In this document: positions 1 to 62,817 of the stretch, one piece after another | Layout of the letters: each line of letters begins with the position of its first letter | Position numbering within the stretch: the stretch's first letter is position 1 | IMG/VR virus record: IMGVR_UViG_3300025120_013924 | Coordinates: 1 to 62,817 of that record | Reading direction: 5' to 3' (one strand) | DNA length: 62,817 nucleotides | From: a virus | Program-made: the position numbers and the translations under genes | The notes under the pieces: model-generated | The model's database searches: none | What the model was told of the DNA's origin: nothing | Seen by the model: only the letters and a program-made list of their open reading frames with translations

Positions 1-226
1 GTCAAGTTTAGATATAAAAATTAAGCATTAGTTTATGGTAATATTAAGGAGATAAAATATTCTAAAAAATATTTGTAACATTTTTAAAAATAAAAAAATT
101 ATTAGTCAAAACCCTGACAACTAGCCTACCCTACCACCCTGCCACACGGCTATCACTCCTTTTTTCTTTTAAGAAGCATAAAAGATTCGCGTATAGGTAG
201 GATAAAGAACAAAGAGGAAATAACAC
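1..226. other. AT-rich leader region, no gene seen
   Basis: Very A+T-rich sequence with stops in all frames and no convincing ribosome-binding site until about 211. A short C-rich stretch lies at about 125-155. I see no RNA gene, promoter pair or repeat that I could defend. The stretch ends in a good Shine-Dalgarno-like GAGGAAA just before the mini-ORF at 227. Confidence 0.4.
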
Positions 227-262
227 ATGAAATCGTTCTCACTATGGCTGGAATCAGAATAA
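227..262 (+). CDS. 11-residue tag-like mini-ORF MKSFSLWLESE, or broken gene
   Basis: ATG at 227 follows GAGGAAA at about 8-10 bases and reads MKSFSLWLESE, then TAA. The peptide matches the head-targeting-like tag found at the start of many proteins in this window (F-x-x-W-L-E) but carries no cargo. A different frame (244-432) stays open beyond the stop, so a frameshifted, decayed tagged gene is the best alternative. It could also be a real micropeptide or an effect of a sequencing error. Expression is unproven. Confidence 0.35.
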   Translation: MKSFSLWLESE

Positions 263-595
263 TAGTTTGCTATTTTGAGCAAGATGTTCCAGAAAGATTA
301 GTGCTAAACCAAGGGTTTCAGAAAGACGGCAGCGGTAATTTATATTATATTTTGAATCTTTTCTGGGATATTTTTGTAACATTTCTAAAAAATAAAAAAA
401 GGACTGCTATTCTGCTGAGACTAAATTTTTAATAATTCAACATGTGTAAAAAATAAAATATATAAAAATTCTGGAAATGAGGAAAGGTTGATGAAAATAA
501 AAATAATGGATTGTGCACGGAAGTGTAATTTTTATAAATAAAGAAACGTTACAGATTGTACGCGGAGACAGTTAAAATAAAAAACAGGAGACAAA
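263..595. other. 333-base gap, possibly decayed gene
   Basis: No convincing gene. The frame open from 244 to 432 reads about 55 residues after the tag-like mini-ORF and may be the frameshifted remainder of the gene started at 227. A second tiny frame, starting near 491 after AGGAAAGG, encodes only about 16 residues. An ATATATAAAAATT box near 463-475 resembles the candidate promoter motif seen upstream of 1144 and 29467. Confidence 0.35.
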
Positions 596-859
596 ATGAA
601 ACCTTTTATAGAGACTGTGAAAGAACGCGCAGCAGAAGATGAACAGTTTAGAGATGAATTATTAAATGAACTCTTAGGTGAATCAAAAGAAAACCACAGT
701 GTATTATATAAAATAACAAGATTATGTAATGAGAAAATACAAATGCAACAAGAACGTGCAACAGGATGTGGATATGGAAATGATGACTACTCAGATGGAA
801 GAACAATAGGAGCAGCCAGTTTAGCAAGAAACATCATGAAACTATTAAGAAATTTATAA
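596..859 (+). CDS. small conserved-looking phage protein, unknown function
   Basis: 87 residues preceded by CAGGAG at ideal spacing, so the start is secure. It is charged and helical, with an acidic N-terminal half (AEDEQFRDELLNELLGE) and a centre rich in Gly, Asp and Ser, followed by a helix. The first residues, MKPFIETVKE, are a weak match to the tag seen on other proteins here. It has no membrane segment and no motif I recognise. It stands alone on the + strand with a repeat-rich spacer downstream. Confidence 0.6.
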   Translation: MKPFIETVKERAAEDEQFRDELLNELLGESKENHSVLYKITRLCNEKIQMQQERATGCGYGNDDYSDGRTIGAASLARNIMKLLRNL

Positions 860-940
860 TATATCACTATCAAGTCTCTCCAGAACGTATTGATTCTAAA
901 TAATATATAAGATATAAGAATATATTACAGATCATTTAAT

Positions 941-1070
941 ATCGGATAGTTATCGTATAGCTAAGAGATCAAGATAAGCAGGTGTTGTTTCTCATATTAT
1001 CGGATAGTTAGCTTATATTATGGGATAGCTCTTGGGATAGCTCTTGGGATCTTTATTGGAATAGCTAAGA
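941..1070. repeat. cluster of GGATAG-type short repeats
   Basis: The 12-mer ATCGGATAGTTA occurs at 941-952 and 999-1010. GGGATAGCTCTT occurs twice in tandem at 1022-1045, followed by a partial copy, and GGAATAGCTAAGAGA at about 1057-1071 echoes TATAGCTAAGAGA at about 956-968. The cluster lies in non-coding DNA directly before a terminator hairpin. It could be a set of binding sites for a regulator or part of a structured RNA. It is not a CRISPR: units are too short and the spacing is irregular. Confidence 0.55.
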
Positions 1071-1071
1071 G

Positions 1072-1093
1072 ACACGTCAAAGACGTGTTTTTT
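1072..1093 (+). terminator. intrinsic terminator
   Basis: ACACGTC (1072-1078), AAA loop, GACGTGT (1082-1088), then a run of T to 1093. This is a textbook short hairpin plus T-tract. It would end transcription coming through the 596 gene and the repeat cluster, and insulate the lipoprotein gene at 1144. Confidence 0.8.
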
Positions 1094-1143
1094 ATAGTAC
1101 GACACTAAATATGATAATAAATATATAAAAATATGGGGATGTT

Positions 1144-1356
1144 ATGAGGAACAAAACAGCAGATCAATATTGGATATTTCTATTTGCTGCTATTTTATTA
1201 TTAATTTTATTATCATTAAGTGGCTGTAGTAGTAACCAATGCAGTTGTGAATGTGTTGATTGTGGAGCAGCTTGTCGTTTACAATGCACTGATTCAAATT
1301 GCACACCGGGAACACCTTGTTGTAGCGAATGCAGTTGCGATCCACTTAGCAAATAA
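1144..1356 (+). CDS. cysteine-rich small lipoprotein
   Basis: 70 residues. A charged N-terminus is followed by a hydrophobic stretch and a lipobox LSGC at about residues 25-28, so the mature protein should be a lipid-anchored, roughly 43-residue peptide. About a quarter of the mature part is cysteine (CSCECVDC, CC, CSCD patterns), which suggests disulfides or metal binding. There is no strong Shine-Dalgarno; an ATATATAAAAATATGG box lies just upstream. Similar Cys-pair patterns occur in the spike protein at 46420. Function is unknown; a surface-exposed lipoprotein, for example for superinfection exclusion, is conceivable but not shown. Confidence 0.6.
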   Translation: MRNKTADQYWIFLFAAILLLILLSLSGCSSNQCSCECVDCGAACRLQCTDSNCTPGTPCCSECSCDPLSK

Positions 1357-1375
1357 ACTAGCTAATAAATAAAAA

Positions 1376-1735
1376 TTACAGGTTCTTCAACTCGTAATAT
1401 TCGATAAAGTCTTCCATGCCATAATATTCTTTGCTAAAGTCTGGCTCGAACAATCTGTCTTCTGATGGCATTTTCCATTCAGCGTCACCTTGGTTTAGCA
1501 CGGTCACAGTTTTGTCTCCTCGCATCAAAGCTTCAACTAGTCTGTGATATCCGTTTGTAAGCTCGTATTTGCCTTCCAGAGGGTGCTTACTAACAAATAG
1601 CGGTCCACTTGTCATGCTGCTCATTCCACGCGACAGATTGCTTACAGCGGCTTCTATCTCATCTTTTGTCAAAACAAGATCTTGTATGTTTATTTTGAAG
1701 CTTTCTTTATTTTCGAGCCAGATTTTAAATTTCAT
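1376..1735 (-). CDS. tagged protein with ParB/Srx-like core
   Basis: 119 residues starting MKFKIWLENKES, a clear copy of the F-x-x-W-L-E tag. The middle (about residues 58-75) reads YELTNGYHRLVEALMRGD, which resembles the 'nGnHRl.Al...G' box of ParB/sulfiredoxin-like domains, although the rest of a ParB domain is not obvious. It faces the lipoprotein gene, with about 20 bases between the two stops. I infer a head-packaged protein that may bind DNA or nucleotide. The tag is certain as a pattern; the ParB assignment is tentative. Confidence 0.55.
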   Translation of the reverse strand: MKFKIWLENKESFKINIQDLVLTKDEIEAAVSNLSRGMSSMTSGPLFVSKHPLEGKYELTNGYHRLVEALMRGDKTVTVLNQGDAEWKMPSEDRLFEPDFSKEYYGMEDFIEYYELKNL

Positions 1736-1915
1736 TTTAATTTTTAATAATGAACGCGAAACGCCCAGAAATATTATACATAATATACTCTAGTAATAGC
1801 AATCGGTTGAAAAAATACAATCGGTTAAAAAAGATACACCAATTTAAATCGACTCCATTTATTTTATTTAGTGTACATTAAAAATTTTCTAGGATTAAAG
1901 GAGAAACGCACGAGC

Positions 1916-2791
1916 ATGAGCGCAATTCAAGACTTCCTTAAAACACATACTATTCCTGAAGACTTTAATGAAGAATCTTATGGAAAATATATACGAGGAA
2001 TAGAAAATTTCTGGGAGCCATACTGCACGAACCATAAAATAACAAAAAGACAAAGATATTATTTTCATTGCTTTACTTATTCTAAAAATCGATGGAATGA
2101 AAAAAAATATTACAAGGCTCCTAAAGCAAAAGAAGACAATGTATCTGTAGTTGTTGGGTGTATGAATAGAGAAGAAATATTGAACATAAGCATACATTCT
2201 TGGATTCAAATAGATCCTATCAAAGAAATAATTATTACTGATTGGTCTAGTAAGAAAGAAATAACATATTTAAAAAATTTGTCACCTAAAATTAAAATAA
2301 TACGAGTAGAAGGCAAAAAACATTACAATGCTAGTACTCCTGTAAATATGGCAATACGCCGAGCCAAATATGAAAAAATTTTAAAACTTGATACGGATTA
2401 TATTATTAATCCTTTTGGAAATTTCAATGATCTAATAGACATAGAAAAAGATGAATTTATTAGTGGAGATCATCGTGATGAATATGTTGATAATCATTTA
2501 GGTTTCATAAAAGGTTTGACTGGCTTTCTTTGTATTCATAAAGAAAATATGGAAAGAGTTGGATATTATGATGAATCAATAGAAAATTACGGAACCGAAG
2601 ATTGTCAAATGTTTCAAAGGTTGATGGACATGGGATTAAAAAGAAAAGGATTAAAATTTGATCCTGAAAACATCCCTATATATCACAATCCTCATAGCAA
2701 CTATTATAGATGTGAAAATTTTGAAGAAAAACATATTCTTTATAATTATAAAAAATATGGTAATCCTTTAAAGGATGCAGGCTATGAATAA
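1916..2791 (+). CDS. family 2-type glycosyltransferase (GT-A fold)
   Basis: 291 residues from ATG 1916, chosen because AAAGGAG lies about 12 bases upstream; a GTG at 1871 would add 15 residues without support. Residues about 76-112 form the nucleotide-sugar binding start (SVVVGCMNREE), LDTD at 158-161 is the DxD metal site, and YGTEDCQMFQRLM near 230 matches the galactosyltransferase-like C-terminal ED motif. The enzyme should move a sugar from a nucleotide donor onto an unknown acceptor in the cytoplasm. Its stop overlaps the start of the sulfotransferase at 2784, so the two are probably co-translated and may act on the same glycan. Confidence 0.75.
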   Translation: MSAIQDFLKTHTIPEDFNEESYGKYIRGIENFWEPYCTNHKITKRQRYYFHCFTYSKNRWNEKKYYKAPKAKEDNVSVVVGCMNREEILNISIHSWIQIDPIKEIIITDWSSKKEITYLKNLSPKIKIIRVEGKKHYNASTPVNMAIRRAKYEKILKLDTDYIINPFGNFNDLIDIEKDEFISGDHRDEYVDNHLGFIKGLTGFLCIHKENMERVGYYDESIENYGTEDCQMFQRLMDMGLKRKGLKFDPENIPIYHNPHSNYYRCENFEEKHILYNYKKYGNPLKDAGYE

Positions 2792-3572
2792 AAATTTGGT
2801 TATATGCCCGGGTTTTCAAAAATGTGGCACAACTGCTTTAGGTGAAATTCTGGACCAACAGTGTGATGATGTAAATGTAATGTCATCCTTAGATTGCGTA
2901 CATCCAAAAGAAATAGATTTTTTTTGCAAAGGACTACAAAAACATAAAAATTCTAAAAAAACTACTGGTTGGTACGAAAAATTAATGGACGATCAAAAAA
3001 TAAATTTAGATGCAAGTCCAAATTACACAATGAAAGACAGTGGTTTCGTTGCAAAAAAAGTTAGAGATTACGCTGCTGATATTAAGTTTATTTTTTTGCT
3101 AAGAAATCCAATCGACCGAGCATTTTCTGCTTACAACCATTATATGCAAGAATTACCTAGAACTGCTTCGTGGGGGCAATGGAATTCTAAAAAGAGTTTT
3201 TTATATAATTTTTTTACGTGTGATAGCTTTACAAAAGCAGGATTTTATCAAGATGCCATATGCGATTATTTAAAATATTTTAAAAAAGATCAATTTCTTT
3301 TTATTATTTCTGAAAGGCTGGGTTCTGAAGGTCATCAAAAAGAATGGGATAAGATATTTGATTTTATTGGCCTCGATAAATTTGAAGTCAAGGACAAATA
3401 CAATATTCACAAAAGAAAAAAGCCAAGAAAATTAGGTTATAATGAACGTGTGGCAGTAAAAGATCTTTACGAAGACAGCGTGGTTTTGCTAAGGGATTTA
3501 ATTGAAGATGATTTGGAAGAATGGGTAGACTTTAAAAAGAGTCTTAAAAAGAGTCTTAAAAAGAGTCGATGA
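2784..3572 (+). CDS. sulfotransferase (PAPS-dependent type)
   Basis: 262 residues. GFQKCGTTALGEIL near the N-terminus is the 5'-phosphosulfate loop, and LLRNPIDRAFSAYNHY near residue 110 is the 3'-phosphate loop, both hallmarks of the heparan/aryl-type sulfotransferase fold. ATG 2784 was preferred over 2775 because AAAGGA sits about 9 bases upstream; it overlaps the glycosyltransferase end by 8 bases. The last codons are a 12-bp repeat (Lys-Lys-Ser-Leu, about 3533-3568). It should transfer sulfate from PAPS to a sugar or protein acceptor. Together with the glycosyltransferase it forms a two-gene glycan decoration unit. Confidence 0.8.
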   Translation: MNKNLVICPGFQKCGTTALGEILDQQCDDVNVMSSLDCVHPKEIDFFCKGLQKHKNSKKTTGWYEKLMDDQKINLDASPNYTMKDSGFVAKKVRDYAADIKFIFLLRNPIDRAFSAYNHYMQELPRTASWGQWNSKKSFLYNFFTCDSFTKAGFYQDAICDYLKYFKKDQFLFIISERLGSEGHQKEWDKIFDFIGLDKFEVKDKYNIHKRKKPRKLGYNERVAVKDLYEDSVVLLRDLIEDDLEEWVDFKKSLKKSLKKSR

Positions 3573-3582
3573 TGCCAAGAAC

Positions 3583-3644
3583 AAAAAAGGGAGATCAGAA
3601 CAATCCCTTTATCAGGCTTCAAACTGATGATTGTTCTGATCGCC
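3583..3644 (-). terminator. terminator of the chitinase gene
   Basis: A perfect 13-bp inverted repeat, GATCAGAACAATC (3593-3605) and GATTGTTCTGATC (3629-3641), is extended by GGG/CCC on the outside past one mismatch. Read on the minus strand it is followed by six T (A run at 3583-3588), so it suits the chitinase transcript. The loop is 23 bases. It lies between two convergent genes and may also slow readthrough from the sulfotransferase. Confidence 0.7.
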
Positions 3645-3662
3645 CCATCGTTAAAAATCTAT

Positions 3663-6600
3663 TCACAAAGGAAGAGGACCAATTTCTCCATCACCGCCCA
3701 CGATAATTGGGTCTGGTAGGGATGAATCAGATTGAATGTCCGCTAAATCCTCCTCGAGCACCATCGAACGGAACGCTGCGGAAATTAAACTGTCAGGAGA
3801 GTTCGTGGCATCATTTGATAGATCCCAGAACATCATTCCGCCTAATCCCATCGCGTCAGCCCACTCAGCCTTTAGTGCAATCGAGGTTGTGGTCTCGAAT
3901 GAACTGAAGATATCCTGCCCAGCATTATAGACATAACTTGCCTGAGCATTGTCATCCCAGTAGAGATCCCATCCGGACCCATCATTAATCTGCGACAACA
4001 AATCTTTGTAGTCGTAGTTTCCTGCTTCATAGGTTCCCGGCGCTGCCCCGCTTGAGGCTTCGTTATAACCACCGTCACCACCATCAGCTACTCCACTCCA
4101 CGCTCGCGTATAAAGTGGCGCTCCGAGGACGATCTGTTCTGGAGTAACGCCTGCGTTTAGGTATGCATCCACTGAGGTCTTAATGTCATAGCCGACAGGA
4201 TCGCCTGTGAAAGCAGCCTGATGGCCTGTTGTGTCTTCCCATGTACCGTGGAAGTCATAGGTCATGACATTGAAAAAGTCGACCGATGGGGCCAACCCAG
4301 CAAGATTGAAATTAGCAATCTTGTCGAGTCCACCCGGAGAGGCGATAGAGATCTCATACGTCCTACCAAGTTCACTGCCGAGGTCATCTAGTTTCGCTCG
4401 AACATCGGTCATGAGCAGAGCATAGTTTGCTCCATCATTAGGACTGGCAGAATTGCCAGACTCTCCGCCTCCGCCCGGATATTCCCAGTCAAAGTCAATT
4501 CCATCAAAGACCTGATACGTCGTGAGAAATTCGACAATCGAATCTGAGAACACATCACGGCCAGCCTGAGTGGATGTGACTGTGCTGAAATGATCAGAAA
4601 GCGTCCACCCACCAACAGCTATGCTGAGAGTCAGATGAGGATTCGCTTCTTTTAACAGAGCAAGCTGGTTAAAGTTGCCCCAAATAGTCTGTTCACTACG
4701 AGGATCTTCTGGTGGATAGTACCACTGGTCAGCTTCACCCGTCACACTTTCTTCAGCACTGAATCGCTTTTCAGTCGCAGCATAGGAATCGAACAACGTC
4801 ATCTCTCCAGCTGCATTGAGATCAGCAAATGCATAGATGAGATGGGTCAACTCATCAGCTGGCACATCTGCAAGCTGATAGTCCCTGCCGTAGATTCCCC
4901 ATTCAGGGAAATACGCAGCCATCACCTTATCGTAATTCGCAATCGGTGACGCCGATGGATCAGTTACAACAGGATCAGTTACAACAGGATCAGTTACAAC
5001 AGGATCAGTTACAACAGGATCAGTTACAACAGGATCAGTTACAACAGGATCAGTTACAACAGGATCAGTTACAACAGGATCAGTTACAACAGGATCAGTT
5101 GGCACAACCGGTGGTGCTACTGGAGCTGAAACAGACTCCATGTTCAGACCAACTGGATCACCGAGTACAACCATGCTCTGGTAGTACTCCATCACACCTG
5201 AGTCTGAGACATCAAGCGCTGGCCATTGTGGCCAGTCGAAGGTGTCATTCATGAACGGCTGAGATTGATCCCAACTCAGAACTGTCAGATGGTTAACGTC
5301 ATGATTGATCGCAACTCCTTCAATAGACAAGTAGCCATGCGTTCGACCATGCATCACGCCACCATAGTGTGGCTCCATCTTGAGCGTACTGATGAATGTG
5401 TCAGCAACACCGTATTGCTCAAGATAGTCAGCGTAACCAGAGATTCCGACCTCTCGAACCATCGACATGACGTCCGCTGGATCGCCAAGCCGAGCTGTTC
5501 GCTGGATGTCTGCAAGAATTTGTGGATCATATTTGTCTTGGGCAATCCAACCAACTTTTGCACCCTGCATGGCATAGTAGAGACCGACACTCTTAATGTC
5601 GTTTCCGTATGGATCAGCATTGTTTGTCAACTGTTCAGCGAACGCCCATTCACCAACGTCATCAATAGTCGAAGCTGAAAGACCTAGGAAGGCACGCAAG
5701 TTGTTGTATGCATCCATAGCCTCTGTTGTGATGGCTGTTCTGCCGCCAACCAGTTCATGATCATGAGAGTTGTTATTGGAATCATGGAATGTTCCATATG
5801 CCGTAATGTCAATAAACTCTCCCGATGAAGCTGGTGGAGCCATATGATCATGACCGTCATGATCGTCCATTGGCATATCATCGTGGCCATCATGACCACC
5901 ATCATGACCATCCATGGGTGGCATCACTGGGACAACTGGATCAGCCACAACCGGATTAGTCACAACTGGATTAGTCACAACTGGATCCATTGGCATTGGC
6001 ATTGGCATTGGCATCCCGCCGTGATCATGATCACTGTGATCATGGCCATCATGTGGAGCAATACTTCCCGGACTTGTCTGAAAACCATCCGTAAGTTCAC
6101 CAGCCGGTGCTTCTGGAGTAGCTAATGCAGAACGACTCACCATCGTGACCTGATCAACAGTGTGACCAAATGGTACTTCAAGCTGATCTTCTACGATCTG
6201 ATCATGGTGAAATTCAATGTTACTCGGAACTAGATCGCTCTTTGCAACGCCAACTAACAAAACACTTTGGCCCGTTGGCTCAACTGATATGAGCAAGCCT
6301 TCATCGGTATCATCAACAGAGAGACGTTCTCTTGTACCGAAGTAAAGGAAACTCAATTTTGTAGTAGCAGGATCAAAATTCTCAATTCGCTCCTGTACAC
6401 CATATTCGTGGGAACGAACATATACCGTGTTCGCATCTCGAGGCCCAACACCTAACTCCCACGAAAGAACTCCGCCGATGTCCTGACGAAGATGCTCATT
6501 TACAACAACTCCGAAATTTTCAGCAGTTAAGTCACTAAAGGCTACTCCTGAGACAACCTGATATTCTGGCGACCAAGCCCAAGGGTTCACAATTGCAACT

Positions 6601-7616
6601 TCACCAGATTCTGTTTTACCAACAATTAAGTTGTGAACGGAAACATCTCCAAAATCAAGCCTATCTGTTGAAGGATTAAAGCCAACAATATCTGAACTGG
6701 ATGGAGAGATTGTGAATACGTTCCCCTGACCATCGACTGGGTCAACAACTGGTGTTGGTTCTGGCATCGGAAGTGGCATAGGCACTACCGGACTCGGGGC
6801 GATGGGCTGAGGCCCATCATGAATACCCATGACAACAAAGTTCTCGAGTTCAGCTTGCGCTCCTCCGGGTGTTCCATTGAAGCCAAAAGTGACTGTGCCA
6901 CCGGATGAAATGTCTGGATTCCAGAGTACACCTCGTACCGTGTACCGAGACCCAGACTGGTTTACTACTGCTCCATTCCAGATGGAATTGATGTCACCGC
7001 CGAAGTCAAAAGAAACTTCCCAACCTTTGAGTGTTTCTGAACCAAGGTTCTGCACTGCGACCTCTCCGGTAAAACCAGATCCCCAATCAGAAATCACATT
7101 GAATACCGCATTGAAATTACCGGTATCTGGCACAGGATCTGTTACGACAGGATCTGTTACGACAGGAGTTGTTACGACAGGATCTGTTACGACAGGATCT
7201 GTGGGTGTGCCAACATTATCATCGACAGGATCTCCATTGATCTGATAATTAATAGGTGCGGCTACGCTTGCTCCAGAAACATCTGCAGAGCCAATGAAAC
7301 CGAATGCCACGGAGCGACCTGCCTCAAGATTTGCATTCCATCCTGCATTTGCAATCGTATATCGATCACCTTCACGCGCGACAACTTTTGCGTCCCAAAT
7401 TGACGTAATATCTGCTGCATAATTGAATGAAATTGTCCAATCATTGACAGCTTCTACATCTAGGTTTTGTATTTCAATTTCTGCTTGAAATCCGCTGCCC
7501 CAGTCCTGACTTACTTCATAAGCAGGAGCAACAACCGCCAGCATTGCCCTTCGTTCAAGCGATTCTGGTTTGTACTGATCTCGTCTTCTATATTTCCTTG
7601 CATTTTTTCGTGCCAT
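3663..7616 (-). CDS. multidomain GH18 chitinase with planctomycete-type N-terminus
   Basis: 1317 residues from ATG 7616, where AGGAGG lies 9 bases upstream; the longer reading from 7643 has no such site. N-terminus: basic stretch then PESLERRAMLA, the planctomycete export/sorting-type signal. Next come two CBM2-like cellulose/chitin-binding domains (about 30-120 and 165-270, each with DWGSGF), a beta-rich domain (about 290-470), His/Asp-rich segments (about 515-600), an unrecognised domain (about 605-820), a (VVTDP)n linker and a GH18 domain (about 900-1290). The catalytic motif DGIDFDWEYP is near 1037-1046, with the acid Glu intact. It should cleave chitin or a related beta-1,4-GlcNAc glycan outside the cytoplasm. 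Base composition is visibly richer in G+C than the flanks, and the gene lies between phage-type genes: a likely recent acquisition. Confidence 0.85.
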   Translation of the reverse strand: MARKNARKYRRRDQYKPESLERRAMLAVVAPAYEVSQDWGSGFQAEIEIQNLDVEAVNDWTISFNYAADITSIWDAKVVAREGDRYTIANAGWNANLEAGRSVAFGFIGSADVSGASVAAPINYQINGDPVDDNVGTPTDPVVTDPVVTTPVVTDPVVTDPVPDTGNFNAVFNVISDWGSGFTGEVAVQNLGSETLKGWEVSFDFGGDINSIWNGAVVNQSGSRYTVRGVLWNPDISSGGTVTFGFNGTPGGAQAELENFVVMGIHDGPQPIAPSPVVPMPLPMPEPTPVVDPVDGQGNVFTISPSSSDIVGFNPSTDRLDFGDVSVHNLIVGKTESGEVAIVNPWAWSPEYQVVSGVAFSDLTAENFGVVVNEHLRQDIGGVLSWELGVGPRDANTVYVRSHEYGVQERIENFDPATTKLSFLYFGTRERLSVDDTDEGLLISVEPTGQSVLLVGVAKSDLVPSNIEFHHDQIVEDQLEVPFGHTVDQVTMVSRSALATPEAPAGELTDGFQTSPGSIAPHDGHDHSDHDHGGMPMPMPMPMDPVVTNPVVTNPVVADPVVPVMPPMDGHDGGHDGHDDMPMDDHDGHDHMAPPASSGEFIDITAYGTFHDSNNNSHDHELVGGRTAITTEAMDAYNNLRAFLGLSASTIDDVGEWAFAEQLTNNADPYGNDIKSVGLYYAMQGAKVGWIAQDKYDPQILADIQRTARLGDPADVMSMVREVGISGYADYLEQYGVADTFISTLKMEPHYGGVMHGRTHGYLSIEGVAINHDVNHLTVLSWDQSQPFMNDTFDWPQWPALDVSDSGVMEYYQSMVVLGDPVGLNMESVSAPVAPPVVPTDPVVTDPVVTDPVVTDPVVTDPVVTDPVVTDPVVTDPVVTDPVVTDPSASPIANYDKVMAAYFPEWGIYGRDYQLADVPADELTHLIYAFADLNAAGEMTLFDSYAATEKRFSAEESVTGEADQWYYPPEDPRSEQTIWGNFNQLALLKEANPHLTLSIAVGGWTLSDHFSTVTSTQAGRDVFSDSIVEFLTTYQVFDGIDFDWEYPGGGGESGNSASPNDGANYALLMTDVRAKLDDLGSELGRTYEISIASPGGLDKIANFNLAGLAPSVDFFNVMTYDFHGTWEDTTGHQAAFTGDPVGYDIKTSVDAYLNAGVTPEQIVLGAPLYTRAWSGVADGGDGGYNEASSGAAPGTYEAGNYDYKDLLSQINDGSGWDLYWDDNAQASYVYNAGQDIFSSFETTTSIALKAEWADAMGLGGMMFWDLSNDATNSPDSLISAAFRSMVLEEDLADIQSDSSLPDPIIVGGDGEIGPLPL
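4956..5105 (-). repeat. 15-bp tandem repeat coding the VVTDP linker
   Basis: About nine nearly identical 15-bp units (GGATCAGTTACAACA on the + strand) encode Val-Val-Thr-Asp-Pro repeats between the unknown domain and the GH18 domain. Related, more diverged copies sit at about 7135-7200 and 5935-5990 in the same gene. Pro/Thr linkers of this kind separate catalytic and binding domains. The near-identity of units implies recent expansion. Confidence 0.9.
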
Positions 7617-7816
7617 AGTATGTTTCCTCCTATTTGGTGTCATGTGCTAGTGCGCTATCGCCAATACGGATCCATACCAAGTTATGTTCTAGAAAAATTT
7701 AAAACTATAAAATAGGGATATTTGTATTCTCATTATAAGACAGCGTATGCATAACAATACATTCTTTGCATTATGCAATGCATTGTGCTACAGGTGCCGA
7801 GGCAGTAGAAATAAAG

Positions 7817-7845
7817 TTGACTTTTAGATTAATTTTTATTATACT
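7817..7845 (+). promoter_or_regulatory. sigma70-like promoter for the 7886 gene
   Basis: TTGACT (7817-7822), 17-base spacer, TATACT (7840-7845). Hexamers and spacing fit a housekeeping-type promoter, and the next gene starts 40 bases downstream. It lies in the non-coding space between the divergent chitinase and the 7886 gene; the palindromic TGCAT/ATGCA cluster at about 7745-7795 in the same space may be an operator. Confidence 0.55.
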
Positions 7846-7855
7846 TCTAAAGTCT

Positions 7856-7884
7856 TAGGCGGCAAAATTTAAAAGGACCGCCTA
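7856..7884 (+). promoter_or_regulatory. hairpin around the ribosome-binding site
   Basis: TAGGCGG (7856-7862) pairs with CCGCCTA (7878-7884), ending one base before the ATG at 7886. The Shine-Dalgarno AAAAGGA (7871-7877) lies at the edge of the loop. Such a stem would crowd the start codon and could limit or regulate translation. Base pairing is seen directly; regulation is inferred. Confidence 0.45.
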
Positions 7885-7885
7885 C

Positions 7886-8158
7886 ATGAGTTATCGAAAC
7901 ATAGATCAAGATATTCGGCTTTTGAAAATGGCTGAAAGATATTGGACTGAAGACCAGCTAACTAAAGAACAAGTTCACTGGGTTTTATCTTCAGAAGGTT
8001 ATTCTCAAAAAGAAATAGACAACGCTATTGCTGATTACTACAGCATTCATTTAAGATCTAGTTTGTTGTTGCATCATTTTATAGCTCCTTTCGTTCTGCT
8101 ATTTGTAATGATGGTTTTAGTTTACAAGATTTATTCACTAATAGCATCTCAAAACTAA
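7886..8158 (+). CDS. small membrane protein with N-terminal helical domain
   Basis: 90 residues with AAAAGGA before the ATG. Residues 1-50 are a soluble helical segment (WTEDQLTKEQVHWVLSSEG) and residues about 60-84 form one membrane helix. The architecture matches the 78-residue protein at 24538: a short domain about transit along helices (K/E-rich, 'T.eql...') followed by a hydrophobic tail. Its last bases overlap the stop of the convergent nucleotidyltransferase gene by 4. Function unknown; a small inner-membrane effector is possible. Confidence 0.6.
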   Translation: MSYRNIDQDIRLLKMAERYWTEDQLTKEQVHWVLSSEGYSQKEIDNAIADYYSIHLRSSLLLHHFIAPFVLLFVMMVLVYKIYSLIASQN

Positions 8159-9483
8159 TCTTTATTTATTTCTTTCCATTTTTGATAATTTATATCGTAA
8201 TCATCTGACTGTAGTTCTTTTATTTTAGATCCAATTTCTGGACCCATTTTTTCAAGACCGAGTTGTTTTTTAATATCCTCACCTTTGTAAGATTTAGGTT
8301 CATACTCACCAAGGTGTCTCATTCTGTTTGAGTCTACTTCTTTGTCAACCATAGGTTGGAAGTCTTTTATCAACTCTTTTTTGAAATCAAAATCTTTTTT
8401 AGACATTGCATTTGCATGTTGACTAATTTCTTTCTTGCTTGGATTCTGCAAAACTTCCCAAGTTCTGATCAAGTTGTAAACTTGGTCAGATATCATATTG
8501 GGATATTTTAATTTATTCAATTTAGATTTAACTTCTTTCGCTCCAGATTTCCTTAGCAACACGGCTAAAGTCAATATAACTTTTTTTGTAGCTTCATTTG
8601 GAAGTTTTTGAAGTTCGTCTACAGATTTAATATCAAGTTTTAAACCCGGAAACATGTATGGCAAAGCGCCTATAGACTCAAAGCTGTGCAATACAACTCT
8701 AGGATCTCTTGCTTTAATAAGCGCAGAAACAAATTCAGCTTGAACTCTTTCTGGAGAAACTCCTTCGAGACTGCTGAATTTCTTCATTGCTTCAAATGTA
8801 TCTTTATCTACAACATCTTTTAATTTATCTTTATTAAAGATGCCATGAAAACGAACTGCTCTTAAAACTCTAAGTGGATCTTCGGCAAATCTATCTTTGG
8901 CACTTCCAACAGCGGATACTTTTTTGCTTTTTATATCTTCAAACCCTTTTCCGCCTCCAAAGTCAATTATCTTTCCTGTTCCGCCAGAACTTCTAGGCAT
9001 GTCATAAAACAATGCATTGAAAGTGAAATCTCTTCTTTTGTAATCATTCTTCGCATCACTTGCCCTTACATCGCTAGGTCTTCTGCGATCTGCATAGCCA
9101 GATTCTTCTCTAAACGTTGCTATTTCATATTCTTCGCCATCAACAATAGCAGAAATAACTCCAAAAGCTTCTCCTTTTGGTATTTGTTTTATCCCTGCAT
9201 CCTCAAGAACTTTTTTAACTTCTTTAGTGCGAGCATTAGTGGCCAAGTCCACATCTTTTATTTTATATGGAAGATCGTGAAATTTACTCATCAGATAATC
9301 TCTGACTGTTCCTCCTACAACATAAATTGTGTATCCAGCATCTTTGAATAAATTAGATAGCATTTGCGCACCATCTTGAAATTTACCCAAAGGTATTGTG
9401 GCATTCATTTTGGATGGCTCTTTTTTTGAGTCTTCTTCTTGCTCTAAGAAAACTTTAAATTTTATTTCGTGTTCTTTTTTCAT
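8155..9483 (-). CDS. CCA-adding / poly(A) polymerase-like nucleotidyltransferase, tagged
   Basis: 442 residues. Class II nucleotidyltransferase signatures are intact: VVGGTVRDYL (about 55-64), the metal-binding DVDLAT with Asp77 and Asp79, RRDFTFNALFYD (about 155), and EDPLRVLRAVRFHG followed by the helical neck/body. Length suits a bacterial CCA or poly(A) polymerase. The N-terminus has a 25-residue extension with KFKVFLEQEED, the tag shared with other genes here, absent from host enzymes. It could repair tRNA 3' ends or tail RNA early in infection, perhaps delivered with the DNA. ATATATAAAATACC lies directly before the ATG. A catalytically degraded relative is encoded at 32400-33086. Confidence 0.85.
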   Translation of the reverse strand: MKKEHEIKFKVFLEQEEDSKKEPSKMNATIPLGKFQDGAQMLSNLFKDAGYTIYVVGGTVRDYLMSKFHDLPYKIKDVDLATNARTKEVKKVLEDAGIKQIPKGEAFGVISAIVDGEEYEIATFREESGYADRRRPSDVRASDAKNDYKRRDFTFNALFYDMPRSSGGTGKIIDFGGGKGFEDIKSKKVSAVGSAKDRFAEDPLRVLRAVRFHGIFNKDKLKDVVDKDTFEAMKKFSSLEGVSPERVQAEFVSALIKARDPRVVLHSFESIGALPYMFPGLKLDIKSVDELQKLPNEATKKVILTLAVLLRKSGAKEVKSKLNKLKYPNMISDQVYNLIRTWEVLQNPSKKEISQHANAMSKKDFDFKKELIKDFQPMVDKEVDSNRMRHLGEYEPKSYKGEDIKKQLGLEKMGPEIGSKIKELQSDDYDINYQKWKEINKD

Positions 9484-9507
9484 GGTATTTTATATATTCA
9501 ACATATT

Positions 9508-10104
9508 TCATAGAAAAATTTTATTTAATTTGAAGTCTTTTTTGAAAGCTTTTCTTATAAGGAGTTTATTTTCAGGTGTCAAATGGTTTTTATAGTTATA
9601 GCCTTTTTTCCTATAGCTATGTTTATCAGCAGTAGTAGCTTTTATATTTATTTTGTATTTTTCGTTTATGTTTTCAATTTCTTTTTCCATACGTTTTATG
9701 TTAACTAATTTGTTAATTTTTTTTGTTTGGAATTGAGGAAATGAGTGGCCGTTGCAAACTGAGCATTTTATTTTATTTTTAATTTTTAAATCTAAAAATT
9801 CTTTGAAATTTTTAAGTTTCATGCCTCCTTCATGTATGCAATGAAAATAACAACTAACTGCTCTTTCATATGGATTTCTATAAAATTGAATTTTCAAATA
9901 ATTTTTGAATTTACGTTCTTCAATTTCTTGCTTGGACAGACGCCATGATTTTGCTCTCGAGTGACGGCTTACTCGATACCCATCTTTCTTCAATCTTATG
10001 AAACCATTGTCTGTATAATCTAAGAAAATAGTTTTAACAGAAGTGCTTGCGCATTTGGGAGTTGTTATGAATATAATTTTTTCATCATGATTGACCATTA
10101 TCAT
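9508..10104 (-). CDS. sulfotransferase family 2-like protein
   Basis: 198 residues from ATG 10104 (GAGGT 6 bases upstream; the TTG at 10110 is less likely). IIFITTPKCASTSVKTIF is the PAPS 5'-phosphosulfate loop in the PKCaSTS form typical of the Sulfotransfer_2 / carbohydrate 2-O type, and FYRNPYERAVSCYFHC is the 3'-phosphate loop. A CxxC-type pair (SVCNGHSFPQF) and a terminal R-K-rich helix follow. It should sulfate a carbohydrate. It sits next to the CCA-like enzyme and upstream of a GDP-mannose dehydratase on the same strand. Confidence 0.75.
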   Translation of the reverse strand: MIMVNHDEKIIFITTPKCASTSVKTIFLDYTDNGFIRLKKDGYRVSRHSRAKSWRLSKQEIEERKFKNYLKIQFYRNPYERAVSCYFHCIHEGGMKLKNFKEFLDLKIKNKIKCSVCNGHSFPQFQTKKINKLVNIKRMEKEIENINEKYKINIKATTADKHSYRKKGYNYKNHLTPENKLLIRKAFKKDFKLNKIFL

Positions 10105-10134
10105 TTTCAAACCTCATTAAACCAGAAGTGAAAT

Positions 10135-10419
10135 TTAATTGTTGTCTAGTTTTAATATTTTTATATCTAGAACGCTTATTTTCCAATTCAATGCAGCTTT
10201 TTTTGTTTCTTTGTTTTCTTCCCCATGAAGATCTTTTAGGGTTTCATATCTTTCTTTATTGAAATTAACAATGATTTGTGCTTTTTCCATTTGAAGATCA
10301 TGGGCAGTAATTTGGTCAGCCACCGGAATAATAGCATCTTGATTGTAGCCTGCAAATGCTATTGCGATGCATAATGCTATGGCCATGTTAGCTTTAATTA
10401 ATATTTTGTGTTTTATCAT
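10135..10419 (-). CDS. small exported or membrane-anchored helical protein
   Basis: 94 residues if the ATG at 10419 is used; a GTG at 10443 adds eight residues. The N-terminus has a Lys-rich segment then a hydrophobic stretch ending AIAFAG, like a signal peptide or single membrane anchor. The rest is a charged helix (QMEKAQIIVNFNKERYETLKD style) with a likely coiled coil. No cysteine lipobox. Start choice is uncertain because neither codon has a clear ribosome-binding site. Function unknown. Confidence 0.5.
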   Translation of the reverse strand: MIKHKILIKANMAIALCIAIAFAGYNQDAIIPVADQITAHDLQMEKAQIIVNFNKERYETLKDLHGEENKETKKAALNWKISVLDIKILKLDNN

Positions 10420-10451
10420 TTTTGTACCAAAATTGTATTGCACTGTATTTA

Positions 10452-11429
10452 TTAATTAGTAATTAATTTATCCCAATAATCTATCATTTCATATATCATT
10501 TCTTCAAAAGAATAAGAAGGCTCCCATCCTAATTCTTTTTTAATTTTATTAGAACATCCTCTTAAAGCGTGTAATTCTTCTGCTCTTTGGTATTTTTCAC
10601 TTGTTCGAACGTATTTTTCTGGGTCTAGATTTAATTTGTCAAAAACCACATCAACTAAATTCTTAACAGATCTAGATTGTCCAGTTGCCACGATATAATT
10701 GTCTGGTTCGTTAGCTTGCAACATCATCCACATTGCTTTTACATAATCTTTTGCATGTCCCCAATCTCTACTGGCGTAAATATTCCCTAAAACCAAACTA
10801 TCTTGCTTGCCTTTTTTTATTTTAACTGCTGCGTTTACAACTTTATTTGAAACAAAGTTTATTCCTCTTCTAGGCGACTCATGATTGAACAATATTCCAT
10901 TAGATACAAACATGTCATATGAATTCTTATAATTGTTACACAAAGAGTATGCGCATAGCTTAGAACAGCCGTAAGGACTCACAGGAGACATCGTAGTGGT
11001 CTCTTTTTGATAACCATCACTATCAATAGAGTTCCCAAACATTTCGCTTGTAGCCGCATTGTATAGCTTAGATTTAGGAGAATGCTTTCTTATTGATTCT
11101 AAAACAGCAAGAGTTCCATTTGAGTTAGTCTTGAGAGTGTACTCAGGCAGTTCAAAACTTATTTTAACGTGAGACTGTGCAGCTAAATGATAGATTTCGT
11201 CTGGTTGAGTTTCTTTTATTATGCTTTCCACACTAAAAGGATCTATCAAGTCCATGTACGCAAGAGTTATCTTTTTATTTTTATGTAAATTTTCAATTCT
11301 TGTTGTCTGAGATTCTGGAACACTATTTCTTCTTATAGTTCCAAAAACTTCATAATCTTTTTCAATTAATAATTCTGCGAGATACGAAGCGTCTTGCCCA
11401 TTAGCGCCTGTTATTAATGCTCTTTTCAT
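10452..11429 (-). CDS. gmd: GDP-mannose 4,6-dehydratase
   Basis: 325 residues, slightly short for the family (about 340-370). TGANGQDASYLAELLIEK is the NAD(P)-binding Rossmann loop in its Gmd form, AATSEMFG carries the catalytic Ser/Thr-Glu region, and YGCSKLCA near residue 156 is the YxxxK catalytic pair. LFNHESPRRG and RDWGHAKDYV are further Gmd hallmarks. It converts GDP-mannose to GDP-4-keto-6-deoxymannose, the precursor of GDP-fucose, GDP-rhamnose or GDP-perosamine. No epimerase/reductase partner is visible in the window, so the end sugar is unknown. It fits a phage glycan-building set together with nearby glycosyl- and sulfotransferases. Confidence 0.9.
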   Translation of the reverse strand: MKRALITGANGQDASYLAELLIEKDYEVFGTIRRNSVPESQTTRIENLHKNKKITLAYMDLIDPFSVESIIKETQPDEIYHLAAQSHVKISFELPEYTLKTNSNGTLAVLESIRKHSPKSKLYNAATSEMFGNSIDSDGYQKETTTMSPVSPYGCSKLCAYSLCNNYKNSYDMFVSNGILFNHESPRRGINFVSNKVVNAAVKIKKGKQDSLVLGNIYASRDWGHAKDYVKAMWMMLQANEPDNYIVATGQSRSVKNLVDVVFDKLNLDPEKYVRTSEKYQRAEELHALRGCSNKIKKELGWEPSYSFEEMIYEMIDYWDKLITN

Positions 11430-11462
11430 GAATTTATTATAGTTAAAACAGTAGATAAAAAC

Positions 11463-12242
11463 ATGAGTGGCCCATGGATAAAAGGAAAAAGACCAAATAT
11501 TCTTGTGACAAATGTTTGCAATTTGTCATGCGGAGGATGTAGTCAACAATGTGGATACATTCCAAAAGAAAAATTATGGAACATTCCGGTAGAGCAATTG
11601 GAGTGGAATGTGAAATTATTAATTGATGTTAGAGGAGAAGAACATGTTCGTGATTTAGGAATATTTGGAGGAGAACCAACAATACATCCAAAATATGACG
11701 ATTTGTTAAAAATGCTTAGTCAATTTAAAAAAACACATTTTCAAATTTATACAAATGGAATTAGAAAAAATAAAAACAAATGGAATCACACCTACAACCG
11801 GGTTCCTAAAGATAAAAATTCGAGTATAGCGTTCAGACCGACCAGCGTTGCTCCTCAAGACATTTATAAAATAGAAGATAAAAAGTTTTACTGGGAAAAA
11901 GCTCAAAAAGATTGTGATATGTATAAAAAGTATTGCAGCATAATCTACAATAACAGAGCATATTTTTGCGAACCGTCTGCTGCTTGGGACATAATGACAG
12001 GAGAAGATCATGGATGGCCTTTGAAATGGGGCGAAGATCCTTTTGCCGTTACTAATCAACAAGTCGAAAAACAGGCTGTCAACTTTTGCTACCGATGTGG
12101 ATGGTGCTTTAGCGAAAGTGATTTAAAACAATTTGGGCTAAAAACACAAAGAGTAAAAGATCCATCAATAGTATCTGAAATTAATCTACCTCTTAATAAA
12201 AACAAAAAAACACAAGAGGTTAAAAAATATAAATTGATGTGA
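11463..12242 (+). CDS. radical SAM domain protein
   Basis: 259 residues. C19-x3-C23-x2-C26 (CNLSCGGC) is the 4Fe-4S cluster motif binding S-adenosylmethionine, and LGIFGGEPTIHPKYDDL is the second conserved strand of the fold. The C-terminal part has further cysteines (CDMYKKYC, CYRCGWC), possibly an auxiliary SPASM-like cluster. It may modify a sugar or peptide by radical chemistry; no substrate is deducible. It is divergent from gmd with about 30 bases between them, which suggests shared control. An unrelated strand frame over 11706-12062 is a shadow. Confidence 0.75.
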   Translation: MSGPWIKGKRPNILVTNVCNLSCGGCSQQCGYIPKEKLWNIPVEQLEWNVKLLIDVRGEEHVRDLGIFGGEPTIHPKYDDLLKMLSQFKKTHFQIYTNGIRKNKNKWNHTYNRVPKDKNSSIAFRPTSVAPQDIYKIEDKKFYWEKAQKDCDMYKKYCSIIYNNRAYFCEPSAAWDIMTGEDHGWPLKWGEDPFAVTNQQVEKQAVNFCYRCGWCFSESDLKQFGLKTQRVKDPSIVSEINLPLNKNKKTQEVKKYKLM

Positions 12243-12322
12243 TTTTAGAAGAATGCACAAAGTCTTTGGTCAAAAGCTGGCAATAGAGGCATACATATAA
12301 TCAGTATAATTCAGGAGATTAA

Positions 12323-12649
12323 ATGAATAATTTTTATAAGATGCTTTCAGCGATTGAAGAAACGAACGAATCTGTCGATACTGCTAAATTTTTAAAAGCT
12401 TACGACACATTTGAGAGAAATTTCCCAATGAAGCAGCAAGAAAATCCTAAACTTTACGAAGAAAACTTCTATATTGGAGCTATCGCATCTATTTTGGATG
12501 AACTAAGTGAAACAGATAAGTTTTGGAATATGATTAATCCTACCACTATTGACGCGTTGAAGGATACTTACAATAAATTAAGAGGAAGACTTTTTCGAGA
12601 CATGCATCCTGAACTTTATGACATGTGGATGAAAGAGCAAGGTTCGTGA
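12323..12649 (+). CDS. hypothetical helical protein
   Basis: 108 residues, start fixed by CAGGAGATTA before ATG 12323. It is all-helical and soluble, with ETNESVDTAKFLKAYDTFERNF near the start and a C-terminal helix ending MHPELYDMWMKEQG. I recognise no domain. Its stop overlaps the GTG start of the next gene (GTGA), indicating translational coupling. Both belong to a short + strand unit after the radical SAM gene. Confidence 0.6.
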   Translation: MNNFYKMLSAIEETNESVDTAKFLKAYDTFERNFPMKQQENPKLYEENFYIGAIASILDELSETDKFWNMINPTTIDALKDTYNKLRGRLFRDMHPELYDMWMKEQGS

Positions 12650-12894
12650 TAAAATCAAAAATAGGTGAATGGTTAATATCTTTAAATAAAACGAATTCTG
12701 AGATATGGGTTCGACATAGTTCAAAAAAACGTCCGGACAGCGGCTCATGGGAAATTCCTACTAAAGTTTTTAAAAAACAAGGAATGAAAAAGTTTCCCAA
12801 AGAATTATACAAATTGATTTGCACTGAATTGAAATATGCAAACATTTATGATAAATTTCTAGACAAATTTTATGATTGGGATGAATCTGATTGA
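12646..12894 (+). CDS. hypothetical protein, weakly tag-like start
   Basis: 82 residues if translation starts at GTG 12646, which overlaps the previous stop; ATG 12625 would add seven residues that overlap the upstream gene. The GTG start gives (M)IKSKIGEWLISLNK, loosely like the tags on other proteins. The rest is basic then acidic, with aromatic residues, and ends FYDWDESD. No recognised domain. Its stop lies two bases from the end of the convergent protease gene. Confidence 0.5.
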   Translation: MIKSKIGEWLISLNKTNSEIWVRHSSKKRPDSGSWEIPTKVFKKQGMKKFPKELYKLICTELKYANIYDKFLDKFYDWDESD

Positions 12895-12895
12895 T

Positions 12896-13858
12896 TCACT
12901 TCCTCATAAGTTTAATACTTTGATCTTCTTGGACTGTTAAGGGAGATTGCTTTACAGCAGGTAATAAAATTTGATTATTACTTGGAGATATTAAAGCTGG
13001 TCCGGGTAAAATAAGCTTAGGACTGCTTATTAAATATCCTAAATTAGAATCTTCTATTGGCATTTTCTTTAAGTCCTCTTCGCTAGGAAGTGTAACTTTA
13101 TCATCAATAGCCCATTGTATCTTTGCTTTTTTAGCCCAAGATTTTATTCTTCTAGCGGGGACAATTAAATTAAATGTTTCTCCCGCTCCTCGAACTAACA
13201 TTCCCATCATTCTTCCATCTTTTAAAAATACTCCTCCTCCACTAGATCCGGGGAAAGCATTCACAGTCGTTTGATCAAAAACTTTTTTATCAATGATTCT
13301 TCCATGTTGACTCATGATGCCAGTAGTCATAGAATTGGATCCAACTTGTCCCAATAAAGATCCAACATGAAGAAGATCGGTTCCTAACGGTGGTATTTTA
13401 TCTTCAAGGTAAAAGTCTACAGAAGATTTAACAAAGTCAGTTTTTCTTAATCTCAACAGTGCTAAGTCTTCATCTTTGCTGTATCTGATCACTTCAGCCA
13501 TCATCTCTAGTTTGCCAACAGCTCTTCCATTTTGGGAGATAGATTTAACTACCATTGCGTCATCAAATTCAACAATAGTTTTCTTTGTTCCAGTTTTAGG
13601 ATCAATAGCTTCTCTTGTCTTTCTTAAATTGTCAATTACATGTGCTGCTGTCCAAATGAAATTAATTGCAGTGCCATCTTTTAGCTTTCTGGTCTTTACT
13701 ATTCCAGACCCTTCTCCTTTAGAGAAGATTCCTTTGGAAACAATAGTTACAGATATGTCTTGAAGATGGGTGGCAATTTCTTGTTGGCTTTTAGGTTTTT
13801 CGCCAAAGGCCGTATTGGTGACAAGTAGTACAAATAATAAAACTTTTAAAGCATTCAT
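12896..13858 (-). CDS. secreted trypsin-like serine protease
   Basis: 320 residues. A signal peptide spans about 1-19 (hydrophobic, ending TAFG). The chymotrypsin-fold triad is visible: His73 in WTAAHVI, Asp131 in DEDLALLRL and Ser206 in FPGSSGGGVF. The order and spacing resemble the protease domain of DegP/HtrA without a PDZ domain; the C-terminal 80 residues are Pro/Ser-rich and unassigned. It should act in the periplasm or outside. Phage roles could include degrading host surface proteins or maturing a virion glycoprotein. It is separated from its neighbours by about 120 bases upstream. Confidence 0.8.
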   Translation of the reverse strand: MNALKVLLFVLLVTNTAFGEKPKSQQEIATHLQDISVTIVSKGIFSKGEGSGIVKTRKLKDGTAINFIWTAAHVIDNLRKTREAIDPKTGTKKTIVEFDDAMVVKSISQNGRAVGKLEMMAEVIRYSKDEDLALLRLRKTDFVKSSVDFYLEDKIPPLGTDLLHVGSLLGQVGSNSMTTGIMSQHGRIIDKKVFDQTTVNAFPGSSGGGVFLKDGRMMGMLVRGAGETFNLIVPARRIKSWAKKAKIQWAIDDKVTLPSEEDLKKMPIEDSNLGYLISSPKLILPGPALISPSNNQILLPAVKQSPLTVQEDQSIKLMRK

Positions 13859-13980
13859 GAATATTACCCCGATTAGTTAGATTTGTCTAATATAGTTCGT
13901 TTTCTAAAAAAATAAAATGATATTGAAACGATATATAATTTGTCAAAAGTCACAGGAATATAGCCTTTGGTGGGATTAAA

Positions 13981-14295
13981 ATGAATTTTAAAAATTTTAT
14001 AGAGATGGCAAGTTTTACATTGCCAAAATTAATAAAAATTGATGACAAAAGATATAACGCTATAGACATGATGTTTGAAAAAGAGCCAACAACATACAAC
14101 AAAGATGGAAAAGTCATGAATCAAGGAAGTAAATTTATTGCGAGAGTCCCAGACGCAGGAGAATATTTAGCTTATAACGGAGGAGGCGATGCTTTTTTTG
14201 TTGATTCTAAAAAAGCAGAAGAGCTAGTTAGTGACAAAGGTTATGAAGATATACCAGATACTTGGTGGAAAAAAGCAAGGTTTATAGATGATTAG
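13981..14295 (+). CDS. tagged protein, unknown function
   Basis: 104 residues, opening MNFKNFIEMAS, a good tag match. The remainder is a compact alpha/beta-like segment (RYNAIDMMFEKEP, GEYLAYNGGGDAFFVDS, DTWWKKARFIDD) that I cannot name. Its stop overlaps the start of the 736-residue tagged protein by 8 bases, so both are made together. Inferred head-packaged protein. Confidence 0.6.
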   Translation: MNFKNFIEMASFTLPKLIKIDDKRYNAIDMMFEKEPTTYNKDGKVMNQGSKFIARVPDAGEYLAYNGGGDAFFVDSKKAEELVSDKGYEDIPDTWWKKARFIDD

Positions 14296-16498
14296 TTTCA
14301 AGAAATATGTAGAAGTTAAAGGCCATAGTCTTGAAAATGTAGATTTAGATAGAGATCTGCATTTTGATAATATATTTGGTAGTAAGCTTCGCGTAGCTTT
14401 CCCTTTAGATCAAAATGAGTATATTCAAAAACTTACAAATGAACTAGAGAAGTTAGAATACAAAGTAGACTATGATGATTTAATTAATAAAAAAATAGCC
14501 TACAAAAGAATGAATACTAAACAAGGTGAAAAATTAAGACCTCAAAAAATAGGCAAAATACTACAAGCAAATAAGTCAAAAGAACTACTTGATTGGTGGC
14601 AGAAAAATAGCGAAAGCTTAAAGAAAAGTGAAACAGGAGCTTCGGTTGTTGTCTCAAGAAGTCCAATTGATCTTATTAGAATGAGCGATCATGATGGAAT
14701 TAGTAGTTGCCATAGTCCAGACAATAGTTATTTTCAATGTGCTAGACAAGAAGCAAAAACTGGTGGCGCTATAGCCTATGTTGTAAAGAACTCTGATTTA
14801 GCAAAAGTTAATTTGCAAGACAATGAAATATTTAGAGATAGAGATAGAGGAGTTCAAGGAATAGTTCCTTTAGAAAGAGTTAGGCTAAGAAGATTGTCAA
14901 ATAAAGATGCTGATCTAATCATGCCAGAACTAAGAACTTATGGAATTAGAAACATAGGTTTTTTAGATGCTGTTAAAAAATGGGCTAAGTCTAGCCAAAG
15001 TGATATCATAAAACAAATCAACCCTAAAGAAGATTTTGATTCTTTTGATTTAAAGGGAGGAACTTATCAAGATTCTCAAGCAGACGATGTTTGGAATGAT
15101 TTTTTTGATACTGCTTCGGCTCGTGGTCGAAAAGAAAGTGATGATTTTGATGAGGAAAATGAAGATAGCAACATGCCATCTTTAGAAAGGGCGCAAGATC
15201 AATTAGAAGAACATCAAAGAGAATGGAAACATGTTAGTGCTTATGTAGACGGAGATGATGGGTATCTTTATTATAGCGGATACGTTGGAGTTGAAATTCC
15301 TAAAAAAATGCTTATTGTTGATTTTGACGAACACGAAAACAATATAGAAACTGTTATTAGAGATGAAATTGATATAGACGGAATAGAAGCTATTGAATCG
15401 GAAGAACAAAGTGGCAATTATTTATTTAGAATAGACTTCAATGATAGAAATGATCATTACGGCAATGAAGATTTAAATCTCCAATTTGAGCGATTTTTAG
15501 ATTACTGTGATGATGTAGATAGAGATTACAAGGAAAACCTATCTAAAGTTTACAAAGTACTCATGGAAGATGGTTATTTAAAAAACCCTACTGAAAAGAT
15601 AACATTTAAAAATTTCGACATAAATTTAGATGACGATGGCCTTATGGAAATAAAATCAAAAGAGCCAGAGAAAATTGGATATCTTAAAGATTTTGAAATT
15701 CGTAGAGATTTAGTTGATAGTAGAGGTGGTAAAGCTAGGTTTAATTTCTTAGGTCAGACGGGGCAAACTTTAGGTCTTTCTTTCACTGATTTTGTAAATC
15801 AAGCAAGAGTGTTGCCATTTAAATTAGACAGTAGCATATCTAATAGACTTTTCATGAAAGAAGCAGAAACTCAAGGTTGGCTTCCTTCAAGACGAGCAAA
15901 CTATGATGACAAAAGCAGACAAAGCACAGCTTACGACAAACAACTAACAACTAAATTAACAGGATGGGTTTATCTTGATATAGAACAACTCATACCTATA
16001 AAAGATAGAAAAGTGTTATCAGCTTATAAAAACTTAGATAGAAACTGGGATTTTTACCTGAAGAAATTGAATAAGTTGTTTGATGGTTGGATTGGGATTG
16101 TAAATAAAAAAATAAATCTTAAACAACTTGCTAAAAAACCAACCTTTCCTAAAAGACCAAAGCAACTTTCTTTTGGATTTAAAGAATGGATGGAAGCTAC
16201 TCAACAATCTTTAAAAGGATATAAAATAGTTGCTCATGATAGTGGAAAGCTCTACAGTCTGCAGAATCCAAATTTGGAATATTCTGTTAAGGTTGGAACA
16301 GTAGAATCTCCAAATGAAGGTTTGTTTCTTGGGACAGACAAAGACTTTGTAATGAATTATTATTCAGAACTGACAGACAAAGAAGATGCTCTCCTTACAT
16401 ATGAATATGATGTTGAAGATGTTCTATCTGGAAACCCTGATGAGCAGGGAGAAGTAAAAGTCAAAAAAGCAAAGTTAAAATCAGTTCAAGTAATTTAA
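14288..16498 (+). CDS. large two-tag protein, possible ART-like C-terminal domain
   Basis: 736 residues. The start MISFKKYVEVKGH is a tag; a second one, FGFKEWMEATQQ, lies near residue 632. Between them, SRSPIDLIRMSDHDGISSCHSPDNSYFQCARQ (split here: residues about 122-153, with conserved-looking MSDH and SCHS) followed by FRDRDRGVQG forms a distinctive domain of unknown function, and an acidic stretch follows near 270. The segment after the second tag (GYKIVAHDSGKLYS, GLFLGTDKDFVMNYY, YEYDV) loosely resembles ADP-ribosyltransferase-type folds. Two tags suggest a polyprotein cut by the prohead protease. T4 Alt is a packaged ADP-ribosyltransferase, a useful analogy only. Confidence 0.6.
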   Translation: MISFKKYVEVKGHSLENVDLDRDLHFDNIFGSKLRVAFPLDQNEYIQKLTNELEKLEYKVDYDDLINKKIAYKRMNTKQGEKLRPQKIGKILQANKSKELLDWWQKNSESLKKSETGASVVVSRSPIDLIRMSDHDGISSCHSPDNSYFQCARQEAKTGGAIAYVVKNSDLAKVNLQDNEIFRDRDRGVQGIVPLERVRLRRLSNKDADLIMPELRTYGIRNIGFLDAVKKWAKSSQSDIIKQINPKEDFDSFDLKGGTYQDSQADDVWNDFFDTASARGRKESDDFDEENEDSNMPSLERAQDQLEEHQREWKHVSAYVDGDDGYLYYSGYVGVEIPKKMLIVDFDEHENNIETVIRDEIDIDGIEAIESEEQSGNYLFRIDFNDRNDHYGNEDLNLQFERFLDYCDDVDRDYKENLSKVYKVLMEDGYLKNPTEKITFKNFDINLDDDGLMEIKSKEPEKIGYLKDFEIRRDLVDSRGGKARFNFLGQTGQTLGLSFTDFVNQARVLPFKLDSSISNRLFMKEAETQGWLPSRRANYDDKSRQSTAYDKQLTTKLTGWVYLDIEQLIPIKDRKVLSAYKNLDRNWDFYLKKLNKLFDGWIGIVNKKINLKQLAKKPTFPKRPKQLSFGFKEWMEATQQSLKGYKIVAHDSGKLYSLQNPNLEYSVKVGTVESPNEGLFLGTDKDFVMNYYSELTDKEDALLTYEYDVEDVLSGNPDEQGEVKVKKAKLKSVQVI

Positions 16499-16501
16499 GA
16501 A

Positions 16502-17275
16502 ATGAAAACCATTATTCATATTGGCCAACAAAAAACAGCAACAACATCTATTCAAAGATACTTAAGAAACAATTGCAATTCTTATCTAAAAAAAGGAATT
16601 TACATTCCAATTAATTTCATGGGGATAGATGTTGAATTTGAAAAGACGGATCGAGTTGGCTTGCCCAAAGTAGTGAATCACCAACCTTTGCATATTTTTT
16701 CTCTTAGTGATAAAAGACTTTCTTATTGGTCGAGAAGATTAATTAATAAAAACCCAAGTTTTCTTAATCATATAAAAAACAATTTAGAAAATGAAGTGAA
16801 AAAAGTTTACAAGGATGCAGTTGAAAAGAAATGTGACAAAGTAGTTTGGTCCAATGAAGGACTTTATTTATTAAACTCATTAAGCGAATATCAAAATTTA
16901 AAAAACATATTCTCAATTCATTCTGATGAGATTGAAATAACATGTTGCTTTAGAGATAAAGAAGAGTATAGAGAATCTTTTACAAAACAGATTATGCGAC
17001 TTGAAACTAATCGACACAAAGGTAATCCAAACAACCACCCAGAACTAAGCAATCCTAAATCGTGTTACTACTTTGGAAAAGAATCATATCTGTATGACTA
17101 CAATCGCAAGAAAGAATTATTACAAGAGTGTTATGACAAATGTGTTTTTTTTAATTATTGCAAAGAAAACAATGTTGTTAATTTCTTAAATAAAATTTCT
17201 TTGCCTATTTGTGACAAACATACAAATGTGAGATCAAATGTAACTAATGGCAAGCGTCGATTACTGGTGCTTTAA
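16502..17275 (+). CDS. divergent sulfotransferase-like protein
   Basis: 257 residues starting MKTIIHIGQQKTATTSIQRYL, a clear PAPS-binding P-loop (GxxKTATTS). A putative 3'-phosphate loop is CCFRDKEEYRESFTKQI near residue 150. The middle part is basic and otherwise unfamiliar. It follows the two-tag protein after 3 bases and likely shares its transcript. It should use PAPS to sulfate an unknown acceptor. It is distinct in sequence from the three other sulfotransferase-like proteins here, so local duplication is not the origin. Confidence 0.7.
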   Translation: MKTIIHIGQQKTATTSIQRYLRNNCNSYLKKGIYIPINFMGIDVEFEKTDRVGLPKVVNHQPLHIFSLSDKRLSYWSRRLINKNPSFLNHIKNNLENEVKKVYKDAVEKKCDKVVWSNEGLYLLNSLSEYQNLKNIFSIHSDEIEITCCFRDKEEYRESFTKQIMRLETNRHKGNPNNHPELSNPKSCYYFGKESYLYDYNRKKELLQECYDKCVFFNYCKENNVVNFLNKISLPICDKHTNVRSNVTNGKRRLLVL

Positions 17276-17281
17276 CCAAGG

Positions 17282-17467
17282 TTAAGATTGTTTATTTATT
17301 TTTAATTCCACCATCTGATTAGCGTGACGTTTACATTTGTGCTCATGATTTCGACGGCACCAGTTATTATATAATTTGGCCACAGGTATAGAGAGTGCAG
17401 AAAGCCCAAAGCAACCAAGTAAAACTAAACCTTCTACTATAAATCCACAAATACAACTTAGAATCAT
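17282..17467 (-). CDS. small membrane protein
   Basis: 61 residues; AGGGA lies about 8 bases before the ATG. Residues about 1-32 are hydrophobic (ILSCICGFIVEGLVLLGCF), then a basic His/Lys/Arg tail with CRRNHEHKCKRH. One membrane span with a positively charged inner tail is likely. Pairs with the next small membrane protein upstream on the same strand. Confidence 0.55.
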   Translation of the reverse strand: MILSCICGFIVEGLVLLGCFGLSALSIPVAKLYNNWCRRNHEHKCKRHANQMVELKINKQS

Positions 17468-17480
17468 TAATATTCCCTAA

Positions 17481-17669
17481 TTAAAGAACCCATTTATCTA
17501 TAGGCTTTTTTCTAATTATATTTTCTTTTTCTGGGAAAGTAAATATCAATGTTTTACTTTGTCCCATTTCTTTTTGCAATTTTACGTAACTTCTGTTTTG
17601 AACGTAGTTTGTAAGAATAGAAATCAATAAAATCCCTATTAAAATTATTGTTAATGGATGTATTTTCAC
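17481..17669 (-). CDS. small single-span membrane protein
   Basis: 62 residues from GTG 17669; AAAGGAG at ideal spacing decides the start. An N-terminal membrane helix (TIILIGILLISILTNYV) is followed by a basic soluble tail. It precedes the 17282 gene with 13 bases between. Phages often carry such host-directed membrane peptides; nothing more can be said. Confidence 0.6.
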   Translation of the reverse strand: MKIHPLTIILIGILLISILTNYVQNRSYVKLQKEMGQSKTLIFTFPEKENIIRKKPIDKWVL

Positions 17670-17731
17670 AATTACTCCTTTAATTTTAAATTAGTTACTT
17701 TTTGGCTTTTTGAAAAGTATATAACTTTGTT

Positions 17732-17893
17732 ATGAATTTTAAAAAATTTATTGAAATAAATGAACCTAGAAAAAATATGAAATCTCGTTGGAGCATAAAA
17801 TATAAAAAAAATATAAATTGCTCTAATCCAAAAGGCTTTTCTCAAAAGCAATATTGCAAGCGTCAAGAAAAAGGTGGGAAATATGACTCTTAA
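17732..17893 (+). CDS. short basic tagged protein with CSNPKGFSQKQYC motif
   Basis: 53 residues: MNFKKFIEINEP is a tag, then a very basic body and CSNPKGFSQKQYCKRQEKGG. The NPKGFSQ...C motif resembles short C-terminal modules I recall from marine T4-like phage proteins, but I cannot confirm this without a search. Two cysteines bracket the motif. It overlaps the start of the formylglycine-enzyme-like gene. Highly basic and probably tagged for the head, it could bind DNA in the capsid. The opposite-strand frame 17672-17866 is its shadow. Confidence 0.6.
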   Translation: MNFKKFIEINEPRKNMKSRWSIKYKKNINCSNPKGFSQKQYCKRQEKGGKYDS

Positions 17894-20800
17894 AGATGTT
17901 GGGCATATCGGTCCAAATCATTATGGTGCATACGACATGGGAGCTGAAGTAGCAGAATGGGTGTTCACAGGAAGTGCGGATAGACAATCTGGAGGTGGAC
18001 GGGAACTCTGGAACGAATATATCAATCCTTGTTTAATGAGAGGCAGAGCAGGAAGTGTTACTTTGCTTGATCACACGCTGTACCACTCTAATGACATAGG
18101 ACCGAATGTAGGTTTTAGATATATGGCTCCTATGCTTGTTCATGCTGAACCATGGCATGATTATTATCCGCCTGAAGAACCACCTTCTCTCCCTGCAGAT
18201 ATGGTTCCTATAGGAGATGAGCAGGTTAACGTCATAACAAACAGACCGTCAAATGCCCAGATAATCGCTGCCATCGAGCACCCGGGATTTTTCTTAGGCG
18301 ATTGGGACTACGACTACATGAACGGAAAATTTTCCAGCGCATCTAAAGCAAACATTCCAGACCTCATCAATCATAATTTTTATAGTGTTAATTCTAATTA
18401 CATTCCCAGTCATCTGACTTATACCAAACCGCAAGCAGGCTATCCAATATCCCGCAACGCTGCATCCGGGATACGACAGGAATCTGATTTTGTTGTGCCA
18501 GCACGTTTTCCGTACACCGACGACCATGGTGGGGATTATTTCAGGAGGTTTGGTGAACGTCGAAAACCGCTTACACCTTTTGTTGGAAGTGTCCCATATA
18601 AATTTTATATGAAAACAAATTTAGTCACAGTAGATGAATACTGCGAATTTTTAAACTCTGTTGCTACTAGTGGCGATGTATCAACGTTCCCCACGCCAAG
18701 ATACCAAAATCCACAAAATTGGTCAGGAACCTATTACAATGTTCAAATGGAATCTAGCATAAGCAGAGAATGGAATGGATCTATATTTCAATATTCTCCT
18801 GTTTCGAACATGTCAAATAAACCTATAACAAATGTTTCTTTTGCTCAAGCAGTTCGCTACTGCGAATGGCTTTCAAGCGGAAAAATTTCTTCTTTTGGAT
18901 TCATGTCATCTAAGATGGACATAACAGGAAGATTAACCAATAACCCAGATGGCAAAAGTTATCACCGGTTGACAAGGGCGGGAGGAGAAATTAGAGGTGG
19001 AACAAAAAAATATAGACTTCCTTCATTTAATGAATGGTACAAAGCAGCATACTACAAAGGAGGAGGATTAAGTTCTGAATATTGGAGCTATGGAAATTCT
19101 TCAAATTCAAGGAATGGATTCAACACACAACATCCTTTTGAAGACTTAATAGTATCAAGACCTTTGTATAATTTAACACTAGCAATGAACGATCACTCTA
19201 CAGTGGATGCATTTGAAAAATCTGAATTGATAGCAGGAACATCAACATACACAGACAAAGTAATCAACTTTATAGAAAATCTTGAATCAAGGACTGCTGC
19301 TGTGCCCGGGCGCCCAGATCTGCCTAGTGTAGAATATCGAATAGACGGATTAAAGTTCAATAATTTTGGATCTTTACCCATAGAAAATGAAACAGTTTGG
19401 AAAAATATAGATGAGATAGCAGAAGTATTATTCAAATCATCAAAAACTAAATATATAAATCCTCAATATGTCTTTGGAGATGGCTATACAGAAAGATCAA
19501 TGGTGAATGGCTTGCGCGATTCGAGACACCGGATATTTTTTAGATGGGACAAGAAGTACACAACCGGCGTCAGTAAAGTTTGGTCTATAATAAACACTAT
19601 TTTTAGTGTACACAGGCTATATTTTAATTCTGGTGGAATTATAGGAGCCGACGAAGGAATAAAAATTATTATAGGAAAGGGCACAACCGTTCGTTTGTCA
19701 TCAGAGGAGATTGAACGAGTAAAATCTATTCAATCTTTATTTAAAAAACTTACTGTAATGTTTGAATATAAAGTTAACCAAAATGCTTTAGATGAAAGAT
19801 TACATGGCCAACTATACGGAACTTCTTTTAGAGGACTTGAAATACTAGCTTTTCCACCTGCCCCCGGGTTTGTAAATCAAGGAGAAGGAACTTCCGCAAG
19901 CGTTGAGGATATGTCTAATGTATTTAGAAACGCTGTTATTGCCGAAATGAATAATTGGAAAGATGAAAATATAACAGACGAAACTATTCAAAACTGGAAA
20001 CAAACAATTAAAAATGGCAGACCCGTTATGATTGTTAATGCTAGTATCGACAAAAAGAAAGCTCTTAGACTAGATTACATTAAAGATGGGTTTCCTGGGG
20101 ATCCATATCCGAATGAAGATCAGATGTTCCCAGATTTATATCCAAGTTTCACAGTAGAAACAATAGAAACTACAGAAAGAATATCAGAAAACATTACAAT
20201 CCCCGGCGTAAATTATTTACTAAACATTAATTTCAAAAATCCCACGAACAGCATTTTTGGGCCGTATAAAATTAAATATGGATGGGGTTTGGAAGAAGAC
20301 CGTGGATCTTATGTAGGTGACTATGAAACAACAGCATTATCTGATCCTTATGGCGGAGGACCTTACTGGACAGATGCGAATATACCAGAAGGTTATGTGA
20401 TTGAATATATTGACAAAGAAATTTATGAAACTCAAACCGATTCCTATGATCCTCCGGGAGTTTATCAAGCCTCAGCGCCTCCATACGGTCAGATGCCAAC
20501 AGAGCCTTTGTCAAACCCTTCTACCTTTGCGTTATCTCAGGGCGCTGCGGCGTCTCAGGCAACTGCTGCGGTTGGTACCGCTGCAGCCATCACGCCAAGA
20601 CCAAATGGGGTTGGAGAGCCACCGTTCGATGGCGAACCAATACGCTATACATTAATTCATCCTCATTATCCACCCGAAACTGGACTCGTTACTGGACTTG
20701 CGGATGTTACGCAAGCAGAGGGCGGTTGGGGTGCGTCTGGAGTACCTTTAAAACATAAAAATGAGTATCTTCGGTCACAAATTACCCCTCCTTTTGAACG

Positions 20801-21203
20801 AGCTGTGCCCTTATCAAACACACATGACATTAGAGAAAAAGATCCCAATCTTAGAGAGGAGTACTATGATGGTACGATTTTAAAAGGGCACCTTGGATCT
20901 TCCCAGTCGCCAGATGATGTTGATATTGTTACTTCTTTAATAATAACAAGATTTAGAGCCAATATTAAAGGTGATGAAATTGAAGGAGATAAATCCACCC
21001 CAGAATCTTATCCTAGTGGATATACAAATAGAGAAGTTAATGGGCTTGTTCCCGGAAAATCTTATTATTTTAGAATAGCTCTTATTCCAAGAAGCACTGA
21101 GAACCCGGAAGGAATCCTTGGCGGAGGGAGCCAAATTGGAGATTTAGGGTCAAGTCGCTGGCATTATATCCCAGAACCAATCTACATAGAAGAATTATCA
21201 TGA
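17883..21203 (+). CDS. large virion-type protein with permuted FGE-sulfatase (C-lectin) fold
   Basis: 1106 residues from ATG 17883, chosen over GTG 17874 because AAGGTGGG lies just upstream. Residues about 3-85 (GPNHYGAYDMGAEVAEWVF ... GFRYM) look like the C-terminal half of an FGE-sulfatase domain. Residues about 240-420 (KTNLVTVDEYCEFLN, PITNVSFAQAVRYCEWLS, YRLPSFNEWYKAAYYKGG) look like its N-terminal half, so the order is swapped. A fibronectin III-like segment (VNGLVPGKSYYFRIALI) is near the C-terminus. Phage proteins with this fold usually bind ligands rather than make formylglycine; no catalytic Cys pair is evident. Best guess: receptor- or glycan-binding virion protein. No reverse transcriptase is seen nearby. 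Confidence 0.65.
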   Translation: MTLKDVGHIGPNHYGAYDMGAEVAEWVFTGSADRQSGGGRELWNEYINPCLMRGRAGSVTLLDHTLYHSNDIGPNVGFRYMAPMLVHAEPWHDYYPPEEPPSLPADMVPIGDEQVNVITNRPSNAQIIAAIEHPGFFLGDWDYDYMNGKFSSASKANIPDLINHNFYSVNSNYIPSHLTYTKPQAGYPISRNAASGIRQESDFVVPARFPYTDDHGGDYFRRFGERRKPLTPFVGSVPYKFYMKTNLVTVDEYCEFLNSVATSGDVSTFPTPRYQNPQNWSGTYYNVQMESSISREWNGSIFQYSPVSNMSNKPITNVSFAQAVRYCEWLSSGKISSFGFMSSKMDITGRLTNNPDGKSYHRLTRAGGEIRGGTKKYRLPSFNEWYKAAYYKGGGLSSEYWSYGNSSNSRNGFNTQHPFEDLIVSRPLYNLTLAMNDHSTVDAFEKSELIAGTSTYTDKVINFIENLESRTAAVPGRPDLPSVEYRIDGLKFNNFGSLPIENETVWKNIDEIAEVLFKSSKTKYINPQYVFGDGYTERSMVNGLRDSRHRIFFRWDKKYTTGVSKVWSIINTIFSVHRLYFNSGGIIGADEGIKIIIGKGTTVRLSSEEIERVKSIQSLFKKLTVMFEYKVNQNALDERLHGQLYGTSFRGLEILAFPPAPGFVNQGEGTSASVEDMSNVFRNAVIAEMNNWKDENITDETIQNWKQTIKNGRPVMIVNASIDKKKALRLDYIKDGFPGDPYPNEDQMFPDLYPSFTVETIETTERISENITIPGVNYLLNINFKNPTNSIFGPYKIKYGWGLEEDRGSYVGDYETTALSDPYGGGPYWTDANIPEGYVIEYIDKEIYETQTDSYDPPGVYQASAPPYGQMPTEPLSNPSTFALSQGAAASQATAAVGTAAAITPRPNGVGEPPFDGEPIRYTLIHPHYPPETGLVTGLADVTQAEGGWGASGVPLKHKNEYLRSQITPPFERAVPLSNTHDIREKDPNLREEYYDGTILKGHLGSSQSPDDVDIVTSLIITRFRANIKGDEIEGDKSTPESYPSGYTNREVNGLVPGKSYYFRIALIPRSTENPEGILGGGSQIGDLGSSRWHYIPEPIYIEELS

Positions 21204-21253
21204 ATTTTCATTTAAAGGATTACTTAATATATTTGGAGAAGCAAAAGTTATAA
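21200..21253 (+). CDS. 17-residue tag-like mini-ORF
   Basis: ATG 21200 overlaps the previous stop (ATGA) and reads MNFHLKDYLIYLEKQKL then TAA. Like the mini-ORF at 227, it carries a tag-like F-x-x-[YW]-L-x-x-L-E start and no cargo. It may be a decayed tagged gene, a true micropeptide or chance. Low confidence. Confidence 0.3.
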   Translation: MNFHLKDYLIYLEKQKL

Positions 21254-21266
21254 TTACTACTCAAAA

Positions 21267-21956
21267 ATGATTTATTATTTATTATTCGTATTTTTAATGC
21301 CACTATTCATAGCATACATTTTAATATGCCTTGTGGCTCCACCTTTATTTTTTAATAAAAAAGAAATAAAGATGGAAGAAATATTAGAAGATAAAGAAGA
21401 AGAAGATAAAGAAGATAAAGAAGAAGATGATGAAGAAGAAGATGATGATGAAGATGATGAACCTAAAGATAGAAAAGTTTTCATAACCAAAGATTACATT
21501 CACTCTGATTTTATTTTTTATTCATCTGAATGGAGTTCTATATTCATTACTGAAAAGAAATATATTGTAATTGGATGGGGAGATAGAGGAATATTTTTAG
21601 AAACAAAAACTTGGCCTGAATTAAAAATATCTAATGTGATTAAAGCTTTTTTTGGACTTAATGAATCTGTTGTAAGGGTTAAGTTCATAGACAGACTGCC
21701 TGAAGACTATGTTAAAAATAAAATAAACATAGATCAATTTGAATCTTTGAAAAATCACATAATGTCCTCTTTTTTAGATTTCCAAGAAATTGAAAAAGAG
21801 GACGATTATTGTGAAGATGGCATTTTTTACAAATCAAAATTAAATTACAATTGCATAAACACTTGTAACAACTGGGTAAATCAAGGTCTTATTAAGTCTG
21901 ATGTTGCAAAAAGAACTTGGGCGCCATTAAGTGTCAATATTAAAGTTATTGATTAA
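21267..21956 (+). CDS. DUF2459-like membrane-anchored protein with acidic linker
   Basis: 229 residues. An N-terminal membrane helix (about 1-27) is followed by a long Asp/Glu/Lys linker (about 38-70) and a globular domain. HSDFIF, IGWGDRGIFLETKTWPELK and NTCNNWVNQGLIKSDV match the pattern of DUF2459 (TIGR02117, first noted near urease genes), including the conserved His, GWGD and TCN-W boxes. The family is thought to have a papain-like fold, but its role is unknown. The domain should sit on the side of the membrane reached by the C-terminus. The acidic linker is unusual. Ends convergently with the 21946 gene. Confidence 0.6.
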   Translation: MIYYLLFVFLMPLFIAYILICLVAPPLFFNKKEIKMEEILEDKEEEDKEDKEEDDEEEDDDEDDEPKDRKVFITKDYIHSDFIFYSSEWSSIFITEKKYIVIGWGDRGIFLETKTWPELKISNVIKAFFGLNESVVRVKFIDRLPEDYVKNKINIDQFESLKNHIMSSFLDFQEIEKEDDYCEDGIFYKSKLNYNCINTCNNWVNQGLIKSDVAKRTWAPLSVNIKVID

Positions 21957-22092
21957 GCAATTCTTGTATTTGTTGATTTCTTTTTTTCATAATATCTTTT
22001 ATTCCTGAATCACCTAAATTACTATTTGAAATAAAAGACATTGCAATTACCAAAAACAACAAAAACATAAACAAAACAAATACAACTCTCAT
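21946..22092 (-). CDS. small membrane protein (48 aa)
   Basis: Too short for most gene finders but well supported: AGCAGGAGG precedes the ATG at 22092. Residues about 2-20 form a membrane helix (VVFVLFMFLLFLVIAMSF), then a charged tail rich in Gln/Asn. Its 3' end overlaps the convergent DUF2459-like gene by 11 bases. First of a run of small envelope-directed genes on the minus strand with 22657 and 22778. Confidence 0.6.
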   Translation of the reverse strand: MRVVFVLFMFLLFLVIAMSFISNSNLGDSGIKDIMKKRNQQIQELLNQ

Positions 22093-22103
22093 ATAGCCTC
22101 CTG

Positions 22104-22688
22104 CTATTTATTTTTTTTCCATATTCCGGATTTTTCTTTGCTGTCCGAATCAGCTTTTTCATAAGCTTTACAAAAACTTGTGAAATCAATATTTGACAAG
22201 GCAGGTTTTAGTTTTTCATAAACATATTCCCTATTGCTTGTCATTTTTTCAAAATCTAAAAATATAGTTTCTATATCATGCAAGGTTGTTTCTCTAATCA
22301 AAATTGAAATTGATTTATAAAACTCATCCAGTTGAGATTCATAATCAGTAGCGTTCCAAGTAAGACCACCAGCACGGTTTTGAAAATGCTCTCTAGATTT
22401 TGCTGCTTCTTCATATTTTCTAATGGGAACTATTACAAAATCTATTTTCCATTTTTTCTCCGTAACCAGATTTGAGATATGTCTAGAGAAAGTTGGAGAT
22501 TTTATGAACCTAATAGATTCATTTTTGGGATCGTTTCCATTAAGTTCTATTCCTGAATTACATTTATTGAATATATATTTCTGAATCTCTTTAGGATCTA
22601 TTCCCGTATTTAGATTAAGGTAAGTAAACAGCCTCATTAAAAATGTAGTGCCACACCTACCTGTTCCTGTCACCAGCACTTTGTTCAT
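22104..22688 (-). CDS. P-loop sulfotransferase-like protein
   Basis: 194 residues starting MNKVLVTGTGRCGTTFLMRLF, with GTGRCGTTFL as the PAPS 5'-phosphosulfate loop. The usual 3' loop is weakly visible around VPIRKYEEAAKSREHF near residue 85, typical of the STS-like 'IRHP..' strand. It lacks a membrane segment. Short for a sulfotransferase but the fold start is clear. AAGGAGG lies just before the ATG. Fourth sulfotransferase-like protein of the window. Confidence 0.7.
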   Translation of the reverse strand: MNKVLVTGTGRCGTTFLMRLFTYLNLNTGIDPKEIQKYIFNKCNSGIELNGNDPKNESIRFIKSPTFSRHISNLVTEKKWKIDFVIVPIRKYEEAAKSREHFQNRAGGLTWNATDYESQLDEFYKSISILIRETTLHDIETIFLDFEKMTSNREYVYEKLKPALSNIDFTSFCKAYEKADSDSKEKSGIWKKNK

Positions 22689-22767
22689 TTACAACCTCCT
22701 TGTTGTTTTTGAAAAACTTTGAAATTAGGTACACAATAGTTCCTACAATTCCTGTTAGTAAAATCAT
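22657..22767 (-). CDS. small membrane protein (36 aa) overlapping sulfotransferase start
   Basis: AAGGAGTTCGAA precedes ATG 22767. MILLTGIVGTIVYLISKFF is a membrane helix followed by a short charged tail. It overlaps the first 32 bases of the next gene in another frame and even contains that gene's Shine-Dalgarno, suggesting translational coupling. Possibly a membrane peptide or simply a leader that tunes sulfotransferase expression. Confidence 0.5.
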   Translation of the reverse strand: MILLTGIVGTIVYLISKFFKNNKEVVNEQSAGDRNR

Positions 22768-22777
22768 TTCGAACTCC

Positions 22778-23236
22778 TTATCTGTTTTGATTAATCCAAC
22801 TTGAATAGTCAGATTTTCTATAGCCTTTCTTTTTGCTTTTTATCACTTCATTTTTAAGAATAAAAGAAGTGGGATAAGATCTTACTTTAAAACTTTTAGC
22901 TAGATCTTTTCTCTCATCAGCATTTACAAAACAAATAACGTAGTTTGTTAAATCGAAATTCCTTATTTCATTTTTTAACTTTACGCAATATCCACACCAA
23001 TCTGTTCCTAAAACAACCAATAAAGGTTTGTCTTTTGAAATCTTTAGTGCTTCTTCGTAGCTATCAGCAAAGATAGGCTCTGAAGATTTAGGTTCTTCTG
23101 AGCTTTTTGGCATTACTATTTGAGAGTTAGAATTTTCCCAATTGCCACTTGCTCCATTTGCGTCATGCGCAGAAGTGCAGCCAATTGTAGGAATTAATAC
23201 TAATGCCAATGCAATTAAACATATTTTTTTTATCAT
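22778..23236 (-). CDS. thioredoxin-like lipoprotein
   Basis: 152 residues. Signal peptide with lipobox PTIGC at about residues 16-20, a Ser/Pro/Glu linker (about 30-58), then a thioredoxin-fold domain with the active site DWCGYC near residue 81 and cis-Pro region SYPTSFIL. AAGGAGG precedes the start. It should be tethered to the membrane outside the cytoplasm and reduce, form or isomerise disulfides. The Cys-rich lipoprotein at 1144 and the Cys-rich spike at 46420 are possible clients, by inference only. Confidence 0.8.
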   Translation of the reverse strand: MIKKICLIALALVLIPTIGCTSAHDANGASGNWENSNSQIVMPKSSEEPKSSEPIFADSYEEALKISKDKPLLVVLGTDWCGYCVKLKNEIRNFDLTNYVICFVNADERKDLAKSFKVRSYPTSFILKNEVIKSKKKGYRKSDYSSWINQNR

Positions 23237-23327
23237 TTTTTCCTCCTTGAATGATGTTTTCCTAATAATTATGTATTACTAATAAATCTTTTTATTTAAT
23301 GCATAGATAAAAAGAAAGAGGCTTATC

Positions 23328-23735
23328 ATGAATGAATTAATATTAGAAATAAATAAACTGAGTGTAGAAGAAGTTGCCATAATAGTAGAAAACTATTGGT
23401 TGGAGTTGGCTGAGGTCGCAAAAGATCCTGCTCAAAAACAAACATTTTTACAAAAAGCTGGTGCTGTTGGAAAAAAAGTACTTCAAGGTATAGGCGGAGC
23501 AGCAAGAGGTGTGGCAGACGCATTTAAACAGGGATATGAAAACAAATCTAATATTGACAAAGTAATCCAACTTCTCACCGATGAGGGTCTTTATAATAAT
23601 GAAATAAAGGCAATTCTTGCAAAAGCGGTGATGCAGAAAGCACAAAAAGCCAAGGCATCTAAATCGCCAAATAAGTCCGGCCAAAAACAAATGAAATTGC
23701 CATTCAAAGAATGGCTTTTAGAAAACTCAAAATAA
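23328..23735 (+). CDS. helical protein with C-terminal tag
   Basis: 135 residues, AAAGAGG upstream. N-terminal helices (INKLSVEEVAIIVENYW), a Gly/Ala-rich linker, a helical pair near 80-115 with IDKVIQLLTDEGLYNNEIKAIL and a Lys-rich tail. It ends KLPFKEWLLENSK, a tag-like peptide at the C-terminus, not the start. Could be the end of a scaffold/core-like protein or a tag that works from either end. No other family recognised. Its end overlaps the convergent 23727 gene. Confidence 0.55.
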   Translation: MNELILEINKLSVEEVAIIVENYWLELAEVAKDPAQKQTFLQKAGAVGKKVLQGIGGAARGVADAFKQGYENKSNIDKVIQLLTDEGLYNNEIKAILAKAVMQKAQKAKASKSPNKSGQKQMKLPFKEWLLENSK

Positions 23736-24473
23736 ACTTTTATTTACCCGTAACTTTTTAGCTATTGGTTTTTTGTGATAGTTTAATGATGTAGATTCAA
23801 TAAAATAAAAATTTATATAAGTAAAGTTTTCAACTTCTAAACGCATGTCTTTCAAGAGAGAAACGGCATTCATTAAGTCTTTTTTATTAGAATGATAATG
23901 TCCAGAATAATTATCGACATTGATTATTTTCCCTGAAGAATTAATATGAAGCCTGCCTGCTCCATAAACAAAAGAGGATTCGTCGCTTAAGTAATAATGC
24001 TTATATCCTATTTTTAAATTTTTACTTTTTGTAATTACGAAATCTAAAAAGATATCAGTTGAAGAATTTACAAAATTTGATTTAACAATATCTTTGAAAT
24101 TTTTAAATAATATTTTTTTGTCAACAATTTCAAATTCAAAATTTTTATATTCGCGTATAACATATTTTTTGGGATTTATTTTTAGTGTAATTGCATATTG
24201 AAAATGTTTTTTCAAAAACGCAAGACATTCTTTTACTTCAGATTTTTCAACTTCATTTAATTTTACTTTGACTTTTTTGTTTTTTACCTTAGCCAATTCA
24301 TCGTCAAAACTTTTGCCATTTAAATAAAATAAAATTAAAAACTCATCTATTAATTCTTTTTTCAAATCTGTACTTTCAATTAATCTAAATAGTTCTGCAT
24401 TATTTCCAGGATCATTTGGAAACAAATGAGCTTTTTCTAACCAACTCTTTAGTTCTACATTTTTATTTAACAT
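23727..24473 (-). CDS. tagged protein with SGHY-type domain
   Basis: 248 residues. Start MLNKNVELKSWLEKAHL carries a tag-like LKSWLE. The C-terminal 100 residues contain SSFVYGAGRLHINSSGKI and DNYSGHYHSNKKDL, a G-x(n)-G-x-I-x-x-[ID]-N-x-SGHY pattern I associate with small domains found at the ends of toxin-like or phage proteins; I cannot name the family with certainty. Overall basic and Lys-rich. Inferred to be a packaged protein, possibly an effector. Confidence 0.5.
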   Translation of the reverse strand: MLNKNVELKSWLEKAHLFPNDPGNNAELFRLIESTDLKKELIDEFLILFYLNGKSFDDELAKVKNKKVKVKLNEVEKSEVKECLAFLKKHFQYAITLKINPKKYVIREYKNFEFEIVDKKILFKNFKDIVKSNFVNSSTDIFLDFVITKSKNLKIGYKHYYLSDESSFVYGAGRLHINSSGKIINVDNYSGHYHSNKKDLMNAVSLLKDMRLEVENFTYINFYFIESTSLNYHKKPIAKKLRVNKSLF

Positions 24474-24537
24474 TGATATTTTTTTTGCTCTACTTAGAAT
24501 GAGTATTCTTGTTTAACTTAATATATTTAATCTAATT

Positions 24538-24774
24538 ATGAAATACACAGAAAAAGAATTAAACTTAGCCAAAAGATATGCAAATGGGGATTGTAATGAT
24601 GTTCAATTAAATTATTTAATCTCAACGAATAATTTGGATCAGAAAAAAGTAGAGCTTTTAATTAATTTTTGTAAGCACTCTGCTCCTTTTGTAACTTTTT
24701 GTTGGGTTGTTCTTTTGTTCTATGTCTTTCATCTTTCGCTATGTTTTGCATATTCTTTGTATAATGTTTGGTGA
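24538..24774 (+). CDS. small membrane protein with N-terminal helical domain
   Basis: 78 residues. Residues 1-45 are soluble and helical (YTEKELNLAKRYANGDC, LISTNNLDQKKVELLINF), and residues about 50-75 are a membrane helix. Its plan matches the protein at 7886. Initiation signal is weak. Function unknown. Confidence 0.5.
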   Translation: MKYTEKELNLAKRYANGDCNDVQLNYLISTNNLDQKKVELLINFCKHSAPFVTFCWVVLLFYVFHLSLCFAYSLYNVW

Positions 24775-24791
24775 AATATTTGCTTTAAACG

Positions 24792-24819
24792 TTGACAATT
24801 AATTTTGAAATCTTATAAT
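24792..24819 (+). promoter_or_regulatory. near-consensus sigma70 promoter for csrA
   Basis: TTGACA (24792-24797), 16-base spacer, TATAAT (24814-24819). Both hexamers are perfect. The csrA start lies 40 bases downstream. This is the strongest promoter I see in the window and implies early transcription by unmodified host RNA polymerase. Confidence 0.85.
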
Positions 24820-24858
24820 TAAAGCACCTAAACTTAAAATTTTATTCAAGGAGTGGAT

Positions 24859-25038
24859 ATGTTAGTTCTTACTAGAAAAATGAATGAAAGTATTATCATT
24901 CAAGACAACATAGAGATTTGTATTGTTAATGTTGATAGAGACAGAGTCAAAATTGGAATACAAGCTCCCAAAGAAATCTCAATTCATCGAGCTGAAATTT
25001 ATGAAAAAATTAAAAACTCTGATGTCGAAAAAGCCTAA
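24859..25038 (+). CDS. csrA: carbon storage regulator CsrA
   Basis: 59 residues from ATG 24859 (AAGGAG 5-6 bases upstream; the GTG at 24853 is unlikely). [20 protein letters not shown] and [22 protein letters not shown] give a complete CsrA fold, including the RNA-binding Arg near 44 (HRAEI) and the strand-1 LTRK. CsrA dimers bind GGA motifs near ribosome sites of target mRNAs and alter their translation or decay. A GGA lies in its own ribosome site, as in autoregulated csrA genes. The gene is monocistronic, with its own promoter and terminator. A phage copy could redirect host metabolism or motility. Confidence 0.9.
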
Positions 25039-25043
25039 TTACA

Positions 25044-25105
25044 TGCATGGTGATATTAATCAGTAGTTGTAATCAATACCATTAATATCACTATGCAATT
25101 TTTTT
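25044..25105 (+). terminator. terminator of csrA
   Basis: A 17-base arm (25044-25060) pairs with 25081-25097, with a single G-U pair, a 20-base loop, and seven T from 25099. Long and strong; closes the csrA unit. Confidence 0.85.
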
Positions 25106-25106
25106 A

Positions 25107-25361
25107 ATGAATAAGTTATTTTTTTTAATGTATAAGTTAGTTTTTTTAATAGCTTTCTTTTTATTGCTTTTTTTGTCACTGATTAATCTTCCTAAGACAG
25201 TTTCGAACCTAACAGTTGAAAATAAAATTAAAGATTCTGAGCAAAAAGGGTTGACTCCTAGAGATTTTTTATTAGTTTATAAGTTGTGGTTTGACGAAGA
25301 ATGGAGAAAAGTAGGAGAAGATGCTTTGGCTGAAGGTGACAGTTTTATCTTAAAAAATTAA
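25107..25361 (+). CDS. small membrane protein
   Basis: 84 residues. A long N-terminal hydrophobic segment (about 3-27) and a soluble C-terminal half with charged residues (DFLLVYKLWFDEEWRKVGEDALAEGD). The start directly follows the csrA terminator T-run and has no good ribosome site; ATG at codon 8 is an alternative. One membrane span is likely. Function unknown. Confidence 0.45.
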   Translation: MNKLFFLMYKLVFLIAFFLLLFLSLINLPKTVSNLTVENKIKDSEQKGLTPRDFLLVYKLWFDEEWRKVGEDALAEGDSFILKN

Positions 25362-25393
25362 ATAATATCTTTTAATCCAATTGCTACATTCTG

Positions 25394-25449
25394 TTTTAAT
25401 TAATTAATTAAATAAGTATAAATATATTATTACTTTTTAATTAATTAAA
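25394..25449. repeat. paired TTTAATTAATTAA boxes
   Basis: Two palindromic AT boxes, about 25394-25410 and 25435-25448, flank TAAGTATAAATATATTATTAC, immediately upstream of the 25465 gene. They could form a promoter with flanking operator sites. Pattern is seen; role is inferred. Confidence 0.35.
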
Positions 25450-25464
25450 CAGCAGGAGGTTGTA

Positions 25465-25662
25465 ATGGAGAAGGCGAAAAAAAGAATAGAAATACTGCAC
25501 AAGGCAGACGAGCTTTATGATTTTGCTCAAAAAATATTTTCAAATAAAAGAATAGAATTATTAAAAAGATGTGGTGAATTATACAAAGAAGCTGACCTAA
25601 GTCTAATGGCAGAAAAAGTGAATAAAGAAGCAGAGACTTGGGATCGCTGGCTAAATGGATAA
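25465..25662 (+). CDS. small helical protein
   Basis: 65 residues with AGCAGGAGG before the ATG. Highly charged, predicted all-helical (EKAKKRIEILHKADELYDFA), likely a coiled coil or small bundle. No recognised family. Ends just before a hairpin separating it from the convergent pseudopilin gene. Confidence 0.6.
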   Translation: MEKAKKRIEILHKADELYDFAQKIFSNKRIELLKRCGELYKEADLSLMAEKVNKEAETWDRWLNG

Positions 25663-25673
25663 TTAACCAGCGA
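25644..25673. terminator. hairpin between convergent genes
   Basis: TCGCTGGCTAA (25644-25654) pairs with TTAACCAGCGA (25663-25673) with one mismatch; loop of 8. No T-run on either side, so a terminator function is plausible but not typical. It overlaps the last codons of the 25465 gene. Confidence 0.4.
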
Positions 25674-25697
25674 CCGCCTCATCAATAACTCATTTGC

Positions 25698-26675
25698 TTA
25701 ATCAATGCTACCTATTTCTCCACCGTTGCGAGTAATAGCGCCAGCAAAGACTCTTAAATCAACATTGTCATTAATAGTTCTGGTTGATCCATCGGCATAT
25801 ACGCAGTTCATAACTCCGGGATGCATACTATATGCCTCACCATCATTAATAACATTAAAAGGAACATTGCCAGAACAGTTCTTGCACTTATCACCATTGG
25901 CATCAATACCATGTAATTTAAATGGACCTAAACTATCTGCCCAACTAATGCATTGGTTAGTTCCACCTGTAGGAGATCTTCCATTACTGGCTTTATAAAC
26001 ATCAGGTCTACTTGCGCACTCTACAATCATAAGAGTGTTGGAAAAACCATCAATGATATCCTGTTCCTTAGTTACCTTATCTTTTATCAAACAACCATCG
26101 TCCCCAGTTTTATTTGCATAAGGATCGCTACCAGCAGGAAAAACTTTATCTTTAACACCAGTAAATGTTTCATAGTCAGTATAACCAAGAATGTTAGGGT
26201 CTAAACTTGGAGCAGCACTATCGCTATCTCTAGTAGGCCCATCAACATTAACATAACCACCACCGGGAGGAAGTGCAGATGGACATTTTAGTACCGAGGC
26301 TTGTGTTGCAATAGCTTGAGTATTCTCCCACCAATTCTTATTAAAATCATATATGTTTGCTACATTGCCTTGCTCTAAATTTGCAAGAACAAATGCTCTC
26401 CAACTATGTTCTGTTCGTGATGGATTGCCAAGAGAACTAGGAGTTTCAGATAAATCTTTAGCCTCTATAGTCCAAGCAGCAGCAGGGAAATATTTTTTTT
26501 GATCTAAACTCATGTGCATTGCAAGACCTTGTTGTTTTAAATTATTAGAGCAACTTGCTCGTCTTGCCGCTTCTCTAGCTTGTTGAACAGCAGGCAATAA
26601 CAATCCTACTAGAACGCCAATAATTGCAATAACCACTAGTAATTCAATCAGCGTGAAACCTTTGCGATTCTTCAT
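25698..26675 (-). CDS. DUF1559 pseudopilin, planctomycete type
   Basis: 325 residues. KGFTLIELLVVIAIIGVLVG is a class III (prepilin) signal with Glu at +5, followed by the planctomycete-style LLPAVQQAREAARRASC. Near the C-terminus HPGVMNCVYADG is the H-X9-DG processing-associated motif of DUF1559 proteins, abundant in Planctomycetes and relatives. The rest contains CLIKD, NTLMIVE and several cysteines. In hosts these proteins are processed by a prepilin peptidase and assembled in pilus/secretion-like fibres. The phage copy, complete and next to tagged phage genes, may interfere with pili or be displayed on the cell. It has no visible promoter of its own that I can defend. Confidence 0.85.
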   Translation of the reverse strand: MKNRKGFTLIELLVVIAIIGVLVGLLLPAVQQAREAARRASCSNNLKQQGLAMHMSLDQKKYFPAAAWTIEAKDLSETPSSLGNPSRTEHSWRAFVLANLEQGNVANIYDFNKNWWENTQAIATQASVLKCPSALPPGGGYVNVDGPTRDSDSAAPSLDPNILGYTDYETFTGVKDKVFPAGSDPYANKTGDDGCLIKDKVTKEQDIIDGFSNTLMIVECASRPDVYKASNGRSPTGGTNQCISWADSLGPFKLHGIDANGDKCKNCSGNVPFNVINDGEAYSMHPGVMNCVYADGSTRTINDNVDLRVFAGAITRNGGEIGSID

Positions 26676-26762
26676 TTTTATTTTTCCTTTATTATGAGTT
26701 TATTAAAAATATAAACTATAATATTCAATCTCAGAACAATAAAAACATTAGTATTTGATTAG

Positions 26763-27179
26763 TTATTCAAATTTGTCAAAAGGGTGAAAAACTTTGACCC
26801 ATTTGCCTTTAAATAAGCTTTCTGGATCTTCAAATACTTGAGGACTATCATCATGGTGAATTAAAGAGTTTAGACCAGACAACATTTTTCCTTTAGGACC
26901 GCCGGTGGCAATTACATCTATTATTGGAAGCTCATTATCTTTAGCGAATTGCACTACTTCTGGTCTATCGCGATTTTTTCTTGCAGTTACAACATAAACT
27001 GAGTAGCCTTGAGAAGCGTATTTTTTTAGTTTTCTTACATTCTCTTCACACGGCTTCTCTGAACTAGAAGACCAAATTTCATTTTCTTCATCCCAAAAAG
27101 GCAAGGTTAATGTGTTATCAAAATCAAATGTAACTACACCTTTATCTTTTCGAGATTCTATCCATTTCTTAAAGCTCAT
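26763..27179 (-). CDS. tagged HAD-type phosphatase
   Basis: 138 residues. MSFKKWIESRKDKG is a tag. VVTFDFDNTLT at about 15-25 is HAD motif I (Asp19 and Asp21). VVTARKN near 66 is motif II, and HHDDSPQVFEDP near 110 the motif IV acidic pair. The short size (about 115 without the tag) suits a capless polynucleotide- or nucleotide-phosphatase-like HAD. Likely acts on phosphate ends or nucleotides, perhaps injected with DNA. First gene of a minus-strand block of tagged proteins to 29149. Confidence 0.75.
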   Translation of the reverse strand: MSFKKWIESRKDKGVVTFDFDNTLTLPFWDEENEIWSSSSEKPCEENVRKLKKYASQGYSVYVVTARKNRDRPEVVQFAKDNELPIIDVIATGGPKGKMLSGLNSLIHHDDSPQVFEDPESLFKGKWVKVFHPFDKFE

Positions 27180-27209
27180 TGCACTCCTAAACTTAGAAAT
27201 CTTTTGGTT

Positions 27210-27620
27210 TTATGGTGTGTGTTCAGTTGTATTTCTTTTTTCAAGATTTTTGTAATCTAGATGGTGATATACATCATCTAAATATTCTCCAGCAAGATTA
27301 ATCTTAGATTTAACCCAATCTCTTAATCCGGGAACTGAGTCGATATGTTTGAGTATTTGCAAAGCTTTGTCTTGAATGCTTTTTAAATCACCTATTGCCA
27401 TTTTGTTTGGGATTTTGCCTTCAAATTTATAATATTTAATATAATCCAGAACAGTATTTAAATAATCTTCTGCGTGAGTTAGTTTTGCTTTTATCCAATC
27501 TTCCAATTCTTCACAAGGGCTTATCATTCCCATTAAATCTTCACTATATTTTGCAATTTTGTAAAGATCATTTTTGGCATGTTTGTAATCTTCTAAATGT
27601 TTTTTAAATTTTAATTTCAT
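27210..27620 (-). CDS. tagged helical protein with internal twofold repeat
   Basis: 136 residues. KLKFKKHLEDYKHAK is a tag variant. Two related halves, ELEDWIKAKLTHAEDYLNTV (about 37-56) and GLRDWVKSKINLAGEYLDDV (about 93-112), share W-[IV]-K-[AS]-K-[LI]-x-x-A-x-[DE]-Y-L-x-x-V. I recall this short motif in structural or internal proteins of marine myoviruses but cannot verify it here. Inferred head protein. Lies 2 bases from the ArdC-like gene and probably co-transcribed. Confidence 0.6.
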   Translation of the reverse strand: MKLKFKKHLEDYKHAKNDLYKIAKYSEDLMGMISPCEELEDWIKAKLTHAEDYLNTVLDYIKYYKFEGKIPNKMAIGDLKSIQDKALQILKHIDSVPGLRDWVKSKINLAGEYLDDVYHHLDYKNLEKRNTTEHTP

Positions 27621-27622
27621 AA

Positions 27623-29149
27623 TTATCTTCTTTTTTCTAATTCGAAAGCTCTACCGTTAGATATTAATTTCAATATATGTTTATATGCTAATTCTGGTTT
27701 CATTTTTTTAAATCTATTGTGATGTATAGCATCTGTCACAAAAGTTTTATCTTCTCCATCTATATTAGCTAAAATTCTTCCATCTTTAATCCATCCTGAC
27801 AATACTACTTTTGGGATTGAAGGCTTTGGATCAAATTGAAGTTTGAGTTGTGTGTTTTCTTCCATGTCTTCAAACTCTATTTCTGTTTCTGTAACCTTAT
27901 CTTCTATTCCATGTATTATCATTTTAGAAGCCTTTGCTATATTTTGTCTCCTAGCTTTAACATCATCACCTTTAGCTCGCCATAAAGCCAAGTAATTAGG
28001 GGCATCTTTGGTTTCAAAACCAAAATGATGACAAACAACATAGGCAGTTGTCTCAGCGTCTATTTCTTTTTGTTGTCTTGAAGATTGTTTTCCCAGATCA
28101 GATTTTTTACTTTTCTTTTCAAGCCAATGAAGTATTTCATGGGCTGTCTCATGAACCAAAGTGCTAAAAAGGTTCACTCCTTTAAACTTATTGTTGATAG
28201 CTATTTTGCCACCAGCAGAGTAACCGCCTAGGTCTTCAGCCATGTCTTCATAATCAACATTTATACTTTTTTCTTTATTCCATTTTACTAAAGAATTGAT
28301 AAGAACATTAAGTTCTTCTACATCTTCATTAGTATCGCTACTCCAATCTTTTCTATCAAGTGGCTTAAAAGAACTAGGATTACCCGGAATAGGGTCTGTT
28401 GCTGAATAATCATAAACCTTAACAGCTCTAAAAAACTTAAGTTGAACCTTTTCTTTTTCTCCTGTGCTAGGGTTTTCTTTTTCTATATTTTTAAAATTAG
28501 GAGCAAATATAACTATGCCTTTGTCCCAATTCGTAACTGTACGTCCTAGTTTTGTCCAATTTGTAGGAGAAGAAACATGCGCAGCTTGTCCTTTTGATTG
28601 AACATATATGAGAATTTGATTTGCCAAGCTATAATTATGGAATTTAGAAGAAAACTTTAAAAAATCTTTTATGAAACGTTGTTTTCCAGCTTCATCTGTA
28701 GAGTTGGCAACTTTTTCTATTAAGTTTTCTATATTGTCAACTAACTTTTTAAGTTTAGCATCCGTTCCTTTTTTTAGTTCTCCTTCTAGTGAGTCTTGTA
28801 CGTCTTGAAAGAAATCTTCCGTCTCTTGAGAACTTTTATTTTTTACTACACTAGAACTCGAAGGAGGACTAGTCATTGTTTTTTCTAGGCCACTTAAATC
28901 AACTCCCAAATCAACTAAAGATTGTTTAATATTTTCGAATTTAGATACTCCAATAGACCAAGTTCCTTTGAAGTATTTTAATCCTAATTTTTTCAATTCG
29001 TTTTTTATTGGATAGGTTGCTCCATATAAAACAACAAATTCTTTTTCGCTGAAGGACTTGGAGGAATCATATTTTGGATTTTCTTTTTTATAAACTCGAA
29101 CCCCTGTCGAATCTTCTTCCTCTAAAACTAGCCACTCTGAAAATTGCAT
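27623..29149 (-). CDS. tagged ArdC-like antirestriction metalloprotein
   Basis: 508 residues from ATG 29149, selected because GAGGG lies 6 bases upstream and the resulting start MQFSEWLVLEEED is a tag; the longer form from 29191 hides it. Residues about 35-85 form a small alpha/beta repeat-like domain; 110-300 match the ArdC N-terminal ssDNA-binding domain (KFHNYSLANQILIYVQS, WTKLGRTV); 333-337 is HETAH with a third zinc ligand at Glu366 (EIDAET). ArdC travels with plasmid DNA and shields it from restriction. A head-packaged version would enter with phage DNA, like T4 IPI. Start overlaps the upstream 29151 gene by none but follows after one base. Confidence 0.8.
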   Translation of the reverse strand: MQFSEWLVLEEEDSTGVRVYKKENPKYDSSKSFSEKEFVVLYGATYPIKNELKKLGLKYFKGTWSIGVSKFENIKQSLVDLGVDLSGLEKTMTSPPSSSSVVKNKSSQETEDFFQDVQDSLEGELKKGTDAKLKKLVDNIENLIEKVANSTDEAGKQRFIKDFLKFSSKFHNYSLANQILIYVQSKGQAAHVSSPTNWTKLGRTVTNWDKGIVIFAPNFKNIEKENPSTGEKEKVQLKFFRAVKVYDYSATDPIPGNPSSFKPLDRKDWSSDTNEDVEELNVLINSLVKWNKEKSINVDYEDMAEDLGGYSAGGKIAINNKFKGVNLFSTLVHETAHEILHWLEKKSKKSDLGKQSSRQQKEIDAETTAYVVCHHFGFETKDAPNYLALWRAKGDDVKARRQNIAKASKMIIHGIEDKVTETEIEFEDMEENTQLKLQFDPKPSIPKVVLSGWIKDGRILANIDGEDKTFVTDAIHHNRFKKMKPELAYKHILKLISNGRAFELEKRR

Positions 29150-29150
29150 A

Positions 29151-29399
29151 TCAACCCTCTTTTTCAATTTTATCTTTTTGTTCGTTTTCATTAATAAGAC
29201 TTTCTTCTTCTTTTTGTCTTCTTAAAACACAAACGCATGTTGGAAACTGTGCATTCTCAGAGTAATTAGAGCCACTAGAAGGCATGCCAGTTTCTCTAAT
29301 AGGCTCCCAACCATCTGAAATTAATTTTTCAAGCGGTTTAACAGAAGTGTTCGCGTCTTCTTCTAAAGTCAAAATGACATATTTGTAATCATATTCCAT
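29151..29399 (-). CDS. DUF4177-like small protein
   Basis: 82 residues from ATG 29399. MEYDYKYVILTLEED and LEKLISDGWEPIRETG match the small beta-alpha-beta DUF4177-type pattern. The C-terminal part is Glu/Lys-rich. Its start codon lies inside a 19-bp inverted repeat shared with the divergent 29467 gene. No Shine-Dalgarno is seen, so the mRNA may be leaderless or start very close. It shares a transcript with the ArdC-like gene one base downstream. Confidence 0.55.
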   Translation of the reverse strand: MEYDYKYVILTLEEDANTSVKPLEKLISDGWEPIRETGMPSSGSNYSENAQFPTCVCVLRRQKEEESLINENEQKDKIEKEG

Positions 29400-29446
29400 A
29401 TTTTTATATATCACATTTTTTCTAAATATGTGATATATAAAAATAT
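29398..29446. promoter_or_regulatory. 19-bp perfect inverted repeat between divergent genes, candidate promoter motif
   Basis: 29398-29416 is the exact reverse complement of 29428-29446 (ATGTGATATATAAAAATAT), with an 11-base loop. Each arm contains ATATATAAAAATAT pointing outward toward one divergent gene. The same box precedes 1144 (about 1118-1132) and, with one deletion, 9483. It may be a phage-specific promoter (compare the T4 late TATAAATA) or an operator. Confidence 0.5.
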
Positions 29447-29466
29447 AAGGTTATTGGAGAAGAAAA

Positions 29467-29973
29467 ATGAATAAAACTTTTGAAGAATGGCTTAAACTTC
29501 GAGAAGAGGGCGGAGCATCAGGTGGATCAGGCGGAGCATCAGGTGGATCAGGCGGAGCATCAGGTGGATCAGGCGGAGCATCAGGTGGATCAGGCGGAGC
29601 ATCAGGTGGATCAAGTGGAGCATCAGGTGGATCAAGTGGAGCATCAGGTGGATCAAGTGGAGCATCAGGTGGATCAAGTGGAGCATCAGGTGGATCAAGT
29701 GGAGCATCAGGTGGCGAATCAGGCGGCGACTCGGGTGGAACACCACTGGGAGGTGACTCGGGTGACTCTGAAGGCGACTCAGAATCCAATGACTCAGGAT
29801 CAGATCCAAATGATTCCGCTACAACATCTAAAGACATTGCTAAACGTCCATACAGAGTAGGTTTTTATCCTTGGGGATTTGGACATTGGGTTCAGAAAAA
29901 GAAAAAGAAGAAATGCAAATACGGCAAAAGAAAAGATGGTAAATGCAGAAAAACTAAAAAGAGGAAAAAATAA
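29467..29973 (+). CDS. tagged Gly/Ser-repeat protein with basic C-terminus
   Basis: 168 residues, GGAG 7 bases upstream. MNKTFEEWLKLREEG is a tag, followed by ten 7-residue Gly-Ala-Ser repeats (about 15-84), an acidic Asp/Ser stretch and a basic tail KYGKRKDGKCRKTKKRKK. The Gly/Ser part should be unfolded, so the protein is an acidic-to-basic tether. A basic end suits DNA binding. Like other tagged proteins it may sit in the capsid. The opposite-strand proline-rich frames here are shadows of the repeat. Confidence 0.7.
   Translation: MNKTFEEWLKLREEGGASGGSGGASGGSGGASGGSGGASGGSGGASGGSSGASGGSSGASGGSSGASGGSSGASGGSSGASGGESGGDSGGTPLGGDSGDSEGDSESNDSGSDPNDSATTSKDIAKRPYRVGFYPWGFGHWVQKKKKKKCKYGKRKDGKCRKTKKRKK
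29509..29718 (+). repeat. 21-bp tandem repeat, ten units
   Basis: Ten units of 21 bp. The first five begin GGC (Gly), the next five AGT (Ser), each otherwise nearly identical, so the array grew by at least two rounds of duplication. In frame, encoding G/S-G-A-S-G-G-S. Copy number may vary between isolates. Confidence 0.9.
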
Positions 29974-29984
29974 AAAGAGGAAAC

Positions 29985-30833
29985 ATGGATAAAGATAAAG
30001 TTGGTTTTTGTTTCACTGGAGAAGGTGCCCGAGGAGCAATTCAAGCCGGTATTGCTTTAAGTCTTTTCAAAAAAGGGATTAAACCAGACTTTACAATAGG
30101 AATATCTTCAGGATCTATTTGTGCATCTTCTTACTGTTATCTAGGTCCCGAAGGATTAGCTGACTTATGGTCTAGCGTAAAAAGTATTTTTAGTGTTTTT
30201 AGAATTAATTATAACTTTCTTTGGAAAAGAGGGTTGATGAATCAAAAACCAATGGAAAAAATACTTTCTGATGCAATGAAAAATGACCCTATTTGCGAAA
30301 GTGTAGTAATTCGAATGAATATAGAAGATGGGTTCATGGACTATGTATCTAATAAATCAACTACTACAGAGGAGTTCAAAGAAGCTGTTTTGGCAAGTGT
30401 TGCAATAACTTCTTTAGTTGAAGATAGAGATGGATGGGTTGATGCCGGAAGTAGACAAATCGCTCCTTTAGAACAATGTATACATTCAGGATGCAATAAA
30501 ATATACGTCATAATGGGAAGAAGATTGACTATAGATCCGTGGCGTAAACCAGAAGGCTTTTTAAGCTCTCTTAAAATGGGTTTTAGAGCATTTGATATAG
30601 CGTTACAGGAAATAATGATTAGAGATATTAATCGTTGTTTGAAAAAGATAGGAGATATGGATTATAAAGGAATTGATATTTATTTGGTTGAACCAAATGA
30701 AACTTTTTATGAATCCGCAAATTTTAAAAAATGTAAAGATGGAGTCGTTTATGGAGAAGAAGGTAATTATCACATCCAAGACAAAAAAGCTTTACAGTTA
30801 AATAATTTTTTGAAAGGTTATGAAGATGTTTGA
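29985..30833 (+). CDS. patatin-like phospholipase
   Basis: 282 residues, AAGAGGAAAC before the ATG. GEGARG at 12-17 forms the oxyanion hole, GISSG at 39-43 holds the nucleophile Ser41, and WVDAGSRQIAPL near 150 has the dyad Asp in a DAG instead of the usual DGG/DGA. The order and spacing match bacterial patatin-like proteins. It should hydrolyse phospholipid or another acyl ester. Without signal peptide, it acts in the cytoplasm or at the membrane inner face. Phage use could be lysis or membrane remodelling. It follows the tagged Gly/Ser gene by 11 bases. Confidence 0.8.
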   Translation: MDKDKVGFCFTGEGARGAIQAGIALSLFKKGIKPDFTIGISSGSICASSYCYLGPEGLADLWSSVKSIFSVFRINYNFLWKRGLMNQKPMEKILSDAMKNDPICESVVIRMNIEDGFMDYVSNKSTTTEEFKEAVLASVAITSLVEDRDGWVDAGSRQIAPLEQCIHSGCNKIYVIMGRRLTIDPWRKPEGFLSSLKMGFRAFDIALQEIMIRDINRCLKKIGDMDYKGIDIYLVEPNETFYESANFKKCKDGVVYGEEGNYHIQDKKALQLNNFLKGYEDV

Positions 30834-31050
30834 AAGAGAAGAAATAGATTATTCTGAAGAATCCTCTGGTATTTTTTTGGAATCTAAAAAAAATACCAGA
30901 GATGAAGAAAAACTTAAAGAAGCATGGGCTTGTTGCTTTTTAGCTACTCATGCTCCTTCTTTTGAAGACTTTTCTAAATTAACTAATTTGAATATCACAA
31001 AAAGAAAGTACGAAGAACTTTGTAAAAAAATGTTTAAAAAATTTAGCTAA
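30826..31050 (+). CDS. small acidic protein, unknown
   Basis: 74 residues. ATG 30826 fits GAAAGG better than ATG 30820. It overlaps the patatin stop by 8 bases. Acidic start, then a helical region (WACCFLATHAPSFEDFSKLT) and a Lys-rich end. Its codons 13-25 form a perfect inverted repeat (see 30864-30901), so the RNA there folds strongly. No family recognised. Confidence 0.5.
   Translation: MFEREEIDYSEESSGIFLESKKNTRDEEKLKEAWACCFLATHAPSFEDFSKLTNLNITKRKYEELCKKMFKKFS
30864..30901. repeat. 15-bp perfect inverted repeat inside a gene
   Basis: CTCTGGTATTTTTTT (30864-30878) and its complement (30887-30901) with an 8-base loop. It could be a weak attenuator for the gene above or a protein-binding site; it is too perfect to be codon chance, although long A/T runs make part of it easy. 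Confidence 0.6.
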
Positions 31051-31459
31051 TCCAAAAAACAAAATCATCTAGTTCTTCATCAAACGCAGATTCAACTATT
31101 CCTTTTGAAGCAAGAATGGCAAGAGTATTACTTATTATTCTTGTGTGAATGCATTTCAATATATCGAAATACATTCCTTCAGAAACAATCATTTTTCCAT
31201 CCCTATGTTTTATCATAGGGAACATTAAAACTTCACACTCATGATCGGAGATTATCTGATTGTTGATTTCTTCAAAATCAAGTTTAGCTTTACTGGCAAT
31301 CTCTATAAATTCACTTGTTATTTTATTTGTAACTTCATCATATTCTTCTTCAATATCTTTTTCTTCTACAAAAGTTTTAAAATTATCCACAGCTACTTTT
31401 TTTGTTTCTTTAACAAAAAAATTAAAATCTTTTATTAAATAATAGTTTTCTTTGCTCAT
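31043..31459 (-). CDS. hypothetical helical protein
   Basis: 138 residues; its 3' end overlaps the convergent 30826 gene by 8 bases. Helical, acidic, no membrane segment. KDFNFFVKETKKVAVDNF near the start is a loose tag resemblance that I do not count. DHECEVLMFPMIKHRDG looks like a beta hairpin. No family recognised. AT-rich opposite-strand frames are shadows. Confidence 0.5.
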   Translation of the reverse strand: MSKENYYLIKDFNFFVKETKKVAVDNFKTFVEEKDIEEEYDEVTNKITSEFIEIASKAKLDFEEINNQIISDHECEVLMFPMIKHRDGKMIVSEGMYFDILKCIHTRIISNTLAILASKGIVESAFDEELDDFVFWIS

Positions 31460-31488
31460 AGTATAATTTAGTTATTAAGAACATAATT

Positions 31489-32370
31489 TTAATCAACATG
31501 TAAATTATATTCTTCAAGATAAGAATCTACTACCGATGCCACATAAGAAGCATGGGGAGACATATCTCTCAGTTGCAGAAGCCTCGAAAAAGGACTGGAT
31601 TTTTCTGCTAGGAAAATTCCGTCCTTGTTTTTATAATAGTGTTTGCTGAAAGAAGGAGGTATTCCTTTGTCATAATGTATAAAAGGAACATCAATTTCAT
31701 CTGTTATATTACAAGACAAAACATCTCCTGATATTTCGCAATGCCCTACTGATTTTAAAAGGCTTTTTTTCCAAGAGGATTTTTCAAAAAATCTTCTATA
31801 CTTTTCTTCTTGGTCTCCTCCAATAGAATTAATAACGTCTGCTAATAAAAAATTAAAAAAGTTTTCTTTAAAAGAATCAGTAGTATTTTCATCATGATTA
31901 AAAACTATAGGATGTGAGTAGTAAAAATTATTTAAAGATTTAAGAACTCCTGTTTTAATTAGATTATTTTTAATTTCATCAAAATCTATAAACATATCAA
32001 TTTCTTCATCTTCTAATTGATATGTGTTTGTTGTTATATTAGATTCATATGGTTGAATAGGTTTGTTCAAAACCATGTCGGAGTGTATCAGTGTAAATGG
32101 AAATGTCAAAATGTTTTTACGCAAGGCTACTGTCAGAGAATAGATTCTGTTTAATTCCAAACAATCATTTTCCCTACCTAAATTTCTATGAGTGATGCAA
32201 TTCTTATGCTTAGATAAGTTCAGTATATAAGGCGTACTTTTAATAGTTTCATTTTCGGCTATGGCAATAATAAGATCGTCTTCAATTCCATGCATTTTAA
32301 AACTTTGGATTAGAAGTTCAGTCTGCCAATAGAAGTAGTCTATATTTTCTATGCTTACAAAATATTTCAT
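31489..32370 (-). CDS. putative glycosyltransferase
   Basis: 293 residues. The start MKYFVSIENIDYFYWQTELL and IIAIAEN resemble the first strands of a GT-A fold; TLIHSDMVLNKPI near 93 is a likely DxD-type metal site (H-S-D-M), and GDQEEKYRRFFEK near 188 with VPFIHYDKGIPP near 228 fits the acceptor/His-containing end seen in serine-type arabinosyl- or galactosyltransferase-like phage enzymes. I judge a glycosyltransferase likely, acceptor unknown. Monocistronic-looking, with 29 bases to the next gene. Confidence 0.55.
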   Translation of the reverse strand: MKYFVSIENIDYFYWQTELLIQSFKMHGIEDDLIIAIAENETIKSTPYILNLSKHKNCITHRNLGRENDCLELNRIYSLTVALRKNILTFPFTLIHSDMVLNKPIQPYESNITTNTYQLEDEEIDMFIDFDEIKNNLIKTGVLKSLNNFYYSHPIVFNHDENTTDSFKENFFNFLLADVINSIGGDQEEKYRRFFEKSSWKKSLLKSVGHCEISGDVLSCNITDEIDVPFIHYDKGIPPSFSKHYYKNKDGIFLAEKSSPFSRLLQLRDMSPHASYVASVVDSYLEEYNLHVD

Positions 32371-32399
32371 AAAATTATACTAGTAAGCAAATTTTAAAA

Positions 32400-33086
32400 T
32401 TACATTAAGTGTAGTTCTTTTTGATTGATATCATAAAACCCTCTTTCTGTTGGATCAAATAATTTACTATTCTCTCCATCAATTTTAGTAAGTTCGATAT
32501 ACATTGCGTCTACTGTAAATTTAACTCTCTCTACATCTTTTTTAATATCATTCGTATATCTAAGATGAGTTTTTCCTTCTTCTTGGTATTCTTCTGTAAG
32601 CGTATCTATTTCGAATTGTTCTTTGTCAACTATGGCGCAAACAGTTGCCTCATTTTTATTTTCATTTTTATTTTTAATATACCATAATTTATGGTCGTTT
32701 TCATCCGCAATATCGGGTTTAAAAGAAATCTCAATTTTATTTTTACTTAAATTAAAATTTTCATTTGCTTTAAATCCAGCGCTATGAAGAATAAGGCAAA
32801 TTTGCTCTGGAGTGGCATCTGTGGTTAATTCAAATTTCTTAGGAGTTTTATTTCTAAGGAAATCTCTAACTGTAGATCTGCACAGCAACAAGGTCTTTTT
32901 AGGCATTTTTATTTGCTTGGATGTATCATCCATTATTTCTATAGAGTTGCTTTTAGAAAAAGCTTCAATAATAGGATTCATTTTAGAAGGAGGAACAAAT
33001 CCTTCTTCTAATTTAATATATTGTTTTTTCCAATTTCCATCATCTTCGCCTTCTTTTTCTATTAAAAAATCTTTAAATTTTTTCAT
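32400..33086 (-). CDS. tagged, catalytically degraded nucleotidyltransferase paralogue
   Basis: 228 residues; MKKFKDFLIEKEGE is a tag. LCRSTVRDFL (about 69-77) corresponds to VVGGTVRD of CCA/poly(A) polymerases, but the two Gly are Arg70 and Ser71. KFELTTDATPEQ (84-95) replaces the metal-binding DxDL by K-x-E-L, so both catalytic Asp are lost. VKFTVDAMYIEL matches RRDFTxNA, and LFDPTERGFYDI the following strand. It stops there, without the helical body. It is thus a palm-domain-only pseudoenzyme related to the protein at 8155. It overlaps the next tagged gene by 4 bases. Confidence 0.75.
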   Translation of the reverse strand: MKKFKDFLIEKEGEDDGNWKKQYIKLEEGFVPPSKMNPIIEAFSKSNSIEIMDDTSKQIKMPKKTLLLCRSTVRDFLRNKTPKKFELTTDATPEQICLILHSAGFKANENFNLSKNKIEISFKPDIADENDHKLWYIKNKNENKNEATVCAIVDKEQFEIDTLTEEYQEEGKTHLRYTNDIKKDVERVKFTVDAMYIELTKIDGENSKLFDPTERGFYDINQKELHLM

Positions 33087-33859
33087 TCCTCATCCTCATC
33101 TTTTTCTTTAGGATCATCAGGGCTTATGTCTCTTGCTGTTTTTCCTAACGGAAGAGGTTTTTTAGGCTTAAGCTGTATGCCAAGATCCAATTCATCGCCT
33201 TGTATGTTTCTGGAAACTATTTTAGGTTTTTCAAAATCAAAGTATTTTTCTAAATTTGTATGTTGCATTTTTATTACCTCTATAATAAGTGCAGTTGTAA
33301 ATGCCACTGCTCTATCATAAGTGGCAGCGTTTTCCTGCTCCATTTCTCTAGTTACATGAGCGAATTTAGTATCAGACTCTTTAGTTTCTCCTTCTTTTCT
33401 TATTCTTTTATCGTTTAAAATATCTTTTATTTTGTCTCGAATATTTTTTTTGTTTGTGCCGTAGCCTGATGGAGAAGTGCTTATGGTCATAGCATAATCG
33501 TCCTTATTAGGATCATTTCCAACCACTGGGACTTGAAGAGGAAGTTTCATATAAATTTCTAGTGGAACTCCTTCAGTAAGTCTTTTATAAATTAAAGGAA
33601 CTTCTAGTCTTGAAACAGCAGTAGGTTTTACTAAATCTTTTTGAATAGCTTGGCCTAAAGCTCCCATGACGCCGCCGATTGCTCGTTCAACATCTCCCGG
33701 ACTTGAGTCTTGACCGAATGTTCCTAAAGGTCCAATTCGTCCTATTCCAACGTTGCTTAATTCACTAGGCGTTTGATATCTTGTTCGTAATCTTGCTGGC
33801 CCAGCTTCATTTAATTGTTGTTCTTGTCGGCTTTTTAACCATTCATTAAAATTTTTCAT
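33083..33859 (-). CDS. tagged protein, unknown function
   Basis: 258 residues. MKNFNEWLKSRQEQQLNEAG is the best match in the window to a T4-like capsid-targeting peptide: F-x-x-W-L followed by LNE/AG, an (L/I)-x-E cleavage site. The rest has a proline-containing globular part (LEVPLIYKRLTEGVPLEIYM) and an acidic Lys/Asp end. I recognise no family. A likely packaged internal protein. Its stop overlaps the start of the degraded nucleotidyltransferase. Confidence 0.65.
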   Translation of the reverse strand: MKNFNEWLKSRQEQQLNEAGPARLRTRYQTPSELSNVGIGRIGPLGTFGQDSSPGDVERAIGGVMGALGQAIQKDLVKPTAVSRLEVPLIYKRLTEGVPLEIYMKLPLQVPVVGNDPNKDDYAMTISTSPSGYGTNKKNIRDKIKDILNDKRIRKEGETKESDTKFAHVTREMEQENAATYDRAVAFTTALIIEVIKMQHTNLEKYFDFEKPKIVSRNIQGDELDLGIQLKPKKPLPLGKTARDISPDDPKEKDEDEE

Positions 33860-33869
33860 AATTATTTTC

Positions 33870-34202
33870 CTATAAGGGCGCTTCTAAACCTAATTTAAAA
33901 AGTAAATACGCAGCCATGATAACCCATAGTAGTTGTATTCCAAAATTAATAAACATATTCCATTTTTTTTCTTGACCACCTTGAGTAACTTCAACAGAGT
34001 GTATTCTCAAGTCTAATTTATGTATATTTTCTACTAATTTATTATTGTCAGAATTATTGATTTTGTTTTCTAATTTTTTAATGTCTTTTTTCAAAGATTC
34101 TATTTGAGACTCTAAATCTTTATTTTGAGCAACTTCACGTTCTATCTTATTCTCTGTGAGCCTTTGATAGTACTTATTATGTGGATGAATCTCTTCTGAC
34201 AT
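33870..34202 (-). CDS. coiled-coil membrane protein
   Basis: 110 residues. Residues about 25-75 are a long coiled coil (EREVAQNKDLESQIESLKKD), residues about 88-106 a membrane helix (IQLLWVIMAAYLLFKLGL). The coil should sit in the cytoplasm. The topology resembles a tail-anchored protein. It begins a minus-strand unit with 33083 and 32400 and is divergent from the + strand structural block at 34254. Confidence 0.55.
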   Translation of the reverse strand: MSEEIHPHNKYYQRLTENKIEREVAQNKDLESQIESLKKDIKKLENKINNSDNNKLVENIHKLDLRIHSVEVTQGGQEKKWNMFINFGIQLLWVIMAAYLLFKLGLEAPL

Positions 34203-34253
34203 AGTTTCTCTTTTTTTTTAACATTATTTGCTACAATTTATATATATTATATT

Positions 34254-34724
34254 ATGCCTAATAAAGAAGAAGAATTAATAAAATCAAAAGATGACGCTCT
34301 GATTGAAAAAGAAAAGCAAGAATTGGTTAAAAAAGAAGAACAAGAAAATTGCATAATAAGCGATGAAAATCTTCTTGGTGTATATGGGGAAGTAATGACT
34401 AATTTGAGGTCAGACAGAGATCAAATTTCTAATCTGGTGGATACTTTTTCGAATATGGTGATAAATGACGGAGATTGTTCTACTTCTAGCAAAGAGGCAT
34501 TAGTTAATTTGCTAAAAACAAAAATAGACACTAGCGACAAAATGTCAAAAATAGCGGATTTAATGACGAGGATAAAACTCAAGCAACCAGACACTTTCAA
34601 GCCATATATGAATGGCAGTAAAAAAGATAACGGAAATACAATAAATATTTATGATTCTAGTGGCATCAACAGAAAGTCTTTGATGGAAAAAATTCAGAAG
34701 GAAAAAAATAATGAACAAAAATAA
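34254..34724 (+). CDS. hypothetical structural-block protein
   Basis: 156 residues. Charged N-terminal helix (NKEEELIKSKDDALIEKEKQ, residues 3-22), a middle helical region with NLVDTFSNMVINDGD, and a C-terminal NTINIYDSSGINRKSLMEKI. A beta strand and basic helix at the end are typical of small phage morphogenesis proteins. I cannot assign it; a terminase-small-like or scaffold role is possible. First gene of the + strand virion block; its end overlaps the next gene by 14 bases. TATATATTATATTATG precedes the ATG. Confidence 0.5.
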   Translation: MPNKEEELIKSKDDALIEKEKQELVKKEEQENCIISDENLLGVYGEVMTNLRSDRDQISNLVDTFSNMVINDGDCSTSSKEALVNLLKTKIDTSDKMSKIADLMTRIKLKQPDTFKPYMNGSKKDNGNTINIYDSSGINRKSLMEKIQKEKNNEQK

Positions 34725-36066
34725 TTTACAAGACTGGTTAGCAGAACAAGATTCTACTTCAGCTCCAGACGGCGCAGTAGGTCCTCCTACGTCACAACCT
34801 GATTTTGCTGACACTATGATTCAAAAAGGACAAGATCCACTTGATCCTAATGCTCCTGTTGAAGATCCGGCATTAGCTGCATCTATGGGAATGGAAGATG
34901 AAGAATCTAAACCTGAAGATGAAGATTCTGCTCCGGAAGATAGTGTTGAGGATGAAATTGAAGAACCAGAATTCCCCGACTTCCCAGAAGAAGAAAAAGA
35001 TTTAGAAGATGATTTTGATTCTTGGAAAGAAAACTATTTTAGAGAATCAGTAAGTGGTAATTCAGCTAAGTTATTAGATTTGCTTTATCCTATGAGAAGC
35101 AAAGAAGAAGAATTAGAACCTTATCAAAGAAAGTTTGTTGAAGACAATATAAACATTCAACTAATAAGATTAAATGCAAATGTAGAAAAAGCAAGCAAAG
35201 CAATAAGAAAAAGTACAAAGCAGCAATTAGATAAAAACAACCCTTCTACAAGTTTAGTTGCGCATATCAATATGGTTTTAGATTCAATGCCTGATGTGAG
35301 CAACATATTTATAAAGATGACAGGATACTCAGGATACAAAGGCGAGCTTCATAGAAAGTTCATAGGAGCTTTAATAGGAGGCGTTCAAGTTAGCAGTAGC
35401 CCAGATAAAGAAAATTTAATTTTAAATGACAAAGAGTATTCAATAAAAATATCAACTAGATTGAATTCCGAATGGGGCGATGTATCTTTAGGAAGTTGGT
35501 CCTTAAAAGAAGACGATCCAGAGAAGTATCTGTCTGAGCCTGAACTTGCACGATTAACAGAAGGCAGTCCAGAAGAAAGAGACATACTTAGAAAAAGAGT
35601 AATCATTGAATCAATATCAAAACAATTTGAAGAACAATCTTTTATAGTCAATGTAGTTGATGAAGATGGAACAATTGTTTACTTGGGTTGTGATATAGCT
35701 AATGCTCTTAGAGGAGCTTATTCAGATGGAAAACTAGTTGTTAAAAACGACAAGTCTTTAGACTCTGAAGCCATCATTGATGAAAATGGAACTATATTGG
35801 CAATGTCAGATCTAAAAATAAATTTTGTAAAAGAAACAGGTGAGTTCGATGCAGAAGGTCAACCAGTGACAGAAGAATTAAGTTTCATGCAAAAGAAAAA
35901 TGGAATGCTGTTCTTAACAGCTTCTTATTCAACAATAAACGATGCTGCATACGTGATGCAGGGAACAGTCGTAAAAGAAACACCATATAAAGGAAACCCT
36001 AGTGACCTTAAAGACATAAGAAGTTGTGTCTACAGCTGTCACGATTTATTGATGAGGCAGTGCTAA
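34711..36066 (+). CDS. tagged structural protein, unknown
   Basis: 451 residues. NNLQDWLAEQDS at the start is a tag with LAE as a possible cleavage site, followed by a long acidic, Pro/Glu-rich linker (about 12-110) and a globular domain. The latter contains YQRKFVEDNINIQLIRLNANV, GELHRKFIGALIGGV and STRLNSEWGDVSLG. Probably a virion or internal protein; family not recognised. Its stop (TAA) overlaps the next start (TAATG). Confidence 0.6.
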   Translation: MNKNNLQDWLAEQDSTSAPDGAVGPPTSQPDFADTMIQKGQDPLDPNAPVEDPALAASMGMEDEESKPEDEDSAPEDSVEDEIEEPEFPDFPEEEKDLEDDFDSWKENYFRESVSGNSAKLLDLLYPMRSKEEELEPYQRKFVEDNINIQLIRLNANVEKASKAIRKSTKQQLDKNNPSTSLVAHINMVLDSMPDVSNIFIKMTGYSGYKGELHRKFIGALIGGVQVSSSPDKENLILNDKEYSIKISTRLNSEWGDVSLGSWSLKEDDPEKYLSEPELARLTEGSPEERDILRKRVIIESISKQFEEQSFIVNVVDEDGTIVYLGCDIANALRGAYSDGKLVVKNDKSLDSEAIIDENGTILAMSDLKINFVKETGEFDAEGQPVTEELSFMQKKNGMLFLTASYSTINDAAYVMQGTVVKETPYKGNPSDLKDIRSCVYSCHDLLMRQC

Positions 36067-36560
36067 TGAAATTTTCAAGTTTTGTAGATGTTAAAAATAA
36101 AGAAATAATTGAAAAATTAAAAGTTCTTTCTAAAGTTATAGGTCAAGATTTTGAAGTTAAAGAATTCTTAGAAGATATGGAAAATCCTTATTTGTATGTT
36201 TCGCCTGAAAAAACAATGGATTTACCTTTTGATGGAGTTAGAGTTTATCAAATAGGATCTAGCTTTGCATATAGAGTTCAAAATGAGAATACGTCTGAGC
36301 CTTATGGAACTGCCTATTCTTTAAATATAGAAAAAGCATATGAAGATTTAGCTCCTGATATGGAAGGCGTGAAAATGGCAAAAACTATATCCAACATTGT
36401 AATTGAAGAATTTGAAAGTTTTTTCAAACAAAGTTCTAAAGCAGAAGTTGATCAAAGATCAGTTTTATTTTCTAGAAATCCAGTATCTAAAAACAATGAT
36501 GTATCTAATCAAGTCACTGTTGGTAGAGCTTTGGGTGATTATTCTAATTCGATTTATTAA
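36066..36560 (+). CDS. hypothetical virion-block protein, weakly tag-like start
   Basis: 164 residues from ATG 36066, coupled to the previous stop. MKFSSFVDVKNKEI resembles the tag loosely (F-x-x-F-V). Two alpha/beta segments (PFDGVRVYQIGSSFAYRV; TAYSLNIEKAYEDLAPDM) follow; the C-terminus is Ser/Asn-rich. No family recognised. Sits in the run that leads to the tape measure. Confidence 0.55.
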   Translation: MKFSSFVDVKNKEIIEKLKVLSKVIGQDFEVKEFLEDMENPYLYVSPEKTMDLPFDGVRVYQIGSSFAYRVQNENTSEPYGTAYSLNIEKAYEDLAPDMEGVKMAKTISNIVIEEFESFFKQSSKAEVDQRSVLFSRNPVSKNNDVSNQVTVGRALGDYSNSIY

Positions 36561-36562
36561 TC

Positions 36563-37117
36563 ATGGCAGTTCCAAATAATTTAATTGAACAAGTTTTCAG
36601 GCGAGTTGGTTCAAATAAACAATTATCTAATACTGTAAAAAAAGGAAGTTTAATAACTTTCAATTATACTTTTTTTAAAAATGATCCTTATCCCTTGGTG
36701 ATTGCCAGCACTGTTAATCCGGGAAGCAAAATCTGGGGAATAAACCTACATTATTTAACTTTTAACTATATTAAAAAAACTTTAAGAAACTGCAATAATC
36801 CATTTTTTTCATATGCAGGATCTATAAAAGGCGATTCTTTTTTGCAAAATGCATATAGATCTTACAAATGGTCAGGCATTAGACAAATAAAAGTACTAGA
36901 TTGCGATGTTCTATTGGATGCAATAGGCACTACAAGAAGCATAGATCCAGCAGAAGTTGAAATAATAAGAAGAAATGCAGAAGAGCAAATTAATAAACAA
37001 ATTAACCCAAAAGCGAACGAAGTTAATTTGAAAACACTAAATAACATACAGCAAGATGCACCTACTGGAATTATTCCTACCGTACCCAACGTCCCATCTA
37101 TAAATGACCCGGAATAA
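36563..37117 (+). CDS. structural protein with GINLHYL motif
   Basis: 184 residues. Residues about 30-70 read GSLITFNYTFFKNDPYPLVI and WGINLHYLTFNYIKKTLRN. The combination YPLV...G-I/L-N-LHYL recurs, as I recall, in small proteins of T4-like and marine myoviruses of unclear role. A Pro-rich, disordered tail follows. It ends 3 bases before the tape measure. Probably tail or DNA-packaging related. Confidence 0.55.
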   Translation: MAVPNNLIEQVFRRVGSNKQLSNTVKKGSLITFNYTFFKNDPYPLVIASTVNPGSKIWGINLHYLTFNYIKKTLRNCNNPFFSYAGSIKGDSFLQNAYRSYKWSGIRQIKVLDCDVLLDAIGTTRSIDPAEVEIIRRNAEEQINKQINPKANEVNLKTLNNIQQDAPTGIIPTVPNVPSINDPE

Positions 37118-37120
37118 TAA

Positions 37121-40100
37121 ATGGCAGATAAAGTACCACCTGATTTTTCAGAAATACATAAATCTTTTGATTCATTAGTAAATGCACTAAATGAAGATAC
37201 TAGTGCTATAAAAGATCTGCCTGATAATATGGCAAGCGCAATGAATAATAATAAATCTTCTTTTGATAAATCAATAGAAGATTTAGTAAAAATCATGTCT
37301 GCTCTAACGGGACTTAATGAATCAGTTTTAAAGTCATCTCAAGATGCGCAGAAGTATTTCAAAGATCTTGCAAAATCAGCAAATGACGCTAATAAAGATA
37401 GACAAAAACAAGAAAAATCTTCTGAAAAAAGTAGTCAAGATTTACTTGGAGCGGTTGAGCGCGTAGGTGAAAACGTTAATGACATGAACAAAAACCTAGA
37501 AAAATCCATATCGGGATTTGCTGAGGTTAATAACAAGAATTTTGACGACACGATGGCTCTCACGAAGGCGATTGGTTACAAACCGTCCACATCAACGCAA
37601 GCACAAGCAGGAGCAGCAGAAGTAGCAGCAGGAGTAGCAAATCCACCACCACCTGATTTTGGGAAAGGAAGGTTTGAATTTGATGATAATGACTTTTTCA
37701 AAAGACAAGGAAATCAGTTAACTAGTTATCTCGCTCAGTTAACAGGAGGCGTAGGTCTAACTCAAGTTTTATTTACAGGTGCTGCTAAAGACGCTTTTAT
37801 ATTTCAAGCCGCATTGCGAGAAGTTGCATTTGAGACTCAAGGCATAACAGGAGATACTAGAGATCTACAAGTTGCATTTGGAAAATATGGTGATGTAGTT
37901 GAAGCAACTGGAAAAAACGTAGACGAGTTTCAAAATGAATACCTTAAAAATTTAAAGAAAGGAACCAAAGCTAATCAATCTGGACTTAAGGTTATAAAAT
38001 CAGGATTAGCCGCGTCAACTTTAATAGGCTCAAGTACAGAAGCAACAGCTGATCTTTTTGGTGAATGGAATAGAACTTTAGGTCTTAGCGAAAGGCAAAT
38101 GCAACAATTGTCTAGAGATTCATTGTCTGTTTCTAGAAGTACAGGCGTGACTGGCGATGAACTTGTTAATGCAATGAATGCATCTAAAAAGATTTTAGAA
38201 AATTTAAGAAATCAAGGAAATCTCACAAGCCTTGCAATGAAAAATGTAATTGGCATGTCTGCTGAGGCTCAAAAAGTAGGCGTAGGAGATGCCTATATGA
38301 AAATTGCAAATGCTCTATCAAGTACAAATTCATTATTAGAATCTACAAGTGATGCGACTGGAGGTTATCTTCTTAGTGTAGGAGCTGCTATTGGGAAAAC
38401 GGGAACCATGCTTGAAGGAACCTTCATGCAGTCAAGAAAAAATTTAGGTTCTTTAGCTTCAGGAATGGAAGGAACTTTAAAAAGACTGACCGGCGATGTT
38501 GGAATGACGTTTGAGCAGATAGGAAATCTGAGTGTTAAAGAACGACAAAGACTTTCTATACAGCTAAAAGGATTAACTGGCATGGAACTTACTGAGTTCC
38601 AAAGAGTTGGAGAAACGTTTCGAAAGCAATCTAGAGGCATAGCAGGAACGCTAAAAGATCTTGAAGACGAAATGAAAAATACCAACATGACAGCCGAGGA
38701 AAGAGTAAAGGCTGAAGCAGATTATGCAAATGCACTAAGCAACCAAGGACTTGCGGCATCAACAGCTTTTGATAAATCCCTTAAAGCAATTGATCCAAAT
38801 GCTTTTGGAAGCAAGATGAAAGCTTTTGAATCAGCAACTGGAAGTTTTGTTGATGATTTAAAGCAAAGCGGAAATCTTGGAGAATTTAGAGAAGATTTGT
38901 CTGCTGCGATTGGAGGTTTGGCTAGTAAAGATGTAGGCATCGAGATTAATGGTCAAAAGATAACACAAGATGTATTAAAAGGATTAGATCCTATTAATAA
39001 TGCTGGAGATGCCGCATTGATGATGGGAGCGCAGCAACTTGCTGCTGCCGAATCTTTGAAATTAGCTGCTGAGAAGAATAAAATTGATCTTAAAGACATG
39101 GGATTAGATGCTGATTTTTCAAGCAAACTTAAAAAAGCCATAGAAAGTGGAGATACTTTAAGAATAAGAGAGATAAATGATGAGATGTCTACTGCCGCTC
39201 AAAAAATGGGAGTTGACTTAAAAAAAGGAACAAGCCCTACAAGTGAGTTAAGTAATGCTCTTAACAAGCTTAATCAGACAATAAGAAATTTAACTTCTGG
39301 TCCTCTTATGATGTTTTTAGATATGTTGGGAGGCATGGGTTTACTTTTAACTATATTAGGTGGAACAGCAGTAGCTGCTGGTTTTGGTCTGTATCAGTCA
39401 GCTAAAATGTTCAGTTTAGGTTCAGCAGCTCTGACCAAAGGTTTGAGTGCTATGGGTTTGAAAAAACAAGCCCTTGCAGTACACAAGAATTCCAAAACTA
39501 TTAATCGTGCTGTCGGAAGTGTAGAGAAATCAGTGGGCAATGCGGCTGCGAATATAAAAACAGGTACAAGATCAATTTTTGAGCCATTCACTAAAGGATT
39601 CTCAAGAGCAAGATCTCAAGGACAAGGTTTTTTCAAATCACTAGATCGAGGTCTAGGAGGACTGATTCAATCAAGTAACAAAACTAGAGGACTTATGAAG
39701 CTCCCAAGTGCTGTTTACAACACGTTTGATTCAGTAGGAAAAGGAATCACACAAATTACAAATCCTGTAGCTCAAGGTGCAAAAAATATATTTAAACCTT
39801 TTGGGACAGGTTTCAAAACAGCAACGTCTCAAGGCGCAGGATTCTTCGAATCTTTAGGAAAAGGTTTCAAATCACAAGGATTATCAAGTTATTTTAAAAC
39901 AGCTAGTAAAGCTAGCACAGCTTATGCTAACTCTTTAACTAAAATAGGACAAGCTCAAAATTATTTAATTAGAAATGGATCAAACGCATTAAATGTTATA
40001 AAATCGTCAGGCGCAAGTACTTTGTCTTCTTTGAAATCTACTGGCTCTTCTGCTGTTAAAACCATCACCTCTAAAACAACAGATATGTTTGGAGCTTTTG

Positions 40101-43100
40101 GAAAAGGATTTACACGAGCAAGATCAGCAGGAGATGGATTCTTTAAATCTTTGATAAGAGGATTTAAAGGTGGGTCTATGACATTAGGAACAGTACAAAA
40201 AGGAGTAAGAGGTGTTGGTACTGTAAAAGCAGGTATTAGCTCGGCAAGAGCAGGCCTTGCTGCTAGAGGTGGAATAAAAGGACTAGCAAAAGCCGCAGAT
40301 GCAAAAGCTCTTGTTGGATTTACTAAAACTTTAAGCGCAGGAAAATCTGGACTCAAACTAGCAACCGGTGGTATTAAAGGCTTGTTTAAAGCTATAAGTA
40401 CCGCTGGTAAAAGTTTTCCTCCTTTAGCTATTGCTCTTGCTGCCATTGATGGCATCATAGGCGGGTTTATGGGCTTTTCTAGAACTGCTGGTAGGTTTGA
40501 AAAAGATTTTGGCGAATTAAATGCTGGAATGTATGCGTCTTCGACTGTAGCCGGTGTTTTAGTTGGAATATTAGACGGTCTAACTTTTGGACTACTTAAT
40601 TTCTCAGGTGTTGGTAGAGCTTTGGAAGATTACTTGGCTTATTCTATCAATACTATAATGGGTCTTTTCTACGGAATGGTAGATGGAATTAAAGCGGCAT
40701 TTTCTTTAGTAAGCAATGCATTTAGTGGAATAGGAGAACAGTTTGCAAGAATAGGACAAACAGTATTAGGCGCATTTAATAAAATATTTGGAATATTTGG
40801 AGTACAGGCAGACAGCATGGGAGGCATGTTTGCAATACTTTATGATGTTATGAAGGCAATTGGAAAGCCTATAGGATTTATAATAGGACTTCCTTTGGCT
40901 GCAACATTTTTTGTTTTAGGAAAAGCAATAAGCTTGCTTATTGTTCCTATAGAAATTTTAGCAAATTTAATATCTGCTGCTGTTGATGTTGTTGTTGGTT
41001 TTAGTAAAGCCATATATGGACTTCTCACTTTTGATTTCGATATGATTGGTGCAGGATTCAAGCAAATTTTTGGTGGGTTGTATGATGCAGTAGCAGGAAC
41101 TATTGGCCCTATAGTAAATTGGGTATCAGGAGTATTTACTGGATTATACGACATTGTAGCTGGAACTGTTGGTCCTGCACTTGATTGGCTTAAATGGGCA
41201 TTTGGAGGAATATATGCTTTTATCGCTCCTATAGTAGTAGCTATTGGAACCGTAATTTCCACCGTATTTGGTGCAATATACAAAACAGTTAGTTATATTG
41301 CTAATGCAATAGCCTCCGTAATTTCCACCGTATTAAGTCCTATAGTAAATTTGGTATCAGGAGTATTTACTGGAATATACAATACCATCGCAAAAACTCT
41401 TGGAGGTATTGTAGATTGGTTTAGTTGGTTGTGGAAAACATTAGTAGGAGGTTCTATAGTTCCTGACATGGTTACAGGAATTATAAATTGGTTTTTAAAA
41501 CTACCACAAAAAATATTCTCTGCTTTAATGACCATACCAAAAATGATTGGAAATGTTTTTTCTAATATTGGTTCTTATCTTTCTAGTTTTGGAACAGAAA
41601 GTTACTTTGGAACCTTAATGTCTCAAATAGGAAATGTATTTAGTTTTATTGGAAGCACTATATCAAATGTTGTCGGAGCTTTGCAAGGAGTATTTAATAT
41701 ATTCTATGGAATAGCTACTTTGGACTTTGGAAAAATATGGGAAGGCATAGTAGGCATAGGCGCCGCCATAGGAAATCAAATCAAAGACATAGGTAAGTTT
41801 TTATATGCAGGAATTAAAAATTCAGTTTCTTATCTTTTCAAAGTTTTAAAAAGAATTCCTGCCACAATCTTCAGAGTTTTAAAATCAACTTTCATAGCAT
41901 TTCCTAAGTGGTTGTTAGGAAAAGTTATGGATGTTGCTTATCTATTTGGAACCTTCTTGGCACGAATACCAGAAATGCTCTACAAAGGAATTGTAAAAAC
42001 TATAAAAAGAATAGGAGAATTTTTATACAACGCGTTTATGTGGCCTTTTAGAAAAATAGCTGAGTTTGCAACATTTATTTATGACAAGGTCGTTGGGCTA
42101 TTAAATAAAACACTCGAATTCTTTATGGATATTCCGGGACATGTAGGAGCTGGAATTTCTGCTTTGTGGGAGGGATTGTCAGGCTTAGGAGGAATGATAT
42201 TAGATGGATTGGCAGGCTTAGGAGGAATGATATTAGGTGGATTGAAATCTGTTTTTGTAGATTTTCCAAGCTGGTTGCTTAGTAGCATAATTTCTGGACT
42301 TGGAAATTTAGGGGGAATGATATTAGGTGGATTGAAATCTGTTTTTGTAGATTTCCCAAGCTGGTTGCTTAGTAACATGATTTCTGGACTTGGAAATTTA
42401 GGGGGAATGCTAGCAGACGGTATTAAATCTGCTTTTTCAAGTATTGGTAATATTGCATCTTCAATAGGACAATCAATACTAGATGGAATCTATAATGTTT
42501 TTGTAGGATTTCCAACTTGGCTATATGACCAATTCACAGGAGCTTTATCCGGTGTGTGGGATTACATAAAAAGTTGGATTCCGGGAATGGGAGCCATAGA
42601 TGGTTATAATGAATCATCAGTTGCTCAAGAAGCAACTAGATTGCAAGAAGGAAATAGTATGCTCCATGCAGGAGGAGCAGCTGTTGGCGGTGTTGGTGAT
42701 ATACTAACTGGTGACTTTAGCGAAGGAGCATCTAAAGTTGGGGGAGCTATAAAAGAAGGAGTATATGCTGCTGGAGAAACTATATCTGATGCTGCTAATG
42801 GTGCTTGGGAAGGAGCAAAGGCAGTCGGATCTTATCTAAACCCTTTCAATTACTTTAATGAAGGAACAAGACAAATACAGCAAACTGGATTGGCCATGCT
42901 TCATGAAGGCGAAATGGTTGTTCCAAAAAATATAACTAATATGGTTGCTGAAGGAAATGGAGTATTCCCAAGTTTGTCTTCAGCTTTCTCAGGAGTTTTC
43001 GCAGGTCTTGGAGACATGCTAACAAACCCTCTCGGCACAGCGAAAAATACTTTAGGTGGCATAAAAAACATGTCGAGTATGTTTTCAAACGTAATAGATC

Positions 43101-43936
43101 CTTTGGGAATAGGAAAGATTACAGGAGACATGCTAACAAACCCTCTTGGCACAGCGAAAAATGATTTAGGTGGCATAGAAAACATATCGAGTATGTTTTC
43201 AAACGTAATAGATCCTTTGGGAATAGGAAAGATTGCAGGAGACATACTAACAGATCCTCTTGGCACAGCAAAAAATGCTTTAGGTGGAATTAAAAATTTG
43301 TTTTCTAACAAAGAGCCAAATGAAATAGCATCTAAAGAATTACCTTCAACTATTGTTCAAAAACATGGCACAATGCCAGTTTTAATTATGAACTGGTCTG
43401 AGATAGCGAATGCCATGGGCATAAAAGAACCAAGTGCACCAGAAATTTCATTAGGTAAAATATTAGAAAACATAGGCCCACAAATTATGTCTCCTCTTGG
43501 ATTGCTTGAATCCATAGGTCTTCCGGGAATTGGAAACATTGGAAGTGCAATAAGTTATTTTGGAAACGAACCAGAAACAGCAACTCCATTAGACATGCAA
43601 CCTGCACCATTAACAGATGTAGGTCAATCAATAGTCAAAGAAAGAACTTCTTCACAAGCTGGCGTCGGGAAGCTTCAAAGCGATGAGTTAACAAGAATGG
43701 AAGAAGCTTCTAATAAACAAGTGAGTGAATTAGAACAAATTAATCAAGGAATACAAGATCTAGTAGGATTTATGCGTCCAACCGGAGGTGGAGCAACAGA
43801 ATCTTCTTCTAGTGACGCTATAATAGGAGATACAAAAAATACTAGAGTTCCTAGGAACTCACCAATATTTGGAACAATGAAGTATGGATATGCTTCAGGA
43901 GGACCAAATAGACAAATTATAAATGATGGTAAATAA
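37121..43936 (+). CDS. tape measure protein
   Basis: 2271 residues, the largest gene of the window, lying immediately before baseplate hub genes. Alternating helical and hydrophobic regions: Ala/Lys-rich helices (about 1-160), a phage-tape-measure-like domain near 200-500, then repeated elements (FEPFTKGFSRARSQGQGFF, FKPFGTGFKTATSQGAGFF, FGAFGKGFTRARSAGDGFF) and several long membrane-like segments from about 1100. Near-identical repeats lie at about 1690-1765 (KSVFVDFPSWLLS) and 1960-2060 (DPLGIGKI). Its length sets tail length; at roughly 0.15 nm per residue the tail could approach 340 nm, an inference. Confidence 0.9.
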   Translation: MADKVPPDFSEIHKSFDSLVNALNEDTSAIKDLPDNMASAMNNNKSSFDKSIEDLVKIMSALTGLNESVLKSSQDAQKYFKDLAKSANDANKDRQKQEKSSEKSSQDLLGAVERVGENVNDMNKNLEKSISGFAEVNNKNFDDTMALTKAIGYKPSTSTQAQAGAAEVAAGVANPPPPDFGKGRFEFDDNDFFKRQGNQLTSYLAQLTGGVGLTQVLFTGAAKDAFIFQAALREVAFETQGITGDTRDLQVAFGKYGDVVEATGKNVDEFQNEYLKNLKKGTKANQSGLKVIKSGLAASTLIGSSTEATADLFGEWNRTLGLSERQMQQLSRDSLSVSRSTGVTGDELVNAMNASKKILENLRNQGNLTSLAMKNVIGMSAEAQKVGVGDAYMKIANALSSTNSLLESTSDATGGYLLSVGAAIGKTGTMLEGTFMQSRKNLGSLASGMEGTLKRLTGDVGMTFEQIGNLSVKERQRLSIQLKGLTGMELTEFQRVGETFRKQSRGIAGTLKDLEDEMKNTNMTAEERVKAEADYANALSNQGLAASTAFDKSLKAIDPNAFGSKMKAFESATGSFVDDLKQSGNLGEFREDLSAAIGGLASKDVGIEINGQKITQDVLKGLDPINNAGDAALMMGAQQLAAAESLKLAAEKNKIDLKDMGLDADFSSKLKKAIESGDTLRIREINDEMSTAAQKMGVDLKKGTSPTSELSNALNKLNQTIRNLTSGPLMMFLDMLGGMGLLLTILGGTAVAAGFGLYQSAKMFSLGSAALTKGLSAMGLKKQALAVHKNSKTINRAVGSVEKSVGNAAANIKTGTRSIFEPFTKGFSRARSQGQGFFKSLDRGLGGLIQSSNKTRGLMKLPSAVYNTFDSVGKGITQITNPVAQGAKNIFKPFGTGFKTATSQGAGFFESLGKGFKSQGLSSYFKTASKASTAYANSLTKIGQAQNYLIRNGSNALNVIKSSGASTLSSLKSTGSSAVKTITSKTTDMFGAFGKGFTRARSAGDGFFKSLIRGFKGGSMTLGTVQKGVRGVGTVKAGISSARAGLAARGGIKGLAKAADAKALVGFTKTLSAGKSGLKLATGGIKGLFKAISTAGKSFPPLAIALAAIDGIIGGFMGFSRTAGRFEKDFGELNAGMYASSTVAGVLVGILDGLTFGLLNFSGVGRALEDYLAYSINTIMGLFYGMVDGIKAAFSLVSNAFSGIGEQFARIGQTVLGAFNKIFGIFGVQADSMGGMFAILYDVMKAIGKPIGFIIGLPLAATFFVLGKAISLLIVPIEILANLISAAVDVVVGFSKAIYGLLTFDFDMIGAGFKQIFGGLYDAVAGTIGPIVNWVSGVFTGLYDIVAGTVGPALDWLKWAFGGIYAFIAPIVVAIGTVISTVFGAIYKTVSYIANAIASVISTVLSPIVNLVSGVFTGIYNTIAKTLGGIVDWFSWLWKTLVGGSIVPDMVTGIINWFLKLPQKIFSALMTIPKMIGNVFSNIGSYLSSFGTESYFGTLMSQIGNVFSFIGSTISNVVGALQGVFNIFYGIATLDFGKIWEGIVGIGAAIGNQIKDIGKFLYAGIKNSVSYLFKVLKRIPATIFRVLKSTFIAFPKWLLGKVMDVAYLFGTFLARIPEMLYKGIVKTIKRIGEFLYNAFMWPFRKIAEFATFIYDKVVGLLNKTLEFFMDIPGHVGAGISALWEGLSGLGGMILDGLAGLGGMILGGLKSVFVDFPSWLLSSIISGLGNLGGMILGGLKSVFVDFPSWLLSNMISGLGNLGGMLADGIKSAFSSIGNIASSIGQSILDGIYNVFVGFPTWLYDQFTGALSGVWDYIKSWIPGMGAIDGYNESSVAQEATRLQEGNSMLHAGGAAVGGVGDILTGDFSEGASKVGGAIKEGVYAAGETISDAANGAWEGAKAVGSYLNPFNYFNEGTRQIQQTGLAMLHEGEMVVPKNITNMVAEGNGVFPSLSSAFSGVFAGLGDMLTNPLGTAKNTLGGIKNMSSMFSNVIDPLGIGKITGDMLTNPLGTAKNDLGGIENISSMFSNVIDPLGIGKIAGDILTDPLGTAKNALGGIKNLFSNKEPNEIASKELPSTIVQKHGTMPVLIMNWSEIANAMGIKEPSAPEISLGKILENIGPQIMSPLGLLESIGLPGIGNIGSAISYFGNEPETATPLDMQPAPLTDVGQSIVKERTSSQAGVGKLQSDELTRMEEASNKQVSELEQINQGIQDLVGFMRPTGGGATESSSSDAIIGDTKNTRVPRNSPIFGTMKYGYASGGPNRQIINDGK

Positions 43937-43944
43937 GGAGTAGT

Positions 43945-44514
43945 ATGCCACTAGCAACAACATTAACAGGACAGCTTAAACCGATACGAGAATGTTATAT
44001 TATTATTCCGGGAGCTAAAACAATAATTTTAGATAATTTGCCTGATATAGGAGACACTAAAAGTGCAACCTATGCTGACGAAACCATCATTGGAAGATCT
44101 AGTCCTATCAAAACATACTCCTTATCAGATAATAGAAGCATCACCATGCAGCTTCATTTCATCATATCAAAGCCTAACGATGTAACAGAGAACTTAGAGA
44201 GTTTAAGAGCAATTCAAAGTGCGGCATATCCAAGAAACGGAGCAGATGGCGAGCCTTTTATTCCTCCTCCTGTTTGTAAAATTAGATGTGGTCAGCTTTT
44301 GAAAAAAGATGGAGACTTGTGCGTTGTTTTAAAAAATTACTCGGTCAAATTCCCAACAGATGTTTCTTGGATAAGTGATAATCAACTTGGAAACGGCGCT
44401 GGGTTTGATAAGCCTTTTACTCCTATGAAGTTTTCTGTTGACACAACTTGGGATGTTGTCTATTCGAGTTCTTCACTTCCGGGCCAAAATAAAATATTTT
44501 CATTAGGAGGATAA
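43945..44514 (+). CDS. tail/baseplate protein, hub-adaptor type
   Basis: 189 residues, starting 9 bases after the tape measure with GGAG upstream. The pattern YSLSDNRSITMQLHFI, LRAIQSAAYPRNG, PPPVCKIRCGQLLKK is typical of proteins that follow the tape measure in contractile phages (gpU/gp54-like or LysM-adaptor type). It probably joins the tube to the hub. Exact counterpart uncertain. Confidence 0.6.
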   Translation: MPLATTLTGQLKPIRECYIIIPGAKTIILDNLPDIGDTKSATYADETIIGRSSPIKTYSLSDNRSITMQLHFIISKPNDVTENLESLRAIQSAAYPRNGADGEPFIPPPVCKIRCGQLLKKDGDLCVVLKNYSVKFPTDVSWISDNQLGNGAGFDKPFTPMKFSVDTTWDVVYSSSSLPGQNKIFSLGG

Positions 44515-44515
44515 A

Positions 44516-44845
44516 ATGGCAAATTCAATAGAATATTCAAGTAAAAATGCAAATGTTTTTGTTAGTCCTACAAGCAGGTATTCAAGTAGCAGAGTAGTTC
44601 TTTATACAGATGAAAAATTTATAACTTTTGAAACATATAAGAAAAAAAAATATGATCCTACTGCACAAGATCAAGTTACTGTCGTTCCAAGTGGAATGCA
44701 ATACAGACCAGATTTGGTTTCCAAAAAAAAATACGGAACAGTAGATTTTTGGTGGAAGATAATGGAAATAAATGGAATAAAAGACGTATATGATTTTAAA
44801 GCAGGAATGACAATCACTTTACCGGGGAATCCATATGCCTCATGA
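44516..44845 (+). CDS. gp53-like baseplate wedge, LysM-like
   Basis: 109 residues, GGAGG upstream. VDFWWKIMEINGIKDVYDFK then MTITLP is the LysM-like tail-end pattern found in T4 gp53 and short baseplate proteins of other myophages. Would bind the hub/tube interface, possibly touching peptidoglycan. Its stop overlaps the next start. Confidence 0.65.
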   Translation: MANSIEYSSKNANVFVSPTSRYSSSRVVLYTDEKFITFETYKKKKYDPTAQDQVTVVPSGMQYRPDLVSKKKYGTVDFWWKIMEINGIKDVYDFKAGMTITLPGNPYAS

Positions 44846-46388
44846 AAGAAAAGGATGTTTAGCAGGATGCATTTCTGATTACAAAGCAGACGGACCAAAT
44901 GGATCTGGCGTAGAACCACTAGGTGGCACTTTCAGCGAAGTTGCAAGCATGGCCCCTTATATAGAAGCAAGAATAGAAGGCTCAAATGGTGCCCAAGTAA
45001 CAGTAGGCAACAACTCATTCAGTGCCGATCCAAATACTGCTGTTGTCAAATCTATAGAATACGGATTTGATAATATGATGCAAGGAAAAATAGAAATAGT
45101 AGATGAAAACGGTGGGGAAACTGGATTTTTTCAAACAACCTTGCAGAAAATGGAAAAATGCATTCCTACGCTGGGTACAGGACACCAGATAATATTTAAA
45201 GTAGGCTGGGTTGGTGTTGATTGTGATGGAGCTGTAAAAAGGAGTCTAACAAGTGAAAAAAAAGCTATAATTCAGCGAATTACTTCTCAAGTAAGTAACG
45301 GGTTGATAAGATTTACAATAGGCTTTGGCCCTGTTGAATCTGTTCTTCAAACTTTTCACATTGATAAAACTTTTGGAACTGAAGAAGATCCTATTAAGTT
45401 ATCTGACGCTCTTCAGCAATTAGCAAGTTACACTGAAGGAGGAAGTCCTAAAATTGAAGTAACATATGCTAAAAGAAATGCAGACGGAGAAATCGTAACT
45501 GTTCCCTCTTTTAATTGGGATAAACATGGAGAAGAAAGTCCAAAAGCTTGCTGGGCAGCGAACATGTCAAATAAATATGAAACTATAGCGTCTTGGATAT
45601 CTCCTTACAGAGTTAAGGATGGAAGTGAAACTAAAGGAATCACAATAATACATGATCCACAAGTTCCGAACAGAGTAACATTGCTTTTAGACCCTTCTCC
45701 AACTGAAAATGAAAAACTAGGGGGCAAAGTTGTTTGTAATTATATCGTTAATGGAGGATCTTGCTCGAATGTTTTAGAGTTTAATCCAACACTAGACATA
45801 GTTAGTGTAATGAAAAAAGCTAGATCTGGTGGAAGTTCTGGTGGTGCTCTAACTTCGAATGGAGAATTCGTAGAAGACGAAACAAAACCCACACCGGGAG
45901 CAGCCGGAGTTGACGCAGGACCACAAACACAAATAGTTCCTACTCAACCAGCAGTATACACAGAAGGAACAAGAAATGCTCAAAAAGAAATGAATAAATC
46001 TCAAGATGTTCATTTTAAAGCAGAAGGTGTCAATATGGTAGCTAAAGGTGGAATTACTGCTGATCTTAGAATAGTAGGATCTACTTTACCAGATTATCAT
46101 TCTATGCAGTCTAAAGGAAAGCTTGTTAGCATCACAATTATAAATCCATTTACCATAAAAGGAGGTGATGATGAAAGTTGTGGAGATTTTTTACAAAAAG
46201 CAGAGTGCAATCAATTTCTTAGTAACAAATCTTGGCTGATTCTTGGATGGAGTCATTCTATTCAAGAAGGTTCTTTTGTTACTACTTTAAAGGTACAGCT
46301 AGCAGCTCCCGGATTTGATCTGTCCACAAGTGCCGAAAATACACTTGGTGCTAACCCTAGTGGAATTCCCGTAGAAAATGTATGTTAA
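44835..46388 (+). CDS. gp27-like baseplate hub protein
   Basis: 517 residues. Central beta-rich domain with GHQIIFKVGWVGVDCDGAVK, then IIQRITSQVSNGLIRFTIGFG, and WASWISPYRV-type hub motifs near 250. A long Gly/Ser-containing linker near 330-375 and a second beta domain (VKLQLAAPGFDLS at the end). The order hub then OB-fold spike then gp25 fits the T4 gp27-gp5-gp25 order. It should form the trimer at the tube end. Confidence 0.65.
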   Translation: MPHERKGCLAGCISDYKADGPNGSGVEPLGGTFSEVASMAPYIEARIEGSNGAQVTVGNNSFSADPNTAVVKSIEYGFDNMMQGKIEIVDENGGETGFFQTTLQKMEKCIPTLGTGHQIIFKVGWVGVDCDGAVKRSLTSEKKAIIQRITSQVSNGLIRFTIGFGPVESVLQTFHIDKTFGTEEDPIKLSDALQQLASYTEGGSPKIEVTYAKRNADGEIVTVPSFNWDKHGEESPKACWAANMSNKYETIASWISPYRVKDGSETKGITIIHDPQVPNRVTLLLDPSPTENEKLGGKVVCNYIVNGGSCSNVLEFNPTLDIVSVMKKARSGGSSGGALTSNGEFVEDETKPTPGAAGVDAGPQTQIVPTQPAVYTEGTRNAQKEMNKSQDVHFKAEGVNMVAKGGITADLRIVGSTLPDYHSMQSKGKLVSITIINPFTIKGGDDESCGDFLQKAECNQFLSNKSWLILGWSHSIQEGSFVTTLKVQLAAPGFDLSTSAENTLGANPSGIPVENVC

Positions 46389-46419
46389 ACCCTAAATTAA
46401 ATAATATTAAAATAATAAA

Positions 46420-48519
46420 ATGGCACAAAACGATAGCAAAAGTATAGTAAATTTATCAATACCAGATAAATTTGTAAATTTAAATGACAGATTATCTCAA
46501 ATGGAACAAAGATTTTCTGATTTTGGATATTCTATGTCCAATATAGTTCAAAGTGAAATTAAAACTTATTATGATCAACCTGCTCAAGCACAGTCAGTTC
46601 CATATTTGCACACTGCCGTATGCATAGAGACTATAGATCCATTGAAGCAAGGAAAAGTAAGGTTTTTCAGTCCTCTTCTTCATAAGAAAGAAACTCCTGT
46701 TAAAGCTTTGCCATGGGCGTACCCTATTTCTGCTCAAGGAGGATTTGATGATTGTGGATGTACGTGGGTTCCGCCAGCAGGTTCAAAGCTATGTTTGTTG
46801 TTCGAAGGAGGCAATAGAGATTGGGCTTTTTATATTGGAACTACTTGGGATAGAGATAGATCTAGAGGATGGGACATCCCCGTTCCTGAATACGAAGCTA
46901 TACACAGAGGTCATAGAGGAGGTTATCTTTTAGGTCCCGACGAAGATCAAGTTTTTCCTCCTTGGAATACAGAAAATTATAATGGTCAAGATATAGATTC
47001 CCTAATAGATTTTGAAAGAGATGAAGATGGCGGAAGAGATAAAATAACTTATCCTAATATTTATGGTTGGAAAACTCCTCAAAAACATATGATTAAAATG
47101 GTTGACGGAAATTACAAATGTAATCACCGTTGGCAACGAATGGAATTAAAATCTGCTCAAGGCAATCATATAATTCTTAAAGATGATAGAGTTCATCCTA
47201 GTGCACAATGGGCACATCCAAGCTGCGGCGGAGGTGGTGGAGATGTAAGTAAATGCAATGATGGTGATGAACCAATAGAAAAACTAGACGATTGTCCTGC
47301 TGATCCATTTGAAGAAACTTCTGCCAATCCTTATTTTAAGCATAAAAACGAATGCAAGCCCTACCAAGGCCCTCAAAATTGTCAAAGCAATAGAGTTGAT
47401 AAAGTAAGTTTGCCACAATCGGGAATACAATTTCTTTCTTTAAGCGGTCATACATTATGGATGGATGACTCTGTCAAAGAGCCTAAAGGAACAAACGAAT
47501 GGGAAAAATCAAACGAACCTTTTGATTATGGGTGTCCTGAAGGAGAAGGAGTATTTAAAGGAAGAACTGTTTGGAAATCTGCTCATGGTCATCAAATTGA
47601 AATGAGTGATGTCGAGCCTGATGACAAGCCTAGGCTCAGAGGTCCAGATAATTACGTTAGACTTCTAAGTGCTTCTGGAAATAAAATTGAATTAAATGAT
47701 GACAGCAATGATTGTGATTGCACTTGTGAAAATTGCGAATGTGGATGCGGAACAGACAGCGCTGGTCCTAAGCGTGGCATAAGTATGCAAAGTACATCTA
47801 ATCATACTTTTGAGATGATAGATGAGAACAATAAGCAATGTGGACCCAACAGAAAAGAAGGAGGAGTGCCTACCAATAAGGCTACTGATGCTTTTGTAAA
47901 AATAAGAACTGGTTATGGCTTGGAAATGATGATGGCTGATGACAATCATCAAGAAGAGACGCAACAACAATATATTCAGTTAATGGCTCCTCAATACGAT
48001 GCCTGCTACGACACTGGAAACCCTCACATAATAAGAATGCAAGAAGATGTTAACTGTGGATATATTTTTGTTAAGGCTGCTGGCGATTATATCTGCATGA
48101 CAGAAGGCGATCATTATACAGTAGTTGGAGTTGGCCAAGACACAGAAGAATTTTGTGAAGGTGGCTGTTTAGGTCCAAGAAATCATTTTACTGCGGTTAG
48201 TCAACATACTTTACATTATTCGTGTAATTTTTACTTTAATATTGCCGAAATACATGCGTTTTTAGCAGAAAAAATGATCCTTTTAATGGCTGGAAAGGAC
48301 TGCCCTCCGGAAGATGCAGAAGGTCCAGATGATTGCGTTCCTTGCATAGGCCCAGTTGCTGTTCTTATTCCTTCGGGAGATCCACCTCAAGTTAAATTAA
48401 AAGCAAGTTCTAGAGTTTATGCCTCGGCAAATCCAACAGATCCGTGTGTTTCGCTGTTCCAATTATCACCATTTGTAAAATGTGATGATCCCTGCCCAGA
48501 ACCATGCGCTTGCGAATAA
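46420..48519 (+). CDS. gp5-like baseplate spike with OB fold, Cys-rich
   Basis: 699 residues. A coiled start (about 18-55), then an OB-fold with AVCIETIDPLKQGKVRFFSP, LPWAYPIS and WVPPAGSKLCLLFEGG (about 63-135), as in gp5/gpV/VgrG spikes. Next come repeated segments with HxI/D-type hairpins (GHTLWMDD, GHQIEMSD, NKIELNDD, NHTFEMID), which suggests a beta-helix made of repeats. Clusters CDCTCENCECGCG (about 427-439) and DPCPEPCACE at the end are remarkable. The repeats probably form the trimeric needle; the cysteines may bind metal at or near the tip. Confidence 0.8.
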   Translation: MAQNDSKSIVNLSIPDKFVNLNDRLSQMEQRFSDFGYSMSNIVQSEIKTYYDQPAQAQSVPYLHTAVCIETIDPLKQGKVRFFSPLLHKKETPVKALPWAYPISAQGGFDDCGCTWVPPAGSKLCLLFEGGNRDWAFYIGTTWDRDRSRGWDIPVPEYEAIHRGHRGGYLLGPDEDQVFPPWNTENYNGQDIDSLIDFERDEDGGRDKITYPNIYGWKTPQKHMIKMVDGNYKCNHRWQRMELKSAQGNHIILKDDRVHPSAQWAHPSCGGGGGDVSKCNDGDEPIEKLDDCPADPFEETSANPYFKHKNECKPYQGPQNCQSNRVDKVSLPQSGIQFLSLSGHTLWMDDSVKEPKGTNEWEKSNEPFDYGCPEGEGVFKGRTVWKSAHGHQIEMSDVEPDDKPRLRGPDNYVRLLSASGNKIELNDDSNDCDCTCENCECGCGTDSAGPKRGISMQSTSNHTFEMIDENNKQCGPNRKEGGVPTNKATDAFVKIRTGYGLEMMMADDNHQEETQQQYIQLMAPQYDACYDTGNPHIIRMQEDVNCGYIFVKAAGDYICMTEGDHYTVVGVGQDTEEFCEGGCLGPRNHFTAVSQHTLHYSCNFYFNIAEIHAFLAEKMILLMAGKDCPPEDAEGPDDCVPCIGPVAVLIPSGDPPQVKLKASSRVYASANPTDPCVSLFQLSPFVKCDDPCPEPCACE

Positions 48520-48573
48520 GTATAATAATAATGTGAAATTATTATTATATTACTAAATAAAATAGGTAAAATT

Positions 48574-49002
48574 ATGAGTTTTTTAGGCGCACCATATCCG
48601 ATAATAAAAGATCCCAAGGGTTTTTTAAGAACAACTAGAGGAGTAGACCAGATTAAATCTGATCTGCTTATTTTGTTATTAACACAACCCGGAGAACGTG
48701 TGATGTTGCCAGAGTTTGGAACACCGCTTAGAAAATTTATGTTTGAGCCGAATGATTCAGTTGTTAACGAAAAAGTCAGAGAAGCAATTGCTAATTCTAT
48801 TTCTCAATGGGAACCAAGAATAGCAATCCAAGATATAGAAGTAGTAAATGAAGCTACTTCAGATATCTCTGGAAGTTTGAATGAATTAGATACTGGTCAA
48901 AATATACCACATATTTTGCTTATAAAAATTAGATTTTCTAATTTTGACAGTATAGACGTAGTAGAAGAATTAGAATTAAGATTACCTGCCGGAGGAGTTT
49001 AA
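48574..49002 (+). CDS. gp25-like baseplate wedge protein
   Basis: 142 residues, start after a short AT hairpin (48521-48546). LLILLLTQPGERVMLPEFGT and LRKFMFEPND match the gp25/IraD-like family, which starts the sheath-wedge contact in contractile machines. Length and position are typical. The next gene, a baseplate J-like protein, is 2 bases away. Confidence 0.85.
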   Translation: MSFLGAPYPIIKDPKGFLRTTRGVDQIKSDLLILLLTQPGERVMLPEFGTPLRKFMFEPNDSVVNEKVREAIANSISQWEPRIAIQDIEVVNEATSDISGSLNELDTGQNIPHILLIKIRFSNFDSIDVVEELELRLPAGGV

Positions 49003-49004
49003 GA

Positions 49005-50579
49005 ATGCCCGATAATTGCCCATTTGACGTCAATCCTTTATCGGAACCTTTAATTACAAAAAATGAAAGTTTCAGTAATGTAAATTATACTAATCAAGAC
49101 TTTTGGTCTTTAAAAAATAGATTGGTTGATTTTATTAATGAAAGATTTGGAGAAAATGGAAACACTCTTCCAAACACTTTTAATGATTTAGTAGAAGGTT
49201 CAATAGCAATAATGCTCATAGAAAATTGGGCGTTTATTGGAGATACTCTTTCATTCAAAATTGATCAAATTGTAAATGAGTTATTTATAGACACAGTCAC
49301 AGAATCAGACAACGCTTTTAGACTATGTAAATTAGTTGGATTTGAACCAACTCCTCCAATTCCTTCTAGAGCTTTATTTACAGCAACAATAAATACAAGT
49401 TACGATCAAGACATAACATTGCCTGCACCTTTATCTGTTGATGTTGTTTCTGATGGCGCTCAAATACAATATGAACTTTTCCCAGCAGACTCTGAAAACA
49501 ATCCTATTTTCGATCAAGATATTATCATATCTTCTGGAACTTCTGTTAACTCTGCAATTGTGGGACTTCAAGGCTCAACAGCAGTCGATGAACATGCAGG
49601 AACTGGGGCTATCTTGCAATCTTATGAAACAAGATTTGATTCTATAATTTATGATTCTGTTTCAGTAAAAGTTGATGGCGCTCAATGGGAAAGAGTAGAT
49701 TATTTTACGGATTCGCAACCTAGAAAAGAATTTAGAGTAGAATATGATTCAAGTTATAGAGCTTATGTAATGTTTGGAAATAACAAAGTAGGGTTATCTC
49801 CAGCAAATGGTTCTAGTATAGAAATAAATTATAGAATTGGCGGAGGAACTATTGGAAATATAGTCACTGGTTCTGTGAATATACAGAGACAGGCTAGGGT
49901 TTTTGGAAATGATTTTAATGTCCCTGTTTTTATATCAAATTACACAAAAGGAGAATTTGGTTACGACGGGGACACAGTAGACGACATAAGAGCAAAACTT
50001 CCGTTGTATTTAAGAACTCAAAATAGAGCAGTAACAGGAAGTGATTATAAAAATTTAACTGACCAATTTGTTTCTCCATATCACGGACAGATAGGAAAAT
50101 CTACTGCTGTTTTAAGAAACCAAGGTTGTTCTGGAAACGTGGTTGATATTTACATATTATCAAAATTAAACGCAAATGGATTACAAGAAGCAAATGATGA
50201 GTTAAAAAATGATTTAAGCGAAATGCTTGAAGAAAAGAAAATGATTACTGATTTTGTATGCTTGAAAAACGGCCAAATAATAGAAACAGATGTGTCTGTA
50301 GTGGTTGAAGTTCCAAGAACAGAAAGAAAATTTGAACAAGAAATTAAACAAAATATAGAAGTTAAAATTAATGATTTTTTTAGCTTAAGTAATTGGGATT
50401 ATGGTCAAGCTTTAAAAGAATCTGATTTAATTAAAAATTTATCTGCTATTAAGTCAGCAAAAAGTTTTGATGTAATTTATACAACAAATGACGAAGATAA
50501 TTCAGGAAGCATAGTAACCACTAAGTTTTATGAGATAATTAGACCTGACGTAGTAGAAATTTCATTTATGTATGTTTAA
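49005..50579 (+). CDS. baseplate J / gp6-like wedge protein
   Basis: 524 residues. DFWSLKNRLVDFINERFG, SIAIMLIENWAFIGDTLSFKIDQ and NRAVTGSDYKNLTDQF are strong baseplate J signatures, with the beta domain in the middle (YDSSYRAYVMFGNNKVG). Forms the iris ring of the baseplate. The preceding gp25-like and following gpI-like genes complete the wedge set. Confidence 0.85.
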   Translation: MPDNCPFDVNPLSEPLITKNESFSNVNYTNQDFWSLKNRLVDFINERFGENGNTLPNTFNDLVEGSIAIMLIENWAFIGDTLSFKIDQIVNELFIDTVTESDNAFRLCKLVGFEPTPPIPSRALFTATINTSYDQDITLPAPLSVDVVSDGAQIQYELFPADSENNPIFDQDIIISSGTSVNSAIVGLQGSTAVDEHAGTGAILQSYETRFDSIIYDSVSVKVDGAQWERVDYFTDSQPRKEFRVEYDSSYRAYVMFGNNKVGLSPANGSSIEINYRIGGGTIGNIVTGSVNIQRQARVFGNDFNVPVFISNYTKGEFGYDGDTVDDIRAKLPLYLRTQNRAVTGSDYKNLTDQFVSPYHGQIGKSTAVLRNQGCSGNVVDIYILSKLNANGLQEANDELKNDLSEMLEEKKMITDFVCLKNGQIIETDVSVVVEVPRTERKFEQEIKQNIEVKINDFFSLSNWDYGQALKESDLIKNLSAIKSAKSFDVIYTTNDEDNSGSIVTTKFYEIIRPDVVEISFMYV

Positions 50580-50587
50580 GAGGGAAA

Positions 50588-53500
50588 ATGACAACTAAAA
50601 TAATAGCAGAAAGACAAAAATCAGTTAATATAAGAAATACAGATGATATTAAGTTTGTATTATCGACGACTGATGCGGACGGTTGTCTTCAAACCCCTTA
50701 TAAAATAAACCAAGTAACAATATATTTTATATCAAGAGAATTTGCTAGTAAAAATTCTTTTGAATATGAAAACAGAATTTTAGATAGTAAAAATTTAGAA
50801 AATTATGATTCACAAAAACAAATTACATGTGATTCGCCAACAACTGAAAATATAAACAAGTTGGCAACTCTGAAAAAAGAACTTGATGATTCTACAACAA
50901 AGTCTCCGTTCTATTTTAAAGAATCCGTACCAGTTAAAATTTGGGGTGGTTATGTTAATGAAACTGGAGAGCTTTTTCCGGCTTGGATAAATCCAACTAT
51001 GGTACCCGCGCCAGAAGTGGATCAGGTAACGCAAGACAACATGCTTACTTTGACTGAAGAGGGCAAATTTAGTTTAAACTGGGATGCAAGCGAATTAGGA
51101 GAAGGGGATTACTTTATTTGTTGGAATTGGAATCCCGGTTTATCTGGAAACGCTATCGCTGCGCACATGTTATTTCAGTTAAAAGGGAATACACAACAAA
51201 CTTGTGCGCTTCCAACACACTTTACAGATCCAGAGAAGTATCCAACATTGATGGAAAGATACCTTCCGGAGATGTTTAAAACATTAATTTCAGAGAGTGA
51301 TTTAACTCCTTATGTCCTTCAAGAACTGAACGCTTCTGTTGGCGATGGATTTGAAGTCATCGAAGACATGGCAAATCAAATAATAGATTTGCTAGATTCA
51401 AATACTCTTCAAACAAGACTTTTGCCTTTATTGTCAAATACGTTTAATTTAAATTTAAAATCTAACGATATTGCTTTATGGAGAAGGCAAATTAAAAAAG
51501 CAATTCCTAATTTTAAACAAAAAGGAACTATTGGAGGTTTAAAATCTGCATTGGGAGATGTTGGAATAAATCTTTTGAAAGTGACTAGACTTTGGCAAAT
51601 TAATTCAAAATACACATATCAAGAAAACTTTGAAAAAGTTCAAGAAGATGTAGAAAAATTCATATTGTCTAAAAATGTAATTTTACCAATAGATCCAAAT
51701 AACTTCTCAGCAAACTACAGATCTAAAGATTCAAACAATTGGCAATCAATAACACAAGATTATGTAAATATACAGCTAGAGTCAGACGGAAGCTATTCTG
51801 TCACTTGGACTGGAGATACTGCCTCTAGTCCTATTGCTTTAGAAGTTGGCGATAGTTTTAGAGTACGATATCAGATAAAACAAGTGCCTTCTTCTTCAGA
51901 GCAGTCTTTAGAAGATTATATTATATCTTTAAATCTTATGGATCTAAGAGATGAAAGACTTCAGAATTACCCTCTTAAGAATTGGAACACAAGAGTTTTA
52001 GAAGAAGATGACCCTCTTTTCAGTGTGTTGATTCCTATAACACATCCAATTAAAGACGATATAATTTGGGGAAAAGTAAGAACAGAATTTCCATATAGTG
52101 AAAATGTTTATAATATGGAAGAATACAATGGATCTACAAGAGATAGTTATGATCCTTGTGATATAGAAAAAGAATTCATGGAAAGCTGTGGTCAATGTCA
52201 GGGATCAAAATTAAATATTGATGTAGAAATAGAAGAATTATCTGAAGATAGAATATTGGAAGCTCAGAGAACTATAGAAGAATACATCCCTTTTCATAGC
52301 ATAATCCATTCAATAAATTTTGTTGGTTCGGTGCATGAATTTGTAACCTCTCCAGTTGAGGTTATTAATTCTTTAATTACAAACAATTATGAGGACTCAA
52401 CAATTTCAGGAAATGCTCAAGTTATATTTAACAGAGCAATTCCACCTGAGCAATGGGATTCTATAAAAAGAAATGTTTTGGCTACAATGTCAGACAAAAC
52501 AGGTACAGTTACTGGAACTGGATACAATAATAAAATACTTCTATATTGTCCAAGTTCTAGCACTACTGCTGAACTTGAAAATTATGATTTCAAAGATAAG
52601 GTTGGATCTTTTATTCAAAGAAATATAAATGAAACTGATTTAAGTGGAGCCGCGTCTGACAACTCTAATATATTAGAAATACTTTCTCCTTCTGCAAACC
52701 AAGGAGCCTACAGCGTATCTAATGTTCAAAAAGACATGGTTGAAATTACTGTTGGAACTGTGAGTGAGCCAATTGATACTTCGCAATTTGAATTTAGAAT
52801 ATCAAACAAAATTTTTGAAGAAAGCTCAGTAGACATAACTCAAGATGATCAATATATTTTCTCTGTAGAAACAAATTTATCTACTTTTGGAATAGTTAGT
52901 CAAAAAGACATAGATGATGGAATAGCGACAGGTCCACCTTGGGAAATTCATCTTGAATGGACTCCTTTGATAAGCGAATATGAAATTCAAGAAGTTCTTC
53001 CAAATGGAACTTTGATTTTAAGTGGATCTGCCCCATTGGGTTCTATGCCTTCAGATTGGAAATTGGTAAAGGATCCTTCATTACCTTCTGAGAGTATTGT
53101 TGCTCAAGGAACGTATGACGACGGAACCAACTCTTCTTTAGAAACTGTTTATCAAGCCATAGTTGACTTTGATCCGTCAGGAACATCTACAATAACAGAT
53201 GTTCGAAATCATGTCAAAATTGGAGATTATTTATCTTACAGTTCGTATGACTATAAAATTAAAAGTTTTTTAAAAAATGAAACTCATAAATTTTATATAG
53301 AAACTCCCGCTAGCAGCCCCGGATATCCATTTGGATTGGGTGGAGTTGCGGTCAAGACATATAGAAGAATCATAGAGAATGCGGTTGGAAGACTTGGGTA
53401 TGATGGTTTAAGCCTAGAAACGACAGTAAATTACGAATCTAATTTACCCATTCAAAATGGAACAAATGCAATAGCAATCAAAACATTAGAAAGTGAATTT

Positions 53501-53881
53501 AAAGAAAATTACTTAATTTTAATAGGTTCTGACTACTACTCTATAACAGACATAGATGGAACCACCATTACGTTAAATGGGCCTAATGACAACATTTGGA
53601 AAACTACAGGGACACCTGTAGACTTTACTATATACCAATTTATTAATCAACCATTGAGCATACAAGAAAATCAATATCCTGTAAATCCCGGACACGACTT
53701 TGAAGAAGTTGTGAGATCAGATAATGAAGTCATAACTAATAGCGTGGAATCTTCTGTGTCTTTTCTTGCTGCTAAAGCTTTGAATAATGCAAATGAACTT
53801 TTGGATTCAACGACACAAAACGAAGGTGTGAACTTTAAGATCGAGTATCAAGATGGAACAAGTGAGGAAGGTGAAATATGA
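50588..53881 (+). CDS. P2 gpI-like tail protein with large extension
   Basis: 1097 residues. About 210-350 match P2 tail protein I (YPTLMERYLPEMFK, LLPLLSNTFNLNLKSN, RQIKKAIPNFKQKGTIGGLK). Typical gpI is about 200 residues, so this protein carries about 200 residues before and 750 after, the latter beta-rich and with repeated domains such as VRYQIKQVP and NGTNAIAIKTLES. It likely links baseplate and fibres and may itself form a fibre-like arm. Stop overlaps the next start (ATGA). Confidence 0.75.
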   Translation: MTTKIIAERQKSVNIRNTDDIKFVLSTTDADGCLQTPYKINQVTIYFISREFASKNSFEYENRILDSKNLENYDSQKQITCDSPTTENINKLATLKKELDDSTTKSPFYFKESVPVKIWGGYVNETGELFPAWINPTMVPAPEVDQVTQDNMLTLTEEGKFSLNWDASELGEGDYFICWNWNPGLSGNAIAAHMLFQLKGNTQQTCALPTHFTDPEKYPTLMERYLPEMFKTLISESDLTPYVLQELNASVGDGFEVIEDMANQIIDLLDSNTLQTRLLPLLSNTFNLNLKSNDIALWRRQIKKAIPNFKQKGTIGGLKSALGDVGINLLKVTRLWQINSKYTYQENFEKVQEDVEKFILSKNVILPIDPNNFSANYRSKDSNNWQSITQDYVNIQLESDGSYSVTWTGDTASSPIALEVGDSFRVRYQIKQVPSSSEQSLEDYIISLNLMDLRDERLQNYPLKNWNTRVLEEDDPLFSVLIPITHPIKDDIIWGKVRTEFPYSENVYNMEEYNGSTRDSYDPCDIEKEFMESCGQCQGSKLNIDVEIEELSEDRILEAQRTIEEYIPFHSIIHSINFVGSVHEFVTSPVEVINSLITNNYEDSTISGNAQVIFNRAIPPEQWDSIKRNVLATMSDKTGTVTGTGYNNKILLYCPSSSTTAELENYDFKDKVGSFIQRNINETDLSGAASDNSNILEILSPSANQGAYSVSNVQKDMVEITVGTVSEPIDTSQFEFRISNKIFEESSVDITQDDQYIFSVETNLSTFGIVSQKDIDDGIATGPPWEIHLEWTPLISEYEIQEVLPNGTLILSGSAPLGSMPSDWKLVKDPSLPSESIVAQGTYDDGTNSSLETVYQAIVDFDPSGTSTITDVRNHVKIGDYLSYSSYDYKIKSFLKNETHKFYIETPASSPGYPFGLGGVAVKTYRRIIENAVGRLGYDGLSLETTVNYESNLPIQNGTNAIAIKTLESEFKENYLILIGSDYYSITDIDGTTITLNGPNDNIWKTTGTPVDFTIYQFINQPLSIQENQYPVNPGHDFEEVVRSDNEVITNSVESSVSFLAAKALNNANELLDSTTQNEGVNFKIEYQDGTSEEGEI

Positions 53882-54354
53882 AGATAGAAAATTTTGCAGC
53901 CTGTAGAGGCGATGTAACTGTTCTTATTGAACATAAAGATGGTTGCCAACAAACAATAGAGTTCAGAAATACAATTTTAAAAGCAGGAAGAAATGCTTTG
54001 GTTTCTGGATTAGCTAATGAAATTGGAAATGATTTTGATTTTTTTGTTAGTAGAATGATTTTTGGAGATGGTGGAACTCAAGGTGGAGTGCCAAAGCAAG
54101 TTGAAGAAACCAGAACTGGATTATTTGGTTCGGCAAGGGTTACAAAACCTGTGATTGCGAACATAGATCCAAATAATAGCACACAAGTTGTATTTACTTC
54201 TACTGTGCCTTACGACGAAGGCAATGGATACGCTTTAAATGAAATGGCTCTTCAATTAAATAATGGTGATTATTATAGCATGGCTACTTTTCCGGGAATA
54301 TCTAAAACATCAACCATGCAGATAACTTGGAATTGGAGATTGTCTTTTATCTAA
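53878..54354 (+). CDS. phage tail-fibre-region protein
   Basis: 158 residues, translationally coupled to 50588. RNTILKAGRNALVSGLA, RMIFGDGGTQGG and LNEMALQLNNGDYYSMATF are recurring motifs of small proteins near tail fibres in many myophages (a beta-rich fold). Likely a fibre or baseplate decoration protein. Ends ten bases before the next gene. Confidence 0.6.
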   Translation: MKIENFAACRGDVTVLIEHKDGCQQTIEFRNTILKAGRNALVSGLANEIGNDFDFFVSRMIFGDGGTQGGVPKQVEETRTGLFGSARVTKPVIANIDPNNSTQVVFTSTVPYDEGNGYALNEMALQLNNGDYYSMATFPGISKTSTMQITWNWRLSFI

Positions 54355-54364
54355 TTTAATTAAA

Positions 54365-54619
54365 ATGAAAAGAAAAGTTTTATTTGAAATCAGAAGATTT
54401 AATGGCGAAGATTTAATTTTTATTGATAATCAATATTTTGATTTTGCAATAGATGATTCTTCTTTAGAAAAAGTTAATTCTTTAGAAGGCGAAGAATTAG
54501 AAAAAGTTCATGAAAATATTAAAAATTATCTTCTAACATCACTTGCTCAGGTTCTAGGCAGAGCAGTAGCAATGAAAGAAGTTATGGAGGCTATTAAAAC
54601 AGGCTATATACAACTATGA
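54365..54619 (+). CDS. small hypothetical protein
   Basis: 84 residues. Charged beta start (KVLFEIRRFNGEDLIFIDN) and a helical C-terminus (NYLLTSLAQVLGRAVAMKE). No recognised family. Its stop overlaps the SET-domain start; the pair may be co-expressed. Confidence 0.5.
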   Translation: MKRKVLFEIRRFNGEDLIFIDNQYFDFAIDDSSLEKVNSLEGEELEKVHENIKNYLLTSLAQVLGRAVAMKEVMEAIKTGYIQL

Positions 54620-55095
54620 TGCTAGTAGAAGAAAAGGACAAAAGGTTCTACATAAAAGAATCAAATATAAAAGATGCAGGAATGGGAGTTTTTGCTTCTG
54701 AGGATATCAAAAAAGAGTCTTATCTAGAAATAATAGGAGTCATGGTCAATGTAGGTTCGGTTTCGGATCAATGCACTGATTTTGCAAAAGACTATAAATT
54801 TGCAGCTCAATATGAAGATAAATATACAAGACATATTATTCCAATGGGTTATGCGGCAATAATCAATCACGCGACAGAAGAAAAAGATCAAAATGCTACA
54901 ATAAGATTTATAAATAAAAATAATAAGAACCCAGCCGCTTCTTCTGCTGTTTATTTTTTCACAAAAGATATAAAAAAAGATGACGAAATATTGGGAAATT
55001 ATGGAGAAAAATGGCAAACTAGAATTGCAGAAGATGCTGACTGGCAAATGTTTTTAGATTTAGAACTATATAATTTAAAGAAATTAAAAAGATAA
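54616..55095 (+). CDS. SET-domain protein (putative lysine methyltransferase)
   Basis: 159 residues. GMGVFASEDIKKES near 22-35 is the GxG SAM-contact strand, AIINHATEEKDQNATI near 80-95 is the NHxxxPN-like SAM-site motif, and DDEILGNYGEKW near 124-135 replaces the usual EEL..DYG. The fold seems complete for a small SET protein, with the last Tyr kept. It could methylate lysine on a virion or host protein. Coupled with 54365, flanked by fibre genes. SET proteins are seen in viruses but are unusual in phage tail modules. Confidence 0.75.
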   Translation: MMLVEEKDKRFYIKESNIKDAGMGVFASEDIKKESYLEIIGVMVNVGSVSDQCTDFAKDYKFAAQYEDKYTRHIIPMGYAAIINHATEEKDQNATIRFINKNNKNPAASSAVYFFTKDIKKDDEILGNYGEKWQTRIAEDADWQMFLDLELYNLKKLKR

Positions 55096-55107
55096 TAAGG
55101 ATTAAAT

Positions 55108-55941
55108 ATGCCAGACATCAGTAAAGTGCCAGAAGTTTTGTATCAAGGTCTTCAACCTTATCATGTACAATATGACAATCTACCTTTAGCAAATATATTA
55201 ACGAGAATAGACTTAGTTAATAACCAAGTAGATATAAATGCAGATATTCTAAGAGGAGCTAACGGAACAGTTGGATCTTTAAGCAATAGGCTTTCTGTTG
55301 GCATTAATGATGACGGCACTTTAAAGTATGCTGCGGTTAACAATGTTCTTCACAATATAGGATATCATGTCGATGGAACATATGATGGCGTAGACTATGT
55401 AAGAATGAAAAGTGAAGAAAGAGATAAACTTTCTTTAATAGATTCCGAGGCCAATAAACTCTACATAGAAATTGAGGATTCAATCCCAGTTTCTGCAATT
55501 TCTGCAGTGTCTTACATACCTAGCAACATAACTGTTTCCACTGGAACCCTGAGATTCAGAAGCACAGATACAGTTAAGTTTGATTTTGAATCTCCAGATG
55601 TAATAAAAGCAAGATCTGTTTTTCCTGTGAGTAGTGCTCACCAACATCATTATGGATTATCTCCAGCTCATCAAACACCATCAACTCCAGACTACAAAAA
55701 CTTTATGACCACTTCTGTCAACACTCCTTTTATGGTAGGGACTCTTAGAGTATATGTAAACGGAATTAGAATTTTAGATACAACTCCAACCTTAGTCCCA
55801 GCATATTCCGATGTGTCCACTTGGACAGAAACTTTTATAAGCTCTTCAACTGATACAAATGGCAATTTCACATTGAATAGAGCCTTGGCATCTAATGATG
55901 TAATAAGAATAGATTTTGATGAAGATCTGTCTGGTTCTTAA
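55108..55941 (+). CDS. tail fibre-type protein
   Basis: 277 residues, AAGG upstream. Beta-rich, with NLPLANILTRIDLVNNQ near 23-39, AHQHHYGLSPAHQ near 188-200 and NGIRILDTTP near 218. The His cluster may bind a metal as in fibre tips. No collagen or chaperone motif. It sits after the SET protein and before a glycosyltransferase-like gene. Likely part of the receptor-binding apparatus. Confidence 0.6.
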   Translation: MPDISKVPEVLYQGLQPYHVQYDNLPLANILTRIDLVNNQVDINADILRGANGTVGSLSNRLSVGINDDGTLKYAAVNNVLHNIGYHVDGTYDGVDYVRMKSEERDKLSLIDSEANKLYIEIEDSIPVSAISAVSYIPSNITVSTGTLRFRSTDTVKFDFESPDVIKARSVFPVSSAHQHHYGLSPAHQTPSTPDYKNFMTTSVNTPFMVGTLRVYVNGIRILDTTPTLVPAYSDVSTWTETFISSSTDTNGNFTLNRALASNDVIRIDFDEDLSGS

Positions 55942-55952
55942 TCCTTAATGTA

Positions 55953-56489
55953 ATGAACAAAAACTTTGAATTTATAATTTTATCTCCAAATTATAATATT
56001 GGAGGATTGAGAATTACTCTAAACTCTATAGAATGCTACTACCCAGATTCAAATGTTATTTGTGTAGTTAACAAAGATGTTAAAAGCGATCAACTACAAG
56101 AAATGAAAAAGCATTGCAATTGCATTAGAAGTGGCAAAACAATTACATCTTTGATTAATAAAGGATATTCTAAAATAAAGTCTAATTGGGGAGTTTTAGT
56201 TCTTGAAGGAGCAAGAGTAAGTAGATGTTTGAACCGCTACAAAAACTGGATGGCTAGCAATGACGATATTTTCTTTCCTTTGATGGTGGAATTCAAAGGA
56301 GATAAAAAAATATTACATGATACTCTTTATAACTGTTCTTTAAATGGAATTTGCATACACAAAGAAATGTTCGACAAAGTAGGAAATTTTTCTGAAAACC
56401 CATTAGAAATATCAAGACGATTTTGGACTCTTCAAGCCTATGACGAAGGAGCGATATTCAAATCTGTCTTAGGGATCAGAATTTGTTAG
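55953..56489 (+). CDS. GT-A-like protein
   Basis: 178 residues. FEFIILSPNYNIGGLRITLNS and YYPDSNVICVVNKD match the opening of a GT-A glycosyltransferase (family 2-like), and NWGVLVLEGARVS around 85 resembles the metal-site strand with the DxD replaced by LEG. GICIHKEMFDKVGNF near 128 fits the acceptor region. A shortened or degenerate member, possibly acting on the tail fibre made next door. Its end overlaps the convergent gene by 4 bases. Confidence 0.5.
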   Translation: MNKNFEFIILSPNYNIGGLRITLNSIECYYPDSNVICVVNKDVKSDQLQEMKKHCNCIRSGKTITSLINKGYSKIKSNWGVLVLEGARVSRCLNRYKNWMASNDDIFFPLMVEFKGDKKILHDTLYNCSLNGICIHKEMFDKVGNFSENPLEISRRFWTLQAYDEGAIFKSVLGIRIC

Positions 56490-57019
56490 TTGACATTAAA
56501 AAAATACCATCTGTCATAAGTTTTGAAATATTTTCCTGAGTCAATATTTCTCAGATATTCTTTTATTTCATCCCAACTAGAGAAAATCATTTGATGTGGT
56601 ATTGTTCCAAACAACCAATCTGGAGCATTTTTCTTTCCTTGTTCCATGTGTATTAGAATAGGCTTTTTTTGTCTGTTCGCCCAAAAAATTTCTTCATAAG
56701 TTCCACAAGGATGAACATCTAAATCTAAATTAACAACTAAAAAATTACTTATATCAACTAATCGAAGATCTGTTGTCCTTATGGTTTTCATCATCTTAGA
56801 TATTTCATCGTACTTTTCTTCTGCTTTGTAACGAGTTTTTATTGCATGAGCGTCATCTGTTTCTAAACCTATTTCAAGTGGTTTTTTCAAAGGATTAAAA
56901 ACTACTATATTTAGAGATTCTAAAAAAGGAGTGATGCTGTCTCTCCAAGCAACCCCACGGTCAGGAACTCTATCCATCGCTCCTGCTAGGTAAACTTTTT
57001 GGTTGTTTAATTTATTCAT
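56486..57019 (-). CDS. nucleoside 2-deoxyribosyltransferase-like protein
   Basis: 177 residues from ATG 57019 (GTG 57025 adds two). KVYLAGAMDRVPDRGVAWRD is the family's N-terminal YLAGPM-like motif; VVNLDLDVHPCGTYEEIFWA near 107-126 carries the conserved G-T-x-x-E catalytic glutamate. The enzyme moves deoxyribose between bases, or serves as a nucleotide-sugar hydrolase. Its only minus-strand position in the tail block is odd and suggests late insertion. Confidence 0.75.
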   Translation of the reverse strand: MNKLNNQKVYLAGAMDRVPDRGVAWRDSITPFLESLNIVVFNPLKKPLEIGLETDDAHAIKTRYKAEEKYDEISKMMKTIRTTDLRLVDISNFLVVNLDLDVHPCGTYEEIFWANRQKKPILIHMEQGKKNAPDWLFGTIPHQMIFSSWDEIKEYLRNIDSGKYFKTYDRWYFFNVN

Positions 57020-57105
57020 GATCACAGTTTATCAGAATAACATATTTAAAAAAAGACTAAAAATACTCTAATAGATTGAATGTTTATATTTTTAGGAGAA
57101 ATGAA

Positions 57106-57798
57106 ATGAATGAAATGAGCTTGCTATCTGAAGTAGATAATTTATTAAAAAGCAATAAGTTGTCTAATCGACACACTTTTTTTCAACTTAAGCACTTTGT
57201 AATAGGTAAAGAATTAACAACACAAGCAAAAATGCAAAAATGCCTTAAAGAAATGGAATCGAGAGCAGCTGCTTTAAAATCAATGAAATTAAGCCAAGAT
57301 GAGGCAAAAGATGACATTGAATTGATTAATCTAAAAATTATTAATTTAGATAAAAAGAAATCCAAAAATAACATAAATAAACAGTATAAAGAAATTCAGA
57401 TAAGAAAGTTAAAAAGAAAATCGCACCAATTTGAAGAAGCTTTGTCTAGCATTATTTCTAAGCAAAAAGACACAGAAGAAGAAATTGATTTTTTTCTATC
57501 TGCATTCAAACAACTAGAACAAATAGAACCATACAAAGGACACGACGACCCAGAATCTAATGCAAAACTTTGGAATGACACCTTCGGACAAGAATTGCAA
57601 TTAAGACTATTAATGCAAAAACCTCTAGATTTAGAATTAGTTAAATCCATACTGTGTCTAGATACCAACTCACCTGTTCGACAAGAAATGGTTAGCATCT
57701 TAGATCAAATACAACATAAGGCAATAGCTCAAAAAAAACAGCAAGAAGCATTGAGCCAACAAAATAACGCATTGGAGCAGAAAAATAAAAATGAGTAG
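57106..57798 (+). CDS. coiled-coil virion-block protein
   Basis: 230 residues; ATG 57106 is 7 bases after AGGAG. Long helices with coiled-coil heptads (about 50-150), Lys/Glu-rich, and a Gln-rich end. Possibly a tail or fibre assembly chaperone. The stop overlaps the next start. No family recognised. Confidence 0.6.
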   Translation: MNEMSLLSEVDNLLKSNKLSNRHTFFQLKHFVIGKELTTQAKMQKCLKEMESRAAALKSMKLSQDEAKDDIELINLKIINLDKKKSKNNINKQYKEIQIRKLKRKSHQFEEALSSIISKQKDTEEEIDFFLSAFKQLEQIEPYKGHDDPESNAKLWNDTFGQELQLRLLMQKPLDLELVKSILCLDTNSPVRQEMVSILDQIQHKAIAQKKQQEALSQQNNALEQKNKNE

Positions 57799-58858
57799 AA
57801 AATCAACTTTAGATAATGACTATATCACAGGAAGTCTTTCTAATTTTTCACCAGACCCAAGAACGCTAGCTACAGATCCAAAAGTTTTAGACTCTAAAGA
57901 TAGTTTGTATGAAGTTTCAAATAATGGCGAGACAAAACTAAAAGCAAACTTATCTTACAATGGAAAGTTATTAGTTGTAGAAGATACAAGCTCATTTCCA
58001 GACAAAGGACTTATTAGAGTAGGTGCGGCTGCTGGGGATTCTGGCCCTGCTGAATTAATCTACTATGGTGAAAAAACAAAAGGAACTTTTAAAAAGTTGA
58101 CAAGAGGATTTGCGGGTTCGAGACAAAACCAATGGACAGTAGATAGCTGGGTAACTAATGCTGTGACTGCTGAACCCCACAATGCTGTAAAAGATGCTTT
58201 GCTAAACATAGAAGAAAAAACAGGCGTGAAAAATAATCCTGTAGATACAAGTTTAAATGGAAGAGTGAATTCATTAGAGCAAAGATTTTTAGCTCCTAAA
58301 TCATCTTTTAAAGGATTTCCAAAAGAAGGAGAGAGTGGTTTAAAAGTAACTTTTCATGACTTTTCTGAAGGCGATGTCGTAAGATACTTGTGGGATTTTG
58401 GAGATGGTACTCAATCAACAAAAAAAAATCCAACACACACTTATCTTTCTGAAGGATTTTTTACAGTTAAACTTAGCATCATAACGAGTACAGGTGGGCA
58501 AGGCGCTGCAGAAAAATTAAATTATATAAAAATAGACAATGAATCAAAACAAGCATTTTTTTATGTGTTACCACAAGAAACCGGAGTTTCAGTAAAAACA
58601 GCTCAAGAAAGAACAGATAGTGGAACTCCGACAGCTGCTACCAGATACAGATTTGTAGACCAAACTGATGGAGATGTTAAGCAAAGATTTTGGATCTTTG
58701 GAGATGGTAGTGAGAATTTAGTTACTGATGATCCAAATGTGCATGAAGTTGAGCACGAATATGAAAACCCGGGGCAGTACGATCCTTCTGTTCTGGTGGC
58801 TTTTGCAGATGATAGTTTGAAAAGAATTTACTTACAAAGGACGGTTATTGTAGAATGA
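57791..58858 (+). CDS. PKD-domain adhesin, first of three paralogues
   Basis: 355 residues. An N-terminal attachment domain (DSKDSLYEVSNNGETK and EPHNAVKDALLNIEEK) precedes two PKD domains, each with WDFGDGTQS or WIFGDGSEN followed by a YL..G-type strand. PKD domains are Ig-like and mediate binding to glycans or proteins. The next gene overlaps by 4 bases. Probably a tail-fibre or baseplate decoration. Confidence 0.75.
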   Translation: MSRKSTLDNDYITGSLSNFSPDPRTLATDPKVLDSKDSLYEVSNNGETKLKANLSYNGKLLVVEDTSSFPDKGLIRVGAAAGDSGPAELIYYGEKTKGTFKKLTRGFAGSRQNQWTVDSWVTNAVTAEPHNAVKDALLNIEEKTGVKNNPVDTSLNGRVNSLEQRFLAPKSSFKGFPKEGESGLKVTFHDFSEGDVVRYLWDFGDGTQSTKKNPTHTYLSEGFFTVKLSIITSTGGQGAAEKLNYIKIDNESKQAFFYVLPQETGVSVKTAQERTDSGTPTAATRYRFVDQTDGDVKQRFWIFGDGSENLVTDDPNVHEVEHEYENPGQYDPSVLVAFADDSLKRIYLQRTVIVE

Positions 58859-61302
58859 TACCAAATCCAACAAAGTTCCCAACAGAATTAGACACAGATG
58901 AAAATTTATTTTTAGTTCATGATTCTCTTAGGGTTCGTCTCGTAAGTGATTATAATCCCGGGGATGTATCTATAACTGTAGAGGGTGATTCCGATACACT
59001 AAGTACATTTCCTCCTACTGGGATAATAACTTTAACAGAACAATGTAGCGATATAGATAAAAGAGCTATAAGTTTTTTTTACGGGTCGAGAACACAATCA
59101 GCTGACGGAAGAACAGGAACATTTGATCAATTAGACATTCTTCCTGAATTTGAAGATGTGGTTAAATTAAAAAAAATCACAAACATCACAATGAATGTTT
59201 TGGACAAACACCATAATCATTTAAAAGATGCTTTGATTGCTGTTGAAACTTTTTTAGGAATCCAAGGTCAAACAGACACTATTCCTTTTGGAACAACGAT
59301 TACAGGGAGGATGAATTTTCTAAAAAAATTAGTTTTGAGTCCAAGAGCTTGGTTTACAGTAGATAAAAGAATTGGATTAACACCTTTGTGTGTTGAGTTT
59401 AAACAAGAATCTTTTAGAACAGATACTGATGATGTAGTTTACATGTGGGACTTTGGAGACGATACTTCATATAATGCCTCTTACATATCAGGAGTTTCTA
59501 CAATAACTCCTGACAATGGAACTATATCTGTTACCAATCAAGTTCCTGATGGAGCGACTAACGTAACAGTTAGAGATATAGATGGAGGCAAAATTACAAA
59601 ATGTTATGATAATGCTGGATTGTATAATGTGAAGCTAACTGTAAGAAATCAGTATGGCGAAGATACAATTGAATTTAAAGAATTAATTAATGCAAAGATA
59701 CCAGCTCCTGAATATGCTGCCATTCAGCTTAATCCAAATGCAAGCCAATCTTTTACTGCTGGAATACCAGCTGGTGGACCTTATACTACGCCACCTAAAA
59801 TAAGAACTTCTGTTAGTGAATTTGTTCAGATGGAAATTCCAGAAGGAGAAAATCCCAATACTCCGGGTTACAGCTTTGGAGGAGAACTTTTAAATTCGAA
59901 TTCAAATCCTATAGATCCGATTATAAATTGGACTTGGAGTTTGGGAGATGATTTGTCTCACCTGAACTTGGATTCAACAAAAGCCTTATATTCAATTGGT
60001 GGATATTACGATTTGACTCTTAGAGTAGATACGCAGTTTGGAACATATAGAATAACGAGTTATAAAGATTCTATAGATGTAGTTGAAACAAGAAATCTTT
60101 GGCTATACAACTATCAAACTAAAAATTCCGATGATAGCGGAGTTATAGAGGCGTGGGAATTTGGAATTTTAGGAGAAACTTTTAAAAAGTTAGGAAACCA
60201 AACTTTCGCTTTAGATAGAGACAATAGATTCTTAAAAGAATATTCAAAGTCGGCATACCACACAGGAACAGAAGATAGAGCAAAAAAAGAATTTTTTCGA
60301 AACTTCAACATTGCTCAACAAGGTTCAACGCCTTCTGGAGATAAAGGTAATTCTTTATTGTTTTGGGCAAAAGGAGCAGACGATAGTAGCTTCAATGCCT
60401 CTGGTCCACCTGCCTATCCTTCTGGCACCGAGCCGTCATTTTCCAATCCTTCCGGCTTTGCCCAAATATTAACTAAAAAATATAATGGGTTTTCTGACAC
60501 ATATACTACCACTTCAAATATAAATTCTTCCACTGTTCCCCCTGCGTTTCCAGAATGGAATTGGGCACCTTTAATATCAGCAGACAACATTTATTTTATA
60601 CTAGGTGTTTATGGCGATGGGCCAAGCTCTCCCGGTGATACCTCATATGACGCAATGTCTGATTCAATTGTAAACTATGATCTTCAAACAGAAACTTTTG
60701 AAATGGAATCAAATAATTCTTTTTCAAATGGAGCTAATGAAGTTCTTAGTATGGTTGAAAACATACAGGATGATGGAGGTGGCACTTTATACCCAACAAA
60801 TGGTTGGTTTGCAACATACCGAACTGCTTGGAAAGATCAAACTGGGTATCTTTTAAGAAACTCTGGTATTAATGAATTTTTTAGGATTAGTAATTTTTAT
60901 AGAACCGAAGGCGTAATTACTAATCCATTTACTAGTCTTTCAAAATTATCTGATATGACAGGCAGCTCTAAAGTTGAAGGAGAATTAGTAAATTTAAGTA
61001 ACGGAGTATTTTTCTTTAATAACAGTGGAGAAATATCTGCTTGGAATGATATTACACAAACTTGGGAAATTGGAAGATCAAATTCTACTACTATTTCTTT
61101 TAGAAATTTGCAAGACTCTAACGTTTCTGGATTTGATAGTCGAGCAAATACCTTAATTGCAGCTTCCGATGGAGATAAAAACGCATACTTAAGTTACGAC
61201 TATAGCAGGAACGCATTTATTAAATTTAATGGAACAGATCTCACCTTTAGCTCTATCGGTTCAAGGCCTATGGAAAATCAATTAAAAATGACAGTTTACT
61301 AG
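58855..61302 (+). CDS. PKD-domain adhesin, second paralogue, large
   Basis: 815 residues. N-terminal attachment domain (FPTELDTDENLFLVHDS, KHHNHLKDALIAVETFLG), then PKD domains near 185-285 (YMWDFGDDTSY) and 350-415 (WTWSLGDDLS). The C-terminal 400 residues are beta-rich with repeated W/N patterns and may form a propeller. Likely the main receptor-binding candidate here, judged by size. Sixteen bases separate it from the third paralogue. Confidence 0.7.
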   Translation: MIPNPTKFPTELDTDENLFLVHDSLRVRLVSDYNPGDVSITVEGDSDTLSTFPPTGIITLTEQCSDIDKRAISFFYGSRTQSADGRTGTFDQLDILPEFEDVVKLKKITNITMNVLDKHHNHLKDALIAVETFLGIQGQTDTIPFGTTITGRMNFLKKLVLSPRAWFTVDKRIGLTPLCVEFKQESFRTDTDDVVYMWDFGDDTSYNASYISGVSTITPDNGTISVTNQVPDGATNVTVRDIDGGKITKCYDNAGLYNVKLTVRNQYGEDTIEFKELINAKIPAPEYAAIQLNPNASQSFTAGIPAGGPYTTPPKIRTSVSEFVQMEIPEGENPNTPGYSFGGELLNSNSNPIDPIINWTWSLGDDLSHLNLDSTKALYSIGGYYDLTLRVDTQFGTYRITSYKDSIDVVETRNLWLYNYQTKNSDDSGVIEAWEFGILGETFKKLGNQTFALDRDNRFLKEYSKSAYHTGTEDRAKKEFFRNFNIAQQGSTPSGDKGNSLLFWAKGADDSSFNASGPPAYPSGTEPSFSNPSGFAQILTKKYNGFSDTYTTTSNINSSTVPPAFPEWNWAPLISADNIYFILGVYGDGPSSPGDTSYDAMSDSIVNYDLQTETFEMESNNSFSNGANEVLSMVENIQDDGGGTLYPTNGWFATYRTAWKDQTGYLLRNSGINEFFRISNFYRTEGVITNPFTSLSKLSDMTGSSKVEGELVNLSNGVFFFNNSGEISAWNDITQTWEIGRSNSTTISFRNLQDSNVSGFDSRANTLIAASDGDKNAYLSYDYSRNAFIKFNGTDLTFSSIGSRPMENQLKMTVY

Positions 61303-61318
61303 GGTAAATAATCTTATT

Positions 61319-62817
61319 ATGACAGCAGGATTCCCACCACAACCACTATATCCATTGGAATTAGATTCCGATAGAACTCTTTTTTTGGTACTTAACACCA
61401 GTGAAGCCAAAATCACGAGTGATAATTCTGCATGGTCTGACGAGGTAGAAATAACGCCAGTTGGAGCAAATGAAGAAGAGCAGTGGGCTGAAAGTGGGTT
61501 TGCAAATATTTCAGGAGAACTTTTTTACTACAATTCTGTAGAAAAAAATTCTGATGGAAAAATAATTAAATTCAAAAGATGTGCGAGAAATATTGGAGGA
61601 AGACAAACCCAATTTAATTACTCAGGAACTTGGGTAAGAGGCTTTGTGATTGCTGAACATCACAATCAATTAGTAGATACAGTAGTATCTATACAAAACT
61701 ATCTTCTTGACTTAGAAGATGAGATCATACTCTTAGAAAGTCAACCAATTTGCCTTGATGATGTTTTATGTCCTGAAGTCACACTAGAAATCACCGAAAT
61801 TGCAAGTGATCCGTGTGTTGGTTTAACTATAGAATATAATATAATAATAAATGGATCATATAATAACTTTACTTTAGATTTTGGAGATGGAACATCAACC
61901 AGATCAACGCAGTCTGGAACTCATACTTATGGGATAAATACAGTTTATGACCCAGTTGTTACAGTTAGTAATGAATTTTGTTCTATTGTTCAAACTCCTC
62001 CAGATAGAGATGTGCCCACTACTCCGCCATCAGATACACCACCCCCGGCGCCCGACATTCTTTTACCACCGCCACCAGATTTCCCAAATATAACAATACC
62101 TGATTGTCCAGAATTCGATCCAGATTTTGATTTGCCACAAGTAGTATTGCCTACATTGTCCTTTACCCCGGGTGGAGGAGGAGATATTTCAATATTTATA
62201 AGTATTGAACCTCCAATTATAAGCATACCTCCTATAAGCTTAGAGCCTATAAGTTTCTTCGGATCTTTTACATTTGGACCCGCACCTGAAATTACGCCTG
62301 TAACATTTATATTTGGTCCTGCACCTGTAATTGAACCTGTAACATTTGTATTTGGTCCTGCTCCTGTAATTGAACCTGTAACATTTGAATTCGGTCCTGC
62401 TCCTGTAATTGAACCTGTAACATTTGTATTTGGTCCTGCTCCTGTAATTGAACCTGTAACATTTGTATTTGGTCCTGCTCCTGTAATTGAACCTGTGACA
62501 TTTACATTTGGTCCTGCACCTTTAATTACGCCTATAACATTTGAATTCGGTCCTGCACCTTTAATTACGCCTGTAACATTTGAATTCGGTCCTGCACCTT
62601 TAATTACACCTGTAACATTTGAGTTTGGTCCTGCACCTTTAATTACACCTGTAACATTTGAGTTTGGTCCTGCACCTTTAATTACGCCTGTAACATTTGA
62701 ATTCGGTCCTGCACCTTTAATTACGCCTGTAACATTTGAATTCGGTCCTGCACCTTTAATTACACCTGTAACATTTGAGTTTGGTCCTGCACCTTTAATT
62801 ACACCTGTAACATTTGA
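61319..62817 (+). CDS. PKD-domain adhesin, third paralogue, runs off window
   Basis: At least 499 residues with no stop in the window. YPLELDSDRTLFLVLNTSE and AEHHNQLVDTVVSIQNYL repeat the attachment domain; LDFGDGTSTRSTQSGTHTY is a PKD domain near 180. A Pro-rich linker with PPSDTPPPAP follows, then a 13-residue repeat (FGPAPLITPVTFE) from 62273 to the end. The repeat should form an extended beta or polyproline-like stalk. Start has no strong ribosome site but the frame is unbroken from ATG 61319. Confidence 0.75.
   Translation, partial: MTAGFPPQPLYPLELDSDRTLFLVLNTSEAKITSDNSAWSDEVEITPVGANEEEQWAESGFANISGELFYYNSVEKNSDGKIIKFKRCARNIGGRQTQFNYSGTWVRGFVIAEHHNQLVDTVVSIQNYLLDLEDEIILLESQPICLDDVLCPEVTLEITEIASDPCVGLTIEYNIIINGSYNNFTLDFGDGTSTRSTQSGTHTYGINTVYDPVVTVSNEFCSIVQTPPDRDVPTTPPSDTPPPAPDILLPPPPDFPNITIPDCPEFDPDFDLPQVVLPTLSFTPGGGGDISIFISIEPPIISIPPISLEPISFFGSFTFGPAPEITPVTFIFGPAPVIEPVTFVFGPAPVIEPVTFEFGPAPVIEPVTFVFGPAPVIEPVTFVFGPAPVIEPVTFTFGPAPLITPITFEFGPAPLITPVTFEFGPAPLITPVTFEFGPAPLITPVTFEFGPAPLITPVTFEFGPAPLITPVTFEFGPAPLITPVTFEFGPAPLITPVTF
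62273..62817 (+). repeat. 39-bp tandem repeat with 156-bp higher-order unit
   Basis: Thirteen full 39-bp units from 62273 and a 14th cut by the window end, all in frame. The first units carry GTAATTGAA and the later ones TTAATTACG or TTAATTACA. From 62546 on, base-level variants recur every four units (156 bp): 62546-62661 equals 62702-62817. The window stopping here may mean that assembly ended in the repeat. Confidence 0.95.

Follow-up and report, generated by a model that had tools for sequence, protein, structure and literature searches.

An ArdC-like protein with a leader resembling the T4 capsid targeting sequence in an uncultivated T4-like phage

ArdC and head-packaged antirestriction proteins

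The ArdC proteins of R388 and pSa (PDB 6I89, 6SNA) have a two-domain fold in which an ArdC-N domain is joined to an HExxH zincin domain, the same arrangement as in the phage protein described here. R388 ArdC counters HsdRMS, prefers single-stranded DNA and overhangs, and does not require its protease site for antirestriction, with no target being degraded (PMC7213743). It helps when expressed in recipients and not in donors (PMC7213743), while pSa ArdC is said to be carried with the plasmid DNA (PMC5512222). An earlier reading of the present locus from its letters alone (the sequence-only reading) had stated that ArdC proteins travel with plasmid DNA, a premise that stands for pSa but is weak for R388. 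Delivery of ArdC-N proteins together with DNA was predicted by Iyer et al. (2017; PMC5512222), whose polyvalent proteins likewise combine ArdC-N with MPTase-PolyVal domains. These predictions of delivery rest on domain architecture and gene context, whereas the phage protein shows a specific candidate loading signal. A later survey suggested that ArdC-like peptidases of jumbo phages might cleave host proteins (PMC7824862).

The internal proteins of phage T4 are diverse proteins behind one leader, in a phage with a T4-type core and protease, and one of them, IPI*, is injected and inhibits restriction (PMC3012670, PMC9026906). The target to which IPI* binds is a restriction enzyme (PMC3012670); ArdC, in contrast, is believed to bind DNA. 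The proposal that a tagged ArdC follows the same defence logic as T4 IPI therefore carries over for delivery, injection being predicted for the ArdC-like protein, but not for mechanism. The cargo differs too: here it is an ArdC with two domains and some 500 aa, whose proposed target is DNA, and not a nuclease. The Dar proteins of phage P1 (DarA, DarB, DdrA, DdrB) are also head-packaged antirestriction proteins, and a packaging signal is located at the N-terminus of DarB (PMC9024508). However, BLAST shows no leader common to the Dar proteins, unlike the tagged proteins described below, and DarB, going by its description, is not ArdC-like. No paper on an ArdC protein with a capsid targeting leader was found in the open-access literature.

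The ArdC-like gene and its modelled fold

The stretch analysed, referred to below as the window, is the whole IMG/VR virus record IMGVR_UViG_3300025120_013924 (62,817 nt), from an uncultivated phage. The phage is T4-like, a context marked by two of the genes in Table 1, both T4-like tail genes. The T4 late promoter TATAAATA was not enriched (6 found against 8.1 expected). The host may be a planctomycete, as two genes are planctomycete-typical, namely a DUF1559 pseudopilin-like gene at 25698-26675 (-) and, at 3663-7643 (-), a gene whose long product looks secreted and bears a PESLERRAML motif. Genes resembling glycosyltransferases or sulfotransferases, assigned by eye only, are located at 1871-2791, 2775-3572, 9508-10110, 16502-17275, 22104-22688 and 31489-32370.

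Table 1. Features of the window: the ArdC-like gene and its parts, other tagged proteins, and T4-like marker genes.
Feature	Position	Strand	Remarks
ArdC-like protein with capsid-targeting-like leader, 508 aa	27623..29149	-	ATG start at 29149
Leader peptide MQFSEWLVLEEE, residues 1-12	29114..29149	-	LEE (L/I-x-E) at residues 9-11, possible protease site
Small alpha/beta domain, residues 17-85	28895..29101	-	Absent from plasmid homologues read
ArdC-N DNA-binding domain, residues 135-246	28412..28747	-	Pfam PF08401
Zincin-like metallopeptidase domain, residues 278-421	27887..28318	-	HETAH at 28139-28153; invariant E362/E366
Tagged protein (MKFKIWLENKES)	1376..1735	-	
Tagged poly(A) polymerase/CCA-type nucleotidyltransferase	8155..9483	-	
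Tagged protein (MNFKNFIEMAS)	13981..14295	+	
Tagged protein (MISFKKYVEVKG)	14288..16498	+	Weaker match
Tagged small HAD-like protein (MSFKKWIESRKDKG)	26763..27179	-	
Tagged Gly/Ala/Ser-repeat protein (MNKTFEEWLKLREEGG)	29467..29973	+	GASGGS repeats, Lys-rich C-terminus
Tagged nucleotidyltransferase head domain (MKKFKDFLIEKEGE)	32400..33086	-	Shorter than tagged orthologs
Tagged protein (MKNFNEWLKSRQEQQLNEAG)	33083..33859	-	
Protein with tag variant, L for F (MNKNNLQDWLAEQDS)	34711..36066	+	Relatives: MNHNLEFWLEAE
Tagged protein (MKFSSFVDVKNK)	36066..36560	+	Adjoins gp2-like gene; tag kept in relatives
T4 gp2-like DNA end protector	36563..37117	+	Marks T4-like phage context
T4 gp6-like baseplate wedge	49005..50579	+	Marks T4-like phage context

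The open reading frame of the ArdC-like protein (27623-29149) is genuine, and its coordinates are exact for the ATG start at 29149. A longer alternative begins at 29191, but the start at 29149 was preferred because GAGG lies immediately upstream of it, it abuts the stop of the upstream gene and the close orthologs use the same start. The ArdC-N domain was recognised by PF08401 over residues 135-246 (E 1.4e-5; 25.7 bits against a cut-off of 22.6), a model matched by 11 of 12 homologues, and PHROG 7245, 'anti-restriction protein', covered most of the core (E 3.9e-13). HETAH corresponds to residues 333-337, and in an alignment of the 12 homologues H333, E334, H337, E362 and E366 were invariant; the MPTase-PolyVal model of Pfam remained below its cut-off (17.5 against 27.5 bits). 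These matches, together with the leader statistics given below, bear out the view that an ArdC-N domain and a HETAH zinc site are fused to a tag-bearing start.

A structure model was built from the 12-homologue alignment (mean pLDDT 68). Its sole strong structural match was R388 ArdC (Foldseek 6i89, E 3.8e-9), and VIA-align superposed the model on R388 ArdC with a Z of 12.7 over 242 residues (15% identity); the runner-up, the zincin IrrE, reached a Z of 8.1 over 88 residues. The comparison with ArdC that the sequence-only reading had proposed as a check thus returned R388 ArdC as the best match, and in the model the overall fold is that of a two-domain ArdC. R388 ArdC was reached by structure comparison only, and not by single-sequence or profile searches of PDB sequences. 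Beyond this core the phage protein has the leader, a C-terminal extension and, at residues 17-85, the small alpha/beta domain, which had no significant match in the PDB, the best being translation initiation factor 1-like (E 0.06).

A leader shared by unrelated proteins

A position matrix of the leader was trained on N-termini from the window together with seven related contigs, and interior segments taken from these proteins served for comparison. Scores above 6 bits were obtained for 11 of the 65 window N-termini against 11 of 900 interior segments (0.8 expected; Fisher p 2e-8), a comparison that favours the window N-termini as the matrix was partly trained on them. With a fixed pattern, matches were found at 9 of 67 window N-termini and at 1 of 343 internal Met sites (p 5e-7), and over six contigs at 61 of 658 N-termini and 18 of 2842 internal Met sites. 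An [LIVM]xE motif soon after the aromatic residue was present in 60% of 85 tagged N-termini as against 26% of interior segments, a difference that is partly built into the matrix.

The ArdC-like protein does bear the tag, as had been claimed, but the tag is not special to it, since about ten other window proteins carry it (Table 1), as do unrelated proteins of relatives. As the tag-bearing proteins are otherwise unrelated, the leader is a module. Nucleotidyltransferases, a HAD-like protein and a Gly/Ala/Ser-repeat protein are among those tagged in the window, and relatives have tagged versions of a RecD/Dda-like helicase, an AAA_33 kinase and an FMN reductase. Tagged repeat proteins similar to the product of 29467..29973 occur in G005, G007 and G008. 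The tagged helicase (L102:752-2437, G001; AAA_30, UvrD_C_2) has a weak N-terminal DnaJ match. In two proteins the tag motif is C-terminal (KLPFKEWLLENSK, SFKEWMSFNP), namely those of window 23328-23735 (+) and G008:131190-131663 (+).

In T4, IPII and IPIII begin with MKTYQEFIAEA and IPI with MKTFKEF, and the cut in IPII and IPIII is shown after MKTYQEFIAE, before the final A. The genetics of IPIII assigned targeting to residues 4 and 7 and processing to residues 8 and 10, and the cleavage rule of gp21 is L/I-x-E (PMC9026906). The tag has the spacing of the T4 leaders, with F, W/F three residues on, L/I, and then Glu two to four residues later, so that both are short N-terminal leaders of the form aromatic-x-x-aromatic-aliphatic followed by Glu, and the aromatic-x-x-aromatic pair to which targeting has been assigned by T4 genetics is present in the tag. 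It differs from the T4 sequence in its preference for Trp at the second aromatic position. The ArdC-like protein carries LEE, and among seven close homologues an L/I-x-E site is present in four and absent from three. The strict tag matrix missed the T4 internal proteins at threshold because Tyr was absent from the training tags. When the tag pattern was widened to Y and T (M-x(1-3)-[FY]-x-x-[FW]-[LIVMT]), it matched 6 of 295 T4 gene calls, which were IPI, IPII, IPIII, gp61.1 and two calls matching no annotated gene; as the widening was made with the T4 sequences in view, these matches constitute a consistency check, not a blind test.

The leader was kept in six orthologs of the ArdC-like protein (65, 58, 51, 50, 48 and 47% identity). 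A second set of ArdC proteins, at 25-26% identity, begins with MISFKNIKSLLSEK or close variants, on contigs whose replication genes are T4-like by eye. On neighbouring genes of this set, LLxE was found at 12 of 45 N-termini against 0.3 expected, the loci being near-duplicates, and over larger pieces of two of its contigs at 12 against 4.7 expected. The ArdC homologue of G035 (L154, MLLREYFQLAANG) was left out of the tagged proteins as its tag is not clear. Among ArdC homologues in 1,981 plasmid records none covers 80% of the query. The four plasmid homologues read, and two of three non-T4 phage homologues, start almost directly at the ArdC core, and the third phage homologue is a multidomain protein in which the tag is absent. 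Bacterial and archaeal genomes, searched with a narrow set of two ArdC patterns, yielded no close relative.

In two related contigs, G008 and G022 (18.7-kb), the ArdC ortholog was found together with a T4-type portal and prohead protease, and gp23 was recognised by profile in G008 and by eye in G022. The distance in G022 between the ArdC gene and the portal, prohead protease and gp23 genes is 4-10 kb. The gp23 N-termini contain L/I-x-E motifs (ILENQRLMNEAMTDSGD in G022, LLENQRLINENSTDSGD in G008), which may be cut sites. The window is a fragment with no head genes, and the head protease of its phage is thus deduced from relatives.

Proposed head loading and its alternatives

Since its first dozen residues resemble the head-loading signal of T4, the phage probably injects the ArdC-like protein with its DNA, to shield it from bacterial defences. 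From the fold, the modular leader, the conservation and the head genes of relatives, all of which were observed, we infer the steps that would lead from the prohead core to the shielding of DNA. The leader (F3..W6-L7) would bind the prohead core, so that the protein is built into the prohead, where a gp21-like protease may cut after the L/I-x-E site (after LEE, before the following E). The protein would then be packed with the DNA and injected, and ArdC-N would bind the entering DNA and hinder restriction before any phage gene is expressed, with a preference for single-stranded or overhang regions by analogy with R388 ArdC; the zincin domain may have a secondary role or another one. While R388 ArdC is made in the recipient, the phage protein is proposed to be head-loaded, and such pre-loading would solve the timing problem of R388 ArdC. 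Head packaging is the best explanation of the tagged ArdC-like protein, and on the sequence data we consider it likely. That its function is antirestriction, by analogy with ArdC, is held with moderate confidence, and the reading as a whole, an ArdC with a T4-type capsid targeting leader that is head-loaded, injected and shields DNA, is on balance probable.

Once packaged and injected, the protein could alternatively function by cleaving a host protein, such as one that is DNA-bound or serves in defence, rather than by shielding DNA. The HExxH motif and the later Glu are invariant in the 12 homologues, there is similarity between the zincin domain and both IrrE and Spartan, a DNA-protein crosslink protease, and host-protein cleavage has been proposed for the jumbo-phage peptidases (PMC7824862). 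However, the ArdC-N domain is conserved too, and antirestriction by R388 ArdC involves neither the protease site nor degradation of a target (PMC7213743), and we regard a protease role as unlikely. The protein could also be unpackaged and made early after infection, its leader serving otherwise, for example in binding another phage protein or a replication compartment. The action of R388 ArdC when expressed in the recipient (PMC7213743) and the shortness of the leader, of only about 10 residues, are in keeping with this; but the same leader stands on many unrelated proteins, matches the T4 targeting sequence at the genetically marked residues and occurs in phages that have a T4-type core and protease, which makes early synthesis a rather improbable account. 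Highly improbable is a role in the structure or assembly of the prohead core, with the fold serving the head or DNA packaging and not defence: the ArdC gene is near the head gene cluster in G022 and G035, and P1 Dar proteins are head components of which some also set head size (PMC9024508), but an ArdC match in only 6 of 21 related records, many of them fragments, is more in keeping with an accessory cargo than with a part of the core.

The head-loaded ArdC would appear to be a T4-style internal protein built on ArdC, and to belong to a group of several tagged cargo proteins. Should this be correct, a family of antirestriction proteins known from conjugative plasmids has been recruited as an injected internal protein of the T4 style, and at least two T4-like lineages have placed different leaders on ArdC. 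The 2017 prediction that ArdC-N enters with phage DNA would gain a concrete, testable loading signal.

More tentatively, the capsid targeting tag of this clade can be envisaged as a plug-in that loads an enzyme kit into the head to act at time zero, a possibility we rate a little short of even. The proposed kit comprises ArdC, CCA/poly(A)-type nucleotidyltransferases and a HAD-like phosphatase, to which relatives add a RecD/Dda-like helicase and an AAA_33 kinase, and it would protect DNA and repair RNA before any phage gene expression. The tagged poly(A) polymerase/CCA-type nucleotidyltransferases occur in two copies in the window, the second shortened, and as one full-length tagged protein in the relatives (L094:15585-17081 (-)); a pattern scan for relatives with a tRNA nucleotidyltransferase query found none. 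Their tags suggest that tRNA or RNA repair enzymes are injected. For uncultivated phages, in which proteomics is difficult, the tag provides a sequence criterion by which head-packaged cargo may be catalogued. In T4 itself, gp61.1 (NC_000866 18966-19130 (-)) starts with MKTFKEFIKEDMVAG, very like the leaders of the T4 internal proteins, and may be an unnoticed head-packaged protein.
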